DNA from: a bacterium
GTDB lineage: Bacteria; Patescibacteriota; Minisyncoccia; UBA6257; GWB1-50-10
Assembly (NCBI GenBank): GCA_030647415.1
Contig: JAUSKB010000023.1
Coordinates: forward strand, 1-48,456
Length of the DNA stretch: 48,456 nt
Direction of reading: 5' to 3'
Part shown: one piece after another, positions 1 through 48,456 of the stretch
Position numbering within the stretch: position 1 is the stretch's first letter
Layout: each line of letters opens with the position of its first letter
Program-made: the position numbers and the translations under genes
Notes under the pieces: model-generated
Databases searched by the model: none
Told to the model about the DNA's origin: nothing
The model's input: only the letters and a program-made list of their open reading frames with translations

Positions 1-62
1 GCTCGGGAACCACTCCAGTACGCCGCTTTGAACTCATCAAATATCTCCTTCCTTGTTTCCAT
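1..62 (-). CDS. DDE transposase, N-terminal fragment cut by the window edge
   Basis: First 20 codons of the transposase of the left insertion-sequence copy, beginning with ATG at 62 (METRKEIFDEF...). It is identical to the start of the copy at 47387. Nothing of the catalytic domain is visible here because the window ends. The in-frame ATG two codons upstream (68) is an alternative start. Confidence 0.7.
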   Translation of the reverse strand, partial: METRKEIFDEFKAAYWSGSR

Positions 63-137
63 GGTCATAGGTGACCACGGTAACCCATTTATGAGCTATA
101 CACTCCTCGCTCGGTAACAGTTTCAATGAGCTGGAAC
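1..137 (-). mobile_element. Left partial copy of an insertion sequence (5' end only)
   Basis: These 137 bases are the exact reverse complement of 47312-47448, so the same insertion sequence flanks the window in opposite orientations. Only the terminal non-coding leader and the first codons of its transposase are inside the window. The element edge is placed at 137 because the identity between the copies stops there. A short inverted repeat lies just ahead of the transposase start (TGGTCA and TGACCA arms near 62-77), which could form a hairpin that limits transposase expression. Confidence 0.85.
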
Positions 138-167
138 GGCCCCTTCCCGCCACCCGCCACGCTGGCG

Positions 168-173
168 TATACT
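168..173 (+). promoter_or_regulatory. Candidate -10 box (TATACT) upstream of dnaX
   Basis: A TATACT hexamer lies 13 nt before an ATG at 187 that duplicates the start of dnaX, and 93 nt before the true dnaX ATG at 267. No clear -35 is seen. If it is used, the transcript would contain both ATGs and the hairpin between them. Confidence 0.4.
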
Positions 174-186
174 GGAAACGCAACCC

Positions 187-282
187 ATGGCACTCGCAAT
201 CTCCGAGGCGAGAGAGAGGCGAGACCTTGGAATTCCTTTTAAGGTCTCGCCTCTCGTACGCTCATTATGGCACTCGCAATCT
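187..282 (+). repeat. 16-bp direct repeat of the dnaX start with a hairpin between the copies
   Basis: The sequence ATGGCACTCGCAATCT occurs at 187-202 and again at 267-282, where it forms the first codons of dnaX. Between the copies, 214-228 and 241-255 are a perfect 15-bp inverted repeat with a 12-nt loop. The upstream ATG is in a different frame and opens a 172-codon ORF overlapping dnaX. No U-run follows the hairpin, so it does not look like a terminator. It may act on dnaX translation, or be the scar of a small inserted hairpin that duplicated its target. Confidence 0.75.
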
Positions 283-1391
283 ATAGAAAATACCGGCCGG
301 CGACATTCGATGACGTTATCGGCCAGGAAACAACCGTGCGGATTCTCCGCGAGGCGGCGCGGCGGGACACGCTCGCCCATGCCTACCTCTTCGCGGGACC
401 GCGCGGGACCGGAAAAACCACCACGGCCCGCCTCGTGGCGAAAATCGCGAACTGCGAACGGCGGGGCACGGATGCGGCATTTCGCGCAACCGGCGAGCCG
501 TGCAATGCGTGCCGACTCTGCCGCGAGATCGATGAGGGAAGGAGCCTTGACGTTGTCGAGATCGATGCGGCATCGAACCGCGGCATCGATGAAATCAGAA
601 ATCTCAAGGAAAACGTCCGCCTCGCGCCCATTGCGGCGCGTGCGAAGGTGTTTATCATCGACGAGGCGCACCAGCTCACGCCACCCGCGTGGAACGCGCT
701 CTTGAAGACGCTTGAGGAACCGCCGGCATCGGTATATTTCGTGCTGGCAACAACTGAAGCGGACCGCATTCCGGCGACCATCGTCTCCCGAACGCAGCAG
801 TGCTACTTCCGTTACATCGGGCTTGAAGCGCTCACCAGCAAACTTTCGCGGATTGCCGAGCGCGAAGGAATCGTGATCGAGCACGAGGCGCTTGACCTTA
901 TCGCGGCCGCCGCAGAAGGAAGTTTCCGCGATGCCGAATCGCTCTTAGACCAGCTTGCGACAGGTGGTACCCCGCTCACGGTCCGGGACGTGGAGGCGGC
1001 GATCGGGAAGGTCGGTTTCGAAACGCTGGCGCGGTTTATTGACCGCCTCGTCGCGCGCGACCTTCCCGCGGCGCTTCAAGACCTCGCGGCCATCCAGGAT
1101 GGTGGATTCAATCTCGCGCAGTTCACGAAAGACATCATCATCTATCTGCGTCGCATGCTCGTCATAAAACACGCTCCCGCGCTCGCGACGGTGCTTGCGC
1201 GCGAACTGGTCCCTGAACACCTCGCCCGGATTGCCGCCCACGCCGCGCACCGTGGCAGTGCCCCGACCGTGCTCCTCCGTGCGCTCATTGTCGCCTACGG
1301 CCAGATGCGGTACAGCCAATTTCCGCTCGTAATCCTCGAGGTGGCTCTTGTTGAATCGCTCTCGTCCCCATTGACCGCCTCGTCCTCCTGA
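267..1391 (+). CDS. dnaX: DNA polymerase III subunit gamma/tau (short form)
   Basis: Clamp-loader ATPase that opens the sliding clamp during replication. The start reads MALAIYRKYRPATFDDVIGQ, typical of DnaX. Walker A GPRGTGKT is at residues 44-51. The zinc-binding cysteines are C63, C79, C82 and C85. The Walker B/DEAH box (FIIDEAH) is near 129-135, and the SRTQ arginine-finger motif is at 174-177. At 374 residues it ends after domain III, so it corresponds to a gamma-like form without the tau tail that contacts DnaB and the polymerase. No Shine-Dalgarno precedes the ATG. A strong hairpin and a duplicated start lie just upstream. It is convergent with the pilin genes, with a shared terminator between. 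Confidence 0.95.
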   Translation: MALAIYRKYRPATFDDVIGQETTVRILREAARRDTLAHAYLFAGPRGTGKTTTARLVAKIANCERRGTDAAFRATGEPCNACRLCREIDEGRSLDVVEIDAASNRGIDEIRNLKENVRLAPIAARAKVFIIDEAHQLTPPAWNALLKTLEEPPASVYFVLATTEADRIPATIVSRTQQCYFRYIGLEALTSKLSRIAEREGIVIEHEALDLIAAAAEGSFRDAESLLDQLATGGTPLTVRDVEAAIGKVGFETLARFIDRLVARDLPAALQDLAAIQDGGFNLAQFTKDIIIYLRRMLVIKHAPALATVLARELVPEHLARIAAHAAHRGSAPTVLLRALIVAYGQMRYSQFPLVILEVALVESLSSPLTASSS

Positions 1392-1392
1392 A

Positions 1393-1432
1393 AAACCAAA
1401 CTACCCTCGCCACGGCGAGGGCAGTTTGGTTT
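1393..1432. terminator. Bidirectional intrinsic terminator between dnaX and pilin genes
   Basis: Long stem with arms starting AAACCAAACT and ending AGTTTGGTTT, a GC-rich inner CCCTCGCC/GGCGAGGG pairing and a short loop. Runs of A on one side and T on the other allow termination from both directions. It sits exactly between the convergent stop codons. Confidence 0.85.
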
Positions 1433-1445
1433 GTCTGCTACCTGG

Positions 1446-1898
1446 TTACCGCGTAACGCTAATGACCTCGCCAAGCTCCTGCGTTGGGGCGCTCACCGTG
1501 ATACGGCCGCTCGACGCATCCCGTTGGACAGTGTAGCCGGTGTTGTAGTTGGTATTCGACGTATATTGGGCGTTTGTTGCGCTCGGGTCGAATGGAAGAA
1601 TGGATATATAGGTCGGCACAATGCAGGGAGCAATGTCATATCCTCCGGTATTCACCATGTTCGTCGCAGTGGTTGGAATGACCCCAGCCGCACACCCGGT
1701 TTCGAACAGCCCGCGATTGTCCGCCATCCGCTGCCCAATACCGTTCAGGATGGCATTCACATTCGCGCGCCGCTGAGTGTTTCGCGCTTGGGCGAACTGC
1801 CGTGCGGGGTTTAGGGCAACAATGACGACACCCGACAGAATGGCGATGATACCGATGACAACGAGGAGTTCGAGCAGTGTAAAACCTTTTCGATTCAT
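1446..1898 (-). CDS. Type IV pilin, major-type (copy 1)
   Basis: Structural pilin exported to the membrane and cut by prepilin peptidase. The leader MNRKG is followed by the cleavage site and mature FTLLELLVVIGIIAIL, with Glu at mature position 5 and a hydrophobic helix of about 25 residues. The rest is a small globular domain with two cysteines (FETGCAAG and IAPCIVP) that could form a disulphide. At 150 residues it has exactly the length of its neighbour at 2050. The two share almost identical DNA over the N-terminal half, so they are a recent tandem duplication. It is last in the pilus gene order but has its own promoter and a terminator between it and copy 2. Confidence 0.93.
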   Translation of the reverse strand: MNRKGFTLLELLVVIGIIAILSGVVIVALNPARQFAQARNTQRRANVNAILNGIGQRMADNRGLFETGCAAGVIPTTATNMVNTGGYDIAPCIVPTYISILPFDPSATNAQYTSNTNYNTGYTVQRDASSGRITVSAPTQELGEVISVTR

Positions 1899-1939
1899 CT
1901 TTATATTGTTACAGAAAATACCGACCTTTGCATACGATA

Positions 1940-1967
1940 ATCATACCACAGATGTCCTCCCCTACAA
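1940..1967 (-). promoter_or_regulatory. Promoter for pilin copy 1
   Basis: On the minus strand TTGTAG (1962-1967) is separated by 16 nt from TATGAT (1940-1945), leaving a 5' leader of about 35 nt before the ATG at 1898. Confidence 0.5.
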
Positions 1968-1995
1968 AGCGCACCGTGTGAACCTGTAGAAAACG

Positions 1996-2023
1996 CCCCA
2001 GTCCCATCGCGGCGGGACTGGGG
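1996..2023 (-). terminator. Terminator after pilin copy 2
   Basis: Arms CCCCAGTCCC and GGGACTGGGG with a short loop, followed on the minus strand by CGTTTTC. It separates the two pilin transcripts. Confidence 0.7.
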
Positions 2024-2049
2024 TATGCATCATAACGTTACACCAATCC

Positions 2050-2502
2050 TTACCGCGTAACGCTGATGGTTTCTTGGAGCTCCGCCGTCGGGGCGCTCAC
2101 CGTGATGCGGCCGGTCGTCGCGTCCTTCAGGACGAAGTAACCGGTGTTGAACGATGAGGTGCTCGTGTAGCTCGCGCCTGCCGCACTCGGATCGAACGGC
2201 ATAATCGAGATGTAGGTCGGAACGAGACACTGGGCAATGCTGTACGCCGTTGACGCCATAAGCGTCGAGGTTGTCGGAATCGCGCCTGCCGCACAGCCGG
2301 TCTCGAAGGTTCCCTTATTGTCCGCTAGTCGCTGCCCAATACCGTTCAAAATGGCGTTCACATTCGACCAGCGCTGAGTGTTTCGCGCTTGGGCGAACTG
2401 CCGTGCGGGGTTTAGGGCAACAATGACGACACCCGCCAGAATGGCGATGATACCGATGACAACGAGGAGTTCGAGCAGTGTAAATCCTTTTCGTTTTTTC
2501 AT
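2050..2502 (-). CDS. Type IV pilin, major-type (copy 2)
   Basis: Paralogue of the pilin at 1446, also 150 residues. Leader MKKRKG, then mature FTLLELLVVIGIIAILAGVV. The start at 2502 is chosen because it gives a normal short, positively charged prepilin leader. A longer reading to 2568 adds 22 unlikely residues and overlaps the promoter. The C-terminal half differs from copy 1 (for example APTAELQETISVTR against APTQELGEVISVTR), so the copies have diverged in the exposed domain while the filament-forming helix is nearly unchanged. Two cysteines are kept (FETGCAAG, IAQCLVP). Confidence 0.93.
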   Translation of the reverse strand: MKKRKGFTLLELLVVIGIIAILAGVVIVALNPARQFAQARNTQRWSNVNAILNGIGQRLADNKGTFETGCAAGAIPTTSTLMASTAYSIAQCLVPTYISIMPFDPSAAGASYTSTSSFNTGYFVLKDATTGRITVSAPTAELQETISVTR

Positions 2503-2558
2503 AATATATTTCAGTTGAATTTCGCTCTTTGCTCGACCTTTTTCATACACCAGCATAA

Positions 2559-2564
2559 AGTATA
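2559..2564 (-). promoter_or_regulatory. -10 box for pilin copy 2
   Basis: TATACT on the minus strand about 56 nt ahead of the ATG at 2502. No good -35 is visible at 17 nt. Confidence 0.45.
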
Positions 2565-2610
2565 GCACAATCCCGGCTTTACTCCACCTATTTATCCACA
2601 GTAGATCTGC

Positions 2611-4089
2611 CTACCGGACCTCTTCCCAGGAAACTTGCACATACTGGCTCGATGTCTGTGGCGACTCGGGCGGCGGACCATAGAGTAGGTTCGAATCATA
2701 TACCAGCTCTCGATTTTGGTACCCGGTGCCGTCAGTGTACGCAAACCCGTACCGCAAATTCGTTGCAATCATACCGTATGAGGTGATTTTTTGACGGATA
2801 TGGTAGGGCGAACATCCGGAAGGATAGTAGTACCGTCCGACCCTCCCGTTCTGGGCAATGAGCGCTGCGTCAACGCGCAGGGTGTCGCTTGAAAAAAGTC
2901 CGATATTGAAATTGTTCTGCATAATGAGCTGGATGACGTCCGTGCCGTCATAGTTCGTATAGCGAAGGTCCTGATTCACTGCAATACTCGTCCGGGTCGT
3001 GGAATTATCGGGGAAACGGCCGGAACCGATGGTGAGGCGGGCGCCGTTTATCATGCCTCGGACCCAGAGGTTATCCTCAAAGAAGAAGATACCGTTTGCT
3101 GGAAACGGTCCGCTTTTCACCAGCGTTTCCGTCTGGACGCTCCATGTTCCCCATCCGGTTTGCCCCAGTGCATTTGAACAGCTTCCCGACGGCGGTGGGG
3201 CGAGCGCGGTCACTCGATAGAGGGCATAGGTACCTGTCGCGTTTAAGACCAACTCAAAACCGTAACTTCCCGAACTCGTCGCGTAGATACCAGAGGTCGA
3301 CGCAATGGTTCGGATATCCGAGAGGTTCTGTGACAAGCCCACAAAGTTCACCGCCGGCACGCCGACCGCCCGGCCGGCCAAGAAAACATCAGAACGCTCC
3401 GCGAGCGGATTCGGGGGCGCTTCAAGCGGACGGAATGTATTGTCCGTAGCAGTCGACGGCGGCAGGTCGCGGTGAGTATGGACTGCATACTCGTCAGCGC
3501 CAGCGTGGTCGGGGTCGTTGTACGTGGTCCGCGCACTTTGCACCAAGTTGTGCGCCGTGCCGTCAATGCGCAGTCCCTGGTTTGAGATAATCTCACCATA
3601 AATGTCGGTGCCTTCCCCGAATCGCATGTTATTATTCGTCGCCACGGCGTACTTCGCGAATGACGGAATGCCGAACTTCACCTGGATTATTTTTTGAACG
3701 GTGGGGTCCGCATCCACCCGACCGGTGCTTCGGACGGTCACAATCGTGGAACCGGATGGCGGTGGGGTAATATCAAGCGTGAACGTTCCGAACCGTTCAC
3801 CAAGACGATTGTAGTACGGATGCACGTAGGGACCGGGGGTGCCGGTGCCATCCTGGTAGTCGGACTTATTGTGCGCGAGGTGCCACCGGTAGTACTCGAT
3901 GCCTGCCTCTGCGATACTGAATGATGCGGCGCGGTGGAGTCCGCGGAGCGAGAAAGTGAGCGCCGAGTAGGTCCAAAGCATAAATCCAGATAGCATAATG
4001 ACCGTGACGCCGCCAAACACCAGAATCTGCATCGTAATAGCCGCACCCCGCCGCGGTGCCAAAGCTGGATAAATGGATTGGTTATTCAT
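2611..4089 (-). CDS. PilX-like minor pilus protein, 492 aa
   Basis: Probable pilus-assembly or minor pilin protein of the PilX type. After a short basic N-terminus (MNNQSIYPALAPRRG) comes one hydrophobic segment, about residues 15-45, starting AAITMQILVFGG and containing the SIAEAGIEYY motif that often follows the helix in PilX proteins. There is no canonical G|FTLxE cleavage site. The remaining 440 residues are an extracellular beta-rich region with stretches such as DIYGEIISNQGLRIDG. The gene overlaps the upstream minor pilin by 8 nt (start inside its last codons), so the two are translationally coupled. Length is much greater than the roughly 150-200 residues of classical PilX. Confidence 0.75.
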   Translation of the reverse strand: MNNQSIYPALAPRRGAAITMQILVFGGVTVIMLSGFMLWTYSALTFSLRGLHRAASFSIAEAGIEYYRWHLAHNKSDYQDGTGTPGPYVHPYYNRLGERFGTFTLDITPPPSGSTIVTVRSTGRVDADPTVQKIIQVKFGIPSFAKYAVATNNNMRFGEGTDIYGEIISNQGLRIDGTAHNLVQSARTTYNDPDHAGADEYAVHTHRDLPPSTATDNTFRPLEAPPNPLAERSDVFLAGRAVGVPAVNFVGLSQNLSDIRTIASTSGIYATSSGSYGFELVLNATGTYALYRVTALAPPPSGSCSNALGQTGWGTWSVQTETLVKSGPFPANGIFFFEDNLWVRGMINGARLTIGSGRFPDNSTTRTSIAVNQDLRYTNYDGTDVIQLIMQNNFNIGLFSSDTLRVDAALIAQNGRVGRYYYPSGCSPYHIRQKITSYGMIATNLRYGFAYTDGTGYQNRELVYDSNLLYGPPPESPQTSSQYVQVSWEEVR

Positions 4090-5683
4090 GGTGCAAATTT
4101 CGGAACGAGACCATGCTGGTGAAGTAGCTCGGCTGGGGCGCTAGGGACGGCGTGAGGTCGGTATAGAGGTCGAGCCGCACCATGCGGACCGACGGAACCG
4201 CGAAGCTGGGCGAGGACGAGGCAACCCGCTTCATCTGAACGTCATCGATATAATAGCTGTCGCCGTTCGAGGCATACCCATTGAGGGCAAACATGAGGCG
4301 TCCGTCGGTCACCGGACCGTAGAAGCCAGCTGTGGTGAAATCTGTGGTATACAGCTGCCAACCAGTCGTGAGGTCCACCGCAAAATTATTCAAACCATAG
4401 TTCGTGTAGGGCGAGGTATGTTTCAGGACCGATATGCCGACATTGTGGCCGGTCGACGAGTACGCGGCGAATGAGAGGCGATACTTTGTCTCTGACTCCA
4501 GATCCACGTTCGCTTGGTACAACTGGGTGTTAGAACCGACGGTCGTGAGCGAGAGGCGGCCGCTCTGAACACCTTCGTACCCCGGCGTCGTGGTAGTAAA
4601 AGCCCCACTGCCATTCGTGTAGAAGGTCCATGGCGACGCGAGGGGCTCGAACCCCGAATTCTCGATGACATTCACCGGCACGGGAAGAATCTTTCGCAGT
4701 TTCACGTTGTCAATTGCATACGCATCCCCGTTCACGGCGAACCCCGGAAACCAAAACATGAGCCGCGCGTCAGTCACCCGAGATGAAAACCCGCTCGTCA
4801 TGAAATTCACCGTAAAGGTCTGCCAGCCGGTCCCAATGCCCGCGACGTAGTTCGAAAGGCCGTAGTTCGTGTAGGGCGAGGTATGTTTCAGGAGCGAAAC
4901 CGAAAGGTCGTGGCCGGTCGAGGAGTACGCGGCAAACGTGAGCTCGTAGTTCGTGTTCGGATCGAGCGTGAGATAGGCCTCATAGAGCTGCGTGTTGGAG
5001 CCGATGGTCGTGAGGGCTACCCGACCGTAGAATGCGCCGTCGAATCCGGGCGACGACGCCGAGAAGCTCCCCATGCCGTTCGTGTAGAAGGTCCACGGCG
5101 ATGTTCCCGACTCGAAACTCGGGTTCGTGAGGACATTCGGACCGTACTCGACGCTCGAAGTCGAGTTAACCGACTCGCCGGTGTATGTCGAATTATAGTA
5201 GGTGAACCTACTTGAAGTGCTGACCACATTCGTCACGAGGGTCCGCACTGTCTCAGTGGAGGTTGCATAGGTGAGCGGGTTGCCGGTTGGCTCGATGATG
5301 CCGCGTTCGAATGTGGTCGAGGTGAATGAGTACCGGACTCGCTCATAGATGCCATCCGAATCGACGTCGCTGTAGAAGACAAATTGCGACGAGCTCGCCA
5401 CTTCAATCGAGTAGGCGCCGATGGACGAGGGCCCCATTGAGCGGGCCTCGGTCTGGAATGTCTGCATGACCTGGTCCAGTCCTTGCTGGTTCGAGAGCTC
5501 CTGGTTCACAAATCCCGCCACCTGAGTAAACTGGCTTTCAGTAACACCCACGACCGCGAGCACAATTACCGAAAACCCCATAGCAACGATGAACTCGATA
5601 AGGGTAAACCCCCACACCAAACGATTGTTTGGTGTGGGGGTGAACCTCCCACGAGATGCTCCGAGATTTCGAGATTTTGACAT
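4082..5683 (-). CDS. PilW-like minor pilin carrying two tandem carbohydrate-binding-like modules
   Basis: Prepilin with site G|FTLIEFIVAMGFSVIVLAVVG at about residues 25-45 and a 24-residue leader. After a pilin-like region (to about residue 180) come two related modules. Module 1 runs from about 183 (VLTNPSFESGTSPW) to 335, and module 2 from about 339 (VIENSGFEPLASPW) to 495. They share FYTNG, TTxGSNTQLY, FAAYSSTGH and LLKHTSPYTNYGL-type segments. This order (N-x-G/SFE, W, strand-rich core, final DNVK/DDVQ) is that of CBM4/9-like jelly-roll domains. The tail (SVRMVRLDLYTDL) looks like the end of a PilW protein, so the modules appear inserted in the pilin. A surface-binding or adhesin role is inferred. 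Confidence 0.8.
   Translation of the reverse strand: MSKSRNLGASRGRFTPTPNNRLVWGFTLIEFIVAMGFSVIVLAVVGVTESQFTQVAGFVNQELSNQQGLDQVMQTFQTEARSMGPSSIGAYSIEVASSSQFVFYSDVDSDGIYERVRYSFTSTTFERGIIEPTGNPLTYATSTETVRTLVTNVVSTSSRFTYYNSTYTGESVNSTSSVEYGPNVLTNPSFESGTSPWTFYTNGMGSFSASSPGFDGAFYGRVALTTIGSNTQLYEAYLTLDPNTNYELTFAAYSSTGHDLSVSLLKHTSPYTNYGLSNYVAGIGTGWQTFTVNFMTSGFSSRVTDARLMFWFPGFAVNGDAYAIDNVKLRKILPVPVNVIENSGFEPLASPWTFYTNGSGAFTTTTPGYEGVQSGRLSLTTVGSNTQLYQANVDLESETKYRLSFAAYSSTGHNVGISVLKHTSPYTNYGLNNFAVDLTTGWQLYTTDFTTAGFYGPVTDGRLMFALNGYASNGDSYYIDDVQMKRVASSSPSFAVPSVRMVRLDLYTDLTPSLAPQPSYFTSMVSFRNLHHE
5608..5641 (-). other. 15-bp hairpin inside the leader-peptide codons of the PilW-like pilin
   Basis: 5608-5622 and 5627-5641 are perfectly complementary with a 4-nt loop. 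They encode residues 15-25, immediately before the prepilin cleavage site. The structure sits in a tolerant part of the protein and could slow translation at the secretion signal. Confidence 0.7.
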
Positions 5684-5687
5684 GGAA

Positions 5688-7568
5688 TTATAACTGTACG
5701 AGCGGGACCGTAAGCTCTTGCCACGAAGCTGTGGTCGAGGCGGTACCCGTCGCTATCTGGTAGCCACTCATGGTCACGGTGTAGGGGTATGAACTCCCGG
5801 CAAGCCCATCAAAATATGCTGTGTCTGGGGGAACGCACGGGCCCCGATACCCAATGCCTATCTCATTGACCTGTGGCGTCACCACGGCATTCGTGGTGGT
5901 GAGCCAAACCTGATATCGGAGATACCGGCGGTTTGTGTGGATGCCCGCGAGTGCCGTGCCACTTTCCGTATAGTAGGTGCTGGGTGTGCCGTCCGGGCCC
6001 ACGAAGGCCCAAAACGATGCGTCATCGTTCGAGGCAACCTGGAACCGGACGTTCGCACCGGCCGGCTGACTCAAAGGGTTCCACACCAGCGTCGTATATT
6101 CGGTGCTCGTACTTCCGGTATCGATAGTCTTCGAAACTAGCCACTCAGTCGAGGTAGCATATCCACCCGGACCTACCGCGAGTACGAGCGACCCCGGCAC
6201 GGTATCGGTAGATAAGGAATCGCTCTTCGAAGCATAGGCCCCGGCGGACCAATCCGTAGAACGAAGTGTGTCATATCCCGTTATCTGCGGGGCAAGCGAC
6301 ACCAGCAAAACGGTGGCATTTTGGATACCGGCGGCAGTTGCCGCATCACGTACATGAATAGCGAGAGCCCGGGATAGTGTCGGTGCAAATGAGGTACTGA
6401 ACGGCACGGTGGCAGAGGGTGCGACAGTGAGCGGCACGGCGGGCATCGTGCCGACAAGAGACCAGGTAGTGGTGGCGATGCCGACCGCATACGTGTCCCA
6501 TTCAAGACCCGTGATAGTTGCCAGGCCGTTTATGCCAGTCACGGTAGTGGTAGTGACCTTCACCACATCTGGTCCGGTTCCGATAAGCTTTGCACCCGTG
6601 AAAGTCGCGGCAACTCCCTGAAGCGGCTGGCAGGTCCGAGAAACTGCGGAAAGCCCGACCGTACTCAAGCCATCGATTGCAAACGTGATGTCGGTTAAGA
6701 CTCCAGCCGCCACCGTTGCATACGGCTTCGCCGGGTTAGGATTCCCCTGCCCGCCCACCGGGTAGGTCCGATCACTTGAATATCCTAACTTCGAGACAGT
6801 AATCTGGTATGACTGCGTTCCAGGTGGCACACCCACGAGTTGCAGTACACCATTGAGGTTGGTCGTATCAGTGAGGTCAATAGTAGGCAGCGTCGCCTCG
6901 TTCACCACCCGCACACTTGCTTCCGGCAGTGCATTTCCGTTTGCATCGATAACATGGATAAAGAGTGACCCACTTGACCCCGTTGCCTCTAAATTCGCGG
7001 GGGCGACTGTCGTCGTCATCGTAATGGGCACGAAGCGCGCACACCGGAGGCAACTCACCTCCACCTCGACCAGCTTGTAATCCGCGGGCGCGGTGTCGTT
7101 CGGGGCCCCACCCAAGGTACCATCGAAGGGGTCGTCCACATTCCGGATGGTGGTGACCACGAGGAATTCTATGGGGCCGACCGTTGAGACCTTCTGCCGG
7201 TCGAGAATACCCGCCGGGATACCGCCCAAGGTCCCCACACTGTCGTAGGGCAGGTTTCGGATAACCTCGATCTCCTGGTTCAACCGCGTGACCGAAGCCG
7301 TGCGGAGCTCGGCGTTCGTGAGTGTGTCAAGAATGGAGGAGTAGGAGAGGTATGCCCCGCCGAAAATGATGACCATGAGGCCTACCGCAATAATGAGCTC
7401 GATGAGGGATATGCCCTGCCGGGTAACCGACAACCGACCCGCCTCGCCAGACCCGCTTCGCCCGCGAAGCGAGGCGAGCGAGTGGGCGAGTCGAGGCGGG
7501 CAACCGACAACCGACAACCCGTTCGGGGTGTCTTTCGCTCGTCTCTCGTCTCTCGTCGCTCGTCTCAT
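5688..7568 (-). CDS. PilV-like minor pilin with Ig/carboxypeptidase-regulatory-like domains
   Basis: Large prepilin-type protein. The hydrophobic segment ISLIELIIAVGLMVIIFGGAYL follows a QG cleavage site at residues 51-52. After a pilin-like part with two cysteines (CLRC, about 173-176) come Ig-like regions of the carboxypeptidase-regulatory type (ANGNALPEASVRVVN, GTQSYQITVSKLGYSS, GIQNATVLLVS). A strand-rich C-terminal domain ends with SWQELTVPLVQL. The first 45 codons read through a repeat-rich stretch. The true start may instead be TTG at 7433, giving the normal leader (M)SVTRQG. It lies 4 nt before the PilW-like gene and is clearly cotranscribed with it. Confidence 0.8.
   Translation of the reverse strand: MRRATRDERRAKDTPNGLSVVGCPPRLAHSLASLRGRSGSGEAGRLSVTRQGISLIELIIAVGLMVIIFGGAYLSYSSILDTLTNAELRTASVTRLNQEIEVIRNLPYDSVGTLGGIPAGILDRQKVSTVGPIEFLVVTTIRNVDDPFDGTLGGAPNDTAPADYKLVEVEVSCLRCARFVPITMTTTVAPANLEATGSSGSLFIHVIDANGNALPEASVRVVNEATLPTIDLTDTTNLNGVLQLVGVPPGTQSYQITVSKLGYSSDRTYPVGGQGNPNPAKPYATVAAGVLTDITFAIDGLSTVGLSAVSRTCQPLQGVAATFTGAKLIGTGPDVVKVTTTTVTGINGLATITGLEWDTYAVGIATTTWSLVGTMPAVPLTVAPSATVPFSTSFAPTLSRALAIHVRDAATAAGIQNATVLLVSLAPQITGYDTLRSTDWSAGAYASKSDSLSTDTVPGSLVLAVGPGGYATSTEWLVSKTIDTGSTSTEYTTLVWNPLSQPAGANVRFQVASNDDASFWAFVGPDGTPSTYYTESGTALAGIHTNRRYLRYQVWLTTTNAVVTPQVNEIGIGYRGPCVPPDTAYFDGLAGSSYPYTVTMSGYQIATGTASTTASWQELTVPLVQL
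7434..7568 (-). repeat. Repeat-word spacer at the 5' end of the PilV-like gene
   Basis: Read on the minus strand this stretch is made of the short words GAGACGA, CGACAACC and an imperfect inverted repeat with CCCGCCTCG and CGAGGCGGG arms (7438-7500). It is open in frame with the pilin but has no Met codon and no conserved protein character. Similar words appear in the N-terminal part of pilC and in a 23S insertion (44555-44623). Confidence 0.65.
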
Positions 7569-7574
7569 GGCTCC

Positions 7575-9278
7575 CTATTTCACATTCAGCCCTTGCGTGA
7601 TTGAGTAGATGGGCATGATGATCGACAGTGCGATAAACCCGACCACAAGCCCCATCACGAGCACGAGAATCGGTTCCAGCAAGCTCGTGAGATTCTGCAC
7701 GCTCGTTTCCACCTCCTCGGTGAAATACTCGGCAAGATACCGGAGGTTTTCTTCCAAATTTCCGGTGCTCTCCCCGACTTTGATCATACCGGTCAGTATG
7801 GGTGGAAAGAGGTGGGGTTTCTGCGACATGTGCGTTGCCATCTCTTCGCCGCGGCGCACCGCTTCGATAATCCGTTCGACCTCCCGTTGGTAGTACAGAT
7901 TATGAAACGTTACCCGCGTCACCGCGAGCGAGTCAACGAGTGTCATGCCGCTCCCCAGCAGGATTGCGAGCGATCGGGAAAAGTTCGCGAGCGTAATGTT
8001 CACCACGATTTTCGAGACCACCGGCAGGAGAAGTATGAGCCGGTCAAAGTAGAAGTGAATCTTCCTGAACGAGATGGCGCCGCGGAGCGCGATAATTGCC
8101 ACCACCAGCACGCCGCCCGCAAGGTACCCCTTCGTCTGGATGAATTCCATGAACGCGATGAGGAGCCGGGTGGTGAACGGCAGCGCGACGTGGAGACTCG
8201 TGAATATCGGGAGGATTTTCGGGAAGATGAAGACGGTAAGCCCGATGGACATGCCGAGGGTCGCAACGAGCACGATTGCCGGATATATCATGGCGGATTT
8301 CGCCCGGCCGCGAATGTCATGCTGTTTTTTCAGCTCCTTCGAGAGGTGCAGCAGGTTCTGGGAAAGGTTGCCGGAGGCCTCACCGACCTTCACCATACTG
8401 ATGAAAAATTCCCCGAACGATTTCTGGTACTTCCCGAGCGCCTGGGCGAGCGTCTGCCCGTTGTTCACGCCTCGGATAACCTCCGCCACGACCTTCACGA
8501 GGCGCTTCGAGGGGAGCTGTGCCTGGATGAGGCGAAGCCCTTCAATGAGCGGCAGTCCGCTATGGATGGCGACCGAGAGGTGCCGCGCGAAGTTTATCCG
8601 CTCCTGAATCGAGATATGGGGCGCCCCGCCGAATGAGATGTTGAGTGAGAGCCCCTTCCCCTTCTTACTCGCCTCTGTTTCTTTTTCTTCTGTTTTCTGC
8701 CGCCCGTTGCTCTTTGTTGGTTGTCCCGCGACCCTCCTCGAGATAAAAAATGTATCGAGCCATCGTTTCTTGGTTATGGGTGGTGTCCCCGTCGGCGCCG
8801 ATGTCGGAACTGCCGGTACGGCGTCTGCTTCCGTCGGTTTTGCCTGCGCGAGCGTCGCAATCCGTGGTTCCGGTTTTACTACCATCGGAACATCCATCTC
8901 CCCTCCCTTCTCCTCTGTTTTTTGCTCTCCGTTGTTGGTTGCTCGTTGTGTCACCCTCGGCGCAGGAATCACTGATGGAGCGTCTGTTTCCCCCATTTTT
9001 TCTCTTGTCTCTCGTCTTTTATCTTCTCCGATCCGCATCTCGCTTCCCCTCTCTGTTTCTACTCCTTTTTCTTTTTTCTTCTTTCTTTTATCTTCTCCCA
9101 GTGTGCGCCGCGTGCTGGTCCCTACCTGTACGATTGGCAGACGGTAGACAGGGCTCGCGGTTGCCACGCGTGACGCCACGCCCGAATGACTGGCGGTATC
9201 TTGTTGGGCTGACCCTCCCGCCGGTGCGGAGACCGTCGGGACGGCTGGTTTTCTGAAAAGTCGCGAAAATAGGGACAC
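7575..9278 (-). CDS. pilC: Type IV pilus inner-membrane platform protein
   Basis: PilC/GspF family platform protein that couples the PilB motor to filament growth. Two GspF domains are visible, at about residues 225-340 (ERINFARHLSVAIHSGLPLIEGL, KVGEASGNLSQNL) and 420-550 (FSRSLAILLGSGMTLVDSL, KVGESTGNLEENL), each followed by membrane segments. The protein ends with GLNVK. Family members are usually about 400 residues; this one is 567 because of a 200-residue N-terminal extension. That extension is low-complexity and charged (KRKKKKEKG, EQKTEEKGGE, RQKTEEKETE), encoded by repeated DNA words, and probably disordered in the cytoplasm. pilB lies 40 nt upstream. Confidence 0.93.
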   Translation of the reverse strand: MSLFSRLFRKPAVPTVSAPAGGSAQQDTASHSGVASRVATASPVYRLPIVQVGTSTRRTLGEDKRKKKKEKGVETERGSEMRIGEDKRRETREKMGETDAPSVIPAPRVTQRATNNGEQKTEEKGGEMDVPMVVKPEPRIATLAQAKPTEADAVPAVPTSAPTGTPPITKKRWLDTFFISRRVAGQPTKSNGRQKTEEKETEASKKGKGLSLNISFGGAPHISIQERINFARHLSVAIHSGLPLIEGLRLIQAQLPSKRLVKVVAEVIRGVNNGQTLAQALGKYQKSFGEFFISMVKVGEASGNLSQNLLHLSKELKKQHDIRGRAKSAMIYPAIVLVATLGMSIGLTVFIFPKILPIFTSLHVALPFTTRLLIAFMEFIQTKGYLAGGVLVVAIIALRGAISFRKIHFYFDRLILLLPVVSKIVVNITLANFSRSLAILLGSGMTLVDSLAVTRVTFHNLYYQREVERIIEAVRRGEEMATHMSQKPHLFPPILTGMIKVGESTGNLEENLRYLAEYFTEEVETSVQNLTSLLEPILVLVMGLVVGFIALSIIMPIYSITQGLNVK

Positions 9279-9318
9279 AGGAAACGAGTGTTGGTGCGGG
9301 ATACGGTCCCGCCGGAAC

Positions 9319-10581
9319 TTATTCGTACACGATGCGAAGCACCTCCTCGATTGTCGTCACGCCCTCCTGCGCCTTCATGAGGCCGTCTTCGATCATCGTT
9401 TTCATGCCGTGCTTCACGGCGACGGTCCTGATCTGCGCCGCATCTGCTCGGCCCACGATAAGCGGGCGGATCTCCTCATTCACGTCGAGCACTTCGTAGA
9501 TACCGATGCGGCCCTTGTAGCTTTTCTGGTCGCACTGCTCGCACCCAGGACCAGCCGTGTACACCTTGTCGATGAGAAGGCTCTTTGCGAGCGGCGCGAT
9601 GCTCTTGAGCTCTGCAAGATTCAGCTTCTTTTTGATGCGGCAGGAGGGGCAAACGACGCGGACCAGGCGTTGCGCGACGACGATGTTCACGGTGGAAGCC
9701 AAGAGGAACGGCGGCGCGCCCATGTCGGTGAGCCGCGGGAAGGTGGTCGCCGCATCATTCGTGTGGAGTGTGGAGAGCACGAGGTGGCCGGTCAGTGCCG
9801 CGTTCACGGCGATGCTCGCCGTCTCGTCGTCGCGAATCTCCCCCACCATGATGATGTTCGGGTCCTGCCGGAGGATGGAGCGCAGTCCCGAGGCGAAGGT
9901 GAACCCCGCCGACACGTTCACCGGCATCTGCGTGATGCCCTCGATGGAGTACTCGATGGGGTCCTCGATGGTGACGATGGAGGCGTCCCGGGTGTTCAGG
10001 AGCTTTATCATCGTGTAAAGCGTCGTCGTTTTTCCGGAGCCGGTCGGACCGTTCGTGAGAAGCATTCCGTACGGCTTCTTGATGGCGTAATCAAGCTGTT
10101 CGAGCTGGAGGGGGTTGAACCCAAGCTGTGCCAAACCGACTGATTTGTCGCTCGCCGCGAGGATGCGCATCACGCAGTTCTCGCCGTAGTAGGTCGGCGC
10201 AATCGAGACGCGGATGTCGATGTCGGATTCCCCGACGACCGGTCGGTCCTTCGCTCCCTTCGTCTCGGCAGGCACATGGACGCGAAACCGCCCGTCTTGC
10301 GGCACATGGTGGATGTCGGTCTTCAGCCCCGAGAGCACCTTGATGCGGGTAATGACCTCGGAGTGGATGCCCTTTGGCAACTCCACGTCGTCGTGCAGGA
10401 TACCGTCAATGCGCTCACGGACGAACACCCGGGTTTCCGCCGGGTCAATGTGGATGTCCGAGGCGCGTGCCGCGTAGGCGTGGCGCACGATGAGGTCCAC
10501 GAGCTTGATGACCGACACCTCCGCGTGCTCCTTCGCCACCTGTTCGGCAATCTGGGTCTTGAGTTCTAGAGCGTTCTCCAT
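9319..10581 (-). CDS. pilB: Type IV pilus extension ATPase
   Basis: GspE/PilB-type hexameric ATPase that powers pilus extension. Visible motifs are Walker A GPTGSGKTT at 178-186, the Asp box TIEDPIEY near 205-212, Walker B IIMVGEIRDDE near 243-253, the His box LSTLHTND near 270, and a tetracysteine zinc site (VCPSC near 309 and CEQC near 349). At 420 residues it lacks the N1E domain of the usual 560-residue PilB and begins within the N2 domain (SDIHIDP). The short length and EIRDDE could also fit a PilT-like protein, but the zinc site and position before pilC favour PilB. It is the first gene of the operon, with an inverted repeat over its promoter. Confidence 0.93.
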   Translation of the reverse strand: MENALELKTQIAEQVAKEHAEVSVIKLVDLIVRHAYAARASDIHIDPAETRVFVRERIDGILHDDVELPKGIHSEVITRIKVLSGLKTDIHHVPQDGRFRVHVPAETKGAKDRPVVGESDIDIRVSIAPTYYGENCVMRILAASDKSVGLAQLGFNPLQLEQLDYAIKKPYGMLLTNGPTGSGKTTTLYTMIKLLNTRDASIVTIEDPIEYSIEGITQMPVNVSAGFTFASGLRSILRQDPNIIMVGEIRDDETASIAVNAALTGHLVLSTLHTNDAATTFPRLTDMGAPPFLLASTVNIVVAQRLVRVVCPSCRIKKKLNLAELKSIAPLAKSLLIDKVYTAGPGCEQCDQKSYKGRIGIYEVLDVNEEIRPLIVGRADAAQIRTVAVKHGMKTMIEDGLMKAQEGVTTIEEVLRIVYE

Positions 10582-10586
10582 GAATA

Positions 10587-10608
10587 CGTACGTAGTATAG
10601 CACGTACG
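10587..10608 (-). promoter_or_regulatory. pilB -10 box inside an inverted repeat (candidate operator)
   Basis: The arms CGTACGT (10587-10593) and ACGTACG (10602-10608) enclose the minus-strand -10 box TATACT (10594-10599), 12 nt before the pilB ATG. A second inverted repeat (GGACGTTT and AAACGTCC, 10610-10642) lies just upstream. Dyad symmetry centred on the -10 suggests repressor control of the pilus operon, which is inference. Confidence 0.5.
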
Positions 10609-10675
10609 CGGACGTTTGACGTCCTTCGAACGTTAAACGTCCCACATATTGATCCGTCTGACGCCTCGCGTATAC

Positions 10676-10701
10676 AAAAACGGACCCCATTGGGGGGTCC
10701 G
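10676..10701 (-). terminator. Minus-strand intrinsic terminator
   Basis: Stem CGGACCCC/GGGGTCCG at 10681-10701, followed on the minus strand by five Ts. No protein gene lies immediately upstream on that strand (10702-10803), so it either insulates pilB from antisense transcription through the tRNA or ends an unrecognised short RNA. Confidence 0.6.
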
Positions 10702-10803
10702 CTCTACGCTGATTATTGGATGACTCACCGTAGAAACGTTCGTTGTATGCATGCCACTGCATTGCCGATGCCGGGGCGGCGTTGTAGAGTGTGAACAGTG
10801 AAT

Positions 10804-10874
10804 TGGGGGGTCGTCTAACGGTAGGACAGCGGCCTTTGAAGCCGTGAATTGGGGTTCGATTCCCTGCCCCCCAG
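10804..10874 (+). tRNA. tRNA-Gln (anticodon TTG)
   Basis: A full cloverleaf can be folded. The acceptor TGGGGGG pairs with CCCCCCA. The D-arm contains CTAACGGTAGGAC. The anticodon stem is GCGGC/GCCGT with loop CTTTGAA (anticodon TTG). The T-arm has loop TTCGATT, and the discriminator is G. The 3' CCA is not encoded and must be added. A GC hairpin at 10916-10934 follows. Confidence 0.95.
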
Positions 10875-10915
10875 CACCGATTTTGTTCGAGCGGAGCGAG
10901 AGTATAAAATCGAGT

Positions 10916-10934
10916 GCCCCGCCAACGGCGGGGC
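10916..10934 (+). terminator. GC-rich hairpin downstream of tRNA-Gln
   Basis: GCCCCGCC and GGCGGGGC arms with an AAC loop, nested in a larger imperfect inverted repeat (CGATTTT at 10878 and AAAATCG at 10940). The U-tract is weak, so it may serve 3' processing instead of termination. Confidence 0.4.
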
Positions 10935-11041
10935 GTTCGAAAATCGAAGGGCGGAGCATGTGCAAATCAGCAGGGTACTGTCGTATCCATAGTATGTGTA
11001 AGTCATCTATCCTATTCCCGCCTCCATCCCGCTAATAGTGG

Positions 11042-11047
11042 TAGAAT
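11042..11047 (+). promoter_or_regulatory. -10 box placed for a leaderless transcript
   Basis: TAGAAT ends 6 nt before the ATG at 11054, so the RNA should begin at or next to the start codon. The same spacing recurs before several other genes in the window. Confidence 0.55.
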
Positions 11048-11053
11048 GAGTAC

Positions 11054-11374
11054 ATGCGTTCCTGGATCATCGCCATCTTCGCACTTCTCCTCACCGCCGT
11101 CCTCGGCGCGGGGACGGTATACCTGTACCAAATCGCGCCGGTCATCGGCGAAGCGAATCGGACGATTGCGGAGGCAAACTCGCTCATTGCCGAGGTGCAT
11201 TTGGCCCTCGAACAAGCAAACCGCGCCGTCGGTGCTGTCGCGCCGGTCGTAGAGGAAGCGCAGGAAACAATCAAGCGGGCGGAGGATGCCACCAACAAAG
11301 CGAACGCAGCTGTCGAAAACGCGCCCGCAGAAGCGCTCAAAAACATCCCCTTCCTGAATTGGTTCGTCCGGTAA
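11054..11374 (+). CDS. Small membrane-anchored coiled-coil protein (106 aa), unknown function
   Basis: Family not recognised. One N-terminal membrane anchor (WIIAIFALLLTAVLGAGTVYLY, about residues 4-25) is followed by about 65 Ala/Glu-rich residues with heptad character (EANRTIAEANSLIAEVHLALE, VVEEAQETIKRAED), a predicted extracytoplasmic coiled coil. It ends with the more hydrophobic NIPFLNWFVR. The start at 11054 fits a leaderless -10 box. It is a single gene, convergent with the flavoprotein at 11475. Confidence 0.75.
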   Translation: MRSWIIAIFALLLTAVLGAGTVYLYQIAPVIGEANRTIAEANSLIAEVHLALEQANRAVGAVAPVVEEAQETIKRAEDATNKANAAVENAPAEALKNIPFLNWFVR

Positions 11375-11398
11375 CGGGATTTATCTGTTCTCCTCAAT

Positions 11399-11490
11399 AC
11401 ATTCGCGCTGGCGCGCTCAGTATCTCCTCACCTTTGTTCGTCGGCACATTCGCGCTGGTGCGCTCAGTATCTCCTCACCTTTGTTCGTCG
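11399..11490. repeat. Tandem pair of 45-bp repeats at a convergent gene end
   Basis: 11399-11443 and 11446-11490 differ at one base and contain a GCGCTGGCGC-type palindrome and GCTCAGTATCTCCTCACC. The second copy encodes the last codons and stop of the flavoprotein. A third diverged copy is at 38334-38374, again at the 3' end of a minus-strand gene (recQ) facing a convergent gene. Confidence 0.8.
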
Positions 11491-12770
11491 ACCGCGCTTG
11501 AACCCGCCACGAAGCCGGTGGTCCAACAGAGCTGGAGACTGTACCCGCCGGACGGCCGGTCGATGTCGAGCACGTCGCCCACGAGGTAGAGGTTCGGAAC
11601 CTTCCGCGAGCGCATCGTTTTGAAATCAACCTCGGCGAGCGCAACGCCGCCCGAAGTAACCACCGCCCTCATGACGCCGAGGAGCCCCGTGACATGGAGT
11701 TCCAGCGCCTTCGCCTGCCGCACAAAACGCTCGCGCTCTTCGCGCGTCAAACTGTGGCAGGCGGTAGTGTCGCGGATGCCCGCCCGCTCCACGAGAATGG
11801 GGGCGAGAGCCGCGGGCACCAGGCCGCCCAGCACGTTTTTAAAGTGCCGGTTCTTCTCTGCGTCCACGATTTCGAGGACCTGGCGATCCAGCGCACCGTG
11901 GTCGAGTGAGGGGAAGAGGTCAAGTAACAGCGACACCTCCCCGTACTTCAGGAGCTCTCCGATATCCCGGCTCATATTCAGGACCATGGGGCCGCTCACG
12001 CCGAAATGTGTGAAGAGGAGCCGTCCTTTTTTTGAATCCTGCTTCACGCCATTCTGGACCACCGTGAGCTTCACATCCGGGAGCACCACGCCAGACAGGC
12101 GCCGCGCCCACACGTCGCCGAGTGACACGGGCACCAGCGCCGCTTCCTGTTCCGCGATCGTGTGGCCCATATCCGCAAGCCACCGGAAGCCATCCCCCGT
12201 CGAACCGGTCTCCGGCCGTGATTTCCCTCCCGTCGCGATGACGAACGACCGAGCACGAACGCTTCCTTTGTTTCGTACCCGCACCGCCTCGATAACGTCC
12301 CCGCGCCGTACGAATCCGGTGACGGCAGAATCGCATGACACCGTCACTTTCCCGCGTTTCAGGTATTTCACGAGCGCGTCACGCACCGATACGGCGCGAT
12401 TGCTCACGGGAAAAACCCGCAATCCCTCCTCCACTTTTGTCGGCACGCCGTTCGTGTGAAAAAAATCGAGCGTTTCCTTGACGCCAAACTGCGCGAACGC
12501 GGAAAAGAGGAACTGGTCGTTTTTCCTGAACTTCGAGAGAAATTTTCGCGTGTCGAGCTCCCCGTTCGTAAGATTGCACCGCCCGCCTCCCGTGATGAGG
12601 AGCTTCTTCCCGAGCTCGGGGTTTTGTTCGATGAGGAGCACTCGGGCGTCGAGCTCCGCCGCGCGTCCGGCCGCCATCATGCCCGCCGGCCCGCCACCTA
12701 TAACGATGACGTCCCACGGTCCCGCACTACTTCGCGATGTAGTCGCTTCATACATTTGTCCGGTCATCAT
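11475..12770 (-). CDS. HI0933/YhiN-family flavoprotein (NAD(P)/FAD-dependent oxidoreductase)
   Basis: FAD-binding oxidoreductase of unknown substrate. The dinucleotide-binding motif VIVIGGGPAGMMAAGRAAE is at about residues 21-39. The family signature KKLLITGGGRCNLTNGE is near 55-72, ATGGKSRPETGSTGDGFRWL is in the middle, and the C-terminal LVGDVLDIDRPSGGYSLQ motif is present. Length (431 aa) is normal for the family. The N-terminal residues MYEATTSRSSAG come from a palindrome (ACTAC...GTAGT) that is repeated at 14855-14875. The start could also be Met6 (12755). The gene is divergent from the transglutaminase-like gene, with a 44-nt gap. Confidence 0.9.
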   Translation of the reverse strand: MMTGQMYEATTSRSSAGPWDVIVIGGGPAGMMAAGRAAELDARVLLIEQNPELGKKLLITGGGRCNLTNGELDTRKFLSKFRKNDQFLFSAFAQFGVKETLDFFHTNGVPTKVEEGLRVFPVSNRAVSVRDALVKYLKRGKVTVSCDSAVTGFVRRGDVIEAVRVRNKGSVRARSFVIATGGKSRPETGSTGDGFRWLADMGHTIAEQEAALVPVSLGDVWARRLSGVVLPDVKLTVVQNGVKQDSKKGRLLFTHFGVSGPMVLNMSRDIGELLKYGEVSLLLDLFPSLDHGALDRQVLEIVDAEKNRHFKNVLGGLVPAALAPILVERAGIRDTTACHSLTREERERFVRQAKALELHVTGLLGVMRAVVTSGGVALAEVDFKTMRSRKVPNLYLVGDVLDIDRPSGGYSLQLCWTTGFVAGSSAVDEQR

Positions 12771-12802
12771 ATACCGTTTAGACAGGAGAGGAAACGCAGG
12801 TG

Positions 12803-12808
12803 TATAGT
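12803..12808 (+). promoter_or_regulatory. -10 box placed for a leaderless transcript
   Basis: TATAGT is followed by 6 nt and the ATG at 12815, supporting that start over the upstream in-frame GTG at 12800, which would lie inside the promoter. Confidence 0.5.
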
Positions 12809-12814
12809 TGTTTT

Positions 12815-14689
12815 ATGGGTTCCCTTGAAATCCCGCCAATGAACGAGCCAGAGGTGCCCTCCGGGGCGGAAACGACCGTACGCTCGGAACGCGCGGAAAA
12901 TCTCGCAACTCGATTCGAGCAGCGGGTCACCGGGGCGGCACAGCTCCTCCGGCAGGAAATCGAGCGAATCGTACCCGAGCCCGATGCGCGCGAGACGCTC
13001 CGGGAGCAGCTCGCCGAGCTGAAACGCGCCGCGAGCGAGTTCGCCGCCGCGCGGGAACCCGAGGTGGCGCTGAATCACCTCCTCGCCCTCGAGAGCGCGC
13101 GGGCGGGCATCGCGGACGTTCGCGCAACGCTCCCCGTGCCGGACGAGCACCGGGTCGTCGCTGACGCCCTCTTTCGCCACCTCGACGCCGTCCTAGAGTC
13201 GGCGCCGCTGCCCATCATGGGCGCGACGCCCGAAGAGAGCGCGCGGCAAGTGGACGCATTCGTCAAAACGCAGGCTGCCGCGCCGTACGCGAAAATCCTC
13301 AGTGAGGCCTCCGGGCGAGCGCAGAGCAGTACAGAGATCGCAGTGCGCTCCGTTCTCGAGCGCCTCTCGAACCGGATTCCGAGTGAGAAGCTCAACAGGC
13401 TCGTGGAGGCGGCGAGCAAGCTCTCCGGGCGGGCCGCGTTCGCGCTCTCCGCGCTCGGCGTCGGCATCCTCGCGCTCGGTAGCACCGCGGAAGCGGCTGT
13501 GGGCGACATCTCCGTGACGGACCACGCCGGGGAGCGAGGCATCGAGCTCCGGAATGGCGCCACTGGTGAGACCGTCCGGTTCGTCACCCTCATGGACCTC
13601 GACGCCCACCGAACGGAGCAGAACCCGTCGAACCCCCTCTTCGATCGGGTGAAGGAGGCTGATGTGAAAGTGTACGGCGTCGAATACTCGCTGGCGGACC
13701 CGGAGGCGTTCACGAACGCCGTCGTCGCCGACGCGAAATTCACGGCATCTGAGCTGGACGTGTCGCTCGACAAGGTCGGCCCGACGACCCTGTGTACTCT
13801 GGTGAGCCGGATGGTCGAGCGGCGGCTCGCGTACAACTATGCCGTACTGGAAAAAGATGAGAGCGGCCACACGACCCCCGCCGCCAAGGAGGAGGATGTC
13901 CGCATCTCAAAGATACCAATCGACGAGATGTACCTCTCGGGCGGCACGGGAGTGTGCCGACACTACGCGGCGCTCGTCGAGAAGGTCGGCGAAACCATCA
14001 TCGCCGAGGGTCTCGTGCCGTGGTGCGCCGGGGTCGCGTTCGACGAGGTGCAGAGCAACGAACTGACCCACGCCTGGAACGCGGTCTACCTGAACGCCGA
14101 CGGCGACGGGAAAACCGTCGCGGTCGCGTACCTAGACGCCACGTGGCACGACGCTGGGGATTCCGGCAGGTCCCGGTGGCCGCTCGATGCCCTCAACCCG
14201 GAGCACCCTTCGATTGCCGAGAGCGCACACCTGGTGCTGCCGCTCTCGCCCGACGAGCTCATCGAGGCGTACACCAAACTCACCCAGCTGGATTTGGGCG
14301 GCGTCGAGTCGCGCGTCATGCACGAGCGCGTGTTCGCGACATACTTCGAGAAGTACCGAGACATCCAGAAAAACGGCGACTCCGCTTCGCCCGAGGCAAC
14401 CGAAGTACTGACCGAAATGCGCAACTACGCGCTACAAATCGGAATCCTCGGCGATGGGAAGGAAAACCACCTCACCACCATCGCGCGGGAGCGGTACTTC
14501 AATGCGACGGAGAAGCTGATTGATATCTACCTCGCGCAGGGAAACATCGAGCAGGCTGCCGCCCTGATTGAGGAAGGGCTCTCGTTCGCCAACCTGCTCA
14601 AGGGCAAGTTCATCAACTGGGACTTCTACAAGCTCCGCCTCAATCAGGTCAAGGCCACGCTGACAACCGGCGCATCCCGAAGCGACTGA
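12815..14689 (+). CDS. Transglutaminase-like membrane protein (624 aa)
   Basis: Papain-fold transglutaminase-like protein with unknown substrate. The N-terminal 200 residues are helical and charged (SERAENLATRFEQR, ELKRAASEFAAARE). A hydrophobic stretch, AAFALSALGVGILALGSTAEAA, about residues 206-228, is the only membrane segment. The catalytic triad is readable as Cys in GTGVCRHYAALVEK, His in ELTHAWNAVYLN and Asp in VAYLDATWHD, in the order and spacing expected of the superfamily. A helical C-terminal tail follows. Such domains act as proteases or amide-bond-forming enzymes; which applies here cannot be read from the sequence. GC content is high and codon use uniform with the neighbours. 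Confidence 0.75.
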   Translation: MGSLEIPPMNEPEVPSGAETTVRSERAENLATRFEQRVTGAAQLLRQEIERIVPEPDARETLREQLAELKRAASEFAAAREPEVALNHLLALESARAGIADVRATLPVPDEHRVVADALFRHLDAVLESAPLPIMGATPEESARQVDAFVKTQAAAPYAKILSEASGRAQSSTEIAVRSVLERLSNRIPSEKLNRLVEAASKLSGRAAFALSALGVGILALGSTAEAAVGDISVTDHAGERGIELRNGATGETVRFVTLMDLDAHRTEQNPSNPLFDRVKEADVKVYGVEYSLADPEAFTNAVVADAKFTASELDVSLDKVGPTTLCTLVSRMVERRLAYNYAVLEKDESGHTTPAAKEEDVRISKIPIDEMYLSGGTGVCRHYAALVEKVGETIIAEGLVPWCAGVAFDEVQSNELTHAWNAVYLNADGDGKTVAVAYLDATWHDAGDSGRSRWPLDALNPEHPSIAESAHLVLPLSPDELIEAYTKLTQLDLGGVESRVMHERVFATYFEKYRDIQKNGDSASPEATEVLTEMRNYALQIGILGDGKENHLTTIARERYFNATEKLIDIYLAQGNIEQAAALIEEGLSFANLLKGKFINWDFYKLRLNQVKATLTTGASRSD

Positions 14690-14708
14690 GCGTCCGGCAC
14701 AGACGAAA

Positions 14709-14738
14709 CGGCCGCCAGCCGAATCCGGCTGGCGGCCG
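14709..14738 (+). terminator. GC-rich terminator after the transglutaminase-like gene
   Basis: 13-bp perfect stem (14709-14721 with 14726-14738, loop AATC), followed by CTTTG. The U-tract is short. Confidence 0.6.
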
Positions 14739-14759
14739 CTTTGCCGTGCACCCGAGACC

Positions 14760-14885
14760 CTACCGCACCGTGTTCGAGACCGTCGTCGTCGCCGTCACCC
14801 GGAAGCCGAATGACTTCAGGGCGCAGACTACCGCCGCCACGTCCCATAACCCCGCACTACTTCGCGATGTAGTCGGTTCACTCAT
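14760..14885 (-). pseudogene. Chimeric 41-codon remnant: flavoprotein 5' end joined to coiled-coil protein 3' end
   Basis: The short ORF reads MSEPTTSRSSAGLWDV..., matching the first residues of the flavoprotein at 12770 (EATTSRSSAGPWDV). It ends SFGFRVTATTTVSNTVR, matching the C-terminus of the secreted protein at 15021 (SFGIRASATTTVSSTLP). The DNA match to the flavoprotein extends into its promoter (TATGAT then CATC/CAT). It therefore combines a duplicated promoter and start with a duplicated gene end. It is probably not a functional protein, though it has a start and stop and could be expressed. Confidence 0.65.
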
Positions 14886-14927
14886 TCGTCAGTCATCATA
14901 CCACACGCCCGGGCGCCGTCCGCCTTT

Positions 14928-14960
14928 ACACAACAGGCCGCTGGAGGCGGCCTGTTGTGT
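14928..14960. terminator. Strong hairpin between remnant and secreted coiled-coil gene
   Basis: Perfect 14-bp stem starting ACACAACAGG with a 5-nt loop. It lies downstream of the minus-strand gene at 15021. No long T-run follows on either strand. Confidence 0.55.
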
Positions 14961-15020
14961 ATGCCTACTACATTGAGTGGTGAGTGGCTAAATCCTTCCA
15001 CTTTCGGCGGAAATTACTCC

Positions 15021-15887
15021 CTACGGTAGCGTACTCGAAACCGTCGTCGTGGCTGATGCTCGAATCCCGAAGGAGCGCAACCCCTTCATGATGGTCTCCG
15101 CGTCCTTCCGAGCCGTCTTCAGGTCATCTTCCCCCGCTTTGATTTTCACGCGGGCGTCCTGAAGCGCTTTCAAATTCGCCTGCATCATCGCCTGGTCGCC
15201 GTTGTCCGGCGAGAGGTTCGCGATAAGCGCGAGCGCGGCATTCGCCTGGATGGTAGCGTCCGCCGTCTTCACCTGCATGTCCGCAAGTGAGGTTTGGAGG
15301 GCAGAAACGTCCTTGCCGCTTGACGCCGCAGCAGAAATGCGGGTATCCAGCTTCATCGCAAGGTCCGATATAGATTTTGCGACGCTTGTGGTGCGCCCGG
15401 CAGCCGCCGTGATAGCCGCCTTCGGCATGACGAGCGCAAAGATGCGGTACAACTTTGTGATGGACTGGATGTCGCTCCGGAACGTCGCGGCATCCGTATC
15501 AGCATGGATCTTTGCCTTCAGGTCCGTGAGCTCCACGAGGTGCGCTTTGATTGAGGCATCGAGCGATCCCTTCTCATCGACACCGATGCGCTGCATCGCC
15601 TGGATGCGTGCATTCTGTTGCTCGAGCTTTGCGATTCGGCGGTCAATTTCCTGGTCAGCCCGCGCCGTCGCACGCGCTTTGAGATCTGCTTTGATATTGG
15701 TTCGCGCGCCGGTCTCAAACTCCACCTTCACGCCCCCCACCCGAACGGGGCCGTTCACGTCCACATTCGCCTTCAGACCACCACCCACATCCGTCACCTC
15801 GGCAAGCGCCGGAAACGCGATGCCGCCGACGAGCGCCACCGCGATGGAGAATGCAAAAAATGATTTTGTATAAAAAATGTTTTTCAT
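15021..15887 (-). CDS. Secreted helical/coiled-coil protein, unknown function
   Basis: A signal peptide (MKNIFYTKSFFAFSIAVALVGG...ALA) is followed by a short segment (VNGPVRVGGVKVEFET) and about 220 residues of alpha-helical sequence. Its coiled-coil character is clear (ARADQEIDRRIAKLEQQNARIQAMQ, DASIKAHLVELTDLKAKIHAD). The C-terminus (SFGIRASATTTVSSTLP) recurs in the remnant at 14760. No enzymatic motif is seen. It is 8 nt downstream of a single-span membrane protein gene, so the two form an operon and may act together at the cell surface. Confidence 0.8.
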   Translation of the reverse strand: MKNIFYTKSFFAFSIAVALVGGIAFPALAEVTDVGGGLKANVDVNGPVRVGGVKVEFETGARTNIKADLKARATARADQEIDRRIAKLEQQNARIQAMQRIGVDEKGSLDASIKAHLVELTDLKAKIHADTDAATFRSDIQSITKLYRIFALVMPKAAITAAAGRTTSVAKSISDLAMKLDTRISAAASSGKDVSALQTSLADMQVKTADATIQANAALALIANLSPDNGDQAMMQANLKALQDARVKIKAGEDDLKTARKDAETIMKGLRSFGIRASATTTVSSTLP

Positions 15888-15895
15888 GGAGTTGA

Positions 15896-16183
15896 TTACA
15901 GATTTTCCTGTTTTACCGGCGTGTCACTCAAGCTCTCATCGACCGCTGCGGAATCGGAACCGAGCGCATTGAGCTGTGCGTCGATGGACGCCATGTCCTG
16001 CTCGATGCTCGCACCCGACGGGTTCTGCGGCACCGGCGGCGTAATTCCTATTTCGGGCGCCGGCGGAACATCCGTGGCAGTGCCGGGAGCGTAGGCATTT
16101 TGGCTCCTCATAAACCACCAGAGGCCAACAACTACGACCACGACCACACTAACTATGACGGCTGTCTTTACGGTTCGTGACAT
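15896..16183 (-). CDS. Single-span membrane protein with Pro-rich exterior (95 aa)
   Basis: Membrane anchor VIVSVVVVVVVGLWWFM at residues 10-26. After it comes a Pro-rich linker (PPAPEIGITPPVPQNPSG) and an acidic tail (SIEQDMASIDAQLNALGSDSAAVDESL) that may be helical. No known family is recognised. It is the first gene of a two-gene unit with the secreted protein at 15021. The start is supported by a -10 box 6 nt upstream. Confidence 0.75.
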   Translation of the reverse strand: MSRTVKTAVIVSVVVVVVVGLWWFMRSQNAYAPGTATDVPPAPEIGITPPVPQNPSGASIEQDMASIDAQLNALGSDSAAVDESLSDTPVKQENL

Positions 16184-16189
16184 GTAAAC

Positions 16190-16195
16190 ATTCTA
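16190..16195 (-). promoter_or_regulatory. -10 box for a leaderless transcript
   Basis: TAGAAT on the minus strand, then 6 nt (GTTTAC) and the ATG at 16183. Confidence 0.55.
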
Positions 16196-16257
16196 CCAGA
16201 TACGGTTACTGGCGAGAAGGTTGCGCAAAATGCAAAAAACACGCATACTAAGCTCCC

Positions 16258-16278
16258 ATCCCGATATGATATCGGGAT
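16258..16278 (+). promoter_or_regulatory. Inverted repeat over the ABC-F promoter
   Basis: The 9-bp arms ATCCCGATA and TATCGGGAT flank TGA and cover a TATGAT -10 box (16265-16270), 14 nt before the ATG at 16285. It could be an operator or a small attenuating hairpin. Confidence 0.4.
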
Positions 16279-16284
16279 ATATTC

Positions 16285-17826
16285 ATGCAGACCGACGAAG
16301 TCATCATCCGATTCAATGCCGTCTCATTCGAGTATGGCCACACAAAGCCCATTCTCACCGCGGCGACTTTTTCGGTCCGCCGAGGGGCGAAGGTGGCGCT
16401 CATGGGCCAGAACGGTGCCGGGAAGACAACTATATTCCAGCTTATCACCGGCACCCTTAAGCCGGAAACTGGTTCCATCGCCGTCGCGGGAGACCTCACC
16501 ATGGCGACCGCGCGGCAGGTCATCCCCCGTGACCAGCTCAACTGGACCGTCCGCGAGTTCTTTGAGGCCGCCTTCTCAAAAAAGGTGTACGACATCGACC
16601 CCCGCATTGACCGCATCCTCGACGTGGTGCATCTCGCGGCCCCGCATGACCGCACGCTCCGGGGTTTTTCGGGCGGTGAGCAGGCGCGCCTCCTCCTCGC
16701 CTACGCGCTCATCCAGGACCCGGACCTCCTCCTCCTCGACGAGCCGACAAATAACCTCGATACGGCGGGTATAGAGCATCTCACCAAGTTCCTCGTGGAG
16801 TATAAAAAAACCTGCATCGTTATCTCGCACGATGCCGAATTCCTGAACGCCTTCACGGCGGGCGTCCTCTACCTCGAATCTGCGACTCGCGCGGTAGAGC
16901 AGTACGTGGGGAACTACCTTACCGTCGTCGCGGACATCACCGCACGGCTCGATCGCGAACGGATGAAGAACGCCCGGCTCTCGCAGGATATCGAGAACCG
17001 AAAGGAGCAGGCAAACTTCTTCGGTCAGAAAGGCGGCCACATGCGCGATGTGGCGCGGAAGATGCGTGAAAAAATCGAGGAACTTGAGGGCGAGGTGGTG
17101 AATGTGCGCCAGGAGGACAAGACCATCCGGAACTTCGTCATCCCCTGTGAGGACGAGATCACTGGTGTCATTCTTACACTCACCTCCGTCACGGTCATGG
17201 AGGGCCACGAGACGACCACCCGGCCGGTGGTAATCGAGCTCCGGCGAAAGGAGCGCCTCCTCCTCGCGGGGCCAAACGGCATCGGTAAGACCACGCTCCT
17301 CGAGCGGCTCGCGAGCGGCCATGCGACTGGCGAGCACATCGCGCGAGGGACGCGCGTCGGCTACTACCGCCAGGACTTCTCGACCCTCGACTTCGACGCG
17401 ACGGTCTACCGCGCACTCGTGGACGTCGCGACACACGTGAGTGAGCAGGAGCTCCGCTCCATGGCCGCCGGCTTCCTCATTGACGAGCGCATCATGAAGA
17501 CGCGCATCGGCGACCTCTCGGAGGGGCTGAAGGGTCTCGTGGCATTTGCCCAGCTTGTTCTCCTCCGCCCCGGCCTCCTTTTCCTCGACGAGCCCACGAA
17601 CCACATCAACTTCCGGCACCTGCCCGTCATCGCGAAGGCCCTCGACCGCTACGATGGCGCGATGGTGCTTGTGAGCCACGTCCCGGACTTCGTCTCCAAA
17701 ATCCGCATCGACCAGACGCTCGACCTCGGAACACTTCCAAAAACCCCAACCGCCCCGAAATATGCCGAGCAACCAAAAATGAAAAATGCACCAGCCAAGA
17801 AGCGGGCGGGAAAAGCGCAAAAGTAG
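16285..17826 (+). CDS. ABC-F family ATPase
   Basis: Soluble protein with two ABC ATPase domains, of the kind that works on ribosomes (translation factors or antibiotic-protection proteins). Domain 1 has Walker A GQNGAGKTT (about 41-49), signature FSGGEQ and Walker B LLLLDEPTNNLD. A charged linker (about 215-275: RLDRERMKNARLSQDIENRKEQ) follows. Domain 2 has Walker A GPNGIGKTT, a degenerate signature LSEGLKG in place of LSGGQ, and Walker B LLFLDEPTNHIN. The C-terminus is short and basic (KKRAGKAQK). The altered second signature is unusual. No transmembrane segments are present, so it is not a transporter. Confidence 0.92.
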   Translation: MQTDEVIIRFNAVSFEYGHTKPILTAATFSVRRGAKVALMGQNGAGKTTIFQLITGTLKPETGSIAVAGDLTMATARQVIPRDQLNWTVREFFEAAFSKKVYDIDPRIDRILDVVHLAAPHDRTLRGFSGGEQARLLLAYALIQDPDLLLLDEPTNNLDTAGIEHLTKFLVEYKKTCIVISHDAEFLNAFTAGVLYLESATRAVEQYVGNYLTVVADITARLDRERMKNARLSQDIENRKEQANFFGQKGGHMRDVARKMREKIEELEGEVVNVRQEDKTIRNFVIPCEDEITGVILTLTSVTVMEGHETTTRPVVIELRRKERLLLAGPNGIGKTTLLERLASGHATGEHIARGTRVGYYRQDFSTLDFDATVYRALVDVATHVSEQELRSMAAGFLIDERIMKTRIGDLSEGLKGLVAFAQLVLLRPGLLFLDEPTNHINFRHLPVIAKALDRYDGAMVLVSHVPDFVSKIRIDQTLDLGTLPKTPTAPKYAEQPKMKNAPAKKRAGKAQK

Positions 17827-17851
17827 GCGGGAGAAATAATAACAAAAACAA

Positions 17852-17878
17852 ACCGCCGTGCTTGAAGCAACGGCGGGT
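17852..17878 (-). terminator. Terminator of the small gene at 17893
   Basis: Stem ACCCGCCGT/ACGGCGGGT type with T-rich GTTTGTTTTTGTT following on the minus strand. It lies between convergent genes. Confidence 0.75.
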
Positions 17879-17892
17879 ACTCTTAGCACATA

Positions 17893-18195
17893 TCAAAAAA
17901 GGTTATAGATCTTTCGGAGCGCCTTCTTGAAATTCTCACCATCACAGAGGGTGTGCTCGTAAGCAGCTAGTGCCTCGTTGAATGTTTTCGCGGCTTTGAT
18001 ATTCTTCAGTGAGAGTTCGTTCCACTTCGCAAGTGCCGCTTGTTTTTCCTCGGTGCCTCTCTGGGCATTTTCATAGGCGTCCCACGCCTCTTTAATCGTT
18101 CTTGCGGAACAGGGTTTCAGTGGTATACCAAGCATTTCCTTGAAAAACACTGCGGGTATCCCCGTTCTTTTGGAAATTTTCTGTAGATCTTTCAT
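17893..18195 (-). CDS. Small hypothetical protein (100 aa), probably acquired
   Basis: Not recognised. A soluble, mainly helical protein (MKDLQKISKRTGIPAVFFKEML, AWDAYENAQRGTEEKQAALAKW) with two cysteines. It has an AGGGAG Shine-Dalgarno 8 nt before the ATG and a near-consensus TTGACA promoter, unlike the leaderless core genes around it. It is also more AT-rich. Its own terminator makes it a single-gene unit. These traits suggest acquisition from another lineage. Confidence 0.7.
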   Translation of the reverse strand: MKDLQKISKRTGIPAVFFKEMLGIPLKPCSARTIKEAWDAYENAQRGTEEKQAALAKWNELSLKNIKAAKTFNEALAAYEHTLCDGENFKKALRKIYNLF

Positions 18196-18235
18196 TTGAC
18201 ATCTCCCTTATATTAGGTTGAATTCATCTGGGTAT

Positions 18236-18265
18236 AAGCTAGCATATTTCTATGCAATTTGTCAA
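18236..18265 (-). promoter_or_regulatory. Promoter of the small gene at 17893
   Basis: TTGACA (18260-18265), an 18-nt spacer and TAGCTT (18236-18241) on the minus strand, about 40 nt before the ATG at 18195. Confidence 0.55.
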
Positions 18266-18366
18266 ATTTTCTCGCCTCGTGGGCGCGGTACTGCTTCAGG
18301 TATGACTAGAGGAGCTGTATGGTGTAAGGAGTAGGGCGAATATACCACAGATCCGAGCGGACAAGG

Positions 18367-18396
18367 CTGGGTGCTATGCTATAGCATAGCACCCAG
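18367..18396. repeat. Perfect 30-bp palindrome
   Basis: Each 15-nt half (CTGGGTGCTATGCTA and its complement) matches without a loop. It lies 40 bp downstream of the cupredoxin stop codon. It may be a terminator-like structure, although no U-run follows. The rest of 18266-18436 shows nothing else. Confidence 0.7.
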
Positions 18397-18436
18397 AGTG
18401 GCATACGAGCGGGCGGGATGAGGGACGTGTGTCCAC

Positions 18437-18940
18437 CTACTCCGTTACCGTCAGCGTTCCCCACATGCCCATCGCGCGGTGGTTACCGACCGAGCAGTAG
18501 TATTCGAAGTTCCCTACCTTGTCCGCGGTGAAGGTTACCGTCTCCTCGGTCCCGTCTGCGAGCTGCTTCGTCCTCACGCCGAGCTCATCAATTACAAAGT
18601 CATGGAACCCACCAGCGTTCTTGAGTGTGAGGCGCACCACCGTCCCCTTTTTGACCGTGATGGCCGAGGGCGAGAACGAAAAACTCCGGCCCGTGACCGT
18701 GATGTCCTTCGTCATGCCAACCGAACCGCCAGCCGAAACCGAGGTGTCGATGCCTGCCGCCGCGTTCGCGTTGCCCGGTTGCTGCTCCGGTACCGGTGAG
18801 CCGTTTCCGGATGGAGCCGCTGCAGGCACCGCCGGCGATTCTGTCACAGCGTCCGGTGCCAGCGACGGGCGCGACAGCGCGTACCATACACCTCCCGCGA
18901 CCACCACGACCGCAACCACGATGCCGATTGTCTTGTTCAT
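18437..18940 (-). CDS. Membrane-anchored cupredoxin-domain protein
   Basis: The N-terminal anchor or signal GIVVAVVVVAGGVWYAL (about 5-21) is followed by a Pro/Ala/Gly-rich linker to about 75 and a blue-copper-like domain (75-167). The type 1 copper ligands are readable: His in GGFHDFVIDE, Cys in YYCSVGNH, the His of that motif, and Met in RAMGMWG. It may carry electrons or bind copper on the outer face of the membrane; the partner is unknown. It is the last gene of the run that includes the MacA/MacB exporter. Confidence 0.88.
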   Translation of the reverse strand: MNKTIGIVVAVVVVAGGVWYALSRPSLAPDAVTESPAVPAAAPSGNGSPVPEQQPGNANAAAGIDTSVSAGGSVGMTKDITVTGRSFSFSPSAITVKKGTVVRLTLKNAGGFHDFVIDELGVRTKQLADGTEETVTFTADKVGNFEYYCSVGNHRAMGMWGTLTVTE

Positions 18941-18998
18941 AGGTGTTTCACTATACCATACCGACCGCGCAGTCGGTAAGTTTACACGTTATACCCAG

Positions 18999-19490
18999 TT
19001 ACTGTCCCGGTGGCGCGTTCGGACGAACCTGAATTGACTGCGCCGAGATGCTGCCGTCGGCATTCGTGATCCCCTGAATGGTGAGCTCCTCGCCGACCAT
19101 AACATCGTTGAGCGTGCCTGGACGCGAGGCGAGGACCTGCGTGGAGGTCGAAATAAACACCACACGCGAGCCACCATCCCGAAGCTTCACGGTCACGCTC
19201 GAGGCATCCTTCGAGACCACCTCCCCCGCGAGGAACCCGCCTGCGGTGCCGCCACCCATTCCTGCCGCGCCACGGCCGACGAAACGCTGCCCTCCCGACT
19301 GAACGCCGTCAGTCGTTCGGGCGGGTCCGCCGGTCCCGGTGCCGCCGCCGCTCGCGCCAAGGAAACCGCCTGCGTGAAGGTTCGTTGGTACCGCGGTAAC
19401 CAACGACTTTCCGTAGCTCATGCCGGTCCAGAATCCAACCGCACCAAACACGACTGCGGCAACGACCGATGTGATAATTTGTTTTTTCAT
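18999..19490 (-). CDS. Secreted Gly-rich protein with DUF5666-like domain
   Basis: N-terminal membrane segment (SVVAAVVFGAVGFWTGM, about 8-24), a long Gly-rich linker (FLGASGGGTGTGGPAR, AAGMGGGTAGGF), then a small beta domain (GEVVSKDASSVTVKLRDGGSRVVFISTSTQV... DVMVGEELTIQGITNADGSISAQSIQVR). That beta domain has the pattern of DUF5666 (OB-like) proteins. Function is unknown. It lies between the exporter permease and the cupredoxin gene. Confidence 0.75.
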   Translation of the reverse strand: MKKQIITSVVAAVVFGAVGFWTGMSYGKSLVTAVPTNLHAGGFLGASGGGTGTGGPARTTDGVQSGGQRFVGRGAAGMGGGTAGGFLAGEVVSKDASSVTVKLRDGGSRVVFISTSTQVLASRPGTLNDVMVGEELTIQGITNADGSISAQSIQVRPNAPPGQ

Positions 19491-19552
19491 GGATGTGTTG
19501 TGTTGACCTTTATCATGGCTGGAAATTAGTAATTGGTAATTAGAAATTGGAA

Positions 19553-20776
19553 CTATTCATACCGCAACGCCTCTATCGGGTTCAGCCGCGCCGCGCGGCG
19601 CGCAGGATAGTAGCCAAAAACGATGCCGATGAAAGCCGACACGCCGAATGCCAGAAGCACCGATGAGAGTGATATCGATGCCTGGATGATGTTGAAGTAG
19701 GTGAATCCGAACGCGATGAGCCAGCCGAGCGCCACACCGAGCACCCCGCCCGTTACCGTGAGTACCACTGCCTCCACGAGGAACTGGCGACTGATGTCCC
19801 GGGAGGTTGCGCCGATGGCTTTCCGGAGGCCGATTTCACGGGTCCGCTCCGTCACCGTCGTAAGCATCATGTTCATGATGCCGATACCACCCACAAGGAG
19901 CGAGATGCCCGCGACGGCGCCAAGGAAGATGGTAAGCGTGTCCGTGATGCTCGAGGCGGTCGCGAGGATATCCGCCTGGTTTAAAACGCTGAAATCGGAG
20001 AGAGTCAGGTCAGAAATGCGGTGGCGAGCGAGCAGGAGATTCGTAATCTGCGCCTGAACCTCCGCCATCGAACCCGCGTCCGCGGCCTGCACGCTCACGG
20101 TTGAGAGGTAACTGTCCCCAGCCAGGAACCGCTGCGCGCTCGTGAGCGGCACGTAAATCATGTCGTCCTGGTTGCCGAAGCCCGACCCGCCCTTTGCCTT
20201 GGTTACCCCAACGATACGAAACTCGATCTGCTTGATGCGAATGGTCTGCCCGATTGCATCCGAGCTGGAGCCGAATAGGTCGTCGCGGACGGCGGGACCG
20301 ATGACGGCGACCTTCGAGAGGCTCCGCACCTGGCTGTCGGTGATGAACATTCCCTCCCCGATTTCGACGTTCCGGACCGACGGGTAGACTGCCACCGTAC
20401 CAACAATCTGCGTATTGGTATTTTTACCCTTACTTGTCACCTGGTACCGGCCGGTGAGCTCGGGCGCGACCGCACGGACACCCGCTACCTCCGCGACAAT
20501 GGCGTCCGCATCCCCCTGCGTGAGCGTCCGCGCGGAGCCGCGGCCCGAAGAAACCGTCGTCCCGTGGCCTTGCTGTGCGCCCGGCGTGACGAGCACCAGA
20601 TTCGAACCGATGGATTCGATGCGGGCCTGAATACTACCCTGGGCTCCCTGGCCAATCGCGACCATCGCAATAACGGAGCTGATACCGATGACAATGCCAA
20701 GCACGGTGAGTCCGGACCGCGCGCGGTTGGACCACAGCACCTCGTAGGTCTCTTGGAGGATGTCAGAAAGATTCAT
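19553..20776 (-). CDS. MacB-type ABC transporter permease
   Basis: FtsX/MacB permease, 407 aa. The first membrane helix follows RARSGLTVLGIVIGISSVIAMVAIG. A periplasmic MacB_PCD-like domain spans about 45-260. Three C-terminal helices begin near 285 (IFLGAVAGISLLVGGIGIMNMMLTTVTERTREIGLRKAIGA), and the protein ends PIEALRYE, all typical. Unlike E. coli MacB, the ATPase is a separate gene (20914). With the ATPase and adaptor it forms a MacAB-like exporter of peptides or lipids in a cell without a classical outer membrane. Confidence 0.92.
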   Translation of the reverse strand: MNLSDILQETYEVLWSNRARSGLTVLGIVIGISSVIAMVAIGQGAQGSIQARIESIGSNLVLVTPGAQQGHGTTVSSGRGSARTLTQGDADAIVAEVAGVRAVAPELTGRYQVTSKGKNTNTQIVGTVAVYPSVRNVEIGEGMFITDSQVRSLSKVAVIGPAVRDDLFGSSSDAIGQTIRIKQIEFRIVGVTKAKGGSGFGNQDDMIYVPLTSAQRFLAGDSYLSTVSVQAADAGSMAEVQAQITNLLLARHRISDLTLSDFSVLNQADILATASSITDTLTIFLGAVAGISLLVGGIGIMNMMLTTVTERTREIGLRKAIGATSRDISRQFLVEAVVLTVTGGVLGVALGWLIAFGFTYFNIIQASISLSSVLLAFGVSAFIGIVFGYYPARRAARLNPIEALRYE

Positions 20777-20930
20777 AGAGTAATCGCGAATAATGCGAAT
20801 TTAACTCAAATAATGCGAATGGAATGCGCATACATTCGCATTATTACCTCTGCCATTCGCATTATTCGCAATTACTCTTTTCATTCGCATTATTACCTCT
20901 GCTATTTGCATTATTAGCGATTACTAATAC
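20777..20930. repeat. ATTCGCATTATT repeat array, copy 1
   Basis: Alternating forward and inverted copies of ATTCGCATTATT and GCGATTACTC words fill the junction between the permease and ATPase genes, and encode the last residues of the ATPase. A very similar array is at 21619-21767. The inverted arrangement allows cruciform or mRNA hairpins. Confidence 0.85.
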
Positions 20931-21618
20931 GGCGGGTGTGGTGCTTCGAATCCTCAACAATCGCCCCATCGCGGATGTGGATGATGCGCGCCGCATGCTC
21001 CGCGACGTCCTGCTCGTGCGTGATGAGCACGATGGTCCGCCCGAGGTCCCGGTTCAGGCGCTGGAAGGTCCCCAGCACGATTTCGCCCGTCTTTGTGTCG
21101 AGGTTCCCGGTCGGCTCGTCGGCGAGGATGAGCGATGGGTCGTTCACGAGCGCCCGTGCGATGGCGACGCGCTGGATCTCGCCGCCGGAGAGCTGATTCG
21201 AACGATGGTGGTATCGTTCCTCGTCCATCCCGGCGTTCTCGAGCGCCCTTCGAGCCGCCATCTCGCGCGCCTCGCCGTGGATACCCGCATAGACAAGCGG
21301 CAACATCACATTCCGGAGTACCGTCGCGCGCGGCAAGAGATTGAACGACTGGAAGACGAACCCGATCTTCCGCTTCCGAATCTCCGCAAGCTCGTCATCG
21401 GAGAATGATGAAACATCATGGCCGTCCAGCCGGTAGGTACCGGATGAGGGCGTATCGAGGCATCCGAGGATGTGCATGAGCGTCGACTTGCCGGATCCGG
21501 ACGGCCCCATAATGGCGATGAACTCGCCGTCCCGGATCGTGAAGCTCACGCCGGAGAGCGCCACCGTCTCCCCGGCGCCGCCTGTATATACCTTGGTGAC
21601 GTTCTGTACTTCGATCAT
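20914..21618 (-). CDS. MacB-type ABC transporter ATP-binding protein
   Basis: ATPase subunit of the exporter. Walker A GPSGSGKST, Q-loop FVFQSFNLLP, signature LSGGEIQRVAIARAL, Walker B LILADEPTGNLD and the H-loop ITHEQ are all present. It matches the LolD/MacB class in length (234 aa). The start is set at 21618 (MIEVQNVTKVY); the 11 additional codons upstream are made only of the repeat array. The last codons (RRISNR) also come from a repeat, so both ends of the gene are bounded by the same mobile-looking sequence. Confidence 0.92.
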   Translation of the reverse strand: MIEVQNVTKVYTGGAGETVALSGVSFTIRDGEFIAIMGPSGSGKSTLMHILGCLDTPSSGTYRLDGHDVSSFSDDELAEIRKRKIGFVFQSFNLLPRATVLRNVMLPLVYAGIHGEAREMAARRALENAGMDEERYHHRSNQLSGGEIQRVAIARALVNDPSLILADEPTGNLDTKTGEIVLGTFQRLNRDLGRTIVLITHEQDVAEHAARIIHIRDGAIVEDSKHHTRRISNR

Positions 21619-21767
21619 AGAGTAATCGCGAATAATGCGAATGTAACTCAAATAATGCGAATGAATGCGGGCTCTATTCGCATTATTACTCTGCTATTCG
21701 CATTATTCGCGATTACTCTTTTCATTCGCATTATTACTCTGCTATTCGCATTATTCGCGATTACTCC
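21619..21767. repeat. ATTCGCATTATT repeat array, copy 2
   Basis: An inverted left part (AATCGCGAATAATGCGAAT) is followed by a roughly 50-bp unit present twice in tandem, ending CGCGATTACTC. It fills the whole gap between the adaptor and ATPase genes and closely resembles 20777-20930. Confidence 0.85.
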
Positions 21768-23576
21768 TTATCGGCCGAAACCGCCCCCACCGACACCACG
21801 GGTTCCGCCGCCACCCAAGAGGCTCGCGGCACTCGGCTGCGTCGTCGCCGCGCTTGTGGTCGTCGGTGCGATGGTCCGGATGACCACCACGTCCCCAACC
21901 TGAAGTCCAGAGACAATCTCGACCGCGGTGTCGCTCGAAAGTCCGATTTTAACCGTTTGCTGATTCGGTGGAACGGAAAGTGCCACACCCTGATTCGAGG
22001 TACCGCTAACAGGCATTGTCCCAGACACGACCATCACGGAATTTTGGACTCCCAGTGATTTCACGGCGGCGGCAGGAACCATCACGACATCGCTCGCTGC
22101 TTTTGCGACGATGGCGGCACTGACGCTCATACCCGACTTCACGCGATTATCCTGCGTCGCGAACCGTATCTGGACGGCATACGTCACCACACCCTGTGAA
22201 ACCGTTCCCAATGAGTCCACGCTTGATACCTCGCCGGCGACCGCGAGGTCCGGGACGGCATCAAAAGTCACGGTCGCCTTCTGGCCGACCGAAATGGCGG
22301 AAACGTCAACCTCGTTCAACGTGATCGTGGCGAGCTGCTCCCTCGTGATGAGCGTCGCGACCGCCGTGCCCGGCGAGGCGGCATCCCCCTTCTTCGCGTT
22401 CACCTTGGCGATGACACCATCGAACGGTGCCCGAACGGTGTAGTCAGTAAGTGCCATTTGAGCGTCTCGGAGCGCGTCCTCGCGCTGCTGAACTATGAGT
22501 TTTGAGGAGCGGACATCGAGCGGATCTGCGCCTGCCATGAGCTTATCGAGTGATGCGGACTTTTCCGAAATCGAACGGCCGACGCTGATAATCGAGCTCT
22601 TTGCGGACTTGATTGAGTCCTGGGCGTTCAAAAGCCCGGAGAGATGCCCATTTACGGTCCCCGTCAGGCTGTTCAAGGTCGAGAGATGCGTGTCCGCGGT
22701 TGCCGGCACCCTGAGGTTCTGCTGCGTAACGCTGTCCTTGAACCGCTGCACGAGATTCACCGCGCTCTTCACTGCGTCGGAAACGGCGATGGTCGCATCG
22801 TACGTCTGCGCCACCAGCACTTCGATGGTTGCCGGGTCGGCGGTTCGATTCGTCGCCTTGTATGCCGTGAATGCCGCCTCATACGCGGCGCGTGCAGCTT
22901 GGTATGCGGCATCCGTCTGGTTCCGAATCATCGAGCCCACCGAATCGTCGGCTGCATGGACGGCACTCGCGTAATAATCAATGTTCCACTGCGAGCCACC
23001 AGTCAAGGAGTTCGAGTGAAGTACGTCGTTTAAGCTCGACATGGCATCGGGAAGGTCCAGGTAGGTGTTGGCGGCGGCGGTGAAGGCGTCCGTGTACGCC
23101 TTCACGAGCGAGGCACTCGCGTTCACGCTCGACTCCATCGCGCTCGCGAGGGCGTGCTGGGACTGGAGGAGCGAGAGTGCGTCAGCCGGCTGCATGAGCT
23201 TTTCATAGTTCAGGTGCGCTGTTTCAAGAGCCGTCTCGGCATCCCGAACTGCTTTTTGTGCGTCTTGGGAATCTATCCGCGCGAGTATGGCGCCCGCGCG
23301 AATACTTTGCCCCGCGACAGCCGGGACGGCCGTGAGGTCGCCGGACACCTTCGGCTTGACCTCAACCTGGTTCGAGGCCGACACCTGGCCCGTACCAGTC
23401 ACGGACTGCACCACCGTGCCCGTCTCGGCGACGGCGAGGACATACCGCGTCATGGGAGCGGGAGTGATTAGTGAGGCGATTGCCCGGTATCCGCCGAACG
23501 CAACGACGACAATTATGAGCACAGAAATAGCCCTGTGACTTCGCGCGAACCCCCAGATTTTTTTGAATGGTTTCAT
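21768..23576 (-). CDS. MacA/HlyD-type membrane fusion (adaptor) protein
   Basis: Adaptor of the MacAB-like exporter, 602 aa. One N-terminal membrane helix (AISVLIIVVVAFGGYRAI, about 17-34) is followed by a barrel-sandwich half GTGQVSASNQVEVKPKVSGDL near 60-80. A very long helical hairpin (about 105-375) contains several coiled-coil stretches. The second sandwich half is YTVRAPFDGVIAKVNAKKGDAASPGTAVATL near 390-420, with a beta barrel after it and a Gly-rich tail (LLGGGGTRGVGGGGFGR). The hairpin is longer than in E. coli MacA (371 aa in total), which suggests adaptation to a different envelope thickness or partner. Confidence 0.9.
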   Translation of the reverse strand: MKPFKKIWGFARSHRAISVLIIVVVAFGGYRAIASLITPAPMTRYVLAVAETGTVVQSVTGTGQVSASNQVEVKPKVSGDLTAVPAVAGQSIRAGAILARIDSQDAQKAVRDAETALETAHLNYEKLMQPADALSLLQSQHALASAMESSVNASASLVKAYTDAFTAAANTYLDLPDAMSSLNDVLHSNSLTGGSQWNIDYYASAVHAADDSVGSMIRNQTDAAYQAARAAYEAAFTAYKATNRTADPATIEVLVAQTYDATIAVSDAVKSAVNLVQRFKDSVTQQNLRVPATADTHLSTLNSLTGTVNGHLSGLLNAQDSIKSAKSSIISVGRSISEKSASLDKLMAGADPLDVRSSKLIVQQREDALRDAQMALTDYTVRAPFDGVIAKVNAKKGDAASPGTAVATLITREQLATITLNEVDVSAISVGQKATVTFDAVPDLAVAGEVSSVDSLGTVSQGVVTYAVQIRFATQDNRVKSGMSVSAAIVAKAASDVVMVPAAAVKSLGVQNSVMVVSGTMPVSGTSNQGVALSVPPNQQTVKIGLSSDTAVEIVSGLQVGDVVVIRTIAPTTTSAATTQPSAASLLGGGGTRGVGGGGFGR

Positions 23577-23591
23577 ATAAAAGTCTCGCCT

Positions 23592-23620
23592 GCCTCCGCC
23601 CCGGGATTCGGAGCGGAGGC
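23592..23620 (-). terminator. Hairpin between secreted small gene and adaptor gene
   Basis: GCCTCCGC and GCGGAGGC arms around a 13-nt loop, with ACTTTTA downstream on the minus strand, just before the adaptor ATG. It could be partial termination or mRNA processing inside the operon. Confidence 0.4.
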
Positions 23621-23633
23621 GTCGAATCCACCC

Positions 23634-24107
23634 CTAGAGACCGAACCCTCCCCTCATACCCATGCCCATGCCGCCGTGGCCCCTCCGTCCTGATTTCCCG
23701 TTCTGCGTAGACAGATTAGTCTGCATGAACTGGGTCCGCTGGTCGGCCTGCGCCTGCGTGATGACACCCTTGTCAACAAGCGCTTGGAGACGCGTCTTTT
23801 GCTCAACCGCGCGGGCATCCCGGAGCTTCTGCTGCAGCTGGTCCGCCGTGATGCCGTGCGCCGCCGCGAGCTGCGCCACCGTCTGGCCCTTCGCCCATGC
23901 GTTTTTCACATCGTCAATGCTCAAACCAAGGATGCTTGCCTTATTCTGAAACATCGTCTGCTGGCGCGAGGCAGTCTCGTCTGGCGTCGCATTTGAGCCA
24001 AACATGCCGTGCGCCGATACGGTCGCCGCGCCGAAGAGCACGAGGCCGGCGATCGGAACCGTGACGGCTGCAATCCGAAATACATTCCTCTTATTCATTG
24101 CGTTCAT
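23634..24107 (-). CDS. Small secreted protein with repeated helical motifs
   Basis: The likely start is MNAMNKRNVFRIAAV (24107, or the second Met at 24098). Longer readings add residues with no signal-peptide character. The signal segment is AAVTVPIAGLVLFGAATVSAHG. The mature part has an acidic/helical region with the motif ILGLSIDDVKNAWAKGQTVAQLAAAHGIT followed by QTRLQALVDKGVITQAQADQRTQFM. This matches the pattern of small exported proteins found with efflux systems in Gram-positive bacteria (DUF2680-like). The tail is Gly/Met/His-rich (RRGHGGMGMGMRGG) and may bind metal, which is inference. Confidence 0.7.
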   Translation of the reverse strand: MNAMNKRNVFRIAAVTVPIAGLVLFGAATVSAHGMFGSNATPDETASRQQTMFQNKASILGLSIDDVKNAWAKGQTVAQLAAAHGITADQLQQKLRDARAVEQKTRLQALVDKGVITQAQADQRTQFMQTNLSTQNGKSGRRGHGGMGMGMRGGFGL

Positions 24108-24304
24108 TTGGTGCACATACGTTACAATACGTTTGACCTTTACCGGAAGCAGATCGGAGAGCTCGATTCCCTCCGTCATGAGTATTCCGTGTTGCGGGAC
24201 GCACTGTCGACCGTGCATGTCCACCGGAAATCGCTGACGGATGCGTTCGGGCAATCCTGCCTTCCGTATCCGTAGTACACCCGCTCAAGTGCAATATTTC
24301 AGAA

Positions 24305-25042
24305 TTACGGCTCCTCACCGACGAGCTCCCGGATTCCGAACGCATCGATTGCGCCGGCGTGCTCGGGGCCAAAAACAACAACGGTGTCGCCCGGTTCGAA
24401 CTCCGCGCCGAAGGGCAACCGAGTTCGTGGTCCCCTGCGGACCGTCCACTGTGTGCCCCCGGCATCCTCGATGAGAAAGCCACGCACGGATAGTGTGGTT
24501 GAACCACCTGAACCGGGACCAACGATAACACCGCGATGGACGTCCGAAAATCGCTGGGACCCGATGTCGCGGTAGAATGAACCCACCACGGGCGGCGGCG
24601 GACCGTGACGGACCATCTTAAAGACACCGCGATGGAACGGCGCCGCGACTATCCCGCCGGCGACCGCGACCACGAGAATGACCGCCAGCGTCAGGACAAG
24701 CGACGTACGGTATGCGAAGGAGTAGTGGCGGACCAGCACCTCAAGAAGCACCACGAAAACCGCGGAGAGCGCGACGAGAAGCCATGGCATGGCCCGAAAG
24801 AAGGCGAACCAACCGCTCGAGCCGAAGGCCGGTGCGAACCACGCGCCGGTCTGCCGGAGCGAAAACACCGCGAAGCTCGCGATAGAGAGGAGGGCGAGAA
24901 GGGCGAGGAGGATGCCGACGCCGACGAGCGTACCCTTCAACACGAAGTGCCAGCGCGGGCGCATGGTGATATCACCGCGCCGCGCGGCCTGGATGATGCG
25001 CTCCTTGATGGACCCGGGATCTATGGTCTTTTTTTCCTCCAT
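24305..25042 (-). CDS. Putative membrane partner (anti-sigma-like) of the ECF sigma factor
   Basis: Cytoplasmic N-terminus of about 35 residues (MEEKKTIDPGSIKERIIQAARRGDITMRPRWHF). Then come three hydrophobic segments, about 36-60, 80-102 and 115-135. A C-terminal soluble beta-rich domain (FSDVHRGVIVGPGSGGSTTLSVRGFLIED, PGDTVVVFGPEHAG) follows. No zinc-binding HxxxCxxC motif is present. The gene starts 6 nt after the sigma factor stop, an arrangement typical of sigma/anti-sigma pairs. The regulatory role is inferred from position and topology only. Confidence 0.6.
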   Translation of the reverse strand: MEEKKTIDPGSIKERIIQAARRGDITMRPRWHFVLKGTLVGVGILLALLALLSIASFAVFSLRQTGAWFAPAFGSSGWFAFFRAMPWLLVALSAVFVVLLEVLVRHYSFAYRTSLVLTLAVILVVAVAGGIVAAPFHRGVFKMVRHGPPPPVVGSFYRDIGSQRFSDVHRGVIVGPGSGGSTTLSVRGFLIEDAGGTQWTVRRGPRTRLPFGAEFEPGDTVVVFGPEHAGAIDAFGIRELVGEEP

Positions 25043-25048
25043 ACGTTT

Positions 25049-25618
25049 TTATTGGAATGGCTCCACGAACTTGCGGAGCATGAGCCGGCCGCGGCGGAGC
25101 CGGACGCCAACGGTCGCGACGGGAATTTCAAGCACATCGGCAATCGCCTGGTAATCAAGCTCGTCGAAGTAAAACAGTATAAGCGGCTCACGATACTTCA
25201 CCGAAAGCTGGTCGAGCGAGCGGTCGATGAGCTGCCGCATCTCGGTACGCGCCGCTGGTCCCTCGGCCGTCTCGGCCGCCGCAAGATGCGGAAATAACGT
25301 GTCCATGTCGAACAGGGAGAACGGCTCCGGTCGCTTCCGCTTCAGAAAGTTCACCACCTCATTGTGCGCGATGCGGTAAATCCACGGCGAGAACCGCCGA
25401 TCCGTGTCAAATCCCCGTAAGTTCGTGTAGGCCTTCATGAAGACGTCCTGGAGAAGGTCGCGCGAGTCCTCGCCGTCGGACACGAACCGTCGAATGTACC
25501 GCCGGAGTTTTGCCTCGTACCGTTCAACCAGCTCGCCGAATCGCTCGGTCTCCCCCGCCTGCACTCGCTCCGCAATCGCCTCATCAGTATGACCCTGAGC
25601 GGAAATCGAATGGGTCAT
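25049..25618 (-). CDS. ECF-type RNA polymerase sigma factor
   Basis: Sigma-70 family protein of 189 aa with only regions 2 and 4. Region 2 is at about 20-95 (GELVERYEAKLRRYIRRF, DLLQDVFMKAYTNLRGFD, FSPWIYRIAHNEVVNFLKRKR). Region 4 is at about 130-185 (LDQLSVKYREPLILFYFDELDYQAIADVLEIPVATVGVRLRRGRLML). It should direct polymerase to a small regulon. Being first in a run with the membrane partner and MacA/MacB exporter, it probably answers an envelope signal. No clear autoregulated promoter is seen in the 58 nt upstream. Confidence 0.93.
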   Translation of the reverse strand: MTHSISAQGHTDEAIAERVQAGETERFGELVERYEAKLRRYIRRFVSDGEDSRDLLQDVFMKAYTNLRGFDTDRRFSPWIYRIAHNEVVNFLKRKRPEPFSLFDMDTLFPHLAAAETAEGPAARTEMRQLIDRSLDQLSVKYREPLILFYFDELDYQAIADVLEIPVATVGVRLRRGRLMLRKFVEPFQ

Positions 25619-25676
25619 GGGAGGTGGGCAGAGTCGCTCACTGGTACTACAGCCGACCGGGAGCCGCTATTTCATC

Positions 25677-25913
25677 CTAGAACCCCAGGCCAGCCCCCGA
25701 GGTGAGCGACACCGACTTGATGAATGCGGGGATGGCGAAGATGAGGCCGATGGCCGGTAGCACGATGACGGCGATGGTCACGATGAGCGTCCACTTGAAA
25801 TACTTCCGCATCTTTTCAACCGACCGGTAGATGGCGTCAAGCTTCTGCTCCTGCGCCGCGAGCCGGCCCGACACACTCGCTTCATTGCGTTCCTCCCGCC
25901 GTGTTTCATCCAT
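25677..25913 (-). CDS. Small single-span membrane protein (78 aa)
   Basis: Unknown family. A helical, charged N-terminus (EASVSGRLAAQEQKLDAIYRSVEKMRKYFKW) precedes one long membrane segment (TLIVTIAVIVLPAIGLIFAIPAF). The start at 25913 is preferred to 25961 because a TACCAT -10-like box lies 7 nt upstream and because the truncated paralogue at 29116 begins at the same Met. The two copies bracket the ATP-grasp module. Confidence 0.7.
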   Translation of the reverse strand: MDETRREERNEASVSGRLAAQEQKLDAIYRSVEKMRKYFKWTLIVTIAVIVLPAIGLIFAIPAFIKSVSLTSGAGLGF

Positions 25914-25987
25914 AATGGTAATGGTACCACAGAACAGGTTCATCCACTGCTCATGAATCAAGAACCCCGAGCTTCATATTTTTTTGT

Positions 25988-26015
25988 TTGACGTGATTGG
26001 TTATTTGTATAGAAT
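25988..26015 (+). promoter_or_regulatory. Promoter of the ATP-grasp module
   Basis: TTGACG (25988-25993), a 16-nt spacer and TAGAAT (26010-26015), 39 nt before the GTG start with a GAGGA Shine-Dalgarno near 26042. Confidence 0.65.
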
Positions 26016-26054
26016 ACAGGTAGTATTCGGACTTTAACAAAATGAGGATAAAAC

Positions 26055-27056
26055 GTGAAAATCTTGATTCTTTACAACGTGGCTAGGCAGTTGAAAAAGG
26101 GAATTGAAACTGATCTGGTCTGCGAGCAGGAAATTACCATTATCGTCCCGTTGGTCAAAAGGTTTCTCCAAAAAAATGGCTATTCGGTCCAGACGATGGA
26201 AACCGATTTCAACCTGTGGGAGAAGCTGAAGAGGAAAAAGAAGTCAGTTGACATCGTTCTGAATCTCGCCGAGGCGTTCGGAGGCGGCAATACCAACGAA
26301 ACGTTAGTTCCTGAAATGCTGGAGGCACTGGAAATTCCATTTACTGGGGCGTCGGCCCATAATATGCATCTTACTCTCGACAAAGAGAAAACCAAACTCG
26401 TCTTGGCATATTATGGCGTGCCCATACCAAAACATCAGGTATTCCGCCATCCGGAAGAGAATCTGGCCTCTGGTTTGATGTTTCCCCTGATCGTCAAACC
26501 AATCCGTGAAGAGGCGAGTATCGGCATCTATCGCGACAGCGTTGTATCCTCAAGGAAACAACTTCGCGTGAAGGTACAAACGGTCTTGAAAAACTACCGC
26601 CAACCAGCTCTGGTAGAAGAATTCATCAAGGGAAGGGAAATTTCGGTTGGTATGATTGGGAATGCTTTCGACTTCATCATTTTTCCTCCATTGGAATTCA
26701 TCTTTTCGGAAGCACAATCTCCGCTTGAACAGATTCGTTCTTACGAATACAAGTGGGGAGGCAAGAGGGAGCAAATGACCCGGGCATCCTTGCCAAGAAA
26801 AACAGTAAGGAAACTGGAGGAATACACCAGGATCGCCTACAAAGTCACTGAGTGCAGGGATTATGCGAGAATGGATTATCGCCTGGATGATGCAGGGAAT
26901 ATTTACCTCTTGGAGGTAAACTACAACCCGGGCATCGGGCCGAATACTCATGGCCTGAATAACACGCTTACTATGATGGCGAGCTTCGTGGGTATTAGTT
27001 TTGAGGATTTGGTCGAGAAGATCATTTCAATCGCTCACAAGAGATATCAGTCCTGA
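26055..27056 (+). CDS. D-Ala-D-Ala ligase-like ATP-grasp enzyme
   Basis: ATP-grasp carboxylate-amine ligase, 333 aa, starting at GTG. It has the D-Ala-D-Ala ligase layout: an N-terminal lobe with VDIVLNLAEAFGGGNTNETLVPEMLEALEIPFTG in place of the usual HGxxGEDG loop, a central lobe with LMFPLIVKPIREEASIGI, LVEEFIKGREISVGMIG, and the metal site ARMDYRLDDAGNIYLLEVNYNPG near 285-307. The substrate is not predictable. Catalytic serine-containing loops of true Ddl are altered, so a peptide or amino-acid ligase role outside peptidoglycan is more likely. The gene is more AT-rich than its surroundings and has a Shine-Dalgarno. A second, unrelated ATP-grasp enzyme follows 25 nt downstream. Confidence 0.85.
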   Translation: MKILILYNVARQLKKGIETDLVCEQEITIIVPLVKRFLQKNGYSVQTMETDFNLWEKLKRKKKSVDIVLNLAEAFGGGNTNETLVPEMLEALEIPFTGASAHNMHLTLDKEKTKLVLAYYGVPIPKHQVFRHPEENLASGLMFPLIVKPIREEASIGIYRDSVVSSRKQLRVKVQTVLKNYRQPALVEEFIKGREISVGMIGNAFDFIIFPPLEFIFSEAQSPLEQIRSYEYKWGGKREQMTRASLPRKTVRKLEEYTRIAYKVTECRDYARMDYRLDDAGNIYLLEVNYNPGIGPNTHGLNNTLTMMASFVGISFEDLVEKIISIAHKRYQS

Positions 27057-27081
27057 AAAACTACCAAGAAAGGAGGGATGT

Positions 27082-28425
27082 ATGATGATCAAGGCAATTC
27101 TGATTGCTAACACCGCAGAAGCCTTCAAAGAGATTTTGGGCAAAGATAGCCACACCAGACGGGGCAAAGAGAGAATCAATCATGAACTCACGCTTTCTCA
27201 GAGGGCGTTCTTCTGGGAAAGCGACAACAAGATTGTCGTCACACCCTACCCGATTCCTTCAGTACTCTTGGAGGCAAATAAAAGGGCGTTGGGATTTGGT
27301 AATGTGGTCAATCTGGCTCCCACAAGTGGAAGTGTTAACCTCTGCTCATCGGTCTTGGGGGATAGAAAACTTCTGAGATTGATCGCCGGAGAAATAAGGA
27401 AAAGCCGGTGCGTGGCCGTGTCTCCGTATGCCGTGACGCAGGATTTTTTGCAACTGGTTGCTGGACTCAAAGGATTAGGTCTGCAGTTTGTGGTGGAAGA
27501 GAAACCCGCAGACGCCTCTCTGTGGATCGTTTCTTATTTAGACTCCAAAGCAGGATTTCGCACAGAGATGCTGAAATTGCGGTCTGAACACGTAGAAGTG
27601 AAAGTCCCAGAGGGGTTTGTTGCACAAAATGTAGCGGAAGCTCAACGGATGGCGGAGTGGTTCTACAAAAGTGGCCGGTCGTTAGTGTTGAAGGCAAACT
27701 TCGGAGAGTCCGGGTGGGGAATAAAAATTATTCGAGAAGAAGAATACACCTCGCTCCCTGCTTTCCGAAAAGCATTTGCCACGATACTGAAGAATGATGT
27801 CATTTGGCAAAACACCAGCATTGTGGTTGAGGAGTTTGTAGATCCCGACACTGAAGTTGCCGGAGGATCTCCTTCAACTGAAATGTTAGTTACCGAACAG
27901 GGAGCTTTATTCCTCTATCACTGCGGCCAAGTGGTCAACGATGCCGGCGCATTTTTCGGAGTAGAGATTGGAAGGGGCGCACTTTCCAATTCTCTTTCAA
28001 GAAAACTGCTTGTTATCGGAAACATCATCGGTAAGCGATACTGGGAACTGGGCTATCGTGGATATTTCGACATCGATTTCATCATTTCAAAAACCGGTGA
28101 AATTTTTGTTGCAGAGACCAATACAAGGAGAACCGGCGGCACTCACGTCTATGACGCTGCAAGGCATCTCTTCGGTGGAGAATATGAAAAAGAAGCATAT
28201 CTGCTGTCTCATGATTCATTTCTCTACCACAGGAAAAGAATGTTGCCTGAGGAGCTTCTAGAGAAACTCAAGGTGATACTTTATCCTATTAAAGGAGAGA
28301 AGAAGGGTGTGATTATTACTCTAATCAGTGAATGGAGTCCGGTATTAGGGTATATCATCATTGCCTCAAACCGTTCCGAGGGCCAGAAAATGCAGCGACG
28401 GTTGCTCAGTATTTTCGACAGGTGA
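27082..28425 (+). CDS. Pre-ATP-grasp/PGM1-like ligase (second ATP-grasp enzyme)
   Basis: 447 aa. The start at 27082/27085 follows a strong AAGGAGGG Shine-Dalgarno (27070-27077). The N-terminal domain (to about 195) resembles the pre-ATP-grasp region of PGM1-type peptide ligases (KIVVTPYPIPSVLLEANKRALGF, LVAGLKGLGLQFVVEE). The ATP-grasp domain has SLVLKANFGESGWGIKII near 215-232, VVEEFVDPDTEVAGGSPS near 265-282 and the Mg site GYRGYFDIDFIISKTGEIFVAETNTRRTGG near 335-364. A C-terminal domain follows (GVIITLISEWSPVLGYIIIASNR). PGM1 joins an amino-acid derivative to a peptide; the substrate here is unknown. It is cotranscribed with the preceding ligase. Confidence 0.8.
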   Translation: MMIKAILIANTAEAFKEILGKDSHTRRGKERINHELTLSQRAFFWESDNKIVVTPYPIPSVLLEANKRALGFGNVVNLAPTSGSVNLCSSVLGDRKLLRLIAGEIRKSRCVAVSPYAVTQDFLQLVAGLKGLGLQFVVEEKPADASLWIVSYLDSKAGFRTEMLKLRSEHVEVKVPEGFVAQNVAEAQRMAEWFYKSGRSLVLKANFGESGWGIKIIREEEYTSLPAFRKAFATILKNDVIWQNTSIVVEEFVDPDTEVAGGSPSTEMLVTEQGALFLYHCGQVVNDAGAFFGVEIGRGALSNSLSRKLLVIGNIIGKRYWELGYRGYFDIDFIISKTGEIFVAETNTRRTGGTHVYDAARHLFGGEYEKEAYLLSHDSFLYHRKRMLPEELLEKLKVILYPIKGEKKGVIITLISEWSPVLGYIIIASNRSEGQKMQRRLLSIFDR

Positions 28426-28444
28426 TTGAATTGATTCTAGTTAC

Positions 28445-28480
28445 AAAACGGGTTACACTTCGCGGTGTAGCCCGTTTTTT
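28445..28480 (+). terminator. Intrinsic terminator overlapping the leader of the C39-like peptidase gene
   Basis: Stem AACGGGTTACAC with GTGTAGCCCGTT, then six Ts ending 2 nt before the ATG at 28483. It should end most transcripts of the two ligase genes, leaving the peptidase to read-through or to be expressed only when the hairpin is disrupted. Confidence 0.8.
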
Positions 28481-28482
28481 AT

Positions 28483-28989
28483 ATGAAAACAGATTTATTA
28501 CCAGTAAAACCATTTCAGGAAACTCTCCACCAGAATATGTGCGGGCCGGCAAGCCTGAAAATGGTTTTCCATTACTACGGAATTGAAAAGTCAGAACAAG
28601 AAATAGCCGAAATGTGTAATGTAGATGAAGACTTGGGAACCAACGACACAACGATTCAAAGGGTGGCTGAAGAATTGGGATTCAAGGTAAAAATAAAAAA
28701 TAATAGCACGTTTGAAGACATTCGGGCCTGGTTAGATGAAAAAGTGCCGGTGATTGTGAATTGGTTTACCAGAGGTCGATCAGATTATGATGATTCAGAG
28801 GTTGCGGATGGCCATTATTCCGTGGTTGTCGGATTAGATGAAGAATTTATTTATTTACAGGATCCAGAAATAGGAAAGTTGAGAAAGATAGAGAAAGAAG
28901 ATTTTATGAAAGTGTGGTTTGATTTTACGGGGAAATATATAAACCCAGATGAGTTGATTATTAGACAGCTTATTGCTATTTCCAAATGA
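28483..28989 (+). CDS. C39-like cysteine peptidase
   Basis: 168-aa soluble protein with the layout of peptidase family C39: Cys in LHQNMCGPASLKMVFHYYGI (about residue 21), His in VADGHYSVVVGLDEE (near 105) and Asp in IYLQDPEIGKLRK (near 121). The oxyanion Gln lies just before the Cys. It is a free-standing domain with no transporter. In peptide natural-product systems such enzymes cut leader peptides, but the same fold also occurs in general peptidases. It lies behind a terminator after the two ligase genes. No precursor-peptide ORF is visible nearby. Confidence 0.82.
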   Translation: MKTDLLPVKPFQETLHQNMCGPASLKMVFHYYGIEKSEQEIAEMCNVDEDLGTNDTTIQRVAEELGFKVKIKNNSTFEDIRAWLDEKVPVIVNWFTRGRSDYDDSEVADGHYSVVVGLDEEFIYLQDPEIGKLRKIEKEDFMKVWFDFTGKYINPDELIIRQLIAISK

Positions 28990-28993
28990 AAAA

Positions 28994-29116
28994 TCAAGAA
29001 TCCCGCCCCAAGGGGACGGGGTATGACCGGTAGATGGCCTCGAGCTTCCGGTCCTGCGCCGCCAGCCGGTTTGACAAGCTCACCGCAGGCTGTTCCTCGA
29101 ACCGTATGTCATCCAT
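28994..29116 (-). pseudogene. Truncated paralogue of the small membrane protein at 25677
   Basis: Reads MDDIRFEEQPAVSLSNRLAAQ... and DRKLEAIYRS, clearly related to the N-terminal part of the gene at 25913 (GRLAAQEQKLDAIYRSVEK). It then runs into a hairpin (CCCCGTCCCC/GGGGCGGG) and stops after 40 codons, losing the membrane segment. The -10 box (TATCAT, 6 nt before the ATG) is kept. It marks the right border of the ATP-grasp module. Its hairpin is also the likely terminator for the peptidase gene. Confidence 0.8.
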
Positions 29117-29170
29117 AGGGTAATGATAGCACAGCACAATTGCGTCTTCCCCTCATGCGTATAAAAAGAA

Positions 29171-29192
29171 GAGGGCGGCATGTGCCGCCCTC
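29171..29192 (-). terminator. Terminator of the kinase-phosphatase operon
   Basis: 10-bp stem GAGGGCGGCA/TGCCGCCCTC followed on the minus strand by TTCTTTTTAT, 15 nt after the kinase stop. Confidence 0.85.
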
Positions 29193-29206
29193 GTTGTTGA
29201 TTCAAC

Positions 29207-30943
29207 CTACCTACTGCTATTCATGCGGAGCGACCACACCTCGCCTCGCTGAATATAGGTGACCAGATCCCCCCAGTTCGAGAGGATCATATCGGTCGCG
29301 ATTTGTCTGTCCTCGACTTTCGTAACGCTGCCGCTCGTCGGAGCGAATACGGCTAACGTACCGTCCTCGAGTATCGTCGCGCAAACCCCTTTCGGGAGTA
29401 TGGCGAGATTCAATTCCGGCCCATCAGTTACACCGCTCCACACCTTATATGACGAATAATCGTGATTGAAGGTGAGCTCTATCTTCTGGTAGGTTCCGCT
29501 CTTATCGATGTAGATGAGCGAAACAAAACGGTTTCCTGCCTTGCCGGCGATCACCTGCACACCGTCTAACTCGCGAACTCGCGTTTGCGTTACTGCGGCA
29601 TCGCCGAACGGTGCAATGACAAACTTCGCACCCATCGCATCAATGACACCGCATCCATCAAACCACTTTGTTGAATTCACAAGGATACCCCACGTTTGCC
29701 CAGCGGAAGCTATCACTCGGTCGCCAAGCTGCGTACACTTGATTTCCATGAGACCCTGGTCCGTCACCCCAAACATTCGATTTTCATATCCGACGAGCTG
29801 ACGAACCTTCACTGAAAACGGGAGGATCTCGCTACGTAAACCTCCATCTCGAATAAACTCAAGACGCACTGACCCGCGCTCAACCCATCCGGCGAGCCAC
29901 CCCTTTCTGACGCGTATGACTTCGCAATCACTCGAGGCTACTGTCATACTATGCTGTCTCGTCGCTAGATCTACGAGTTTATTAGATGCGAGGAGTGCTA
30001 ACCCACAAGGAAAAATCCGTGTTGCTTCGTCTCCCGGAAATCCGAAAAGCTTCTCATATACAAGCATTCCCGATGCTGCCGTAGTAACGACACGAAGCAC
30101 CTGGATCGCCCGTGGAGTCGCAAGAGCCTTGTCGAATGGCGACGGTGGTTCCGTACGCTCACCTTTCTGGAACGTCGCTTCGTACCAACTAAGCAACGAA
30201 GTGGGAATGCACGAGAAATCCCGCACCGCCTGATTCAACCTGACGCCAGGCGTGAACACTGAAGCATTCGCTCGCATCCGATTCTCAAGGTCTCCCCTCG
30301 CGTATCCGTCTAACGTACCCTTGTATGGATGGATGCCGGTGTACACCTGGAACGTGACGACCCCCCAAGCAAACCAATCGGTTCGCTCGTCGAATTTTTT
30401 GGCATGCCAATCGCGCACTGACGGCATGACCACCGTCGGTGGCCACCTGCCGATCGACCACGAGTCTACGTCGACTATGCGGGGATCGGGATCACCACCA
30501 GTGAACTGCGCGAACCAGTTGAGCTCGTTCGGATCGACCAGAATCGCCTTGTGCCCATGAGCGAAGACGAACACTTCGCGCATGCGATCGACGAGCGTCG
30601 AGGCGTGCTTCGAGGTGAATTTCTCACGTCGATGGAATTCCGTGGTGAACACGCGCGCGAGCGGGTGCCCATCGACATATGGCATGTAGTACCCTACCGG
30701 ACCTTTGGCCGAATCAACCGCAAGCCCTCGGGGTGCCACAATGCATCGGTGCTGAAGGACCGTGAGCGCCTTGATCTTGTCGATCATGCCGCTCTTCGCC
30801 ATCTTTCCGGGATCCGTGTAGATCTTTACGACCATATCCGAAACCCTATAGATGGAACCCTCCCCGCCGGTCGCGACGTGATCGCTTGGACGGAGCGTCA
30901 CCGGCCCCTTGCCCTCAAGCGTGACCTGTATGGCACCGCTCAT
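29207..30943 (-). CDS. YegI-like protein kinase with C-terminal propeller-like domain
   Basis: 578 aa. The kinase domain (about 1-300) has Gly loop VATGGEGSIYRV and Lys in MVVKIY. The catalytic loop is FAHGHKAILVDPNELNW in place of HRD, and RIVDVDSWSI replaces DFG; both are characteristic of YegI-type kinases that pair with PP2C phosphatases. The C-terminal half (from about 330) has WD-like repeated strands (SNKLVDLATRQHSMTVASSDCEV, WGDLVTYIQRGEVWSLRM) and is probably a beta-propeller sensor. The ATG at 30943 overlaps the phosphatase stop (ATGA) and is preceded by GAGGAGG; the longer reading is rejected. With the phosphatase and vWA genes it forms a TerY-P/Yeg triad. Confidence 0.8.
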   Translation of the reverse strand: MSGAIQVTLEGKGPVTLRPSDHVATGGEGSIYRVSDMVVKIYTDPGKMAKSGMIDKIKALTVLQHRCIVAPRGLAVDSAKGPVGYYMPYVDGHPLARVFTTEFHRREKFTSKHASTLVDRMREVFVFAHGHKAILVDPNELNWFAQFTGGDPDPRIVDVDSWSIGRWPPTVVMPSVRDWHAKKFDERTDWFAWGVVTFQVYTGIHPYKGTLDGYARGDLENRMRANASVFTPGVRLNQAVRDFSCIPTSLLSWYEATFQKGERTEPPSPFDKALATPRAIQVLRVVTTAASGMLVYEKLFGFPGDEATRIFPCGLALLASNKLVDLATRQHSMTVASSDCEVIRVRKGWLAGWVERGSVRLEFIRDGGLRSEILPFSVKVRQLVGYENRMFGVTDQGLMEIKCTQLGDRVIASAGQTWGILVNSTKWFDGCGVIDAMGAKFVIAPFGDAAVTQTRVRELDGVQVIAGKAGNRFVSLIYIDKSGTYQKIELTFNHDYSSYKVWSGVTDGPELNLAILPKGVCATILEDGTLAVFAPTSGSVTKVEDRQIATDMILSNWGDLVTYIQRGEVWSLRMNSSR

Positions 30944-31839
30944 GGCGCCTCCTCTCTGCCACCCTCGTGGTCGATATGGATCGCCGCAAGCGCGATGTCG
31001 TCGACGGGACCGACACCAAAGCGCTTTGAGTCCTTGATGCCCCAATTCACCCGTCGCTTCACGAATTCCCCGGCGGTCGTCTTGAACGCGAGGAACTCAA
31101 CCACGGCATCTTGCCAACCCATGCCGGCAATCTGCGTGATGCCATCGGTGAGCACCGCGATGAAACGCAATCGCAGCAACTCCTCGGCGGAAATCGGGAT
31201 GGTGATGCCAGAGATCCCGTCACGGAGCGCATACCGAACCATCACAGACTCAGCCTGGGCACCTTCGGGCGCCGATGGGCGAAGAATCGATTCCGATCCG
31301 TATCGTGGCGCGTCAAGGTCCCCGCCATGCCGTCGGACAAAACTCTCAAGATCGACGCCATCATACTCATACCATGGGTAGAATGGCGTGTTGTCATCCC
31401 AGTCGAATCTCGTCATTCGCAACGAACCGTCGAGATACTTCATCGCGACGACGCCATCCCCTCTCACATGAACCACGCCACCGTCATTCGCGACATACGC
31501 ATACGCGCACGTCGCGTACATGTCTCGGGATTTGACGCCAAGGATGTCGAGCGACGGACGAAGTTCCGAGAAGGTCGCTGCCTGTCGCGCGCTGATGGCT
31601 TCCATGGCTCCCTGCGTCGACCCTGGACACGACTTCGCGTGCGCCCGAATCGCCTCAAGGGTCAGGAACGAGACGATGCGCGCACCTACGTCGGTGTATC
31701 CGCCTGTCGAACATCCGTCGGACACGATGGCGCACGCCGCACTGGAACCTGCGCTTGAGAGCGCATAGTCCTGGCATATCTTCCCACCGGTGTAATGCGA
31801 ATGGCCGATCTGAAAGTGATGATCTGCTGAAAGAATCAT
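30940..31839 (-). CDS. PP2C-family protein phosphatase
   Basis: 299 aa. PPM/PP2C metal-binding motifs are readable: CAIVSDGCSTGG (about 36-47), VHVRGDGVVAMKYL, RFIAVLTDGITQIAG and VDDIALAAIHI at the C-terminus. There is no membrane segment. It should dephosphorylate targets of the kinase encoded immediately downstream, whose start overlaps its stop codon. It is preceded by an AAAGGAG Shine-Dalgarno and by a stem-loop at 31870-31893 in the gap after the vWA gene. Members of this class occur with YegI kinases (E. coli YegK). Confidence 0.85.
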   Translation of the reverse strand: MILSADHHFQIGHSHYTGGKICQDYALSSAGSSAACAIVSDGCSTGGYTDVGARIVSFLTLEAIRAHAKSCPGSTQGAMEAISARQAATFSELRPSLDILGVKSRDMYATCAYAYVANDGGVVHVRGDGVVAMKYLDGSLRMTRFDWDDNTPFYPWYEYDGVDLESFVRRHGGDLDAPRYGSESILRPSAPEGAQAESVMVRYALRDGISGITIPISAEELLRLRFIAVLTDGITQIAGMGWQDAVVEFLAFKTTAGEFVKRRVNWGIKDSKRFGVGPVDDIALAAIHIDHEGGREEAP

Positions 31840-31869
31840 GTTGCTACTCCTTTCCTGTGGATATACGGA

Positions 31870-31893
31870 AAGGGCGGTGTTGCCACCGCCCTT
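31870..31893. other. Stem-loop between vWA and phosphatase genes
   Basis: Perfect 10-bp stem AAGGGCGGTG/CACCGCCCTT, loop TTGC. The T-run (CTTTTTATTT) is on the plus-strand side only, so on the operon strand it is more likely a processing or stability element than a terminator. Confidence 0.5.
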
Positions 31894-31914
31894 CTTTTTA
31901 TTTCGAGTGGCCCC

Positions 31915-32673
31915 CTATATGGTGGCCGCGATCGCCTGGCTCGGCCCACCGGTCCCGATGGCCTGTGACTGGCTCGACACAGACTGAGAGACGAACTCGG
32001 CGAGCTTTGCGAGCTTACCCTTCGTCGCGTCCCCGATGTCTATGTATTTGAGATCAGCCTCGGTCGCGAATCGCTGAAGCTCCTTGGTGTGTAGCTTCGC
32101 ATTGACCCCGATGAGGATCGGAACCAAGGACTCGATATCCTCCCCCTTCTGCCCACGATCGATCTCCGCACGGATCATCCGAGGTGTCGAGGACGACGCA
32201 TTGTCGTCACCGTCAGTAAGGACGAACACGATACCGTTCGCGAGGAAGTTCTGTGACATAAGCTGCTTTGCGTAGGCGTTCGTCGCGCCAACGCCGGAAT
32301 ACACGGCGTCGAAAAGCGGCGTCATGCCACCCGTTTTGAGAGGCTGATACGCACCTGGATCGATCTCCCCAAGCGGCTTGAAACCATGAATCTCCTCGAT
32401 GCCGCCACTCAATGACGAGGAGAACAGGATGAGGCGCAACAGCAGATTGTTCGACCGTGGCGACTTCTTGCAGCTCTCCACAGCCGTCTGAAGACACTTG
32501 AGGAGGTCATCCGCAAAGTCGTCTACAGAGCCGGTTACGTCCACCGCGATGGTCACGAGCGTGTACTCGGTTGCGCCGAGATGCTCGATGCGCGTCGCGG
32601 AAAAATGGAACCCCTTCCCGCTCCCGATCTGCATGTTCTCCATGCTCGGATCGATGTTGCTCAAACGTGGCAT
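31915..32673 (-). CDS. TerY/YegL-like von Willebrand factor A protein
   Basis: 252 aa with a vWA domain covering most of the length. The MIDAS residues are readable: TIAVDVTGSVDDFA (about 40-53), a Thr in LKTGGMTPLFDAVY and Asp in FVLTDGDDNASS. TerY-like proteins act as metal-dependent scaffolds with PP2C phosphatases and kinases (TerY-P triad). The Shine-Dalgarno is GAAAGGAGAT. It lies between pncA (16 nt upstream) and the phosphatase gene (75 nt downstream), so the triad is cotranscribed with NAD salvage. Confidence 0.85.
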   Translation of the reverse strand: MPRLSNIDPSMENMQIGSGKGFHFSATRIEHLGATEYTLVTIAVDVTGSVDDFADDLLKCLQTAVESCKKSPRSNNLLLRLILFSSSLSGGIEEIHGFKPLGEIDPGAYQPLKTGGMTPLFDAVYSGVGATNAYAKQLMSQNFLANGIVFVLTDGDDNASSSTPRMIRAEIDRGQKGEDIESLVPILIGVNAKLHTKELQRFATEADLKYIDIGDATKGKLAKLAEFVSQSVSSQSQAIGTGGPSQAIAATI

Positions 32674-32689
32674 AGGCTTACATCTCCTT

Positions 32690-33517
32690 TCAGTTCAGAA
32701 AATCGGTGGATGTGGCGACGGTCATTCCCCGTCGTTGCATATTGACCAGGAACTCCTGAGCAATCTGAGGGAAATCGATTCCCGGGAGTGCGCCGACCGG
32801 AGACATGCAATCCTTCAAGAGGTGGAACTTCTTGATGTGCTCATCGCCGATGTTGTCGGCGATCTGTTCTACGGTTTTCAAGACGCAATGCGAGGACGCC
32901 TCGCCGGCGACCGCCACGATGTCCGCCCCTGCGAGCATGTTGAGGAAATCGGTGTTGAGCGCTGTGCTCGCGTCGGTGGGGTCAGGAACCTCTGCCATGA
33001 GTGCCCCGTAGTGCTCGGTCCATGGGTTTGACCCCTTGGTCACATAGTCGACCATGGCGAATTCCCTTCCGGACCATTCTTGCAGCGCCTCGTTCAAGTC
33101 AGGGTGGACGTTATGCCCCCACGTGCCGATCAGGCAATGCGTCGGCCAAATACAGATTTTGTAGTGGCCGGGGCGGGCCTCGAGCGCATTCGCGTACGCA
33201 ACCATGCGGGCGCGATGCCCTGGATCCCTCGTCGTCCAGATGCCGGCCCTGATATCCGCCTCTGAGATGATGGTGAACGGTTTTGGTACCTCGCCATTCT
33301 GATCCATCCACATTGCCGCGTGACCTACATCGATCAAACGATGGCTGTCGAGCGTAACGTGAATGTCGTCCAACTTCCTACCGATACGCCGCACAAGCTG
33401 CGCTGTTTGCTTCATATCAGCATCGGCACCCGGCACCGGCAACATGGCACGGGGAATGTCGCAGAAATCGTTCTGTGGGTCGATGATGACAAGATGAATC
33501 TTCAGCCTCTTTCCCAT
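32690..33517 (-). CDS. pncA: Nicotinamidase (isochorismatase-like hydrolase)
   Basis: 275 aa. Converts nicotinamide to nicotinate. Asp of HLVIIDPQNDF (about 10-17), the metal-binding TLDSHRLIDVGH region near 60, and the nucleophile Cys in VAGEASSHCVLKTVEQI near 210 are all in place. It is longer than bacterial PncA (about 210) because of extra segments around 95-175, which resembles some larger nicotinamidases. The start at 33517 is preceded by AAAGGAG; the 33613 reading would extend through the promoter. It is the first gene of the leftward unit and divergent from the Nudix, pncB, nadE unit. Confidence 0.85.
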   Translation of the reverse strand: MGKRLKIHLVIIDPQNDFCDIPRAMLPVPGADADMKQTAQLVRRIGRKLDDIHVTLDSHRLIDVGHAAMWMDQNGEVPKPFTIISEADIRAGIWTTRDPGHRARMVAYANALEARPGHYKICIWPTHCLIGTWGHNVHPDLNEALQEWSGREFAMVDYVTKGSNPWTEHYGALMAEVPDPTDASTALNTDFLNMLAGADIVAVAGEASSHCVLKTVEQIADNIGDEHIKKFHLLKDCMSPVGALPGIDFPQIAQEFLVNMQRRGMTVATSTDFLN

Positions 33518-33584
33518 ACTGCTTCTCCTTTTTATGGGTTTATGAAATAGGTTCCTGTTGACCAGTGAACCAGTTGCTGGCGCG

Positions 33585-33613
33585 ATTTTATTACATATAT
33601 GGAATTGTGTCAA
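33585..33613 (-). promoter_or_regulatory. Leftward promoter of the pncA-triad operon
   Basis: TTGACA (33608-33613), a 17-nt spacer and TAAAAT (33585-33590), a near-consensus sigma-70 promoter. Confidence 0.75.
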
Positions 33614-33632
33614 TGTTTTAGTCGCTCAAAAA

Positions 33633-33651
33633 AGTTGACTTTATGTCAACT
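33633..33651. promoter_or_regulatory. Inverted repeat between divergent NAD-salvage units (candidate operator)
   Basis: Perfect 7-bp arms AGTTGAC and GTCAACT around 5 nt. The left arm contains the -35 box of the rightward promoter and it lies 20 nt upstream of the leftward -35, so one protein could control both directions. No regulator gene is recognised nearby. Confidence 0.6.
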
Positions 33652-33664
33652 AATGATTTAGAAT
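33635..33664 (+). promoter_or_regulatory. Rightward promoter of the Nudix-pncB-nadE operon
   Basis: TTGACT (33635-33640), an 18-nt spacer and TAGAAT (33659-33664), about 57 nt before the ATG at 33722. Confidence 0.65.
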
Positions 33665-33721
33665 ATTCCCAGCAATTTCCACACAATTCACTTATATTCC
33701 ACATACGAAAGGGTAAAACCA

Positions 33722-34270
33722 ATGAGGCGATTCAAACCGTTATACCACGGGCGTTTTCTTGATGTCGTCCAGCACCATCAAACCGGTTTCGAGGTGGTGA
33801 GAACCACCAACTCCGTCGCGGTACTCGTCTATATCATCGGCGAGGGACTACTGCTCGTGAAGCAGCGACGCCCGGCAATGATCCGCAAGGGGAACCGATA
33901 CGGATGGATCACCGAGACAGTCGCGGGGCGAAGGGACCGAAAGCTCACCCTGAAACACCTCGCATCGAGTGAGATTAGGGAGGAGACGGGGTGCGCCATC
34001 AAGCCGAAGGACATTAAAATCCTAAACGGCGGAAAAGCGCTTGCCCTCTCCCCAGGAGCGCTCACCGAGCGGATATGGCTTGCGTACGCGGAGATTCCTC
34101 GAAAGCGGGTCAGCAACCGCTGGAACAAGATCTTCGGAGTCGATACGGATGAACGGACAGAACGTGTGTTGGTACCGCTCGCCTCGCTCGAGAAGATGAA
34201 ATTCACCGACATGAAAACCTTCGCGGTGGTGCAATGGTTCCTGCGCAGCCAGACATGGAAAGGGGCCTGA
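33722..34270 (+). CDS. Nudix hydrolase
   Basis: 182 aa; a pyrophosphohydrolase related to ADP-ribose pyrophosphatases. The Nudix box reads GRRDRKLTLKHLASSEIREE then TG, so the catalytic EIREETG part is intact. The first Glu of the consensus (GX5E) is Leu and the Arg of REXXEE is Ser, which makes substrate assignment uncertain. The strand preceding the box (YGWITETVAG) is typical. The context, an operon with pncB and nadE, suggests a role in recycling ADP-ribose or checking NAD-type nucleotides. The Shine-Dalgarno is AAAGGG. It overlaps the start of pncB. Confidence 0.83.
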   Translation: MRRFKPLYHGRFLDVVQHHQTGFEVVRTTNSVAVLVYIIGEGLLLVKQRRPAMIRKGNRYGWITETVAGRRDRKLTLKHLASSEIREETGCAIKPKDIKILNGGKALALSPGALTERIWLAYAEIPRKRVSNRWNKIFGVDTDERTERVLVPLASLEKMKFTDMKTFAVVQWFLRSQTWKGA

Positions 34271-35538
34271 CATTGAAAGCAGACAAACCGATTATCAAAT
34301 CGTTCCTGTGGCAGGACTTCTACAAGTTCACCATGGGATACTTCGTGTATCATCTGTACAAGGACGTGACGGTGCGATACGCGTTCAAGAACCGGACGAC
34401 GGGTATCCACATCGGGAACCTCATCGACATCGGGGCCCTCAAGGAGGAGTTGGACCACGTCCGGACTCTGCATATCACGAGGTCGGAACACCACTACCTT
34501 CGCGGGACGTTCGAATACGGGAACAAGATGTTCTCGGACGACTACCTCGACTTTCTCCGCGATATCACAATGCCGGACTACCACTTCGAGGTGGTCGACG
34601 GTCAGATCGCTCTTGAATTCGAGGGTCCCTGGAGCACGGCGATCTACTGGGAGATATTCGCCCTGGTAATCGTACAAACGCTCCTGGGCCGTGCCGTCCT
34701 CAAACGCCATTCGCGATTCGAATTGGATGCGGTGCGCGCAGAGGGCGTACGGAGACTCGCCGATAAGATAGCCATACTGAAGACGCGGCCGGACATCATA
34801 TTCTCTGATTTCGGGACCAGGCGGGCATTCAGCCCGGAATGGCAGGAATACGTCGTCGGAGCGCTCTCTGAAGAGCTTCCCGGCGGATACCAATTCCTCG
34901 GAACGTCGAACGTGTGGCTCGCGATGCAGTATGGGCTCCTGCCTATGGGCACCGACGCGCATGAACGCACGATGGTTATCGCAGCGCTTATGGATAATGA
35001 CCCGGAAGGCAATGGGGTTCGGGCAGCCATCAGTACCGCAACCCAGCAATGGTGGGACCTGTATAACTATGGACTTTCCATCGCGCTTCCAGACACGTTT
35101 GGGACCGACGCCTTCCTTCGCTCGTTCACGCCGGCTCAGGCATACACATGGAAGGGGTTCCGGCAGGATTCTGGCGATCCGCTCGATATCATTGGAAACA
35201 AGTATATTCCCTTCTATCGCCAGTGCGGCATGAACGACGGGGAGATACGTGGGAAGTTAGCTATTCCGAGCGACGGACTCGAATTGCCGCTTATGACCAA
35301 AATCACGGATACGTTCAAAGACGTAGTTCGGATATCGAGCGGCTGGGGCACGAACCTCACCAACGACCTGGGGCTCAAAACCCTCTCGATCGTCATCAAG
35401 GTAGTCAGTGCGAACGGCCGCGGGACGGTGAAACTCTCCGATAATCCCACGAAGGCGATGGGAAGGTCAGAGGATATCGCCCGGTACATGAAGATCTTCG
35501 TGTACGGAGCGCACGATTCGGTGGAATGCAAATACTAG
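34255..35538 (+). CDS. pncB: Nicotinate phosphoribosyltransferase
   Basis: About 427 aa. Makes nicotinate mononucleotide from nicotinate and PRPP. It follows E. coli PncB closely: LWQDFYKFTMGY at the N-terminus, GTSNVWLAMQYGLLPMGTDAHE with the active-site His, FRQDSGDPLDIIGNKYI, SSGWGTNLTNDLGLKTLSIVIKV and a C-terminal KLSDNPTKAMG. Starts are possible at 34234, 34255 or TTG 34273; the last follows AAGGGG at a good distance and only 2 nt after the Nudix stop. It is ended by a perfect palindrome (35544-35573) before nadE. Confidence 0.92.
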   Translation: MERGLTLKADKPIIKSFLWQDFYKFTMGYFVYHLYKDVTVRYAFKNRTTGIHIGNLIDIGALKEELDHVRTLHITRSEHHYLRGTFEYGNKMFSDDYLDFLRDITMPDYHFEVVDGQIALEFEGPWSTAIYWEIFALVIVQTLLGRAVLKRHSRFELDAVRAEGVRRLADKIAILKTRPDIIFSDFGTRRAFSPEWQEYVVGALSEELPGGYQFLGTSNVWLAMQYGLLPMGTDAHERTMVIAALMDNDPEGNGVRAAISTATQQWWDLYNYGLSIALPDTFGTDAFLRSFTPAQAYTWKGFRQDSGDPLDIIGNKYIPFYRQCGMNDGEIRGKLAIPSDGLELPLMTKITDTFKDVVRISSGWGTNLTNDLGLKTLSIVIKVVSANGRGTVKLSDNPTKAMGRSEDIARYMKIFVYGAHDSVECKY

Positions 35539-35543
35539 CAATC

Positions 35544-35573
35544 GGTAGAGACGGGCATATGCCCGTCTCTACC
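35544..35573. terminator. Perfect 30-bp palindrome after pncB
   Basis: Each half is GGTAGAGACGGGCAT and its complement, with no unpaired loop by sequence. No U-run follows. A further hairpin (CTCACGAGA/TCTCGTGAG, 35585-35619) lies before nadE. The pair may tune expression between pncB and nadE. Confidence 0.6.
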
Positions 35574-35682
35574 ACCTGTTTTCTCACGAGAGCGCCGAAC
35601 GCCGGCATTCTCGTGAGGGAGCACGAGCGTTCTCCCTCAGTCGTTTCACAATCACATACGAAAACCTAAGAAAGGATATCTC

Positions 35683-37641
35683 ATGCGGTATAAGAATTTT
35701 GGATTCGTGCGCGTCGCTGCGGCGGTGCCAAAGGTAACAATTGGCGACCCGCTGGCGAATGTTGAGCATATGCTACAGCTCGCCACTAGAGCATATACGC
35801 AGGGTGTGCAGGTACTCGCCTTCCCTGAGCTGGGCCTAACCGGATACTCGTGCGGGGACATGTTCTCGCAGGAGCTACTACTCGACACTACGCTGGACGC
35901 GCTCTTCCACTTCACTACGACGACGGCGCGATACAACACGCTGTATGTCGTCGGATTGCCGATGCGCATCGACGGCCAGCTCTATAACGTCGCTGCCTTC
36001 GTCGCAAACGGAAGCATCCTCGGGATCGTGCCGAAAGGACACATCCCGAACTACAAGGAGTTCCAGGAAGACCGCTGGTTCCGTCCAGGGACGGAGCTGC
36101 GCGTTGATATCGCGGCGCTTAATTCGCCGGATGGTATGCCATACCAGGTTCCGGCCGGCATGAACATCATCATCGACGTCGAGAACCTTCCCGGCCTCAT
36201 GGTCGGTGCGGACATCTGCGAAGACATCTGGATGCCTATGTCGCCTGGCGAACGCCACGCGCTCCACGGGGCAACCTTGCTGGTGAATATCTCAGCTTCG
36301 AACGATACGGTGGGCAAGTCAGACTTCCGCCGCCTTCTCGTGAACTCGAGGTCAGGGAAATGTGTCGCCGGGCAGATATATGTGTCCTGCGGGCCGTGGG
36401 AGTCATCCGCGGAGACGGTGTTTGGAGGCGACGCGATGATCAGCGCAAATGGGACGGTCGTTGCGGGATCGAAGCGATTCAGCTTCGAGCCTCAGCTCAT
36501 CGTCGCCGACGTTGACGTTGCGGCACTCACACGCGAGCGGACCCAGACGGGCACCTTCGGAGCCGCTTCGGCACTAGAGCGCGCGGAGTACGTTGTAGTC
36601 CCCTGCTCTATTGGAGAGCTTGATCTCTCAAACAGCTTCCGCATACCAGTGGATCCGTTTCCTTTCGTTCCGTCCGATCCTGCGACGCGCGATGCTCGAT
36701 GCGAAGAGGTGTTCAGCATCCAGATGACCGGCCTCATCCGCCGATTACTCCACGTTTTCAAGGGGAGGACGCCTACCGTAACCATTGGGATCTCCGGTGG
36801 GCTTGATTCCACACTGGCACTGCTTGTTCTGGTGAAGGCGTACCTGCACATAGGGTGGGACCTCAAGGGTATTATCGCGGTCACCATGCCGGGTCCGGGT
36901 ACGAAGTCACGAACGCTGAAAAACGTGTTCCGACTCTGTACGGCGCTCGGCATCACGGTGCGGAAGATACCAATCACTAGGGCGGTGACGCGCCACCTCA
37001 GAGACATCGGACACGAACCATGCTGGGCATGCCTCACCTGCGAGAACGCCCAGGCACGTGAGCGGACCAAGATCCTCATGGACCTTGGCTTCATGATCAA
37101 TACCGGCGACCTATCAGAGGGCATACTCGGGTGGTGTACCTACGGCGGAGATCAGGATGGCATGTATGCCGTAAACGCAGGAGTCCCCAAGACGCTCGTC
37201 CGGCACATTGTTGGCTGGGAGGCAAACCACCAACAAGCTAACATTCGGAAGATTCTCAAGGACATCTTGGAAACACCTATCTCACCCGAGCTGACCAAAG
37301 CGGTGCAACAAACAGAGTCAAGGATCGGTCCATACGCGCTACACGACTTCTTCATCTGGCACATGTTTCGTCATGGATCATGGCCTGAGAAGATTCTCTT
37401 CCTTGCTGAGGTTGCCTTTGAGGGGACATACAGCCGCGAGATAATCCTGAAGTGGATGCTCGTGTACTATGAGCGATTCTTCGGAAACCAGTTCAAGCGG
37501 GACGCGTCGCCGAATGGCCCAAAGATCGGGGCGGTAAGCATCTCGCCGCGAGGCGACCTCAGGATGCCCTCAGATATGGAGGGTAGGCTCTGGGTAGACG
37601 AGGTGATGCGTCTGGGGGCTAATCCACCAGACAACGAGTGA
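35683..37641 (+). CDS. nadE: Glutamine-dependent NAD+ synthetase
   Basis: 652 aa two-domain enzyme that amidates nicotinate adenine dinucleotide to NAD. The nitrilase-type glutaminase domain (about 1-300) has Glu in AFPELGLTGYSCGD, Lys in VPKGHIPNYKEF and Cys in VGADICEDIWMP. The synthetase domain (from about 345) has the PP-loop GISGGLDSTLALLVL, followed by TGDLSEGILGWCTYGGDQDGMYAVNAGVPKT. Length and layout match the large bacterial (mycobacterial-type) NadE. The Shine-Dalgarno is AAAGGAT, 6 nt before the ATG. It is the last gene of the rightward unit and is followed by a strong terminator. Confidence 0.95.
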   Translation: MRYKNFGFVRVAAAVPKVTIGDPLANVEHMLQLATRAYTQGVQVLAFPELGLTGYSCGDMFSQELLLDTTLDALFHFTTTTARYNTLYVVGLPMRIDGQLYNVAAFVANGSILGIVPKGHIPNYKEFQEDRWFRPGTELRVDIAALNSPDGMPYQVPAGMNIIIDVENLPGLMVGADICEDIWMPMSPGERHALHGATLLVNISASNDTVGKSDFRRLLVNSRSGKCVAGQIYVSCGPWESSAETVFGGDAMISANGTVVAGSKRFSFEPQLIVADVDVAALTRERTQTGTFGAASALERAEYVVVPCSIGELDLSNSFRIPVDPFPFVPSDPATRDARCEEVFSIQMTGLIRRLLHVFKGRTPTVTIGISGGLDSTLALLVLVKAYLHIGWDLKGIIAVTMPGPGTKSRTLKNVFRLCTALGITVRKIPITRAVTRHLRDIGHEPCWACLTCENAQARERTKILMDLGFMINTGDLSEGILGWCTYGGDQDGMYAVNAGVPKTLVRHIVGWEANHQQANIRKILKDILETPISPELTKAVQQTESRIGPYALHDFFIWHMFRHGSWPEKILFLAEVAFEGTYSREIILKWMLVYYERFFGNQFKRDASPNGPKIGAVSISPRGDLRMPSDMEGRLWVDEVMRLGANPPDNE

Positions 37642-37658
37642 GGTGAGTTATCACAACA

Positions 37659-37688
37659 AACCCCGGCATATGCCGGGGTTGCTTTTTT
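37659..37688 (+). terminator. nadE terminator
   Basis: Palindrome AACCCCGGCATATGCCGGGGTT followed by GCTTTTTTG. Confidence 0.92.
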
Positions 37689-37703
37689 GTGCATAAAAAT
37701 AGA

Positions 37704-37738
37704 ATCTCCCGGCCGAGGCCGGGAGATAGGTTATTTTT
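37704..37738. terminator. Bidirectional hairpin at the end of the SLOG-like remnant
   Basis: ATCTCCCGG and CCGGGAGAT arms, with T-rich sequence on both sides (TTATTTTT on plus, ATTTTTA on minus). It probably once ended the minus-strand gene whose remnant lies at 37736-37882. Confidence 0.7.
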
Positions 37739-37882
37739 CTCAGAAGAATCCGCCGCCCGAAGAGCTTTGGGTTCCTCTTTATTGACAATGCTCACCGTCG
37801 AAACACCGTCCGGCGCCGTTCCACTTTCGATCTGACCGACAAGCTCGTCGGTCGCGCGACCGGTACCCTTGATGAGGACCAC
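37736..37882 (-). pseudogene. C-terminal remnant of a SLOG/LSDAT-like nucleotide-sensor protein
   Basis: The open frame reads WPVVLIKGTGRATDELVGQI then ESGTAPDGVSTVSIVNKEEPKALRAADSSEK. The PVVLIKGTGRATDEL segment matches the PVVV-x-GSGRASDxL pattern of the SLOG domain of TRPM and bacterial LSDAT proteins. There is no usable start (an in-frame stop lies 24 nt upstream of the first GTG), and the frame runs on through the terminator hairpin. A one-base shift would give TGA just before it. So it is the decayed 3' end of a longer gene. SLOG proteins bind NAD-derived ligands such as ADP-ribose, fitting the neighbouring genes. Confidence 0.55.
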
Positions 37883-38005
37883 TGGCCATTTTTCAATGCA
37901 GCCATTTTAATCCCATCGGTGGCATCACTTTACTAGCGCCACATTGACATGCGTGTGCCAAGAAGCGTAGAAAGAGCTTATATCTTTTACAACCAGGAGA
38001 GCTGC

Positions 38006-38284
38006 ATGTTCCATGATATGGAAATTAGCATGGGAGAATTCCCGAAACCCGCCGCAGCGCCAGCAGAGTACCTCGCGAACGAACTTGAGACGGCGCTGGT
38101 GGGAGCGGTGATACGACTCACCCACCGCACCGACCGGGCCGTCTGGAACAACACCAGAAGGTCGCCGCTCGCGCACCGGAAGAACCATATCCGATGCTGC
38201 GAAAGGTGCCAGGCAATGCTGCGCGAAGGTCGCCTAAGCATCGAGGCGCTCCTCGACGAGCTCTCGAACGCGGTCCAGCGATAA
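38006..38284 (+). CDS. Small hypothetical protein with a CCxxC motif (92 aa)
   Basis: Unknown. The start at 38006 is preceded by AGGAGAG at 5 nt; the longer reading from 37949 has no such site. A helical N-terminal part (PAEYLANELETALVGAVIRLTHRTDRAVW) is followed by KNHIRCCERCQAMLREGRLSIEALLDEL. The CCERC could bind metal with His. It carries a Shine-Dalgarno like the NAD/TerY-P genes and may belong to the same acquired block. Confidence 0.6.
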   Translation: MFHDMEISMGEFPKPAAAPAEYLANELETALVGAVIRLTHRTDRAVWNNTRRSPLAHRKNHIRCCERCQAMLREGRLSIEALLDELSNAVQR

Positions 38285-38333
38285 AATAACAAGCCCCCCA
38301 TACTGCGGGACTTTTTCACTCCCTGGAATCAAC

Positions 38334-38374
38334 ACATTCGCGCTGCTGCGCTCAGTATTTCTTCACCGTCGTTC
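38334..38374. repeat. Third copy of the convergent-end repeat
   Basis: Diverged copy of the 45-bp units at 11399-11490 (shared ACATTCGCGCTG and GCGCTCAGTAT), covering the recQ stop codon and the gap to the convergent small gene. Confidence 0.65.
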
Positions 38375-39556
38375 CTCAAAGCACACATCGCACATGCCGC
38401 AGTTGTCGCCGTTTAACCGCTCGCCGAAGTACGAGAGGAGCATCTTCCGGCGGCACCGCCAGGCGGTCGCGTACGTCACCATCGTGTCGAGCTGCATCGC
38501 GGCGACCGTCGCTCGGTGCTCGTCCGTCATCTGCCGGATAAAGTACTCGTGCTTCGCCTTGTCGGCATAGCTAAAAAACAGAATGCACTCCGCCGGCAGG
38601 CCGTCGCGGCCCGCCCGCCCCGTCTCCTGGTAGTACCCCTCAAGATTTTTCGGCAAATCGTAGTGGATGACGAACCGCACATCCGGCTTGTCAATGCCCA
38701 TGCCGAAGGCGATGGTCGCGGTGATGACATGGACGGTCCCCTTCATGAAGTGCTCCTGGTTCGCCGTCCGCTCCTTCTGGGGAAGTCCCGCGTGATACGG
38801 CATCGCGGCGATGCCCGCATCGGAGAGGCGTGCCGCGACCCGTTCCGCAGTCGCGCGGCTGTGGCAATACACGATGCCGGATTGCCCCTGGTGGTCCTCT
38901 GCATAATTTATAACCTGCGCGAGTGCCTCCTGCTTCGGCCGAACCTGGTAGATGAGATTCTTCCGGTCGAAGCTCCCAATGAACGCCCGGTGGTTCGAGA
39001 GTGCGAGCTGGCGCACAATGTCCTCGCGGACCTTCAGTGTCGCGGTTGCGGTTAAGGCTACCACCGGCACGTCCGGAAAAAGCTCCCGCAGTTCCCCCAG
39101 GCGGCGGTACTCCGGCCGGAAGTCATGTCCCCATTCCGAGATGCAGTGCGCCTCGTCTACCGCGATGAGCGCGACCGAGAGTGAGGAAATAAGGTCGAGA
39201 AACCCCGGCTTCATGATGCGCTCCGGCGCGACGTACAGGAGCTTCACCTCGCGCGCGGCGAGCCGCCGCCATACTTCGCGCTCTTCCACCACGCCGAGGC
39301 TCGAGTTCAGGTACACTGCGGGAATTGAGCTTTCCTTGAGTCCCGCCACTTGGTCCTTCATGAGCGAGATGAGGGGTGAGATAACGAGCGTGATACCGGA
39401 AAAGAGAAGTGCGGGCAATTGGTAGCAGAGCGATTTCCCGCCGCCCGTGGGCAGGAGCGCCAGCGTGTCCTTGCGCTGGAGCACGTGGAGAATGATGTCT
39501 TCTTGAAGTGGGAGAAACTCCGTGAAACCAAAATGAGTCTTCAGGGTCTTCTGCAT
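38363..39556 (-). CDS. recQ: ATP-dependent DNA helicase RecQ (short form)
   Basis: 3'-5' helicase, 397 aa from the ATG at 39556. Motif 0 FLPLQEDIILHVL, motif I LLPTGGGKSLCYQLP, motif II AVDEAHCISEWGHDFRPEYRRL, motif III ALTATAT, motif V TIAFGMGIDKPDVRFVIHYDLP and motif VI YYQETGRAGRDG are complete. The zinc-binding tail (WRCRRKMLLSYFGE...CGMCDVC) is present, but the winged-helix and HRDC domains of full RecQ (about 600 aa) are missing, which is common in reduced genomes. A TACTAT box 9 nt upstream suggests an almost leaderless transcript. The 3' end lies in a dispersed repeat. Confidence 0.93.
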   Translation of the reverse strand: MQKTLKTHFGFTEFLPLQEDIILHVLQRKDTLALLPTGGGKSLCYQLPALLFSGITLVISPLISLMKDQVAGLKESSIPAVYLNSSLGVVEEREVWRRLAAREVKLLYVAPERIMKPGFLDLISSLSVALIAVDEAHCISEWGHDFRPEYRRLGELRELFPDVPVVALTATATLKVREDIVRQLALSNHRAFIGSFDRKNLIYQVRPKQEALAQVINYAEDHQGQSGIVYCHSRATAERVAARLSDAGIAAMPYHAGLPQKERTANQEHFMKGTVHVITATIAFGMGIDKPDVRFVIHYDLPKNLEGYYQETGRAGRDGLPAECILFFSYADKAKHEYFIRQMTDEHRATVAAMQLDTMVTYATAWRCRRKMLLSYFGERLNGDNCGMCDVCFEERR

Positions 39557-39632
39557 GTCGGTGCCATAGTACCATGCGAGCCTCGGTCGGACTACCACAC
39601 CGCTACACCCAACCTATGCACAGGCCATGGTT

Positions 39633-39678
39633 CCAGAACTTGTCATTCCGGACGGCCGTCTGGAATGACAAGTTCTGG
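39633..39678. repeat. Long palindromic repeat (copy A) upstream of recQ
   Basis: 46-nt near-perfect hairpin: arms beginning CCAGAACTTGTCATTCC around a GACGGCCGTC core. A near-identical palindrome is at 40268-40309, on the other side of the small membrane-protein gene. Confidence 0.85.
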
Positions 39679-39786
39679 ATTTTATGGGAGGGGCGGATAC
39701 GCCGGCGGATAGAAGGCGGCGTACCACTACAGCGACGACCCTGTCCCTATGGGGCGAAGGCCCGGGGAAGCCGTGGGCGGTCCATG

Positions 39787-39853
39787 CCCGTTAGAATTTT
39801 GCATAGTATCTATATTCAAAAAAATCACATGTGCGTGCAAAACTCTAACGGGG
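39787..39853. other. Inverted repeat abutting a promoter
   Basis: Arms CCCGTTAGAATTTTGCA (39787-39803) and TGCAAAACTCTAACGGG (39837-39853), with one mismatch, around an AT-rich 33-nt loop. It touches the -10 box at 39854 and covers the expected -35, so it may be an operator. Confidence 0.6.
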
Positions 39854-39859
39854 TATACT
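39854..39859 (+). promoter_or_regulatory. -10 box for a leaderless transcript
   Basis: TATACT followed by 6 nt (GGTCGT) and the ATG at 39866. Confidence 0.6.
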
Positions 39860-39865
39860 GGTCGT

Positions 39866-40180
39866 ATGCGGTCACCAAAATACATCGCCCTCCTCCAGTC
39901 GGTCGGCGTCGCGGCATACGTTGCCGTCTTTGCGGCCGTCGTCCAGACGACACAAGCCATCGTACTCCCGCAAAGCCTGGTGCCCGTCCTCGGTATTGCC
40001 CTCTTCCTTCTCGCCTTTGTCACCTCCGCGCTCATCTGCGCCGCCATCGTCTTCGGATATCCGGCAACCCTGTTTTTTGACGGCAAAAAACGCGAGGCGC
40101 TCGAGATCGTCGGGTGGACCATGGCCTGGTGCGTCATCCTCCTCGCAATCATAGGCACTGCCGTTGTACTTTTACAGTAA
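39866..40180 (+). CDS. Small three-span membrane protein (104 aa)
   Basis: Unknown family. Three hydrophobic segments: YIALLQSVGVAAYVAVFAAVV, VPVLGIALFLLAFVTSALICAAIV and WTMAWCVILLAIIGTAVVLL. Between the second and third is a short cytoplasmic loop with FFDGKKREALEIVG. The start at 39866 is set by the -10 box 6 nt upstream; the longer reading adds residues from the inverted repeat. It is bracketed by two copies of one palindromic repeat. Confidence 0.75.
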   Translation: MRSPKYIALLQSVGVAAYVAVFAAVVQTTQAIVLPQSLVPVLGIALFLLAFVTSALICAAIVFGYPATLFFDGKKREALEIVGWTMAWCVILLAIIGTAVVLLQ

Positions 40181-40267
40181 CCACGCAAAGCAAACTGAGG
40201 TGTCGGTTGGAACTGAAACAATGAGCGAGAATGTCCCCACCGGCATAACTTACTATGTAACAGTCCT

Positions 40268-40309
40268 AGAACTTGTCATTTCAGACGGCCGTCTGAAGTG
40301 ACAAGTTCT
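40268..40309. repeat. Long palindromic repeat (copy B)
   Basis: 42-nt palindrome with the same AGAACTTGTCATT arm and GACGGCCGTC core as 39633-39678. The gap 40181-40394 holds nothing else apart from a short GTACC-containing inverted repeat. Confidence 0.85.
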
Positions 40310-40394
40310 TGGTATTGAGAGAGACTGCCGGAGAGCCGAGGGATACCACCAGCGGTACCTCGAGAAGCACGGCGGCGGCGTGTGCCATATATAA

Positions 40395-40427
40395 AAATGC
40401 CACGCTGGTAAAGACCAGGTGGCATTT
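40395..40427 (-). terminator. Terminator of the small gene at 40452
   Basis: AAATGCCACGCTGGT pairs with ACCAGGTGGCATTT, one bulge; TTTTATATA follows on the minus strand. Confidence 0.8.
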
Positions 40428-40451
40428 CTTTCAAAGAACAGTTGCCCCTAC

Positions 40452-40679
40452 CTAGGGAGAACGCCTCACGTGAAAACCAAACGCATCGGCTGCGTTCAGT
40501 GTTTCTCTCTCATAACTCTCTCGAGAATCATCGAGATCCGGGTTGACCATAAACATCATGGTCGCCCTCCGTGTTTTCCCTCCGGCGCCATCGTACGTGT
40601 GGCCATCGGAATGAAGTTTTGGCATCCCTACCCCGTTAGTCAGGGTTGTGGTGAGTACTACTATGGGTTTCTTGCCCAT
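40452..40679 (-). CDS. Small hypothetical protein (75 aa) with strong Shine-Dalgarno
   Basis: Not recognised. MGKKPIVVLTTTLTNGVGMP... then a GAGGKTRRATMMFMVNPDLDD segment and the C-terminus AADAFGFHVRRSP. It is soluble and basic, with no clear motif. GAGGGAGG precedes the ATG at a suitable distance, and a terminator follows, so this short ORF is probably real. The longer reading from 40763 is rejected because it passes through the Shine-Dalgarno. From 40680 to 40875, upstream, there are only short hairpins (for example 40727-40745) and a possible TATGAT at 40759-40764. Confidence 0.6.
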   Translation of the reverse strand: MGKKPIVVLTTTLTNGVGMPKLHSDGHTYDGAGGKTRRATMMFMVNPDLDDSRESYERETLNAADAFGFHVRRSP

Positions 40680-40875
40680 AATGGAACCTCCCTCGGTGTA
40701 TAGGTGGGTATAAGCTTTTAAACCGTGGCACTGGGAGCGCCACACTGACGATAACGGTATCATACCGCACCCTCACGAGCAACAAGCAACAAAAACAGAC
40801 TTCCTTACTACATTTTTCTACAATGATATCCAGGCGAAACCTACCCGCCCGAATCGCCGCGCGAAGCAGTGAATT

Positions 40876-40946
40876 CCCGGCGAATCCTACTTTCCCAAGC
40901 GTCGAAACGCTAAGTATCATCGGAACATATTGATTTCACTTCTCTG
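40876..40946 (-). pseudogene. 5' truncated second 5S rRNA copy
   Basis: On the minus strand the segment keeps the 5S order CAGAGAAGTGAAA, CCGATGATACTT, a hairpin and GGGAAAGTAGG. These match CAGAGCAGTGAAA, CCGATGATACTT and GGGAAAGTAGG in the 5S just upstream. The 5' third (including the CCCACCTCTTCCCAT loop) is missing. It lies 32 nt downstream of the full 5S in the same transcript. Confidence 0.75.
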
Positions 40947-40978
40947 TCCCCGCCCTGAAATTTTCGTATGCCCGCGTA

Positions 40979-41085
40979 CCCTACTTTCCCGGCCCCCGAG
41001 GGAGCAAGTATCATCGGGCCAAGACACTTTCACTGCTCTGTTCGGAATGGGAAGAGGTGGGTCATGTCTTGGTAAAACACGAGCA
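40979..41085 (-). rRNA. rrf: 5S ribosomal RNA
   Basis: 107 nt. Helix I pairs TGCTCGTGT at the 5' end with ACGCGGGCA at the 3' end. The conserved internal order is CCCACCTCTTCCCATTCCG, AACAGAGCAGTGAAAG, CCCGATGATACTTG and GGGAAAGTAGGG. A perfect 13-bp inverted repeat (40965-40977 with 41087-41099) immediately flanks the gene and forms a processing stem in the precursor. It lies about 100 nt downstream of 23S in the same unit. Confidence 0.9.
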
Positions 41086-41115
41086 AACGAAAATTTCAGT
41101 GCGGCCGCACAAGAA

Positions 41116-41143
41116 CAACGGGTCAGTTTACTGAAGTAGAGAG
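41116..41143 (-). other. Pre-23S processing stem, 3' arm
   Basis: 28 nt complementary, with two differences, to 45120-45147 on the far side of 23S. The two arms close the precursor into the long helix normally cut by RNase III. Confidence 0.85.
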
Positions 41144-41298
41144 GTTCGGTCGCATATCGCTTCTCCGTCCGCGTAATTCGCGAACGGAACAAGCAGTGGG
41201 GGTATTAGTACTCCTAGGCTAAACACCTTACGGTGCGTACACCGAGAGCCTATCAACCTGGTAGTCTTCCAGGGCCCCATAGTGTCTCATCTTGGGAG

Positions 41299-41332
<34 letters not shown>

Positions 41333-41570
41333 CGTCCGAACATAGCTACCTGGCGATTCACCTGGTGGCAAAGCCAGTAGACCAGAGGTTCGTTCAACCC
41401 GGTCCTCTCGTACTAGGGTCGACTTCCCTCAAACACTCACGCCGACAGTAGATAGAGACCAACCTGTCTCACGCATGTTCTCGCGCATTGCTGCGCGCAT
41501 AGGACTATATCTTCATCCAAGTTTTGGATGATCGACGTGTAGTCTCTACGGGGTTAATGTTATTTTATAA

Positions 41571-41729
41571 TTATTCTTCTCCGATTTGGGCTTTTATACT
41601 ATCTCCAATAGTTGATTCTATATCAACTCTTATGTCATTCAATTCCCAAAAAATCTTACGCAATACAACAAGTATTGCTATTAGAAGTCCAATAATTATC
41701 AATAAACTTAGTAGAATTATTATTTCCAT
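41571..41729 (-). CDS. Intron-encoded small membrane protein (52 aa)
   Basis: The ORF in the peripheral part of the group I intron reads MEIIILLSLLIIIGLLIAIL then VVLRKIFWELNDIRVDIESTIGDSIKAQIGEE. One strong membrane helix (residues 2-23) is followed by a charged amphipathic tail. It is unlike LAGLIDADG, HNH or GIY-YIG endonucleases and is far too short for them. A TATAAT box ends 6 nt before the ATG, so it has the same leaderless signature as chromosomal genes here. The stop lies shortly before the R element. An upstream extension to 41822 is possible but unlikely. Confidence 0.65.
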   Translation of the reverse strand: MEIIILLSLLIIIGLLIAILVVLRKIFWELNDIRVDIESTIGDSIKAQIGEE

Positions 41730-41735
41730 AATTTC

Positions 41736-41741
41736 ATTATA
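41736..41741 (-). promoter_or_regulatory. -10 box of the intron ORF
   Basis: Consensus TATAAT, 6 nt before the ATG; a GGACAA -35-like hexamer lies about 18 nt further upstream. Confidence 0.6.
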
Positions 41742-41983
41742 ACACAACTTCCCTCGGTATTGTCCGTCATGATTTTGGTCAAACCATGTGGATTCCACCG
41801 AAATAGTCGATTTTTGCACCATAACATTACTGCTATGGGCCGCCGTGATGTGATCTGTCTTCTATCTCTCTTCGTTGACGAAAAAAACTAAAACATACTC
41901 GACGTCTGAGTCCCAGATTCAAACCGTTCATGCGCCAATCGCTCGATTAGCACATCAACGGTTTGAACCCAGCTCACGTACCA

Positions 41984-42014
<31 letters not shown>

Positions 42015-43422
42015 GCTTCTTCACCCCCGGGATGTGGTGAGCCGACATCGAGGTGCCGAGCGCGGTCGTCGCTAGGGACGCTCGGACCGCACCAGCCTGT
42101 TATCCCCGGAGTAACTTTTATCCGTTATCTCCAACCTTCCTATGAAGCACTCGCGCATTATAAATAACGCGCGAGCATTGTTGTCGGGTCGCTAACCTCC
42201 GCTTTCGCGCCTGCGCGACTTGTAGGTCTTGCAGTTAAGCCGGCTTTTGCGTTTGCACGTCCAGCGCGATTTCCATCCGCGCCAAGCCGACCTTGATAGG
42301 CCCCTCCGTTACCTTTTAGGAGGGTTCCGCCCCAGAAAAACTGCCCGCCAGGCACTGTCCCTGTGCGTTTTTGCCGCACTGGTTAGACAGTAGCAATTCG
42401 AAGATGGGTGTTTCATTGACGGATCCACTCCGACCGAGGTCGGAGCTTCAAATCCTCCCCACTACGCTACGCAGCGAACCACTACTTTCAATACCAAGCT
42501 ACAGTAAAGCTTCCGGGGTCTTTTCGTCTTACTGCCGGTAACCCGCGTCTTCACGGGTATCGCACTTTCATCGAGCGTGCCGCTGAGACAGTTCTCCGAT
42601 CATTACGCCTTTCATGCGCTCCGGAACTTACCCGGAAAGGAATTGCGCTACTTTAACACGGTTATAGTTACCGCGGACATTGACGAGGGCTTCGGGCAGT
42701 GAGCCATAACCATCCTTGCGGATGACCACGACCCCCACCGTTAACCTTCTCGCATCGGTCAGGCGTCACCCCCTATACATCCTCTTGCGAGTTCGCAGGG
42801 AGCTGTGTTTTTGGTAAACAGTTGCCAGAGAAACTTTAGCTGCGGCCCCGCTTGCGCGGGGCAAGGCTTATCCCGAAGTTACGCCTAGCTTTTTTGCCGA
42901 GTTCCTTAGCGGCAGGTCACTCGTTCCCCTGAGGCTACTCGCCTCATCCACCTGTGGCGGTTTACGGTACGGGGCCAATAGCGCCCTTAGAGGGTTTTCT
43001 CGAGAGGCTCTTCTGCTGCATTGCCCACGGAAAACCGTGGACTGCCGCCGCCGCCGCATGCCGCCAGTGAAGGCCGACTCCCGGATTTGCCAGGGAGCCC
43101 ATGCTTACGGTAGCGATGTCAAACCAGTGAGACACGCAGCTCTATTTCCTCTGTCACCCCATCGGTATCTCGCTATTGGCGGGCTGGAATATTAACCAGC
43201 TGTCCATCAGCTGCGGCTTTCGCCATTGCCTAAGGGCCGCCTCACCCTCCGACGATGTTCGTTGCGGAGGAAACCTTGGATTTGCGGGGAGCGCGGTTTT
43301 CACGCGCTTTGTGATTACTCGTCCCAACATTCTCTCTTCCCTGCGCTCCACCGGCCCTCACGGATCCGGCTTCAGTGCACAGGAAATGCTCTCCTACCGT
43401 CGTTACTCGCCCGAATGCAACA

Positions 43423-43495
43423 CACGAATGAAATCGAATATAACCGAATAAAAACGCATTCGTTCAGTATTCGATTAGATTCGTTCATATTCGTG
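43423..43495 (-). repeat. 23S insertion of ATTCG/CGAAT words
   Basis: 73-nt AT-rich insertion beginning CACGAAT and ending ATTCGTG, with internal CGAAT and ATTCG repeats forming a long hairpin. Its word composition is like the arrays beside the ABC exporter genes. Confidence 0.75.
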
Positions 43496-44153
43496 GGCTC
43501 CATTCGAGCGAGCAGCGACCCGCGTCTTCGGTGGCGTGCTTAAGCCCCGGTAAATTTTCGGCGCACGCGTCCTCGAATAGTGAGTTGTTACACACTCTTT
43601 AAAGGATGGCTACCTCTAAGCCAACCTCCTATCTGTCAATGGACGCGCACTACCTTTCACACTGAGCACGCACTTGGGGACCTTAGACGGCGATCTGGGC
43701 TCTTCCCCTCGCGACCACGGAGCTTAGCCCCCGCAGTCTGACTCCCGCGCTTATACGTTCCGGCATTCGGAGTTTGATTGGTGGCCCGAGCTTTCGCCCA
43801 TTGGCTACCATCCAGTGCTCTACCTCCGGAACGGAACACGCGAGGCTAGTCCTAAAACTATTTCGGAGAGAACCAGCTATTACCAAACTCGATTAGCTTT
43901 TCACTCCTTACCCCAGCTCATCCGAGAGTGTTGAACAACTCACCGGTGCGGGCCTCCCTCTGTATTTCTACAGAGTTCACCCTGGCCAAGGCAAGCTCGT
44001 CTGGTTTCGGGTCTTACGCACGCGACTGAACGCCCTGTTCAGACTCGGTTTCCCTGCGGCTTCGTCGCCTGAGGCGACTTAACCTTGCCGCGTACGTAAA
44101 GTCGTTGGGTCATTCTTCAATAGGCACACCGTCACCCCGTGTGCGCAGCACAC

Positions 44154-44254
44154 AGTTGGCTAGTTTGTTAGTCACGCTTCGCTTTGGTTTGTTAGTTTGA
44201 AGACTAATCAACTAATAAACTGCAAACGAGCGTAGCGAGTGAAACTATTAAACT
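44154..44254 (-). repeat. 23S hairpin insertion, copy 1 (101 nt)
   Basis: Extra sequence relative to E. coli 23S, on the tip of a helix with GTGTGCGCAGCACAC-type flanks. It folds on itself through AGTTTGTTAGT and ACTAATCAACT-type arms and CGCTTCGCT/AGCGTAGCG. 93 of 101 positions match the insertion at 44666-44766. Confidence 0.85.
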
Positions 44255-44332
44255 GTGTGCTACGCACACTTAAGGCTCCGGTTCCTTGTAAGTGGATGGT
44301 TTCAGGTACTATTTCATCGCCCTCCCGGGCTG

Positions 44333-44376
<44 letters not shown>

Positions 44377-44554
44377 CAGGTATTTAGCCTTGCCAGATAG
44401 TACTGGCGGATTCCCCCGAGGTTTTTTGGCCTCGAGGTACTCAAGGATACAGACGAGAGTTCGCTCGGTTTTCGTCTACCGGCCTATCACCGTCTTTGGG
44501 TCCGCTTTCCAGCGGATTCGACTAACCGGCGAGTTTGTAACTCTCTATCGGCAT

Positions 44555-44623
44555 AACCAAACAACAAACAACCTACAACCTACAACGATGAAGTCGTTGG
44601 TTGTGTGTTGTTCGTTGTCGGTT
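44555..44623 (-). repeat. 23S hairpin insertion of CAACAA/TTGTTG words
   Basis: 69-nt insertion; the left part (AACCAAACAACAAACAACC) is complementary to the right (GGTTGTGTGTTGTTCG...GGTT), with a short ACGATGAAGTCGTT core. It replaces a short loop of the E. coli molecule. Confidence 0.8.
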
Positions 44624-44665
44624 ACCCAAAGTGTCCACACCTTACAACCCCCATGCACAGCACGC

Positions 44666-44766
44666 AGTTAACTAGTTTGTCAGTTACGCTTCGCTTTAGT
44701 TTGTTAGTTTGAAAACTAATCAACTAATAAACTGCAAACGAGTGTAGCGAGTGAAACTAATAAACT
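44666..44766 (-). repeat. 23S hairpin insertion, copy 2 (101 nt)
   Basis: Same length as and 93/101 identical to 44154-44254 but located on a different helix, flanked by GTGCACGGC-type arms. Several of the differences are G/A or C/T changes that keep pairing as G-U or A-U. Confidence 0.85.
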
Positions 44767-45119
44767 ATGTGCCGTGCACGGGTTTAGGCTGCTCCCCGTT
44801 CGTTCGCCACTACTTAGGGAATGCAATTGGTCTATCTTCCTCCGGGTACTGAAATGTTTTACTTCCCCGGGTATGCGCCGCTCGCAAGCGTTACTCGCGA
44901 GGGCCGTGCGGGTTCGCCGCACGAGGTTGCCCCATTCGGAAATCTCCGGATCACAGGTTGCTACGCACCTCCCCGAAGCTTATCGCAGCTACGCCACGTC
45001 CTTCATCGCCCTGTGGTGCCAAGGCATCCACCATCCACCCTTATATTGCTCGCTCCGTTCGCGATCGGTCGCCTAAGGCGACCGCTCCGAACAGAGGTAT
45101 GATATGCGATTTTTTGGTA

Positions 45120-45147
45120 CTCTCTACTTCAGTAAACTAACTCGTTG
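45120..45147 (-). other. Pre-23S processing stem, 5' arm
   Basis: Partner of 41116-41143. CAACGAGTTAGTTTACTGAA on the RNA strand pairs with the 3' trailer. Confidence 0.85.
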
Positions 45148-45175
45148 TTTAGTTGGAAAGCATCAGTCGAGACAA

Positions 45176-45197
45176 GAAAAATCCGCCAGTCGGCGGA
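45176..45197 (-). terminator. Attenuator-like terminator in the 23S leader
   Basis: Stem TCCGCC/GGCGGA with five Ts following on the minus strand, between the promoter and 23S. Unless an antitermination system acts, it should stop part of the transcription. The region 45198-45275 shows no tRNA. Confidence 0.55.
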
Positions 45198-45275
45198 GTT
45201 CAGGGTGCGCGCGTCGCCGTGCGTTAAATCCCTGGTCCGCCTCGGTATGTCGCGTTCGCGTACATTCGCCACGAA

Positions 45276-45303
45276 AGTGTATCACAGCCGTATGGGGCGT
45301 CAA
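45276..45303 (-). promoter_or_regulatory. Promoter of the 23S-5S unit
   Basis: TTGACG (45298-45303), a 16-nt spacer and TACACT (45276-45281), about 220 nt upstream of mature 23S. Confidence 0.6.
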
Positions 45304-45357
45304 CCCCGTAAAGGCGCTAGTGCGCCCACGGGGTGAACCCGTATAAGAGCCGTTGGA

Positions 45358-45552
45358 TTACTCTTGTGAATCCTTCTTTTTCTCCCCTCTTGCCCATCTC
45401 GAAAATAGTCCATCTCCCTCTGCCCATCCACGTTGCGAACCCTCCCGAGTATAATCACTTTGCCCTTTATTGTCTCCGTGAATGGCGATTCCAATGAGCG
45501 CCGCCAAAAGCGCAATAACCAAAGATGCAGCAATCGCAAGGTCTGTACTCAT
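45358..45552 (-). CDS. Small membrane-anchored protein (64 aa)
   Basis: Unknown. MSTDLAIAASLVIALLAALIGIAIHG gives one membrane segment; the tail is polar and charged (DNKGQSDYTREG, WARGEKKKDSQE). It starts 5 nt after the stop of the coiled-coil gene at 45558, so the two are an operon of tiny genes located upstream of the rRNA promoter. Confidence 0.6.
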   Translation of the reverse strand: MSTDLAIAASLVIALLAALIGIAIHGDNKGQSDYTREGSQRGWAEGDGLFSRWARGEKKKDSQE

Positions 45553-45557
45553 ATAAA

Positions 45558-45830
45558 TTAGGCGACAATACGCACCAGTGGCCCTAACACAATCTTTATT
45601 TCTTTAATATCATTCTCCATCGCGCCGAGTTTCCGTTCAACCGCTTGGAAATGACTATCGGTATCCTCTCGAAGCGCTCCTACAACCTCACGAAGTTCAT
45701 CCACCTCGACCTTCGTCGCGGTTGCCTCGAACCCTCGCGAAATCATCTCGGCGAGCTCTTCGCGTGTTACCTTTTTCTCCGCCACAATGTCCGTATGATG
45801 CCGCAATCCCCGCCTGTACAACAACGACAT
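45558..45830 (-). CDS. Small coiled-coil protein (90 aa)
   Basis: Unknown. MSLLYRRGLRHHTDIVAEKK leads into two helical stretches (VTREELAEMISRGFEATATKVEVDELREVVGALRED, AVERKLGAMENDIKEIKIVLGPL), predicted coiled coil. The start at 45830 is chosen because a TATATT box lies 7 nt upstream; the longer reading to 45935 enters a palindrome. Paired with the 64-aa membrane protein gene. Confidence 0.6.
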   Translation of the reverse strand: MSLLYRRGLRHHTDIVAEKKVTREELAEMISRGFEATATKVEVDELREVVGALREDTDSHFQAVERKLGAMENDIKEIKIVLGPLVRIVA

Positions 45831-45916
45831 GACACTCAATATATCGACACCCGATGTCGACACTAACGTGCGAGTTACCCCTAATTTCACAAGAACATAA
45901 ACATTATTCCTTGCAT

Positions 45917-45942
45917 AGGTGGTATGACATGTCATACCACCT
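45917..45942. repeat. Perfect 26-bp palindrome
   Basis: AGGTGGTATGACA and its complement without a loop. It lies between the methyltransferase stop and the coiled-coil gene; possible terminator or operator. The T-run is weak on both sides. Confidence 0.7.
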
Positions 45943-45991
45943 GACAGCTACATATAAAATTTTGTTGTATGGGAAAGGCACGGAACTTATT

Positions 45992-46627
45992 CTAACCAAG
46001 TCCAGTAACTAGCGGGACGAACTGGAAGCCGGGGAAGCGGCGCTCGGTGAACTCGTCCGCCCCCGTCTTCTCGAGGAGCACGAGCGACTCCCCTACCGGC
46101 GCCACGATGCGTCCGCCCACGACAAGCTGGTCCTTCCACGCGTGCGGTATCGCGGAACCGGAAGCGGCGCTGATAATGCGGTCGTAGGGCCCACCCTCGG
46201 CGAACCCCGCCGTCGCGTCTGCGTGGACCACGCGCACGACGCCACGGACATCCTCCGGCAACACCTCTGCAAGCACCGCGGCTGCCCGGTCAGCCAGCGT
46301 CTTTGTCCGCTCGAGGGCGACCACCTTTCCATGGACACCGACAACGTGCGAGAGGAGCGCCGCCTGCCATCCGGAGCCACACCCTACATCGAGCACGGCG
46401 TTGCCGCGGACCGGCGCAAGGAGCTCAAGCATGAGTGCGACAGTGAGGGGCTGGGAAATGGTCTGTCCCGTGCCGATAGGCAGGGGGCAGTTCTCGTACG
46501 CCCGACCCCGAACCTCCTCCGGCACGAACCGAGCACGGTCCGCTGCGGCGAATGCCTCGATAAGGGAAGGCGACTTGAGGTAGCCGTCTCGCACTAACGC
46601 ATCGAGCAGTTCCTTATATGTGTTCAT
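45992..46627 (-). CDS. pcm: Protein-L-isoaspartate O-methyltransferase-like protein
   Basis: 211 aa SAM-dependent methyltransferase of the PCMT family, which repairs isoaspartyl residues in aged proteins. The N-terminal region YENCPLPIGTGQTISQPLTVALMLELL contains the family's G-x-Q-TISQP motif. Motif I is VLDVGCGSGWQAALLSHVVG; then VVALERTKTLADRA, VVRVVHADATAGFAEGGPYDRIISAASGSAIP and LVVGGRIVAPVG. Length is normal. The start has no Shine-Dalgarno. Confidence 0.93.
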   Translation of the reverse strand: MNTYKELLDALVRDGYLKSPSLIEAFAAADRARFVPEEVRGRAYENCPLPIGTGQTISQPLTVALMLELLAPVRGNAVLDVGCGSGWQAALLSHVVGVHGKVVALERTKTLADRAAAVLAEVLPEDVRGVVRVVHADATAGFAEGGPYDRIISAASGSAIPHAWKDQLVVGGRIVAPVGESLVLLEKTGADEFTERRFPGFQFVPLVTGLG

Positions 46628-46757
46628 ATATGTTGGTAGTGCTAATTTTTCCTTTTTCTTTTGTCCTTTTTCTTATCTCCATAAGTGTACGCGGCGCATA
46701 GAAAATGAACAACCGCGCAATCGGTACGGTATCCGCTGCGGCATTGGCTGTTGTTCA

Positions 46758-46773
46758 CCCCGCCGCGGCGGGG
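46758..46773 (+). terminator. GC-rich hairpin with following TTTATTG
   Basis: ACCCCGCCGCGGCGGGGT palindrome followed by TTATTGTTTG on the plus strand. With the terminator at 46831-46902 it forms a larger inverted repeat (TTTATTGTTTGT and ACAAACAATAAA). No gene is recognised between 46628 and 46830; the short plus ORF there is not convincing. Confidence 0.55.
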
Positions 46774-46830
46774 TTTATTGTTTGTATCTCCATTCATCCG
46801 CGCCGCGCGCGGCGTAGTATTCTGGAGACA

Positions 46831-46902
46831 AACAATAAAAAGCCCGCTCCATCAGTATCCTTTGTGTCGAATTGTTCGACGGATACCAAATTGGTGCGGG
46901 CT
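46831..46902 (-). terminator. Terminator of the small gene at 46938
   Basis: AGCCCGC (46896-46902 on the minus strand) pairs with GCGGGCT (46841-46847), with an inner GGTATCC/GGATAC pairing, then TTTTTATTGTTTG on the minus strand. Confidence 0.75.
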
Positions 46903-46937
46903 TGCCTGTTGCGGAACATGCGCTCATAGAAACCCCT

Positions 46938-47246
46938 TCATTCGAGATTTGTGAAAAAAATCGCCTTTCCCGCTCCATCCCTTCCCACTTTAACTGTGTA
47001 GTCACAATCAATACCAACAAAAATCGGCTCACCGCGTTCCCCTCGAAGGGTAATGCTGGTGCACTGATGATTGCCGTCATGTTGCAGACGCATCCCGCGC
47101 CGTTTTCGCATCACGAACACCCGCGCCACGGCGACACAGTTTCGGATGATTCCACGGACGGGCTCCTGGTATTCCCCCTGAATGATTCGTTCAGAGAGAA
47201 GCTTCAACACACGCACATGTTCCCGCTCTTTCCTCTGCGCTTCCAT
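46938..47246 (-). CDS. Small basic hypothetical protein (102 aa)
   Basis: Unknown. MEAQRKEREHVRVLKLLSER, then EPVRGIIRNCVAVARVFVMRKRRGMR, then a beta-rich end (TSITLRGERGEPIFVGIDCDYTVKVGRDGAGKAIFF). A perfect Shine-Dalgarno (AAGGAGGTGAT) precedes the ATG and a terminator follows, so the ORF is real. Its promoter -35 touches the insertion-sequence edge at 47312. It may be an acquired gene. Confidence 0.65.
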   Translation of the reverse strand: MEAQRKEREHVRVLKLLSERIIQGEYQEPVRGIIRNCVAVARVFVMRKRRGMRLQHDGNHQCTSITLRGERGEPIFVGIDCDYTVKVGRDGAGKAIFFTNLE

Positions 47247-47282
47247 ACTATCACCTCCTTTTCAAGTCAGAAGCTACCGTAA

Positions 47283-47311
47283 AGTATCAACCCACACGAT
47301 GTAAACGTCAA
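47283..47311 (-). promoter_or_regulatory. Promoter of the small gene, abutting the insertion sequence
   Basis: TTGACG (47306-47311), a 17-nt spacer and GATACT (47283-47288). The -35 hexamer ends exactly where the insertion-sequence copy begins, so its upstream context was probably changed by the insertion. Confidence 0.5.
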
Positions 47312-48456
47312 GTTCCAGCTCATTGAAACTGTTACCGAGCGAGGAGTGTATAGCTCATAAATGGGTTACCGTGGTCACCTATGACCATGGAAACAAGGAA
47401 GGAGATATTTGATGAGTTCAAAGCGGCGTACTGGAGTGGTTCCCGAGCGGAGAAGGGCGAGATCCTGGATCACGTCTGCGCGGTGATGCAGCTACATCGC
47501 AAAGCGGCGATACGGAGGTTTGCCGCCCTGCAAATGCGCGATCCACTCCGAGAAGACGGCCGCGGTCGGTCTGCCTACTACACGCCTGATGTGACCGCTG
47601 CCCTCAAAGACATCTGGGAAGCGGGTGACGAGGTCTGTGGGGAGCTCTTGCACCCGCAGATCGCCGAGTACGTCGCTATACTCCGGCGGGATCACCTGTG
47701 GGCGCATCCCGACCTGACGACCCGAAAGCTCCTCACGATGAGTGAGGCGACCGTGAAGCGGCGCGTGGGATGCTTTCTCAAAGCGCGCCGCACCAAGCAC
47801 GGCATCACGACAACCAGACCGTCGCATATCAAGCACCTCGTGCCAATCTTCATCGGCCCCTGGAAGGACAAGCCACCCGGGTTCGGGCAGATAGATACCG
47901 TACTCCACAGCTCGAGCGCCTCGGGAGACGCGGTCTATACAGTCAATTTCACTGATGCCGCTACGCTCGCGGTGGTTCCGTATGCCCAGTGGAATAAGGG
48001 TCAGGAAACCACGCGGGAGAGCATGTGGGCGATTCGGGAGCGGATGCCGTTTCCCCTCTTAGGTGCACACCCGGACACGGGGAGCGAGTTCATCAATCGG
48101 ATGGTCATGGATTGGTGCCGCGAGGAACATATCGACCTCTCGCGGAGCCGTCCGAACCATAAGAACGACAACATGTATGTCGAGGAGCGGAATGGCCACG
48201 TCATCCGGAAGACCGTCGGGTATATCACCCTAGACTGCCGGGAGGCGGTGGATGCACTGAATCGGGTGTACGACGTGCTCGCGCCCTACCGCTTCCACTT
48301 TATTGCCGTGAGGAGAATGGTCGAGAAGGAGAAGCTATCATCACGGTACCGCAGGGTGTATGAACAGACGCCGAAGACCCCCTACCGGCGGACGCTGGAA
48401 CATCCGGCGGTGTCGGAAGAGATTAAAACCAAACTCCGTGCGGTGCATGAAACCTT
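47312..48456 (+). mobile_element. Insertion sequence, right copy (3' end outside the window)
   Basis: The first 137 nt equal the reverse complement of the window start. The element begins GTTCCAGCTCATTGAAACTG and carries one DDE transposase gene. The right end is not in the window, so terminal repeats cannot be compared. Confidence 0.85.
47387..48456 (+). CDS. DDE transposase with integrase core (partial at 3' end)
   Basis: 357 codons to the window edge without a stop. The N-terminal part (to about 150) is helical and DNA-binding in character (VMQLHRKAAIRRFAALQ, LTTRKLLTMSEATVKRRVG). The rve-type core has Asp170 in GFGQIDTV, Asp230 in AHPDTGSEF and Glu266 in YVEERNGHVIRK, so the triad is D-59-D-35-E. 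The downstream region includes AVDALNRVYDVLAPYRFHF. The IS family is not assigned. ATG at 47381 is an alternative start; a palindrome (GTGGTCA/TGACCAT) lies immediately before. Confidence 0.88.
   Translation, partial: METRKEIFDEFKAAYWSGSRAEKGEILDHVCAVMQLHRKAAIRRFAALQMRDPLREDGRGRSAYYTPDVTAALKDIWEAGDEVCGELLHPQIAEYVAILRRDHLWAHPDLTTRKLLTMSEATVKRRVGCFLKARRTKHGITTTRPSHIKHLVPIFIGPWKDKPPGFGQIDTVLHSSSASGDAVYTVNFTDAATLAVVPYAQWNKGQETTRESMWAIRERMPFPLLGAHPDTGSEFINRMVMDWCREEHIDLSRSRPNHKNDNMYVEERNGHVIRKTVGYITLDCREAVDALNRVYDVLAPYRFHFIAVRRMVEKEKLSSRYRRVYEQTPKTPYRRTLEHPAVSEEIKTKLRAVHET

Follow-up and report, generated by a model that had tools for sequence, protein, structure and literature searches.

TerY-P triads, in which a vWA protein, a PP2C-like phosphatase and a Ser/Thr kinase are encoded by adjacent genes and the kinase is fused at its C-terminus to a zinc ribbon or an OB-fold, are widespread (Anantharaman 2012 and Gao 2020, as recounted in PMC11090510), and TerY-P modules are tested antiphage systems (Gao et al. 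2020, as recounted in PMC11090510 and PMC7699616; PMC10889362). What these triads sense and control is, however, unsettled. E. coli carries the related proteins YegI (kinase), PphC (phosphatase) and YegL (vWA). Two other known systems bear on the locus analysed here: the NrtR-linked NAD salvage loci (pncA-pncB-nadE), and NARP1, a phage pathway (Adps and Namat) that rebuilds NAD from nicotinamide by ADPR-PP ligation (PMC12774641). To our knowledge, no Ser/Thr phospho-switch that gates NAD salvage has been described in bacteria or phages. By title and start of abstract, none of the papers listed by full-text literature searches is on a nicotinamidase with a kinase-phosphatase-vWA triad (PMC9503650, PMC7824862 and PMC7162821 were searched for terms only).

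We analysed a stretch of 48,456 nucleotides (the window; contig C7 of a 0.96 Mb draft genome in 38 contigs), for which an earlier note had proposed that a nicotinamidase gene shares an operon with a TerY-P/Yeg-like triad, divergently from further NAD salvage genes. This observation is confirmed: all seven genes are where the note placed them. The order pncA-vWA-PP2C-kinase forms one tight minus-strand operon, and Nudix, pncB and nadE lie divergently on the plus strand. The nicotinamidase-like PncA (32690..33517, minus strand, 275 aa) matches its Pfam and NCBIfam models only weakly (26.6 bits with a cut-off of 27, and 27.3 bits with a cut-off of 174), but aligns with solved nicotinamidases, yeast Pnc1 and another, over the catalytic set. 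The Asp-Lys-Cys triad (D13, K161, C211) and the Asp-His-His metal site (D57, H59, H127) are kept, as they are in at least 90% of 101 aligned rows with a vWA (window included) and of 34 rows without triad genes. The vWA protein (31915..32673, minus strand, 252 aa) has no Pfam match, and the kinase (29207..30943, minus strand, 578 aa) only a sub-threshold Pkinase match; predicted models of both show those folds, the vWA model being judged without a search against a fold library. The MIDAS residues of the vWA (D45, S49, T118, D154) are invariant, and its C-terminal helix (residues 218-241) carries S231 and S236, invariant in 86 rows, and S229, conserved in over 90%. The phosphatase (30940..31839, minus strand, 299 aa) matches PF13672 (48.5 bits), and D24, D41, G42, D128, G129, D232, D280 and D281 are the same in 100% of 100 rows. 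The kinase has a Hanks-type domain (about residues 1-275), with G26, G27, K40, D137, N142 and D158 invariant in 75 rows, and a predicted all-beta, propeller-like C-terminal domain (about residues 290-578).

On the plus strand, PncB (nicotinate phosphoribosyltransferase, 34234..35538) scores above the NCBIfam cut-off of TIGR01514 (272.5 against 269.55 bits), and NadE (glutamine-dependent NAD synthetase, 35683..37641) above that of NF002730 (727.6 against 473). The Nudix-type protein (33722..34270, 182 aa) is only a distant match to TIGR00052 (ADP-ribose pyrophosphatase-like; 40.6 bits, below the cut-off of 79.55). It was considered as a possible NrtR, but it has no winged helix. pncA and vWA are 16 nt apart, vWA and PP2C 75 nt apart, and PP2C and kinase overlap by 4 nt (ATGA). 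Nudix and pncB overlap by 37 nt if pncB starts at ATG 34234, or are separated by 2 nt if it starts at TTG 34273, which by eye has the better ribosome site. pncA starts at 33517 and the kinase at 30943, rather than at the longest-ORF starts.

The pncA and Nudix starts are 204 nt apart, and this divergent control region (33518..33721) contains facing promoter-like sites, one for pncA-vWA-PP2C-kinase (33585..33613, minus strand, TTGACA-17-TAAAAT, 11 of 12 matches) and one for Nudix-pncB (33635..33664, plus strand, TTGACT-18-TAGAAT, 10 of 12 matches). These are consensus matches only, and the number of such sites in the region (8) is not above that in shuffled sequences (5.5, sd 2.5). A perfect palindrome, GTTGACtttatGTCAAC (33634..33650), covers the plus-strand -35 box and is a candidate operator; it is the only match in the window, with 0.12 expected when up to 1 mismatch is allowed, although the pattern was chosen after it had been seen. 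A conserved operator was not supported, because the relaxed palindrome was found in 4 of 229 loci, two of them copies of the window, L079 and L116 several kb from pncA. Terminator-like hairpins follow the kinase gene (29171..29192, minus strand) and nadE (37659..37680, plus strand). A further one (35544..35573, plus strand) lies in the 144-nt gap between pncB and nadE, so nadE may not share the Nudix-pncB transcript.

To see whether the arrangement recurs, we searched viral, genome and phage collections with profiles seeded from five loci and rebuilt from first-round hits. The best 80 of 98 viral and the best 80 of at least 541 genome-collection relatives were kept, so that the fractions below apply to the nearest relatives, near-copies included, and genes beyond a contig end or the fetched flank count as misses. 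Among loci with all four genes, the order pncA-vWA-PP2C-kinase on one strand holds in 64 of 66 viral, 37 of 38 genome-collection and 3 of 3 phage-collection loci, huge phages included. The same cassette recurs in tiny groundwater bacteria, other bacteria and huge phages. The reciprocal search, by the vWA alone, returned pncA beside it in 35 of 36 viral loci, the exception (locus L203) being a 6.2 kb contig with the vWA at 777-1520, at a contig end. Of 244 genomes of the order, 4 have the vWA (E ≤ 1e-10) and all 4 have pncA beside it. This reciprocal linkage rejects a chance neighbourhood. pncA and vWA stay together also where PP2C-kinase lies in front (2 of 66 viral loci, and the distant loci L010 and L011 with the order kinase-pncA-vWA), which points to a PncA-vWA couple. 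In a sample of the phylum, PncA matches were found in 9 of 379 genomes, only 4 of them strong (E below 1e-40), so the cassette is rare there. The earlier note had named two conditions that would count against its reading, a neighbourhood not conserved in any relative, or separate promoters and regulators for pncA and the triad; the neighbourhood is conserved far beyond this genome, and the consensus scan showed no minus-strand promoter-like site between pncA and the triad.

The interpretation offered in the note is partly supported. The proposed TerY-P/Yeg link holds at the sequence level for two of the three proteins: in a 12-protein set, our kinase profile matched YegI (62.6 bits, E 1.7e-20; the comparison was with YegI, not with a TerY-P kinase itself) and our phosphatase profile matched PphC (28.2 bits), while the vWA matched YegL only weakly (7.0 bits). 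YegL has serines at a similar spacing in its tail, as aligned by eye. However, the kinase profile matches YegI only up to residue 225, no pncA is annotated in the 22 kb around the E. coli genes, and the C-terminus of our kinase is predicted to consist of about 290 residues of almost only strands (pLDDT mostly above 90), rather than the zinc ribbon or OB-fold of TerY-P. The PADLOC model STK_OB was matched by 1 of 71 kinases, at E 0.0068. The identity of the beta domain did not emerge from the searches: the fold-search rows cover the kinase part, a sequence search of the C-terminal part alone gave one match at E 0.39, and "propeller" is inferred from strand count. In BFVD, one phage protein (Myoviridae sp. 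ctNQV2 kinase) aligns over the length with E 1.3e-24, but with a TM of 0.41.

These similarities raise the alternative that the triad is a TerY-P-like defence or stress signalling system that targets other proteins, with pncA a fellow traveller that removes nicotinamide, an inhibitor of NAD-using enzymes, or supplies NAD. Kinases of other defence systems match our kinases as domain relatives (mad6, 40 of 71, best E 5.2e-10; PD-T4-6, up to 38 of 71), and the window kinase matches NCBIfam MAD6 at 19.1 bits, far below the cut-off of 460. On the other hand, no PADLOC family was matched by more than 1 of 86 vWAs, and so tight a link to pncA is odd for a fellow traveller. We consider this alternative unlikely. 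Less likely still, the PncA-like enzyme might act on another amide, for example a signal read by the beta domain of the kinase, and be the signal-processing enzyme of the triad rather than its target. In line with this, PncA is longer than the solved nicotinamidases it matches (275 aa against chains of 180-235 aa) and falls below the Pfam and NCBIfam cut-offs. However, its nicotinamidase residue set is complete, the solved relatives are nicotinamidases, and pncB, nadE or NrtR lie beside the same family in triad-less loci too.

pncB, nadE, NadD-like genes and the NAD regulator NrtR recur near the cassette. Of the 38 full cassettes in the genome collection, 27 have pncB, nadE or NrtR in the fetched flank and 11 show no other NAD gene or NrtR. 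However, in 35 of the 80 genome-collection pncA loci no triad gene is near, and 20 of these 35 still have pncB, nadE or NrtR, indicating that the NAD link follows PncA with or without the triad, and that the triad is not needed for the enzyme. The PncA positions that separate the two groups are few (D51, T160, S163) and confounded by ancestry. NrtR-linked loci share the PncA family, PncB, NadE and NrtR with the cassette, but those seen here in Betaproteobacteria mostly lack the triad. A search with PF21906 found no NrtR in the window genome, though its relatives G042 and G060 have it near pncA. The note had called the salvage route near-complete, which it is: PncA, PncB and NadE are present, but no NadD was found in this draft genome with PF01467, TIGR00482 or a third query (A3), although PF01467 and TIGR00482 detect it in 14 of 14 control genomes. 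A divergent NadD was not found with the methyltransferase-fused protein of locus L004 either, in a single-sequence query without a positive control.

Our preferred explanation, to which we assign a probability of about 0.5, is a dedicated phospho-switch for nicotinamide salvage. In this view PncA would make nicotinate from nicotinamide, the entry step to NAD through PncB, a NadD and NadE, and the vWA protein would be its regulatory partner, with the C-terminal helix and its conserved serines as the likely phosphoacceptor (or docking site). The kinase, whose C-terminal all-beta domain is the likely sensor, a role that rests on predicted structure alone, would phosphorylate it when the NAD/nicotinamide state changes, and the PP2C enzyme would reset it. 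The switch would thereby set PncA activity or its assembly with the other salvage enzymes. In the window both units would start from one divergent region with a candidate operator, while in many cellular relatives NrtR sits near the cassette, so that transcription and phosphorylation would act as two layers. The sequence analysis establishes the cassette, its order and recurrence, the homologies, the conserved catalytic residues and the presence of NAD genes nearby; the hydrolysis of nicotinamide, the protein that is phosphorylated, what is sensed, the effect on PncA, and every other regulatory step are inferred. If correct, protein phosphorylation would be a layer of control over NAD salvage in small-genome bacteria. 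Since this subfamily comes with one near-constant, assayable enzyme, it makes the question of what TerY-P-like triads sense and control directly testable.

The note had further suggested that the locus may sense or restore NAD after its depletion by NAD-consuming defence systems. This remains a conjecture, made plausible by the presence of the cassette in huge phages whose records also hold NAD synthase, NAPRTase and NadD-fold genes. In whole records of 23 pncA-bearing huge phages, considered without a size-matched set of huge phages lacking this pncA, we found NAD synthase in 21, NAPRTase in 16, CTP_transf_like in 20, and all three in 14. Of the 20 viral contigs of at least 200 kb, 14 have the full triad in the fetched flank, 2 only the vWA and 4 no triad gene. 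In the phage collection, a PncB query found 23 and a NadE query 36 of 50,697 records; large phages not among the four pncA-bearing records also carry nadE (for example Bacillus phage G and cyanophages). Viral and cellular PncAs intermix on the tree, with at least 8 label changes forced by well-supported branches. The finding also points to a deamidating NAD-building route in huge phages, relevant to NAD-depleting immunity. As an alternative to the preferred explanation, the cassette, with pncB, NadD-like and nadE genes, might serve counter-defence in phages, rebuilding NAD from the nicotinamide released by NAD-cleaving defences, with the triad sensing infection stress and turning the route on; cellular copies might do the same after attack, or have been exchanged with phages. 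NARP1 is a precedent for phage NAD reconstitution (PMC12774641 and PMC13232231), though the route here would be deamidating, with PncB, NadD-like and NadE, and adds a phospho-signalling triad. We regard this alternative as unlikely on present evidence, which is from sequence alone, and the window copy sits among chromosomal housekeeping-type genes of like composition; the carriage of nadE by large phages not among the pncA-bearing records also speaks against it. A broader and more tentative possibility, somewhat less likely than not, is a previously undescribed phosphorylation-controlled NAD salvage module shared by huge phages and ultra-small bacteria, in which a kinase with a built-in propeller-like metabolite sensor and a PP2C phosphatase would switch a vWA-bound nicotinamidase on when NAD is cleaved, as in attack by NAD-depleting immunity.

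A 24-protein neighbour "cluster" proved to be an antisense-ORF artefact, and a 29-locus nadE cluster mixes NadE with NadD-like proteins and was therefore not used as a count. A PADLOC search gave no hit at E 0.001 for the seven proteins described here or for the C39 peptidase; only RecQ matched, as a helicase. An island of foreign DNA was also rejected, because the GC content of the cassette genes (0.55-0.59) matches that of the window (0.565), in which the low-GC stretches are 26-29 kb and 41-42 kb.

The window is contig C7 of a 0.96 Mb genome assembled in 38 contigs (99.65% complete). Between positions 29207 and 37641 it contains genes for a kinase, a PP2C phosphatase, a vWA protein and PncA on the minus strand, and for a Nudix protein, PncB and NadE on the plus strand. 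Choosing the starts by ribosome sites placed those of pncA, vWA, PP2C and kinase at 33517, 32673, 31839 and 30943, respectively, with gaps of 16 and 75 nt and a 4-nt overlap between successive genes. The two units diverge from a 204-nt region that contains facing promoter-like sites and a perfect palindrome, and a terminator-like hairpin stands between pncB and nadE. A further strong hairpin, at 31870-31893 between the vWA and PP2C genes, has a T-run on its plus-strand side, and may block antisense transcripts or tune expression of PP2C and kinase. The flanks look chromosomal, and the composition of the cassette is that of the window. Beside the cassette lies a low-GC stretch (26055-28989) with two ATP-grasp genes (one a D-Ala-D-Ala ligase-type match) and a C39-type peptidase, possibly a peptide-modifying cluster. 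A protein encoded at 47381-48456 and cut by the contig end gave a sub-threshold match to the integrase core (rve), a sign of a mobile element at the assembly break.

The product of pncA is a long nicotinamidase, whose catalytic and metal residues align with those of yeast Pnc1 and are kept in relatives both with and without the vWA-PP2C-kinase triad. The vWA protein has an intact MIDAS site and a confident model (pLDDT 92), ending in a helix (residues 218-241) that carries S229, S231, S233 and S236, followed by a low-confidence tail. The kinase model (pLDDT 94.6, pTM 0.92) is a Hanks-type kinase (Z about 19 to PknB and BRAF over residues 4-275) followed by about 290 residues of nearly pure predicted beta structure, propeller-like by strand count, for which no fold match of its own was found. 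The catalytic residues are invariant in 75 kinases. In G042, a genome of the same order as the window genome, the kinase and its beta domain are encoded by two ORFs that overlap by 4 nt (L004, the cassette contig of G042, 5319-6020 and 6017-7078), suggesting that the two domains may be separable, or, alternatively, a sequencing frameshift.

To find out whether the cassette recurs, we first searched with the vWA protein, which returned relatives in two other families of the order (genomes G042 and G060) and in three viral contigs; all five have pncA, vWA, PP2C and kinase in this order, the kinase being split in G042. A search with a nicotinamidase alignment then found 98 viral relatives and at least 541 in the genome collection, of which the best 80 of each were analysed. 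With rebuilt profiles, the full triad was found near pncA in 66 of 80 viral and 38 of 80 genome-collection loci, while 7 of 80 and 35 of 80, respectively, had no triad gene. Order and strand agree in 64 of these 66 and 37 of these 38 loci, and in 3 of 3 loci from the phage collection. Full cassettes in the genome collection are mostly from Patescibacteria (Brennerbacteria, Zambryskibacteria, Kaiserbacteria, Lloydbacteria, Moraniibacteriota and others), with Bradyrhizobium isolates, Myxococcota, Acidobacteriota, an Actinomycetota bin and a Lokiarchaeota bin among the rest. In the reverse search, with vWA as the query, pncA was found in 35 of 36 viral loci, with all three triad genes in 32 of 36, and beside the vWA gene in all 4 of the 244 genomes of the order that have it (for one of these, G522, the 3.6 kb seen contained neither PP2C nor kinase). 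After removal of near-copies at 85% PncA identity, 84 of 138 PncAs have the full triad, 53 of them viral. ORFs that by eye look like GIY-YIG homing endonucleases lie within or beside the phage cassettes (3924-4658 in locus L007 and 1931-2698 in locus L006). Distant relatives of the vWA protein are also encoded in Microbacterium and Rhodococcus phages (loci L022, 6046-6678, and L023, 6025-6636): 59 phage records match the vWA of L007 (54 Microbacterium, 2 Rhodococcus and 3 uncultured), several beside genes annotated as DNA ligase; the PncA queries match none of the Microbacterium or Rhodococcus phages.

On a PncA tree of 138 rows, viral and cellular sequences mix (18 changes by parsimony, 8 forced by well-supported branches). 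In the part of the tree that was inspected, the triad-less PncAs lie mostly in Betaproteobacteria and in a Rhodopseudomonas group beside triad-bearing relatives, with some triad-less viral and deltaproteobacterial rows elsewhere. This distribution suggests losses of the triad, although the root of the tree is not fixed.

In the genome collection, pncB is near pncA in 39, the gene for NrtR in 43 and nadE in 27 of 80 loci; Pfam matches were used to check NrtR in two of the loci. At least one of these three genes is near 27 of 38 full cassettes and near 20 of 35 triad-less pncAs, so the link to NAD follows PncA rather than the triad. NadD-like proteins are encoded near several cassettes. In the viral loci, pncB is seen in 19 and nadE in 20 of 80. 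Among 23 whole records of at least 200 kb that contain this pncA, NAPRTase is present in 16, NAD synthase in 21 and the NadD-fold family in 20, with all three in 14; four of the NAPRTase matches, however, are weak and may be of the Nampt type, and PF01467 also covers other nucleotidyltransferases. Of the 20 of these records that are IMG/VR contigs, 14 have the full triad in the flank analysed, 2 have only the vWA gene and 4 have none, while in the three phage-collection records a kinase match was also found, partial in LR756500. For scale, a PncB query finds 23 and a NadE query 36 of 50,697 phage records, by another method and without size matching.

PncA and vWA stay adjacent where PP2C and kinase lie elsewhere, so PncA-vWA looks like the regulated pair and PP2C-kinase like the eraser and the writer. 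In this view the conserved serines of the vWA helix, seen by eye at the same spacing in E. coli YegL, are the candidate acceptor, and the beta domain is the candidate sensor. While the cassette, its order and its recurrence are observed directly, every regulatory step in this scheme is inferred, and it counts against the scheme that many relatives use the same PncA without the triad.

Published TerY-P triads consist of the same three gene types, with the kinase fused to a zinc ribbon or an OB-fold, and the latter are antiphage systems (PMC11090510, PMC10889362, PMC7699616). Our kinase and PP2C profiles match E. coli YegI and PphC clearly, and the vWA profile matches YegL weakly. Kinases of other defence systems match as domain relatives (mad6 in 40 and PD-T4-6 models in up to 38 of 71 kinases), whereas the TerY-P-type model STK_OB matches 1 of 71. 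We regard the system as a TerY-P-like variant, and not as TerY-P itself. Full-text literature searches, which did not reach most subscription papers, returned no paper on the cassette.

It also counts against the proposed scheme that the genome that contains the window has no NrtR and that, although PncA, PncB and NadE are present, no NadD-type gene was found in it by three queries. The adenylylation step may be performed by an unrecognised enzyme, or, alternatively, its gene may lie in an assembly gap. Near a pncA-family hit in each of three loci (L004, 1082-2470, plus strand; L015, 1-1239, minus strand; L017, 2296-3210, plus strand) we found proteins with an N-terminal part that by eye resembles NadM-type adenylyltransferases and with a methyltransferase domain (by Pfam for L004 and L015), without a PF01467 match there, which are possibly a divergent NMN/NaMN adenylyltransferase.

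Follow-up and report, generated by a model that had tools for sequence, protein, structure and literature searches.

What is a 52-codon open reading frame (ORF) doing inside a 23S rRNA gene, at a site where introns of related bacteria commonly house a homing endonuclease gene? The window, by which we mean the entire stretch of DNA analysed (48,456 nucleotides, contig JAUSKB010000023.1), contains such a case: a 484-nt insertion with a short AT-rich ORF in one of its loops. The answer that we consider probable is that the insertion is an L2593 group I intron which has lost an I-CreI-type gene from its P6 loop, and whose cassette is now occupied by a gene of 52 codons, AT-rich and unrelated to the lost one, that encodes a bitopic membrane protein and is probably expressed without a leader.

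The intron and its ribozyme core

The host genome (963,714 bp in 38 contigs, 99.65% complete) has a single detectable 23S rRNA gene, matched in a split alignment by RF02541 at 41185-45055 on the minus strand (2320 bits). The split falls within domain V, which reads ...GGGTTCAAACCGT, then 484 nt, then CGTGAGACAGG. The 5' exon ends in ...CAAACCGT with its last base at 41958, the intron runs from 41957 to 41474 and finishes with the omega G (41474), and the 3' exon starts at 41473. This places the insertion after E. coli U2593, between 23S positions 2593 and 2594, which is the I-CreI site (L2593); the first base of the 3' exon is base 2593 of the E. coli 23S annotated with 2903 nt and 2594 in the usual 2904-nt numbering. 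Both the exon borders and the identification as a group I intron at the I-CreI site, proposed in an earlier sequence-only reading, are borne out to the base. Since the 23S stretch upstream of the intron is single-copy in the genome, the ribosome must tolerate the intron unless it is removed from the RNA.

The Rfam group I model (RF00028, Intron_gpI) aligned end to end over 41848-41481 with 41.4 bits and E 3.9e-9. The gathering score of 50 is not reached, probably because the ORF forms a 162-nt insertion in P6. The conserved core P3-P4-P6-P7-P8 is present together with the R and S elements of P7, and the intron with its 5' exon folds far more stably than shuffled sequences (z -8.9). The intron and its core elements are as follows.

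41474..41957, minus strand: group I intron, 484 nt (RF00028 match, split 23S alignment, P3/P9 covariation, E. coli numbering)
41920..41965, minus strand: P1, formed by 5' exon CAAACCGT (41965-41958) and guide ACGGTTTG (41927-41920) (sequence, fold, pair counts)
41806..41811, minus strand: 5' strand of P3, ATCGAC, pairing with GTCGAT at 41536-41531 (covariation)
41540..41544, minus strand: 5' strand of P7, GACTA (R element), pairing with TAGTC at 41507-41503 (RF00028 alignment, pairing counts)
41514..41530, minus strand: P8 hairpin, CATCCAA/TTGGATG (pair counts)
41482..41497, minus strand: P9 hairpin, CGCGCA-GCAA-TGCGCG (99% of cells paired in about 136 introns)

P1 comprises 8 bp, with a U-A pair at the splice site (41958/41927). 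The usual group I splice-site pair is a U.G wobble; across the L2593 introns of this clade UA was counted 70 times and UG 5 times. In P3, 93% of cells are paired over 70 introns, a value somewhat inflated by choosing the register of best pairing in each intron, against 69% on average and 74% at most when the 3' strands were shuffled among introns. Paired cells across homologues amount to 337/350 in P7 and 806/816 in P9, where most positions show several pair types. In homologues, compensatory base changes preserve both P3 and P9. The ribozyme would be expected to join the rRNA exons, and the junction would then read CAAACCGT-CGTGAGAC.

Elsewhere in the window, intergenic DNA contains at least two very similar copies of an inverted repeat (aacttgtcatt..gacggccgtc..aatgacaagttct), at 39640-39680 and 40267-40310, which resemble a small palindromic repetitive element or a terminator.

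The P6 cassette among related introns

With a covariance model of the intron 3' half plus exon, the intron was detected in 15 of 42 genomes of the family, 89 of 244 of the order, 105 of 384 sampled from the class and 22 of 380 sampled from the phylum, at thresholds that differ between these sets. From related Patescibacteria we extracted 163 distinct introns at the site with both exon borders found. The window intron, inserted after U2593, has a core of common descent with these L2593 introns, the nearest being that of L125 (79% identical over 300 columns). The limits of the P6 loop could be set in 153 of the 163. The loop is shorter than 60 nt in 64 and 60-89 nt in 2, it contains an I-CreI/I-MsoI-like LAGLIDADG gene in 49, and in the remaining 38 it holds a non-endonuclease insert of at least 90 nt, with a significant small ORF in 5 (the window included) and without one in 33. 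In phmmer the endonucleases of this site score as relatives of I-CreI and I-MsoI (E about 1e-14 to 1e-31). The earlier reading is borne out in that LAGLIDADG genes are common here, with 49 in 153 introns. The window intron is one instance of a broader variation at L2593, where the P6 loop can be without cargo or house an endonuclease gene, a structured RNA domain or a small orphan gene.

The P6 insert of the window intron spans 41552-41748 and contains the following elements.

41742..41748, minus strand: GTTGTGT, 5' end of the P6 cassette, the same as in endonuclease-bearing introns
41736..41741, minus strand: TATAAT, an extended -10 box (TG T TATAAT), 6 nt before the ATG (sequence, host spacing peak)
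41571..41729, minus strand: 52-codon ORF MEIIILLSLLIIIGLLIAILVVLRKIFWELNDIRVDIESTIGDSIKAQIGEE, predicted single-span membrane protein (coding signals; without a homologue found)
41552..41560, minus strand: ACATTAACC, closing the P6 cassette on its 3' side; the endonuclease genes in L013, L056, L072 and L083 have the same 3' end

The ends of the insert are informative about its past. Both flanks, GTTGTGT and ACATTAACC, are found exactly in 7 of the 49 endonuclease introns versus 2 of the 104 others, and with at most one mismatch in 19 of 49 versus, again, 2 of 104. Those two are the window intron and L066, where an endonuclease cassette has shrunk to 49 nt. On these counts the most likely ancestor of the window intron is one with an endonuclease, its lineage having formerly carried an I-CreI-type gene in P6. 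The gene would later have been lost, and an unrelated 52-codon gene would now fill exactly the same cassette.

The 52-codon ORF: gene, filler, toxin or relic

Is the ORF a gene at all? Its length exceeds that expected from dinucleotide shuffles (p 0.003), its codon-position composition is non-random (p 2.8e-4) and its frame has the best codon score of the six. Its GC content is 26% and its GC3 0.17, versus 0.71 in host genes, which marks the cassette as foreign or not yet ameliorated; cassettes with endonuclease genes are likewise AT-rich relative to their cores. The -10 box in TGTTATAAT lies exactly 6 nt from the ATG, as had been noticed, and is preceded by TG. This is the distance that the host prefers: over 180 genes in 262 kb (213 kb of other host contigs, L232-L248, plus the window), -10-like hexamers peak sharply at 6 nt before the ATG, with 10 of 180 genes compared with about 1 at most other positions. 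Shine-Dalgarno-like sites are rare (18%), and leaderless genes look common in this bacterium. By this promoter grammar the small gene would be transcribed from its own extended -10 box into a leaderless mRNA starting at or near the ATG. ORF length, codon-position bias and the extended -10 box support a real leaderless gene.

Further evidence comes from the other occupants of the slot. We tested all 38 non-endonuclease inserts of at least 90 nt by dinucleotide shuffling, and an ORF with p <= 0.005 was found in five: the window intron (52 codons), L193 (42), L151 (55), L155 (70) and L153 (86), the next best value being 0.046. With the window set aside, as it was chosen for its ORF, four of 37 inserts reach this level versus about 0.2 expected. 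All five ORFs lie on the rRNA strand, start 16-33 nt into the insert and occupy most of it. Each is the best frame of six in its intron and deviates in codon-position composition (p of 5e-3, 6e-3, 2e-2 and 1e-5 in the four others), whereas five weaker insert ORFs show no codon periodicity (p >= 0.1). The five proteins have no obvious mutual similarity by eye; those of the window and L193 are predicted single-span membrane proteins and the other three are charged and helical-looking. Searches of the small intron ORFs against Pfam and PHROGs gave no credible match, the 86- and 70-aa ORFs had no relatives in viral contigs, and in genome_contigs the sole hit was the source genome of the 86-aa ORF itself, a Candidatus Giovannonibacteria MAG of the same class as the host. 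Near relatives of the small-ORF introns in the families of G366 and G416 comprise too few introns for a selection test.

These observations have to be weighed against the possibility that the P6 insert is non-functional AT-rich filler which replaced the endonuclease gene, that the ORF and -10 box arose by chance and that the intron is decaying. This alternative deserves serious attention although we judge it unlikely. It would account for the lack of a homologue of the 52-aa ORF in any collection searched and for the 33 of 38 inserts of similar size without an ORF, and low GC does make ATG, TATAAT and hydrophobic codons likelier. However, it fits poorly with the shuffling and codon-position statistics, with a -10 box placed at the preferred spacing of the host and with four more introns bearing equally significant ORFs in the same slot.

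What kind of protein would a real gene encode? A single stretch of the 52-aa sequence is strongly hydrophobic (Kyte-Doolittle 3.55 over 19 residues), and AlphaFold2 run on the single sequence predicts one helix over residues 2-48 (mean pLDDT 93), in keeping with the single-span membrane protein described before. The charges flanking the span, E2 before it and R24 and K25 after it, suggest that the protein would be inserted N-out/C-in with a cytoplasmic amphipathic tail. The host genome has no second copy of the ORF, no convincing relative was found in 244 order or 384 class genomes, and a comparison with genome_contigs, phages, viral contigs and plasmids returned only weak matches to the hydrophobic stretch (E >= 1e-3). 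No family match was obtained in Pfam, PHROGs or NCBIfam. The suggestion of a captured host gene thus finds no support.

A membrane peptide that punishes loss of the intron, in the manner of a type I toxin whose antidote RNA comes from the intron or its antisense strand, is quite improbable. In its size and single-span hydrophobic architecture the protein resembles small membrane toxins, and it has a promoter-like element of its own; but it matches no toxin family in Pfam, PHROGs or NCBIfam, no antitoxin RNA was recognised, and among the four parallel intron ORFs three encode charged proteins that are not membrane proteins, so that toxicity is no obvious common theme.

We also rejected, as extremely unlikely, the idea that the ORF is a shrunken or decayed LAGLIDADG gene. 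It does sit in the slot and between the flanks of the endonuclease cassette, and true remnants exist elsewhere, in L075 and L070. That in L075, by contrast, is obvious by eye, while a profile search detects no endonuclease similarity in any of the six frames of the window intron. With filters off, similarity to 21 endonuclease proteins or genes is confined to the last 15 nt of the cassette, and among the 163 introns no intermediate links the two sequences. The 61-codon antisense frame (41557-41742, plus strand), longer than the sense ORF and also stop-free, has hardly any claim to be the real gene, since its GC is highest at position 2 (0.24/0.45/0.16), unlike in genes, its codon score is lower and codon-position bias favours the sense frame, all four parallel ORFs lie on the rRNA strand, and no -10 box is seen upstream of it.

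Possible payloads of an rRNA intron, and known systems

For a small leaderless membrane-protein gene in a former endonuclease cassette, the likeliest role would be that of a payload of a formerly mobile intron, with the protein not itself spreading the intron. Of the three roles offered by the sequence-only reading (cargo, intron-keeping toxin, captured host gene), cargo is the best supported, on account of the intact cassette ends and the four other introns with different small ORFs. The cores of L151 and L153, from the same bacterial family, are 84% identical and their ORFs differ, which suggests payload exchange, an idea drawn from five introns each with a different ORF. We put forward more tentatively, as a possibility short of an even chance, that the P6 loop of Patescibacteria L2593 introns is a general cargo bay: endonuclease genes, small orphan genes or structured RNA would be swapped on one ribozyme chassis, and the non-endonuclease payloads would keep immobile introns in an essential gene.

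How does this compare with known systems? The Cr.LSU intron of Chlamydomonas, with I-CreI / I-MsoI, occupies the same 23S site, and the endonucleases in relatives of the window intron are homologous to its own; the window intron differs in being without one. Bacterial 23S intervening sequences (IVSs) are not ribozymes and are excised by RNase III without ligation. Those with a 23S_rRNA_IVP gene are similar in that a small protein gene lies within a 23S insertion. The window insertion, unlike them, has a group I core, sits at a conserved site of the catalytic centre and gives no Pfam match to IVP, so we rejected its assignment as an IVS. We know of no bacterial group I intron with a payload other than an endonuclease, and we found no report in the open-access literature of small non-endonuclease genes in such introns.

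Part of the text of a review of bacterial group I introns (PMC3984707) names no intron products other than endonucleases, so that such introns are portrayed as having either an endonuclease or no gene. Tsurumaki et al. (2024; PMC11270868) described CPR/Patescibacteria group I introns at 23S position 2593 with LAGLIDADG_1 genes, interspersed with introns that lack an ORF or have a degenerate endonuclease ORF; the window intron shares their site, clade and intron family and carries in addition a small Pfam-less ORF. In that study ORFs were classed by Pfam domains, 99% of those in 23S being endonucleases, and an intron with a small Pfam-less gene would therefore count as ORF-less. In the passages located in its main text, no small non-endonuclease gene apart from 23S_rRNA_IVP is mentioned. 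Therefore L2593 CPR introns with LAGLIDADG genes, with degenerate ones or without ORFs are known already, and what is new is the small candidate non-endonuclease gene in the endonuclease slot. The nearest precedent is rps3 in the group IA intron mL2450 of fungal mitochondrial rnl, which has been proposed to protect its intron from erosion (PMC7902536). In both cases a non-endonuclease protein gene lies inside a group I intron of large-subunit rRNA; the fungal intron is organellar, occupies another site and encodes a conserved ribosomal protein, whereas the window intron is bacterial and holds an orphan of 52 aa that has a promoter-like element of its own.

If the gene is real, it shows that other genes can gain a safe and permanently present locus in an rRNA intron once homing has ended, comparable to that of fungal rps3. 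This would bear on the persistence of rRNA introns in many reduced-genome Patescibacteria, and it would flag a class of small genes which annotation pipelines hide under 'rRNA'.

Several other L2593 introns have unusual contents. About nine (L142, L144, L132, L141, L125, L160, L173, L175 and L164) hold a strongly structured P6 domain of 160-260 nt with no ORF (inserts L249-L257; -0.34 to -0.48 kcal/nt), most with a long terminal stem of about 20 bp and a hairpin right before the 3' arm; these domains may be MITEs or structured RNA payloads. Insert L249 has a sub-threshold tRNA-like part with the end CCACCCACCA; ARAGORN found no tRNA genes in the P6 inserts and Rfam no real match, the structured ones included. 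L086 and L110 encode a different, larger LAGLIDADG-like protein at the same site (233 and 220 aa, with GSLLGDARLE and GSLMGDARLE), from ORFs whose start lies nearer to the 5' end of the intron than that of the usual P6 gene. L183 apparently contains two successive group I cores between the L2593 exons, in a twintron-like or tandem arrangement.
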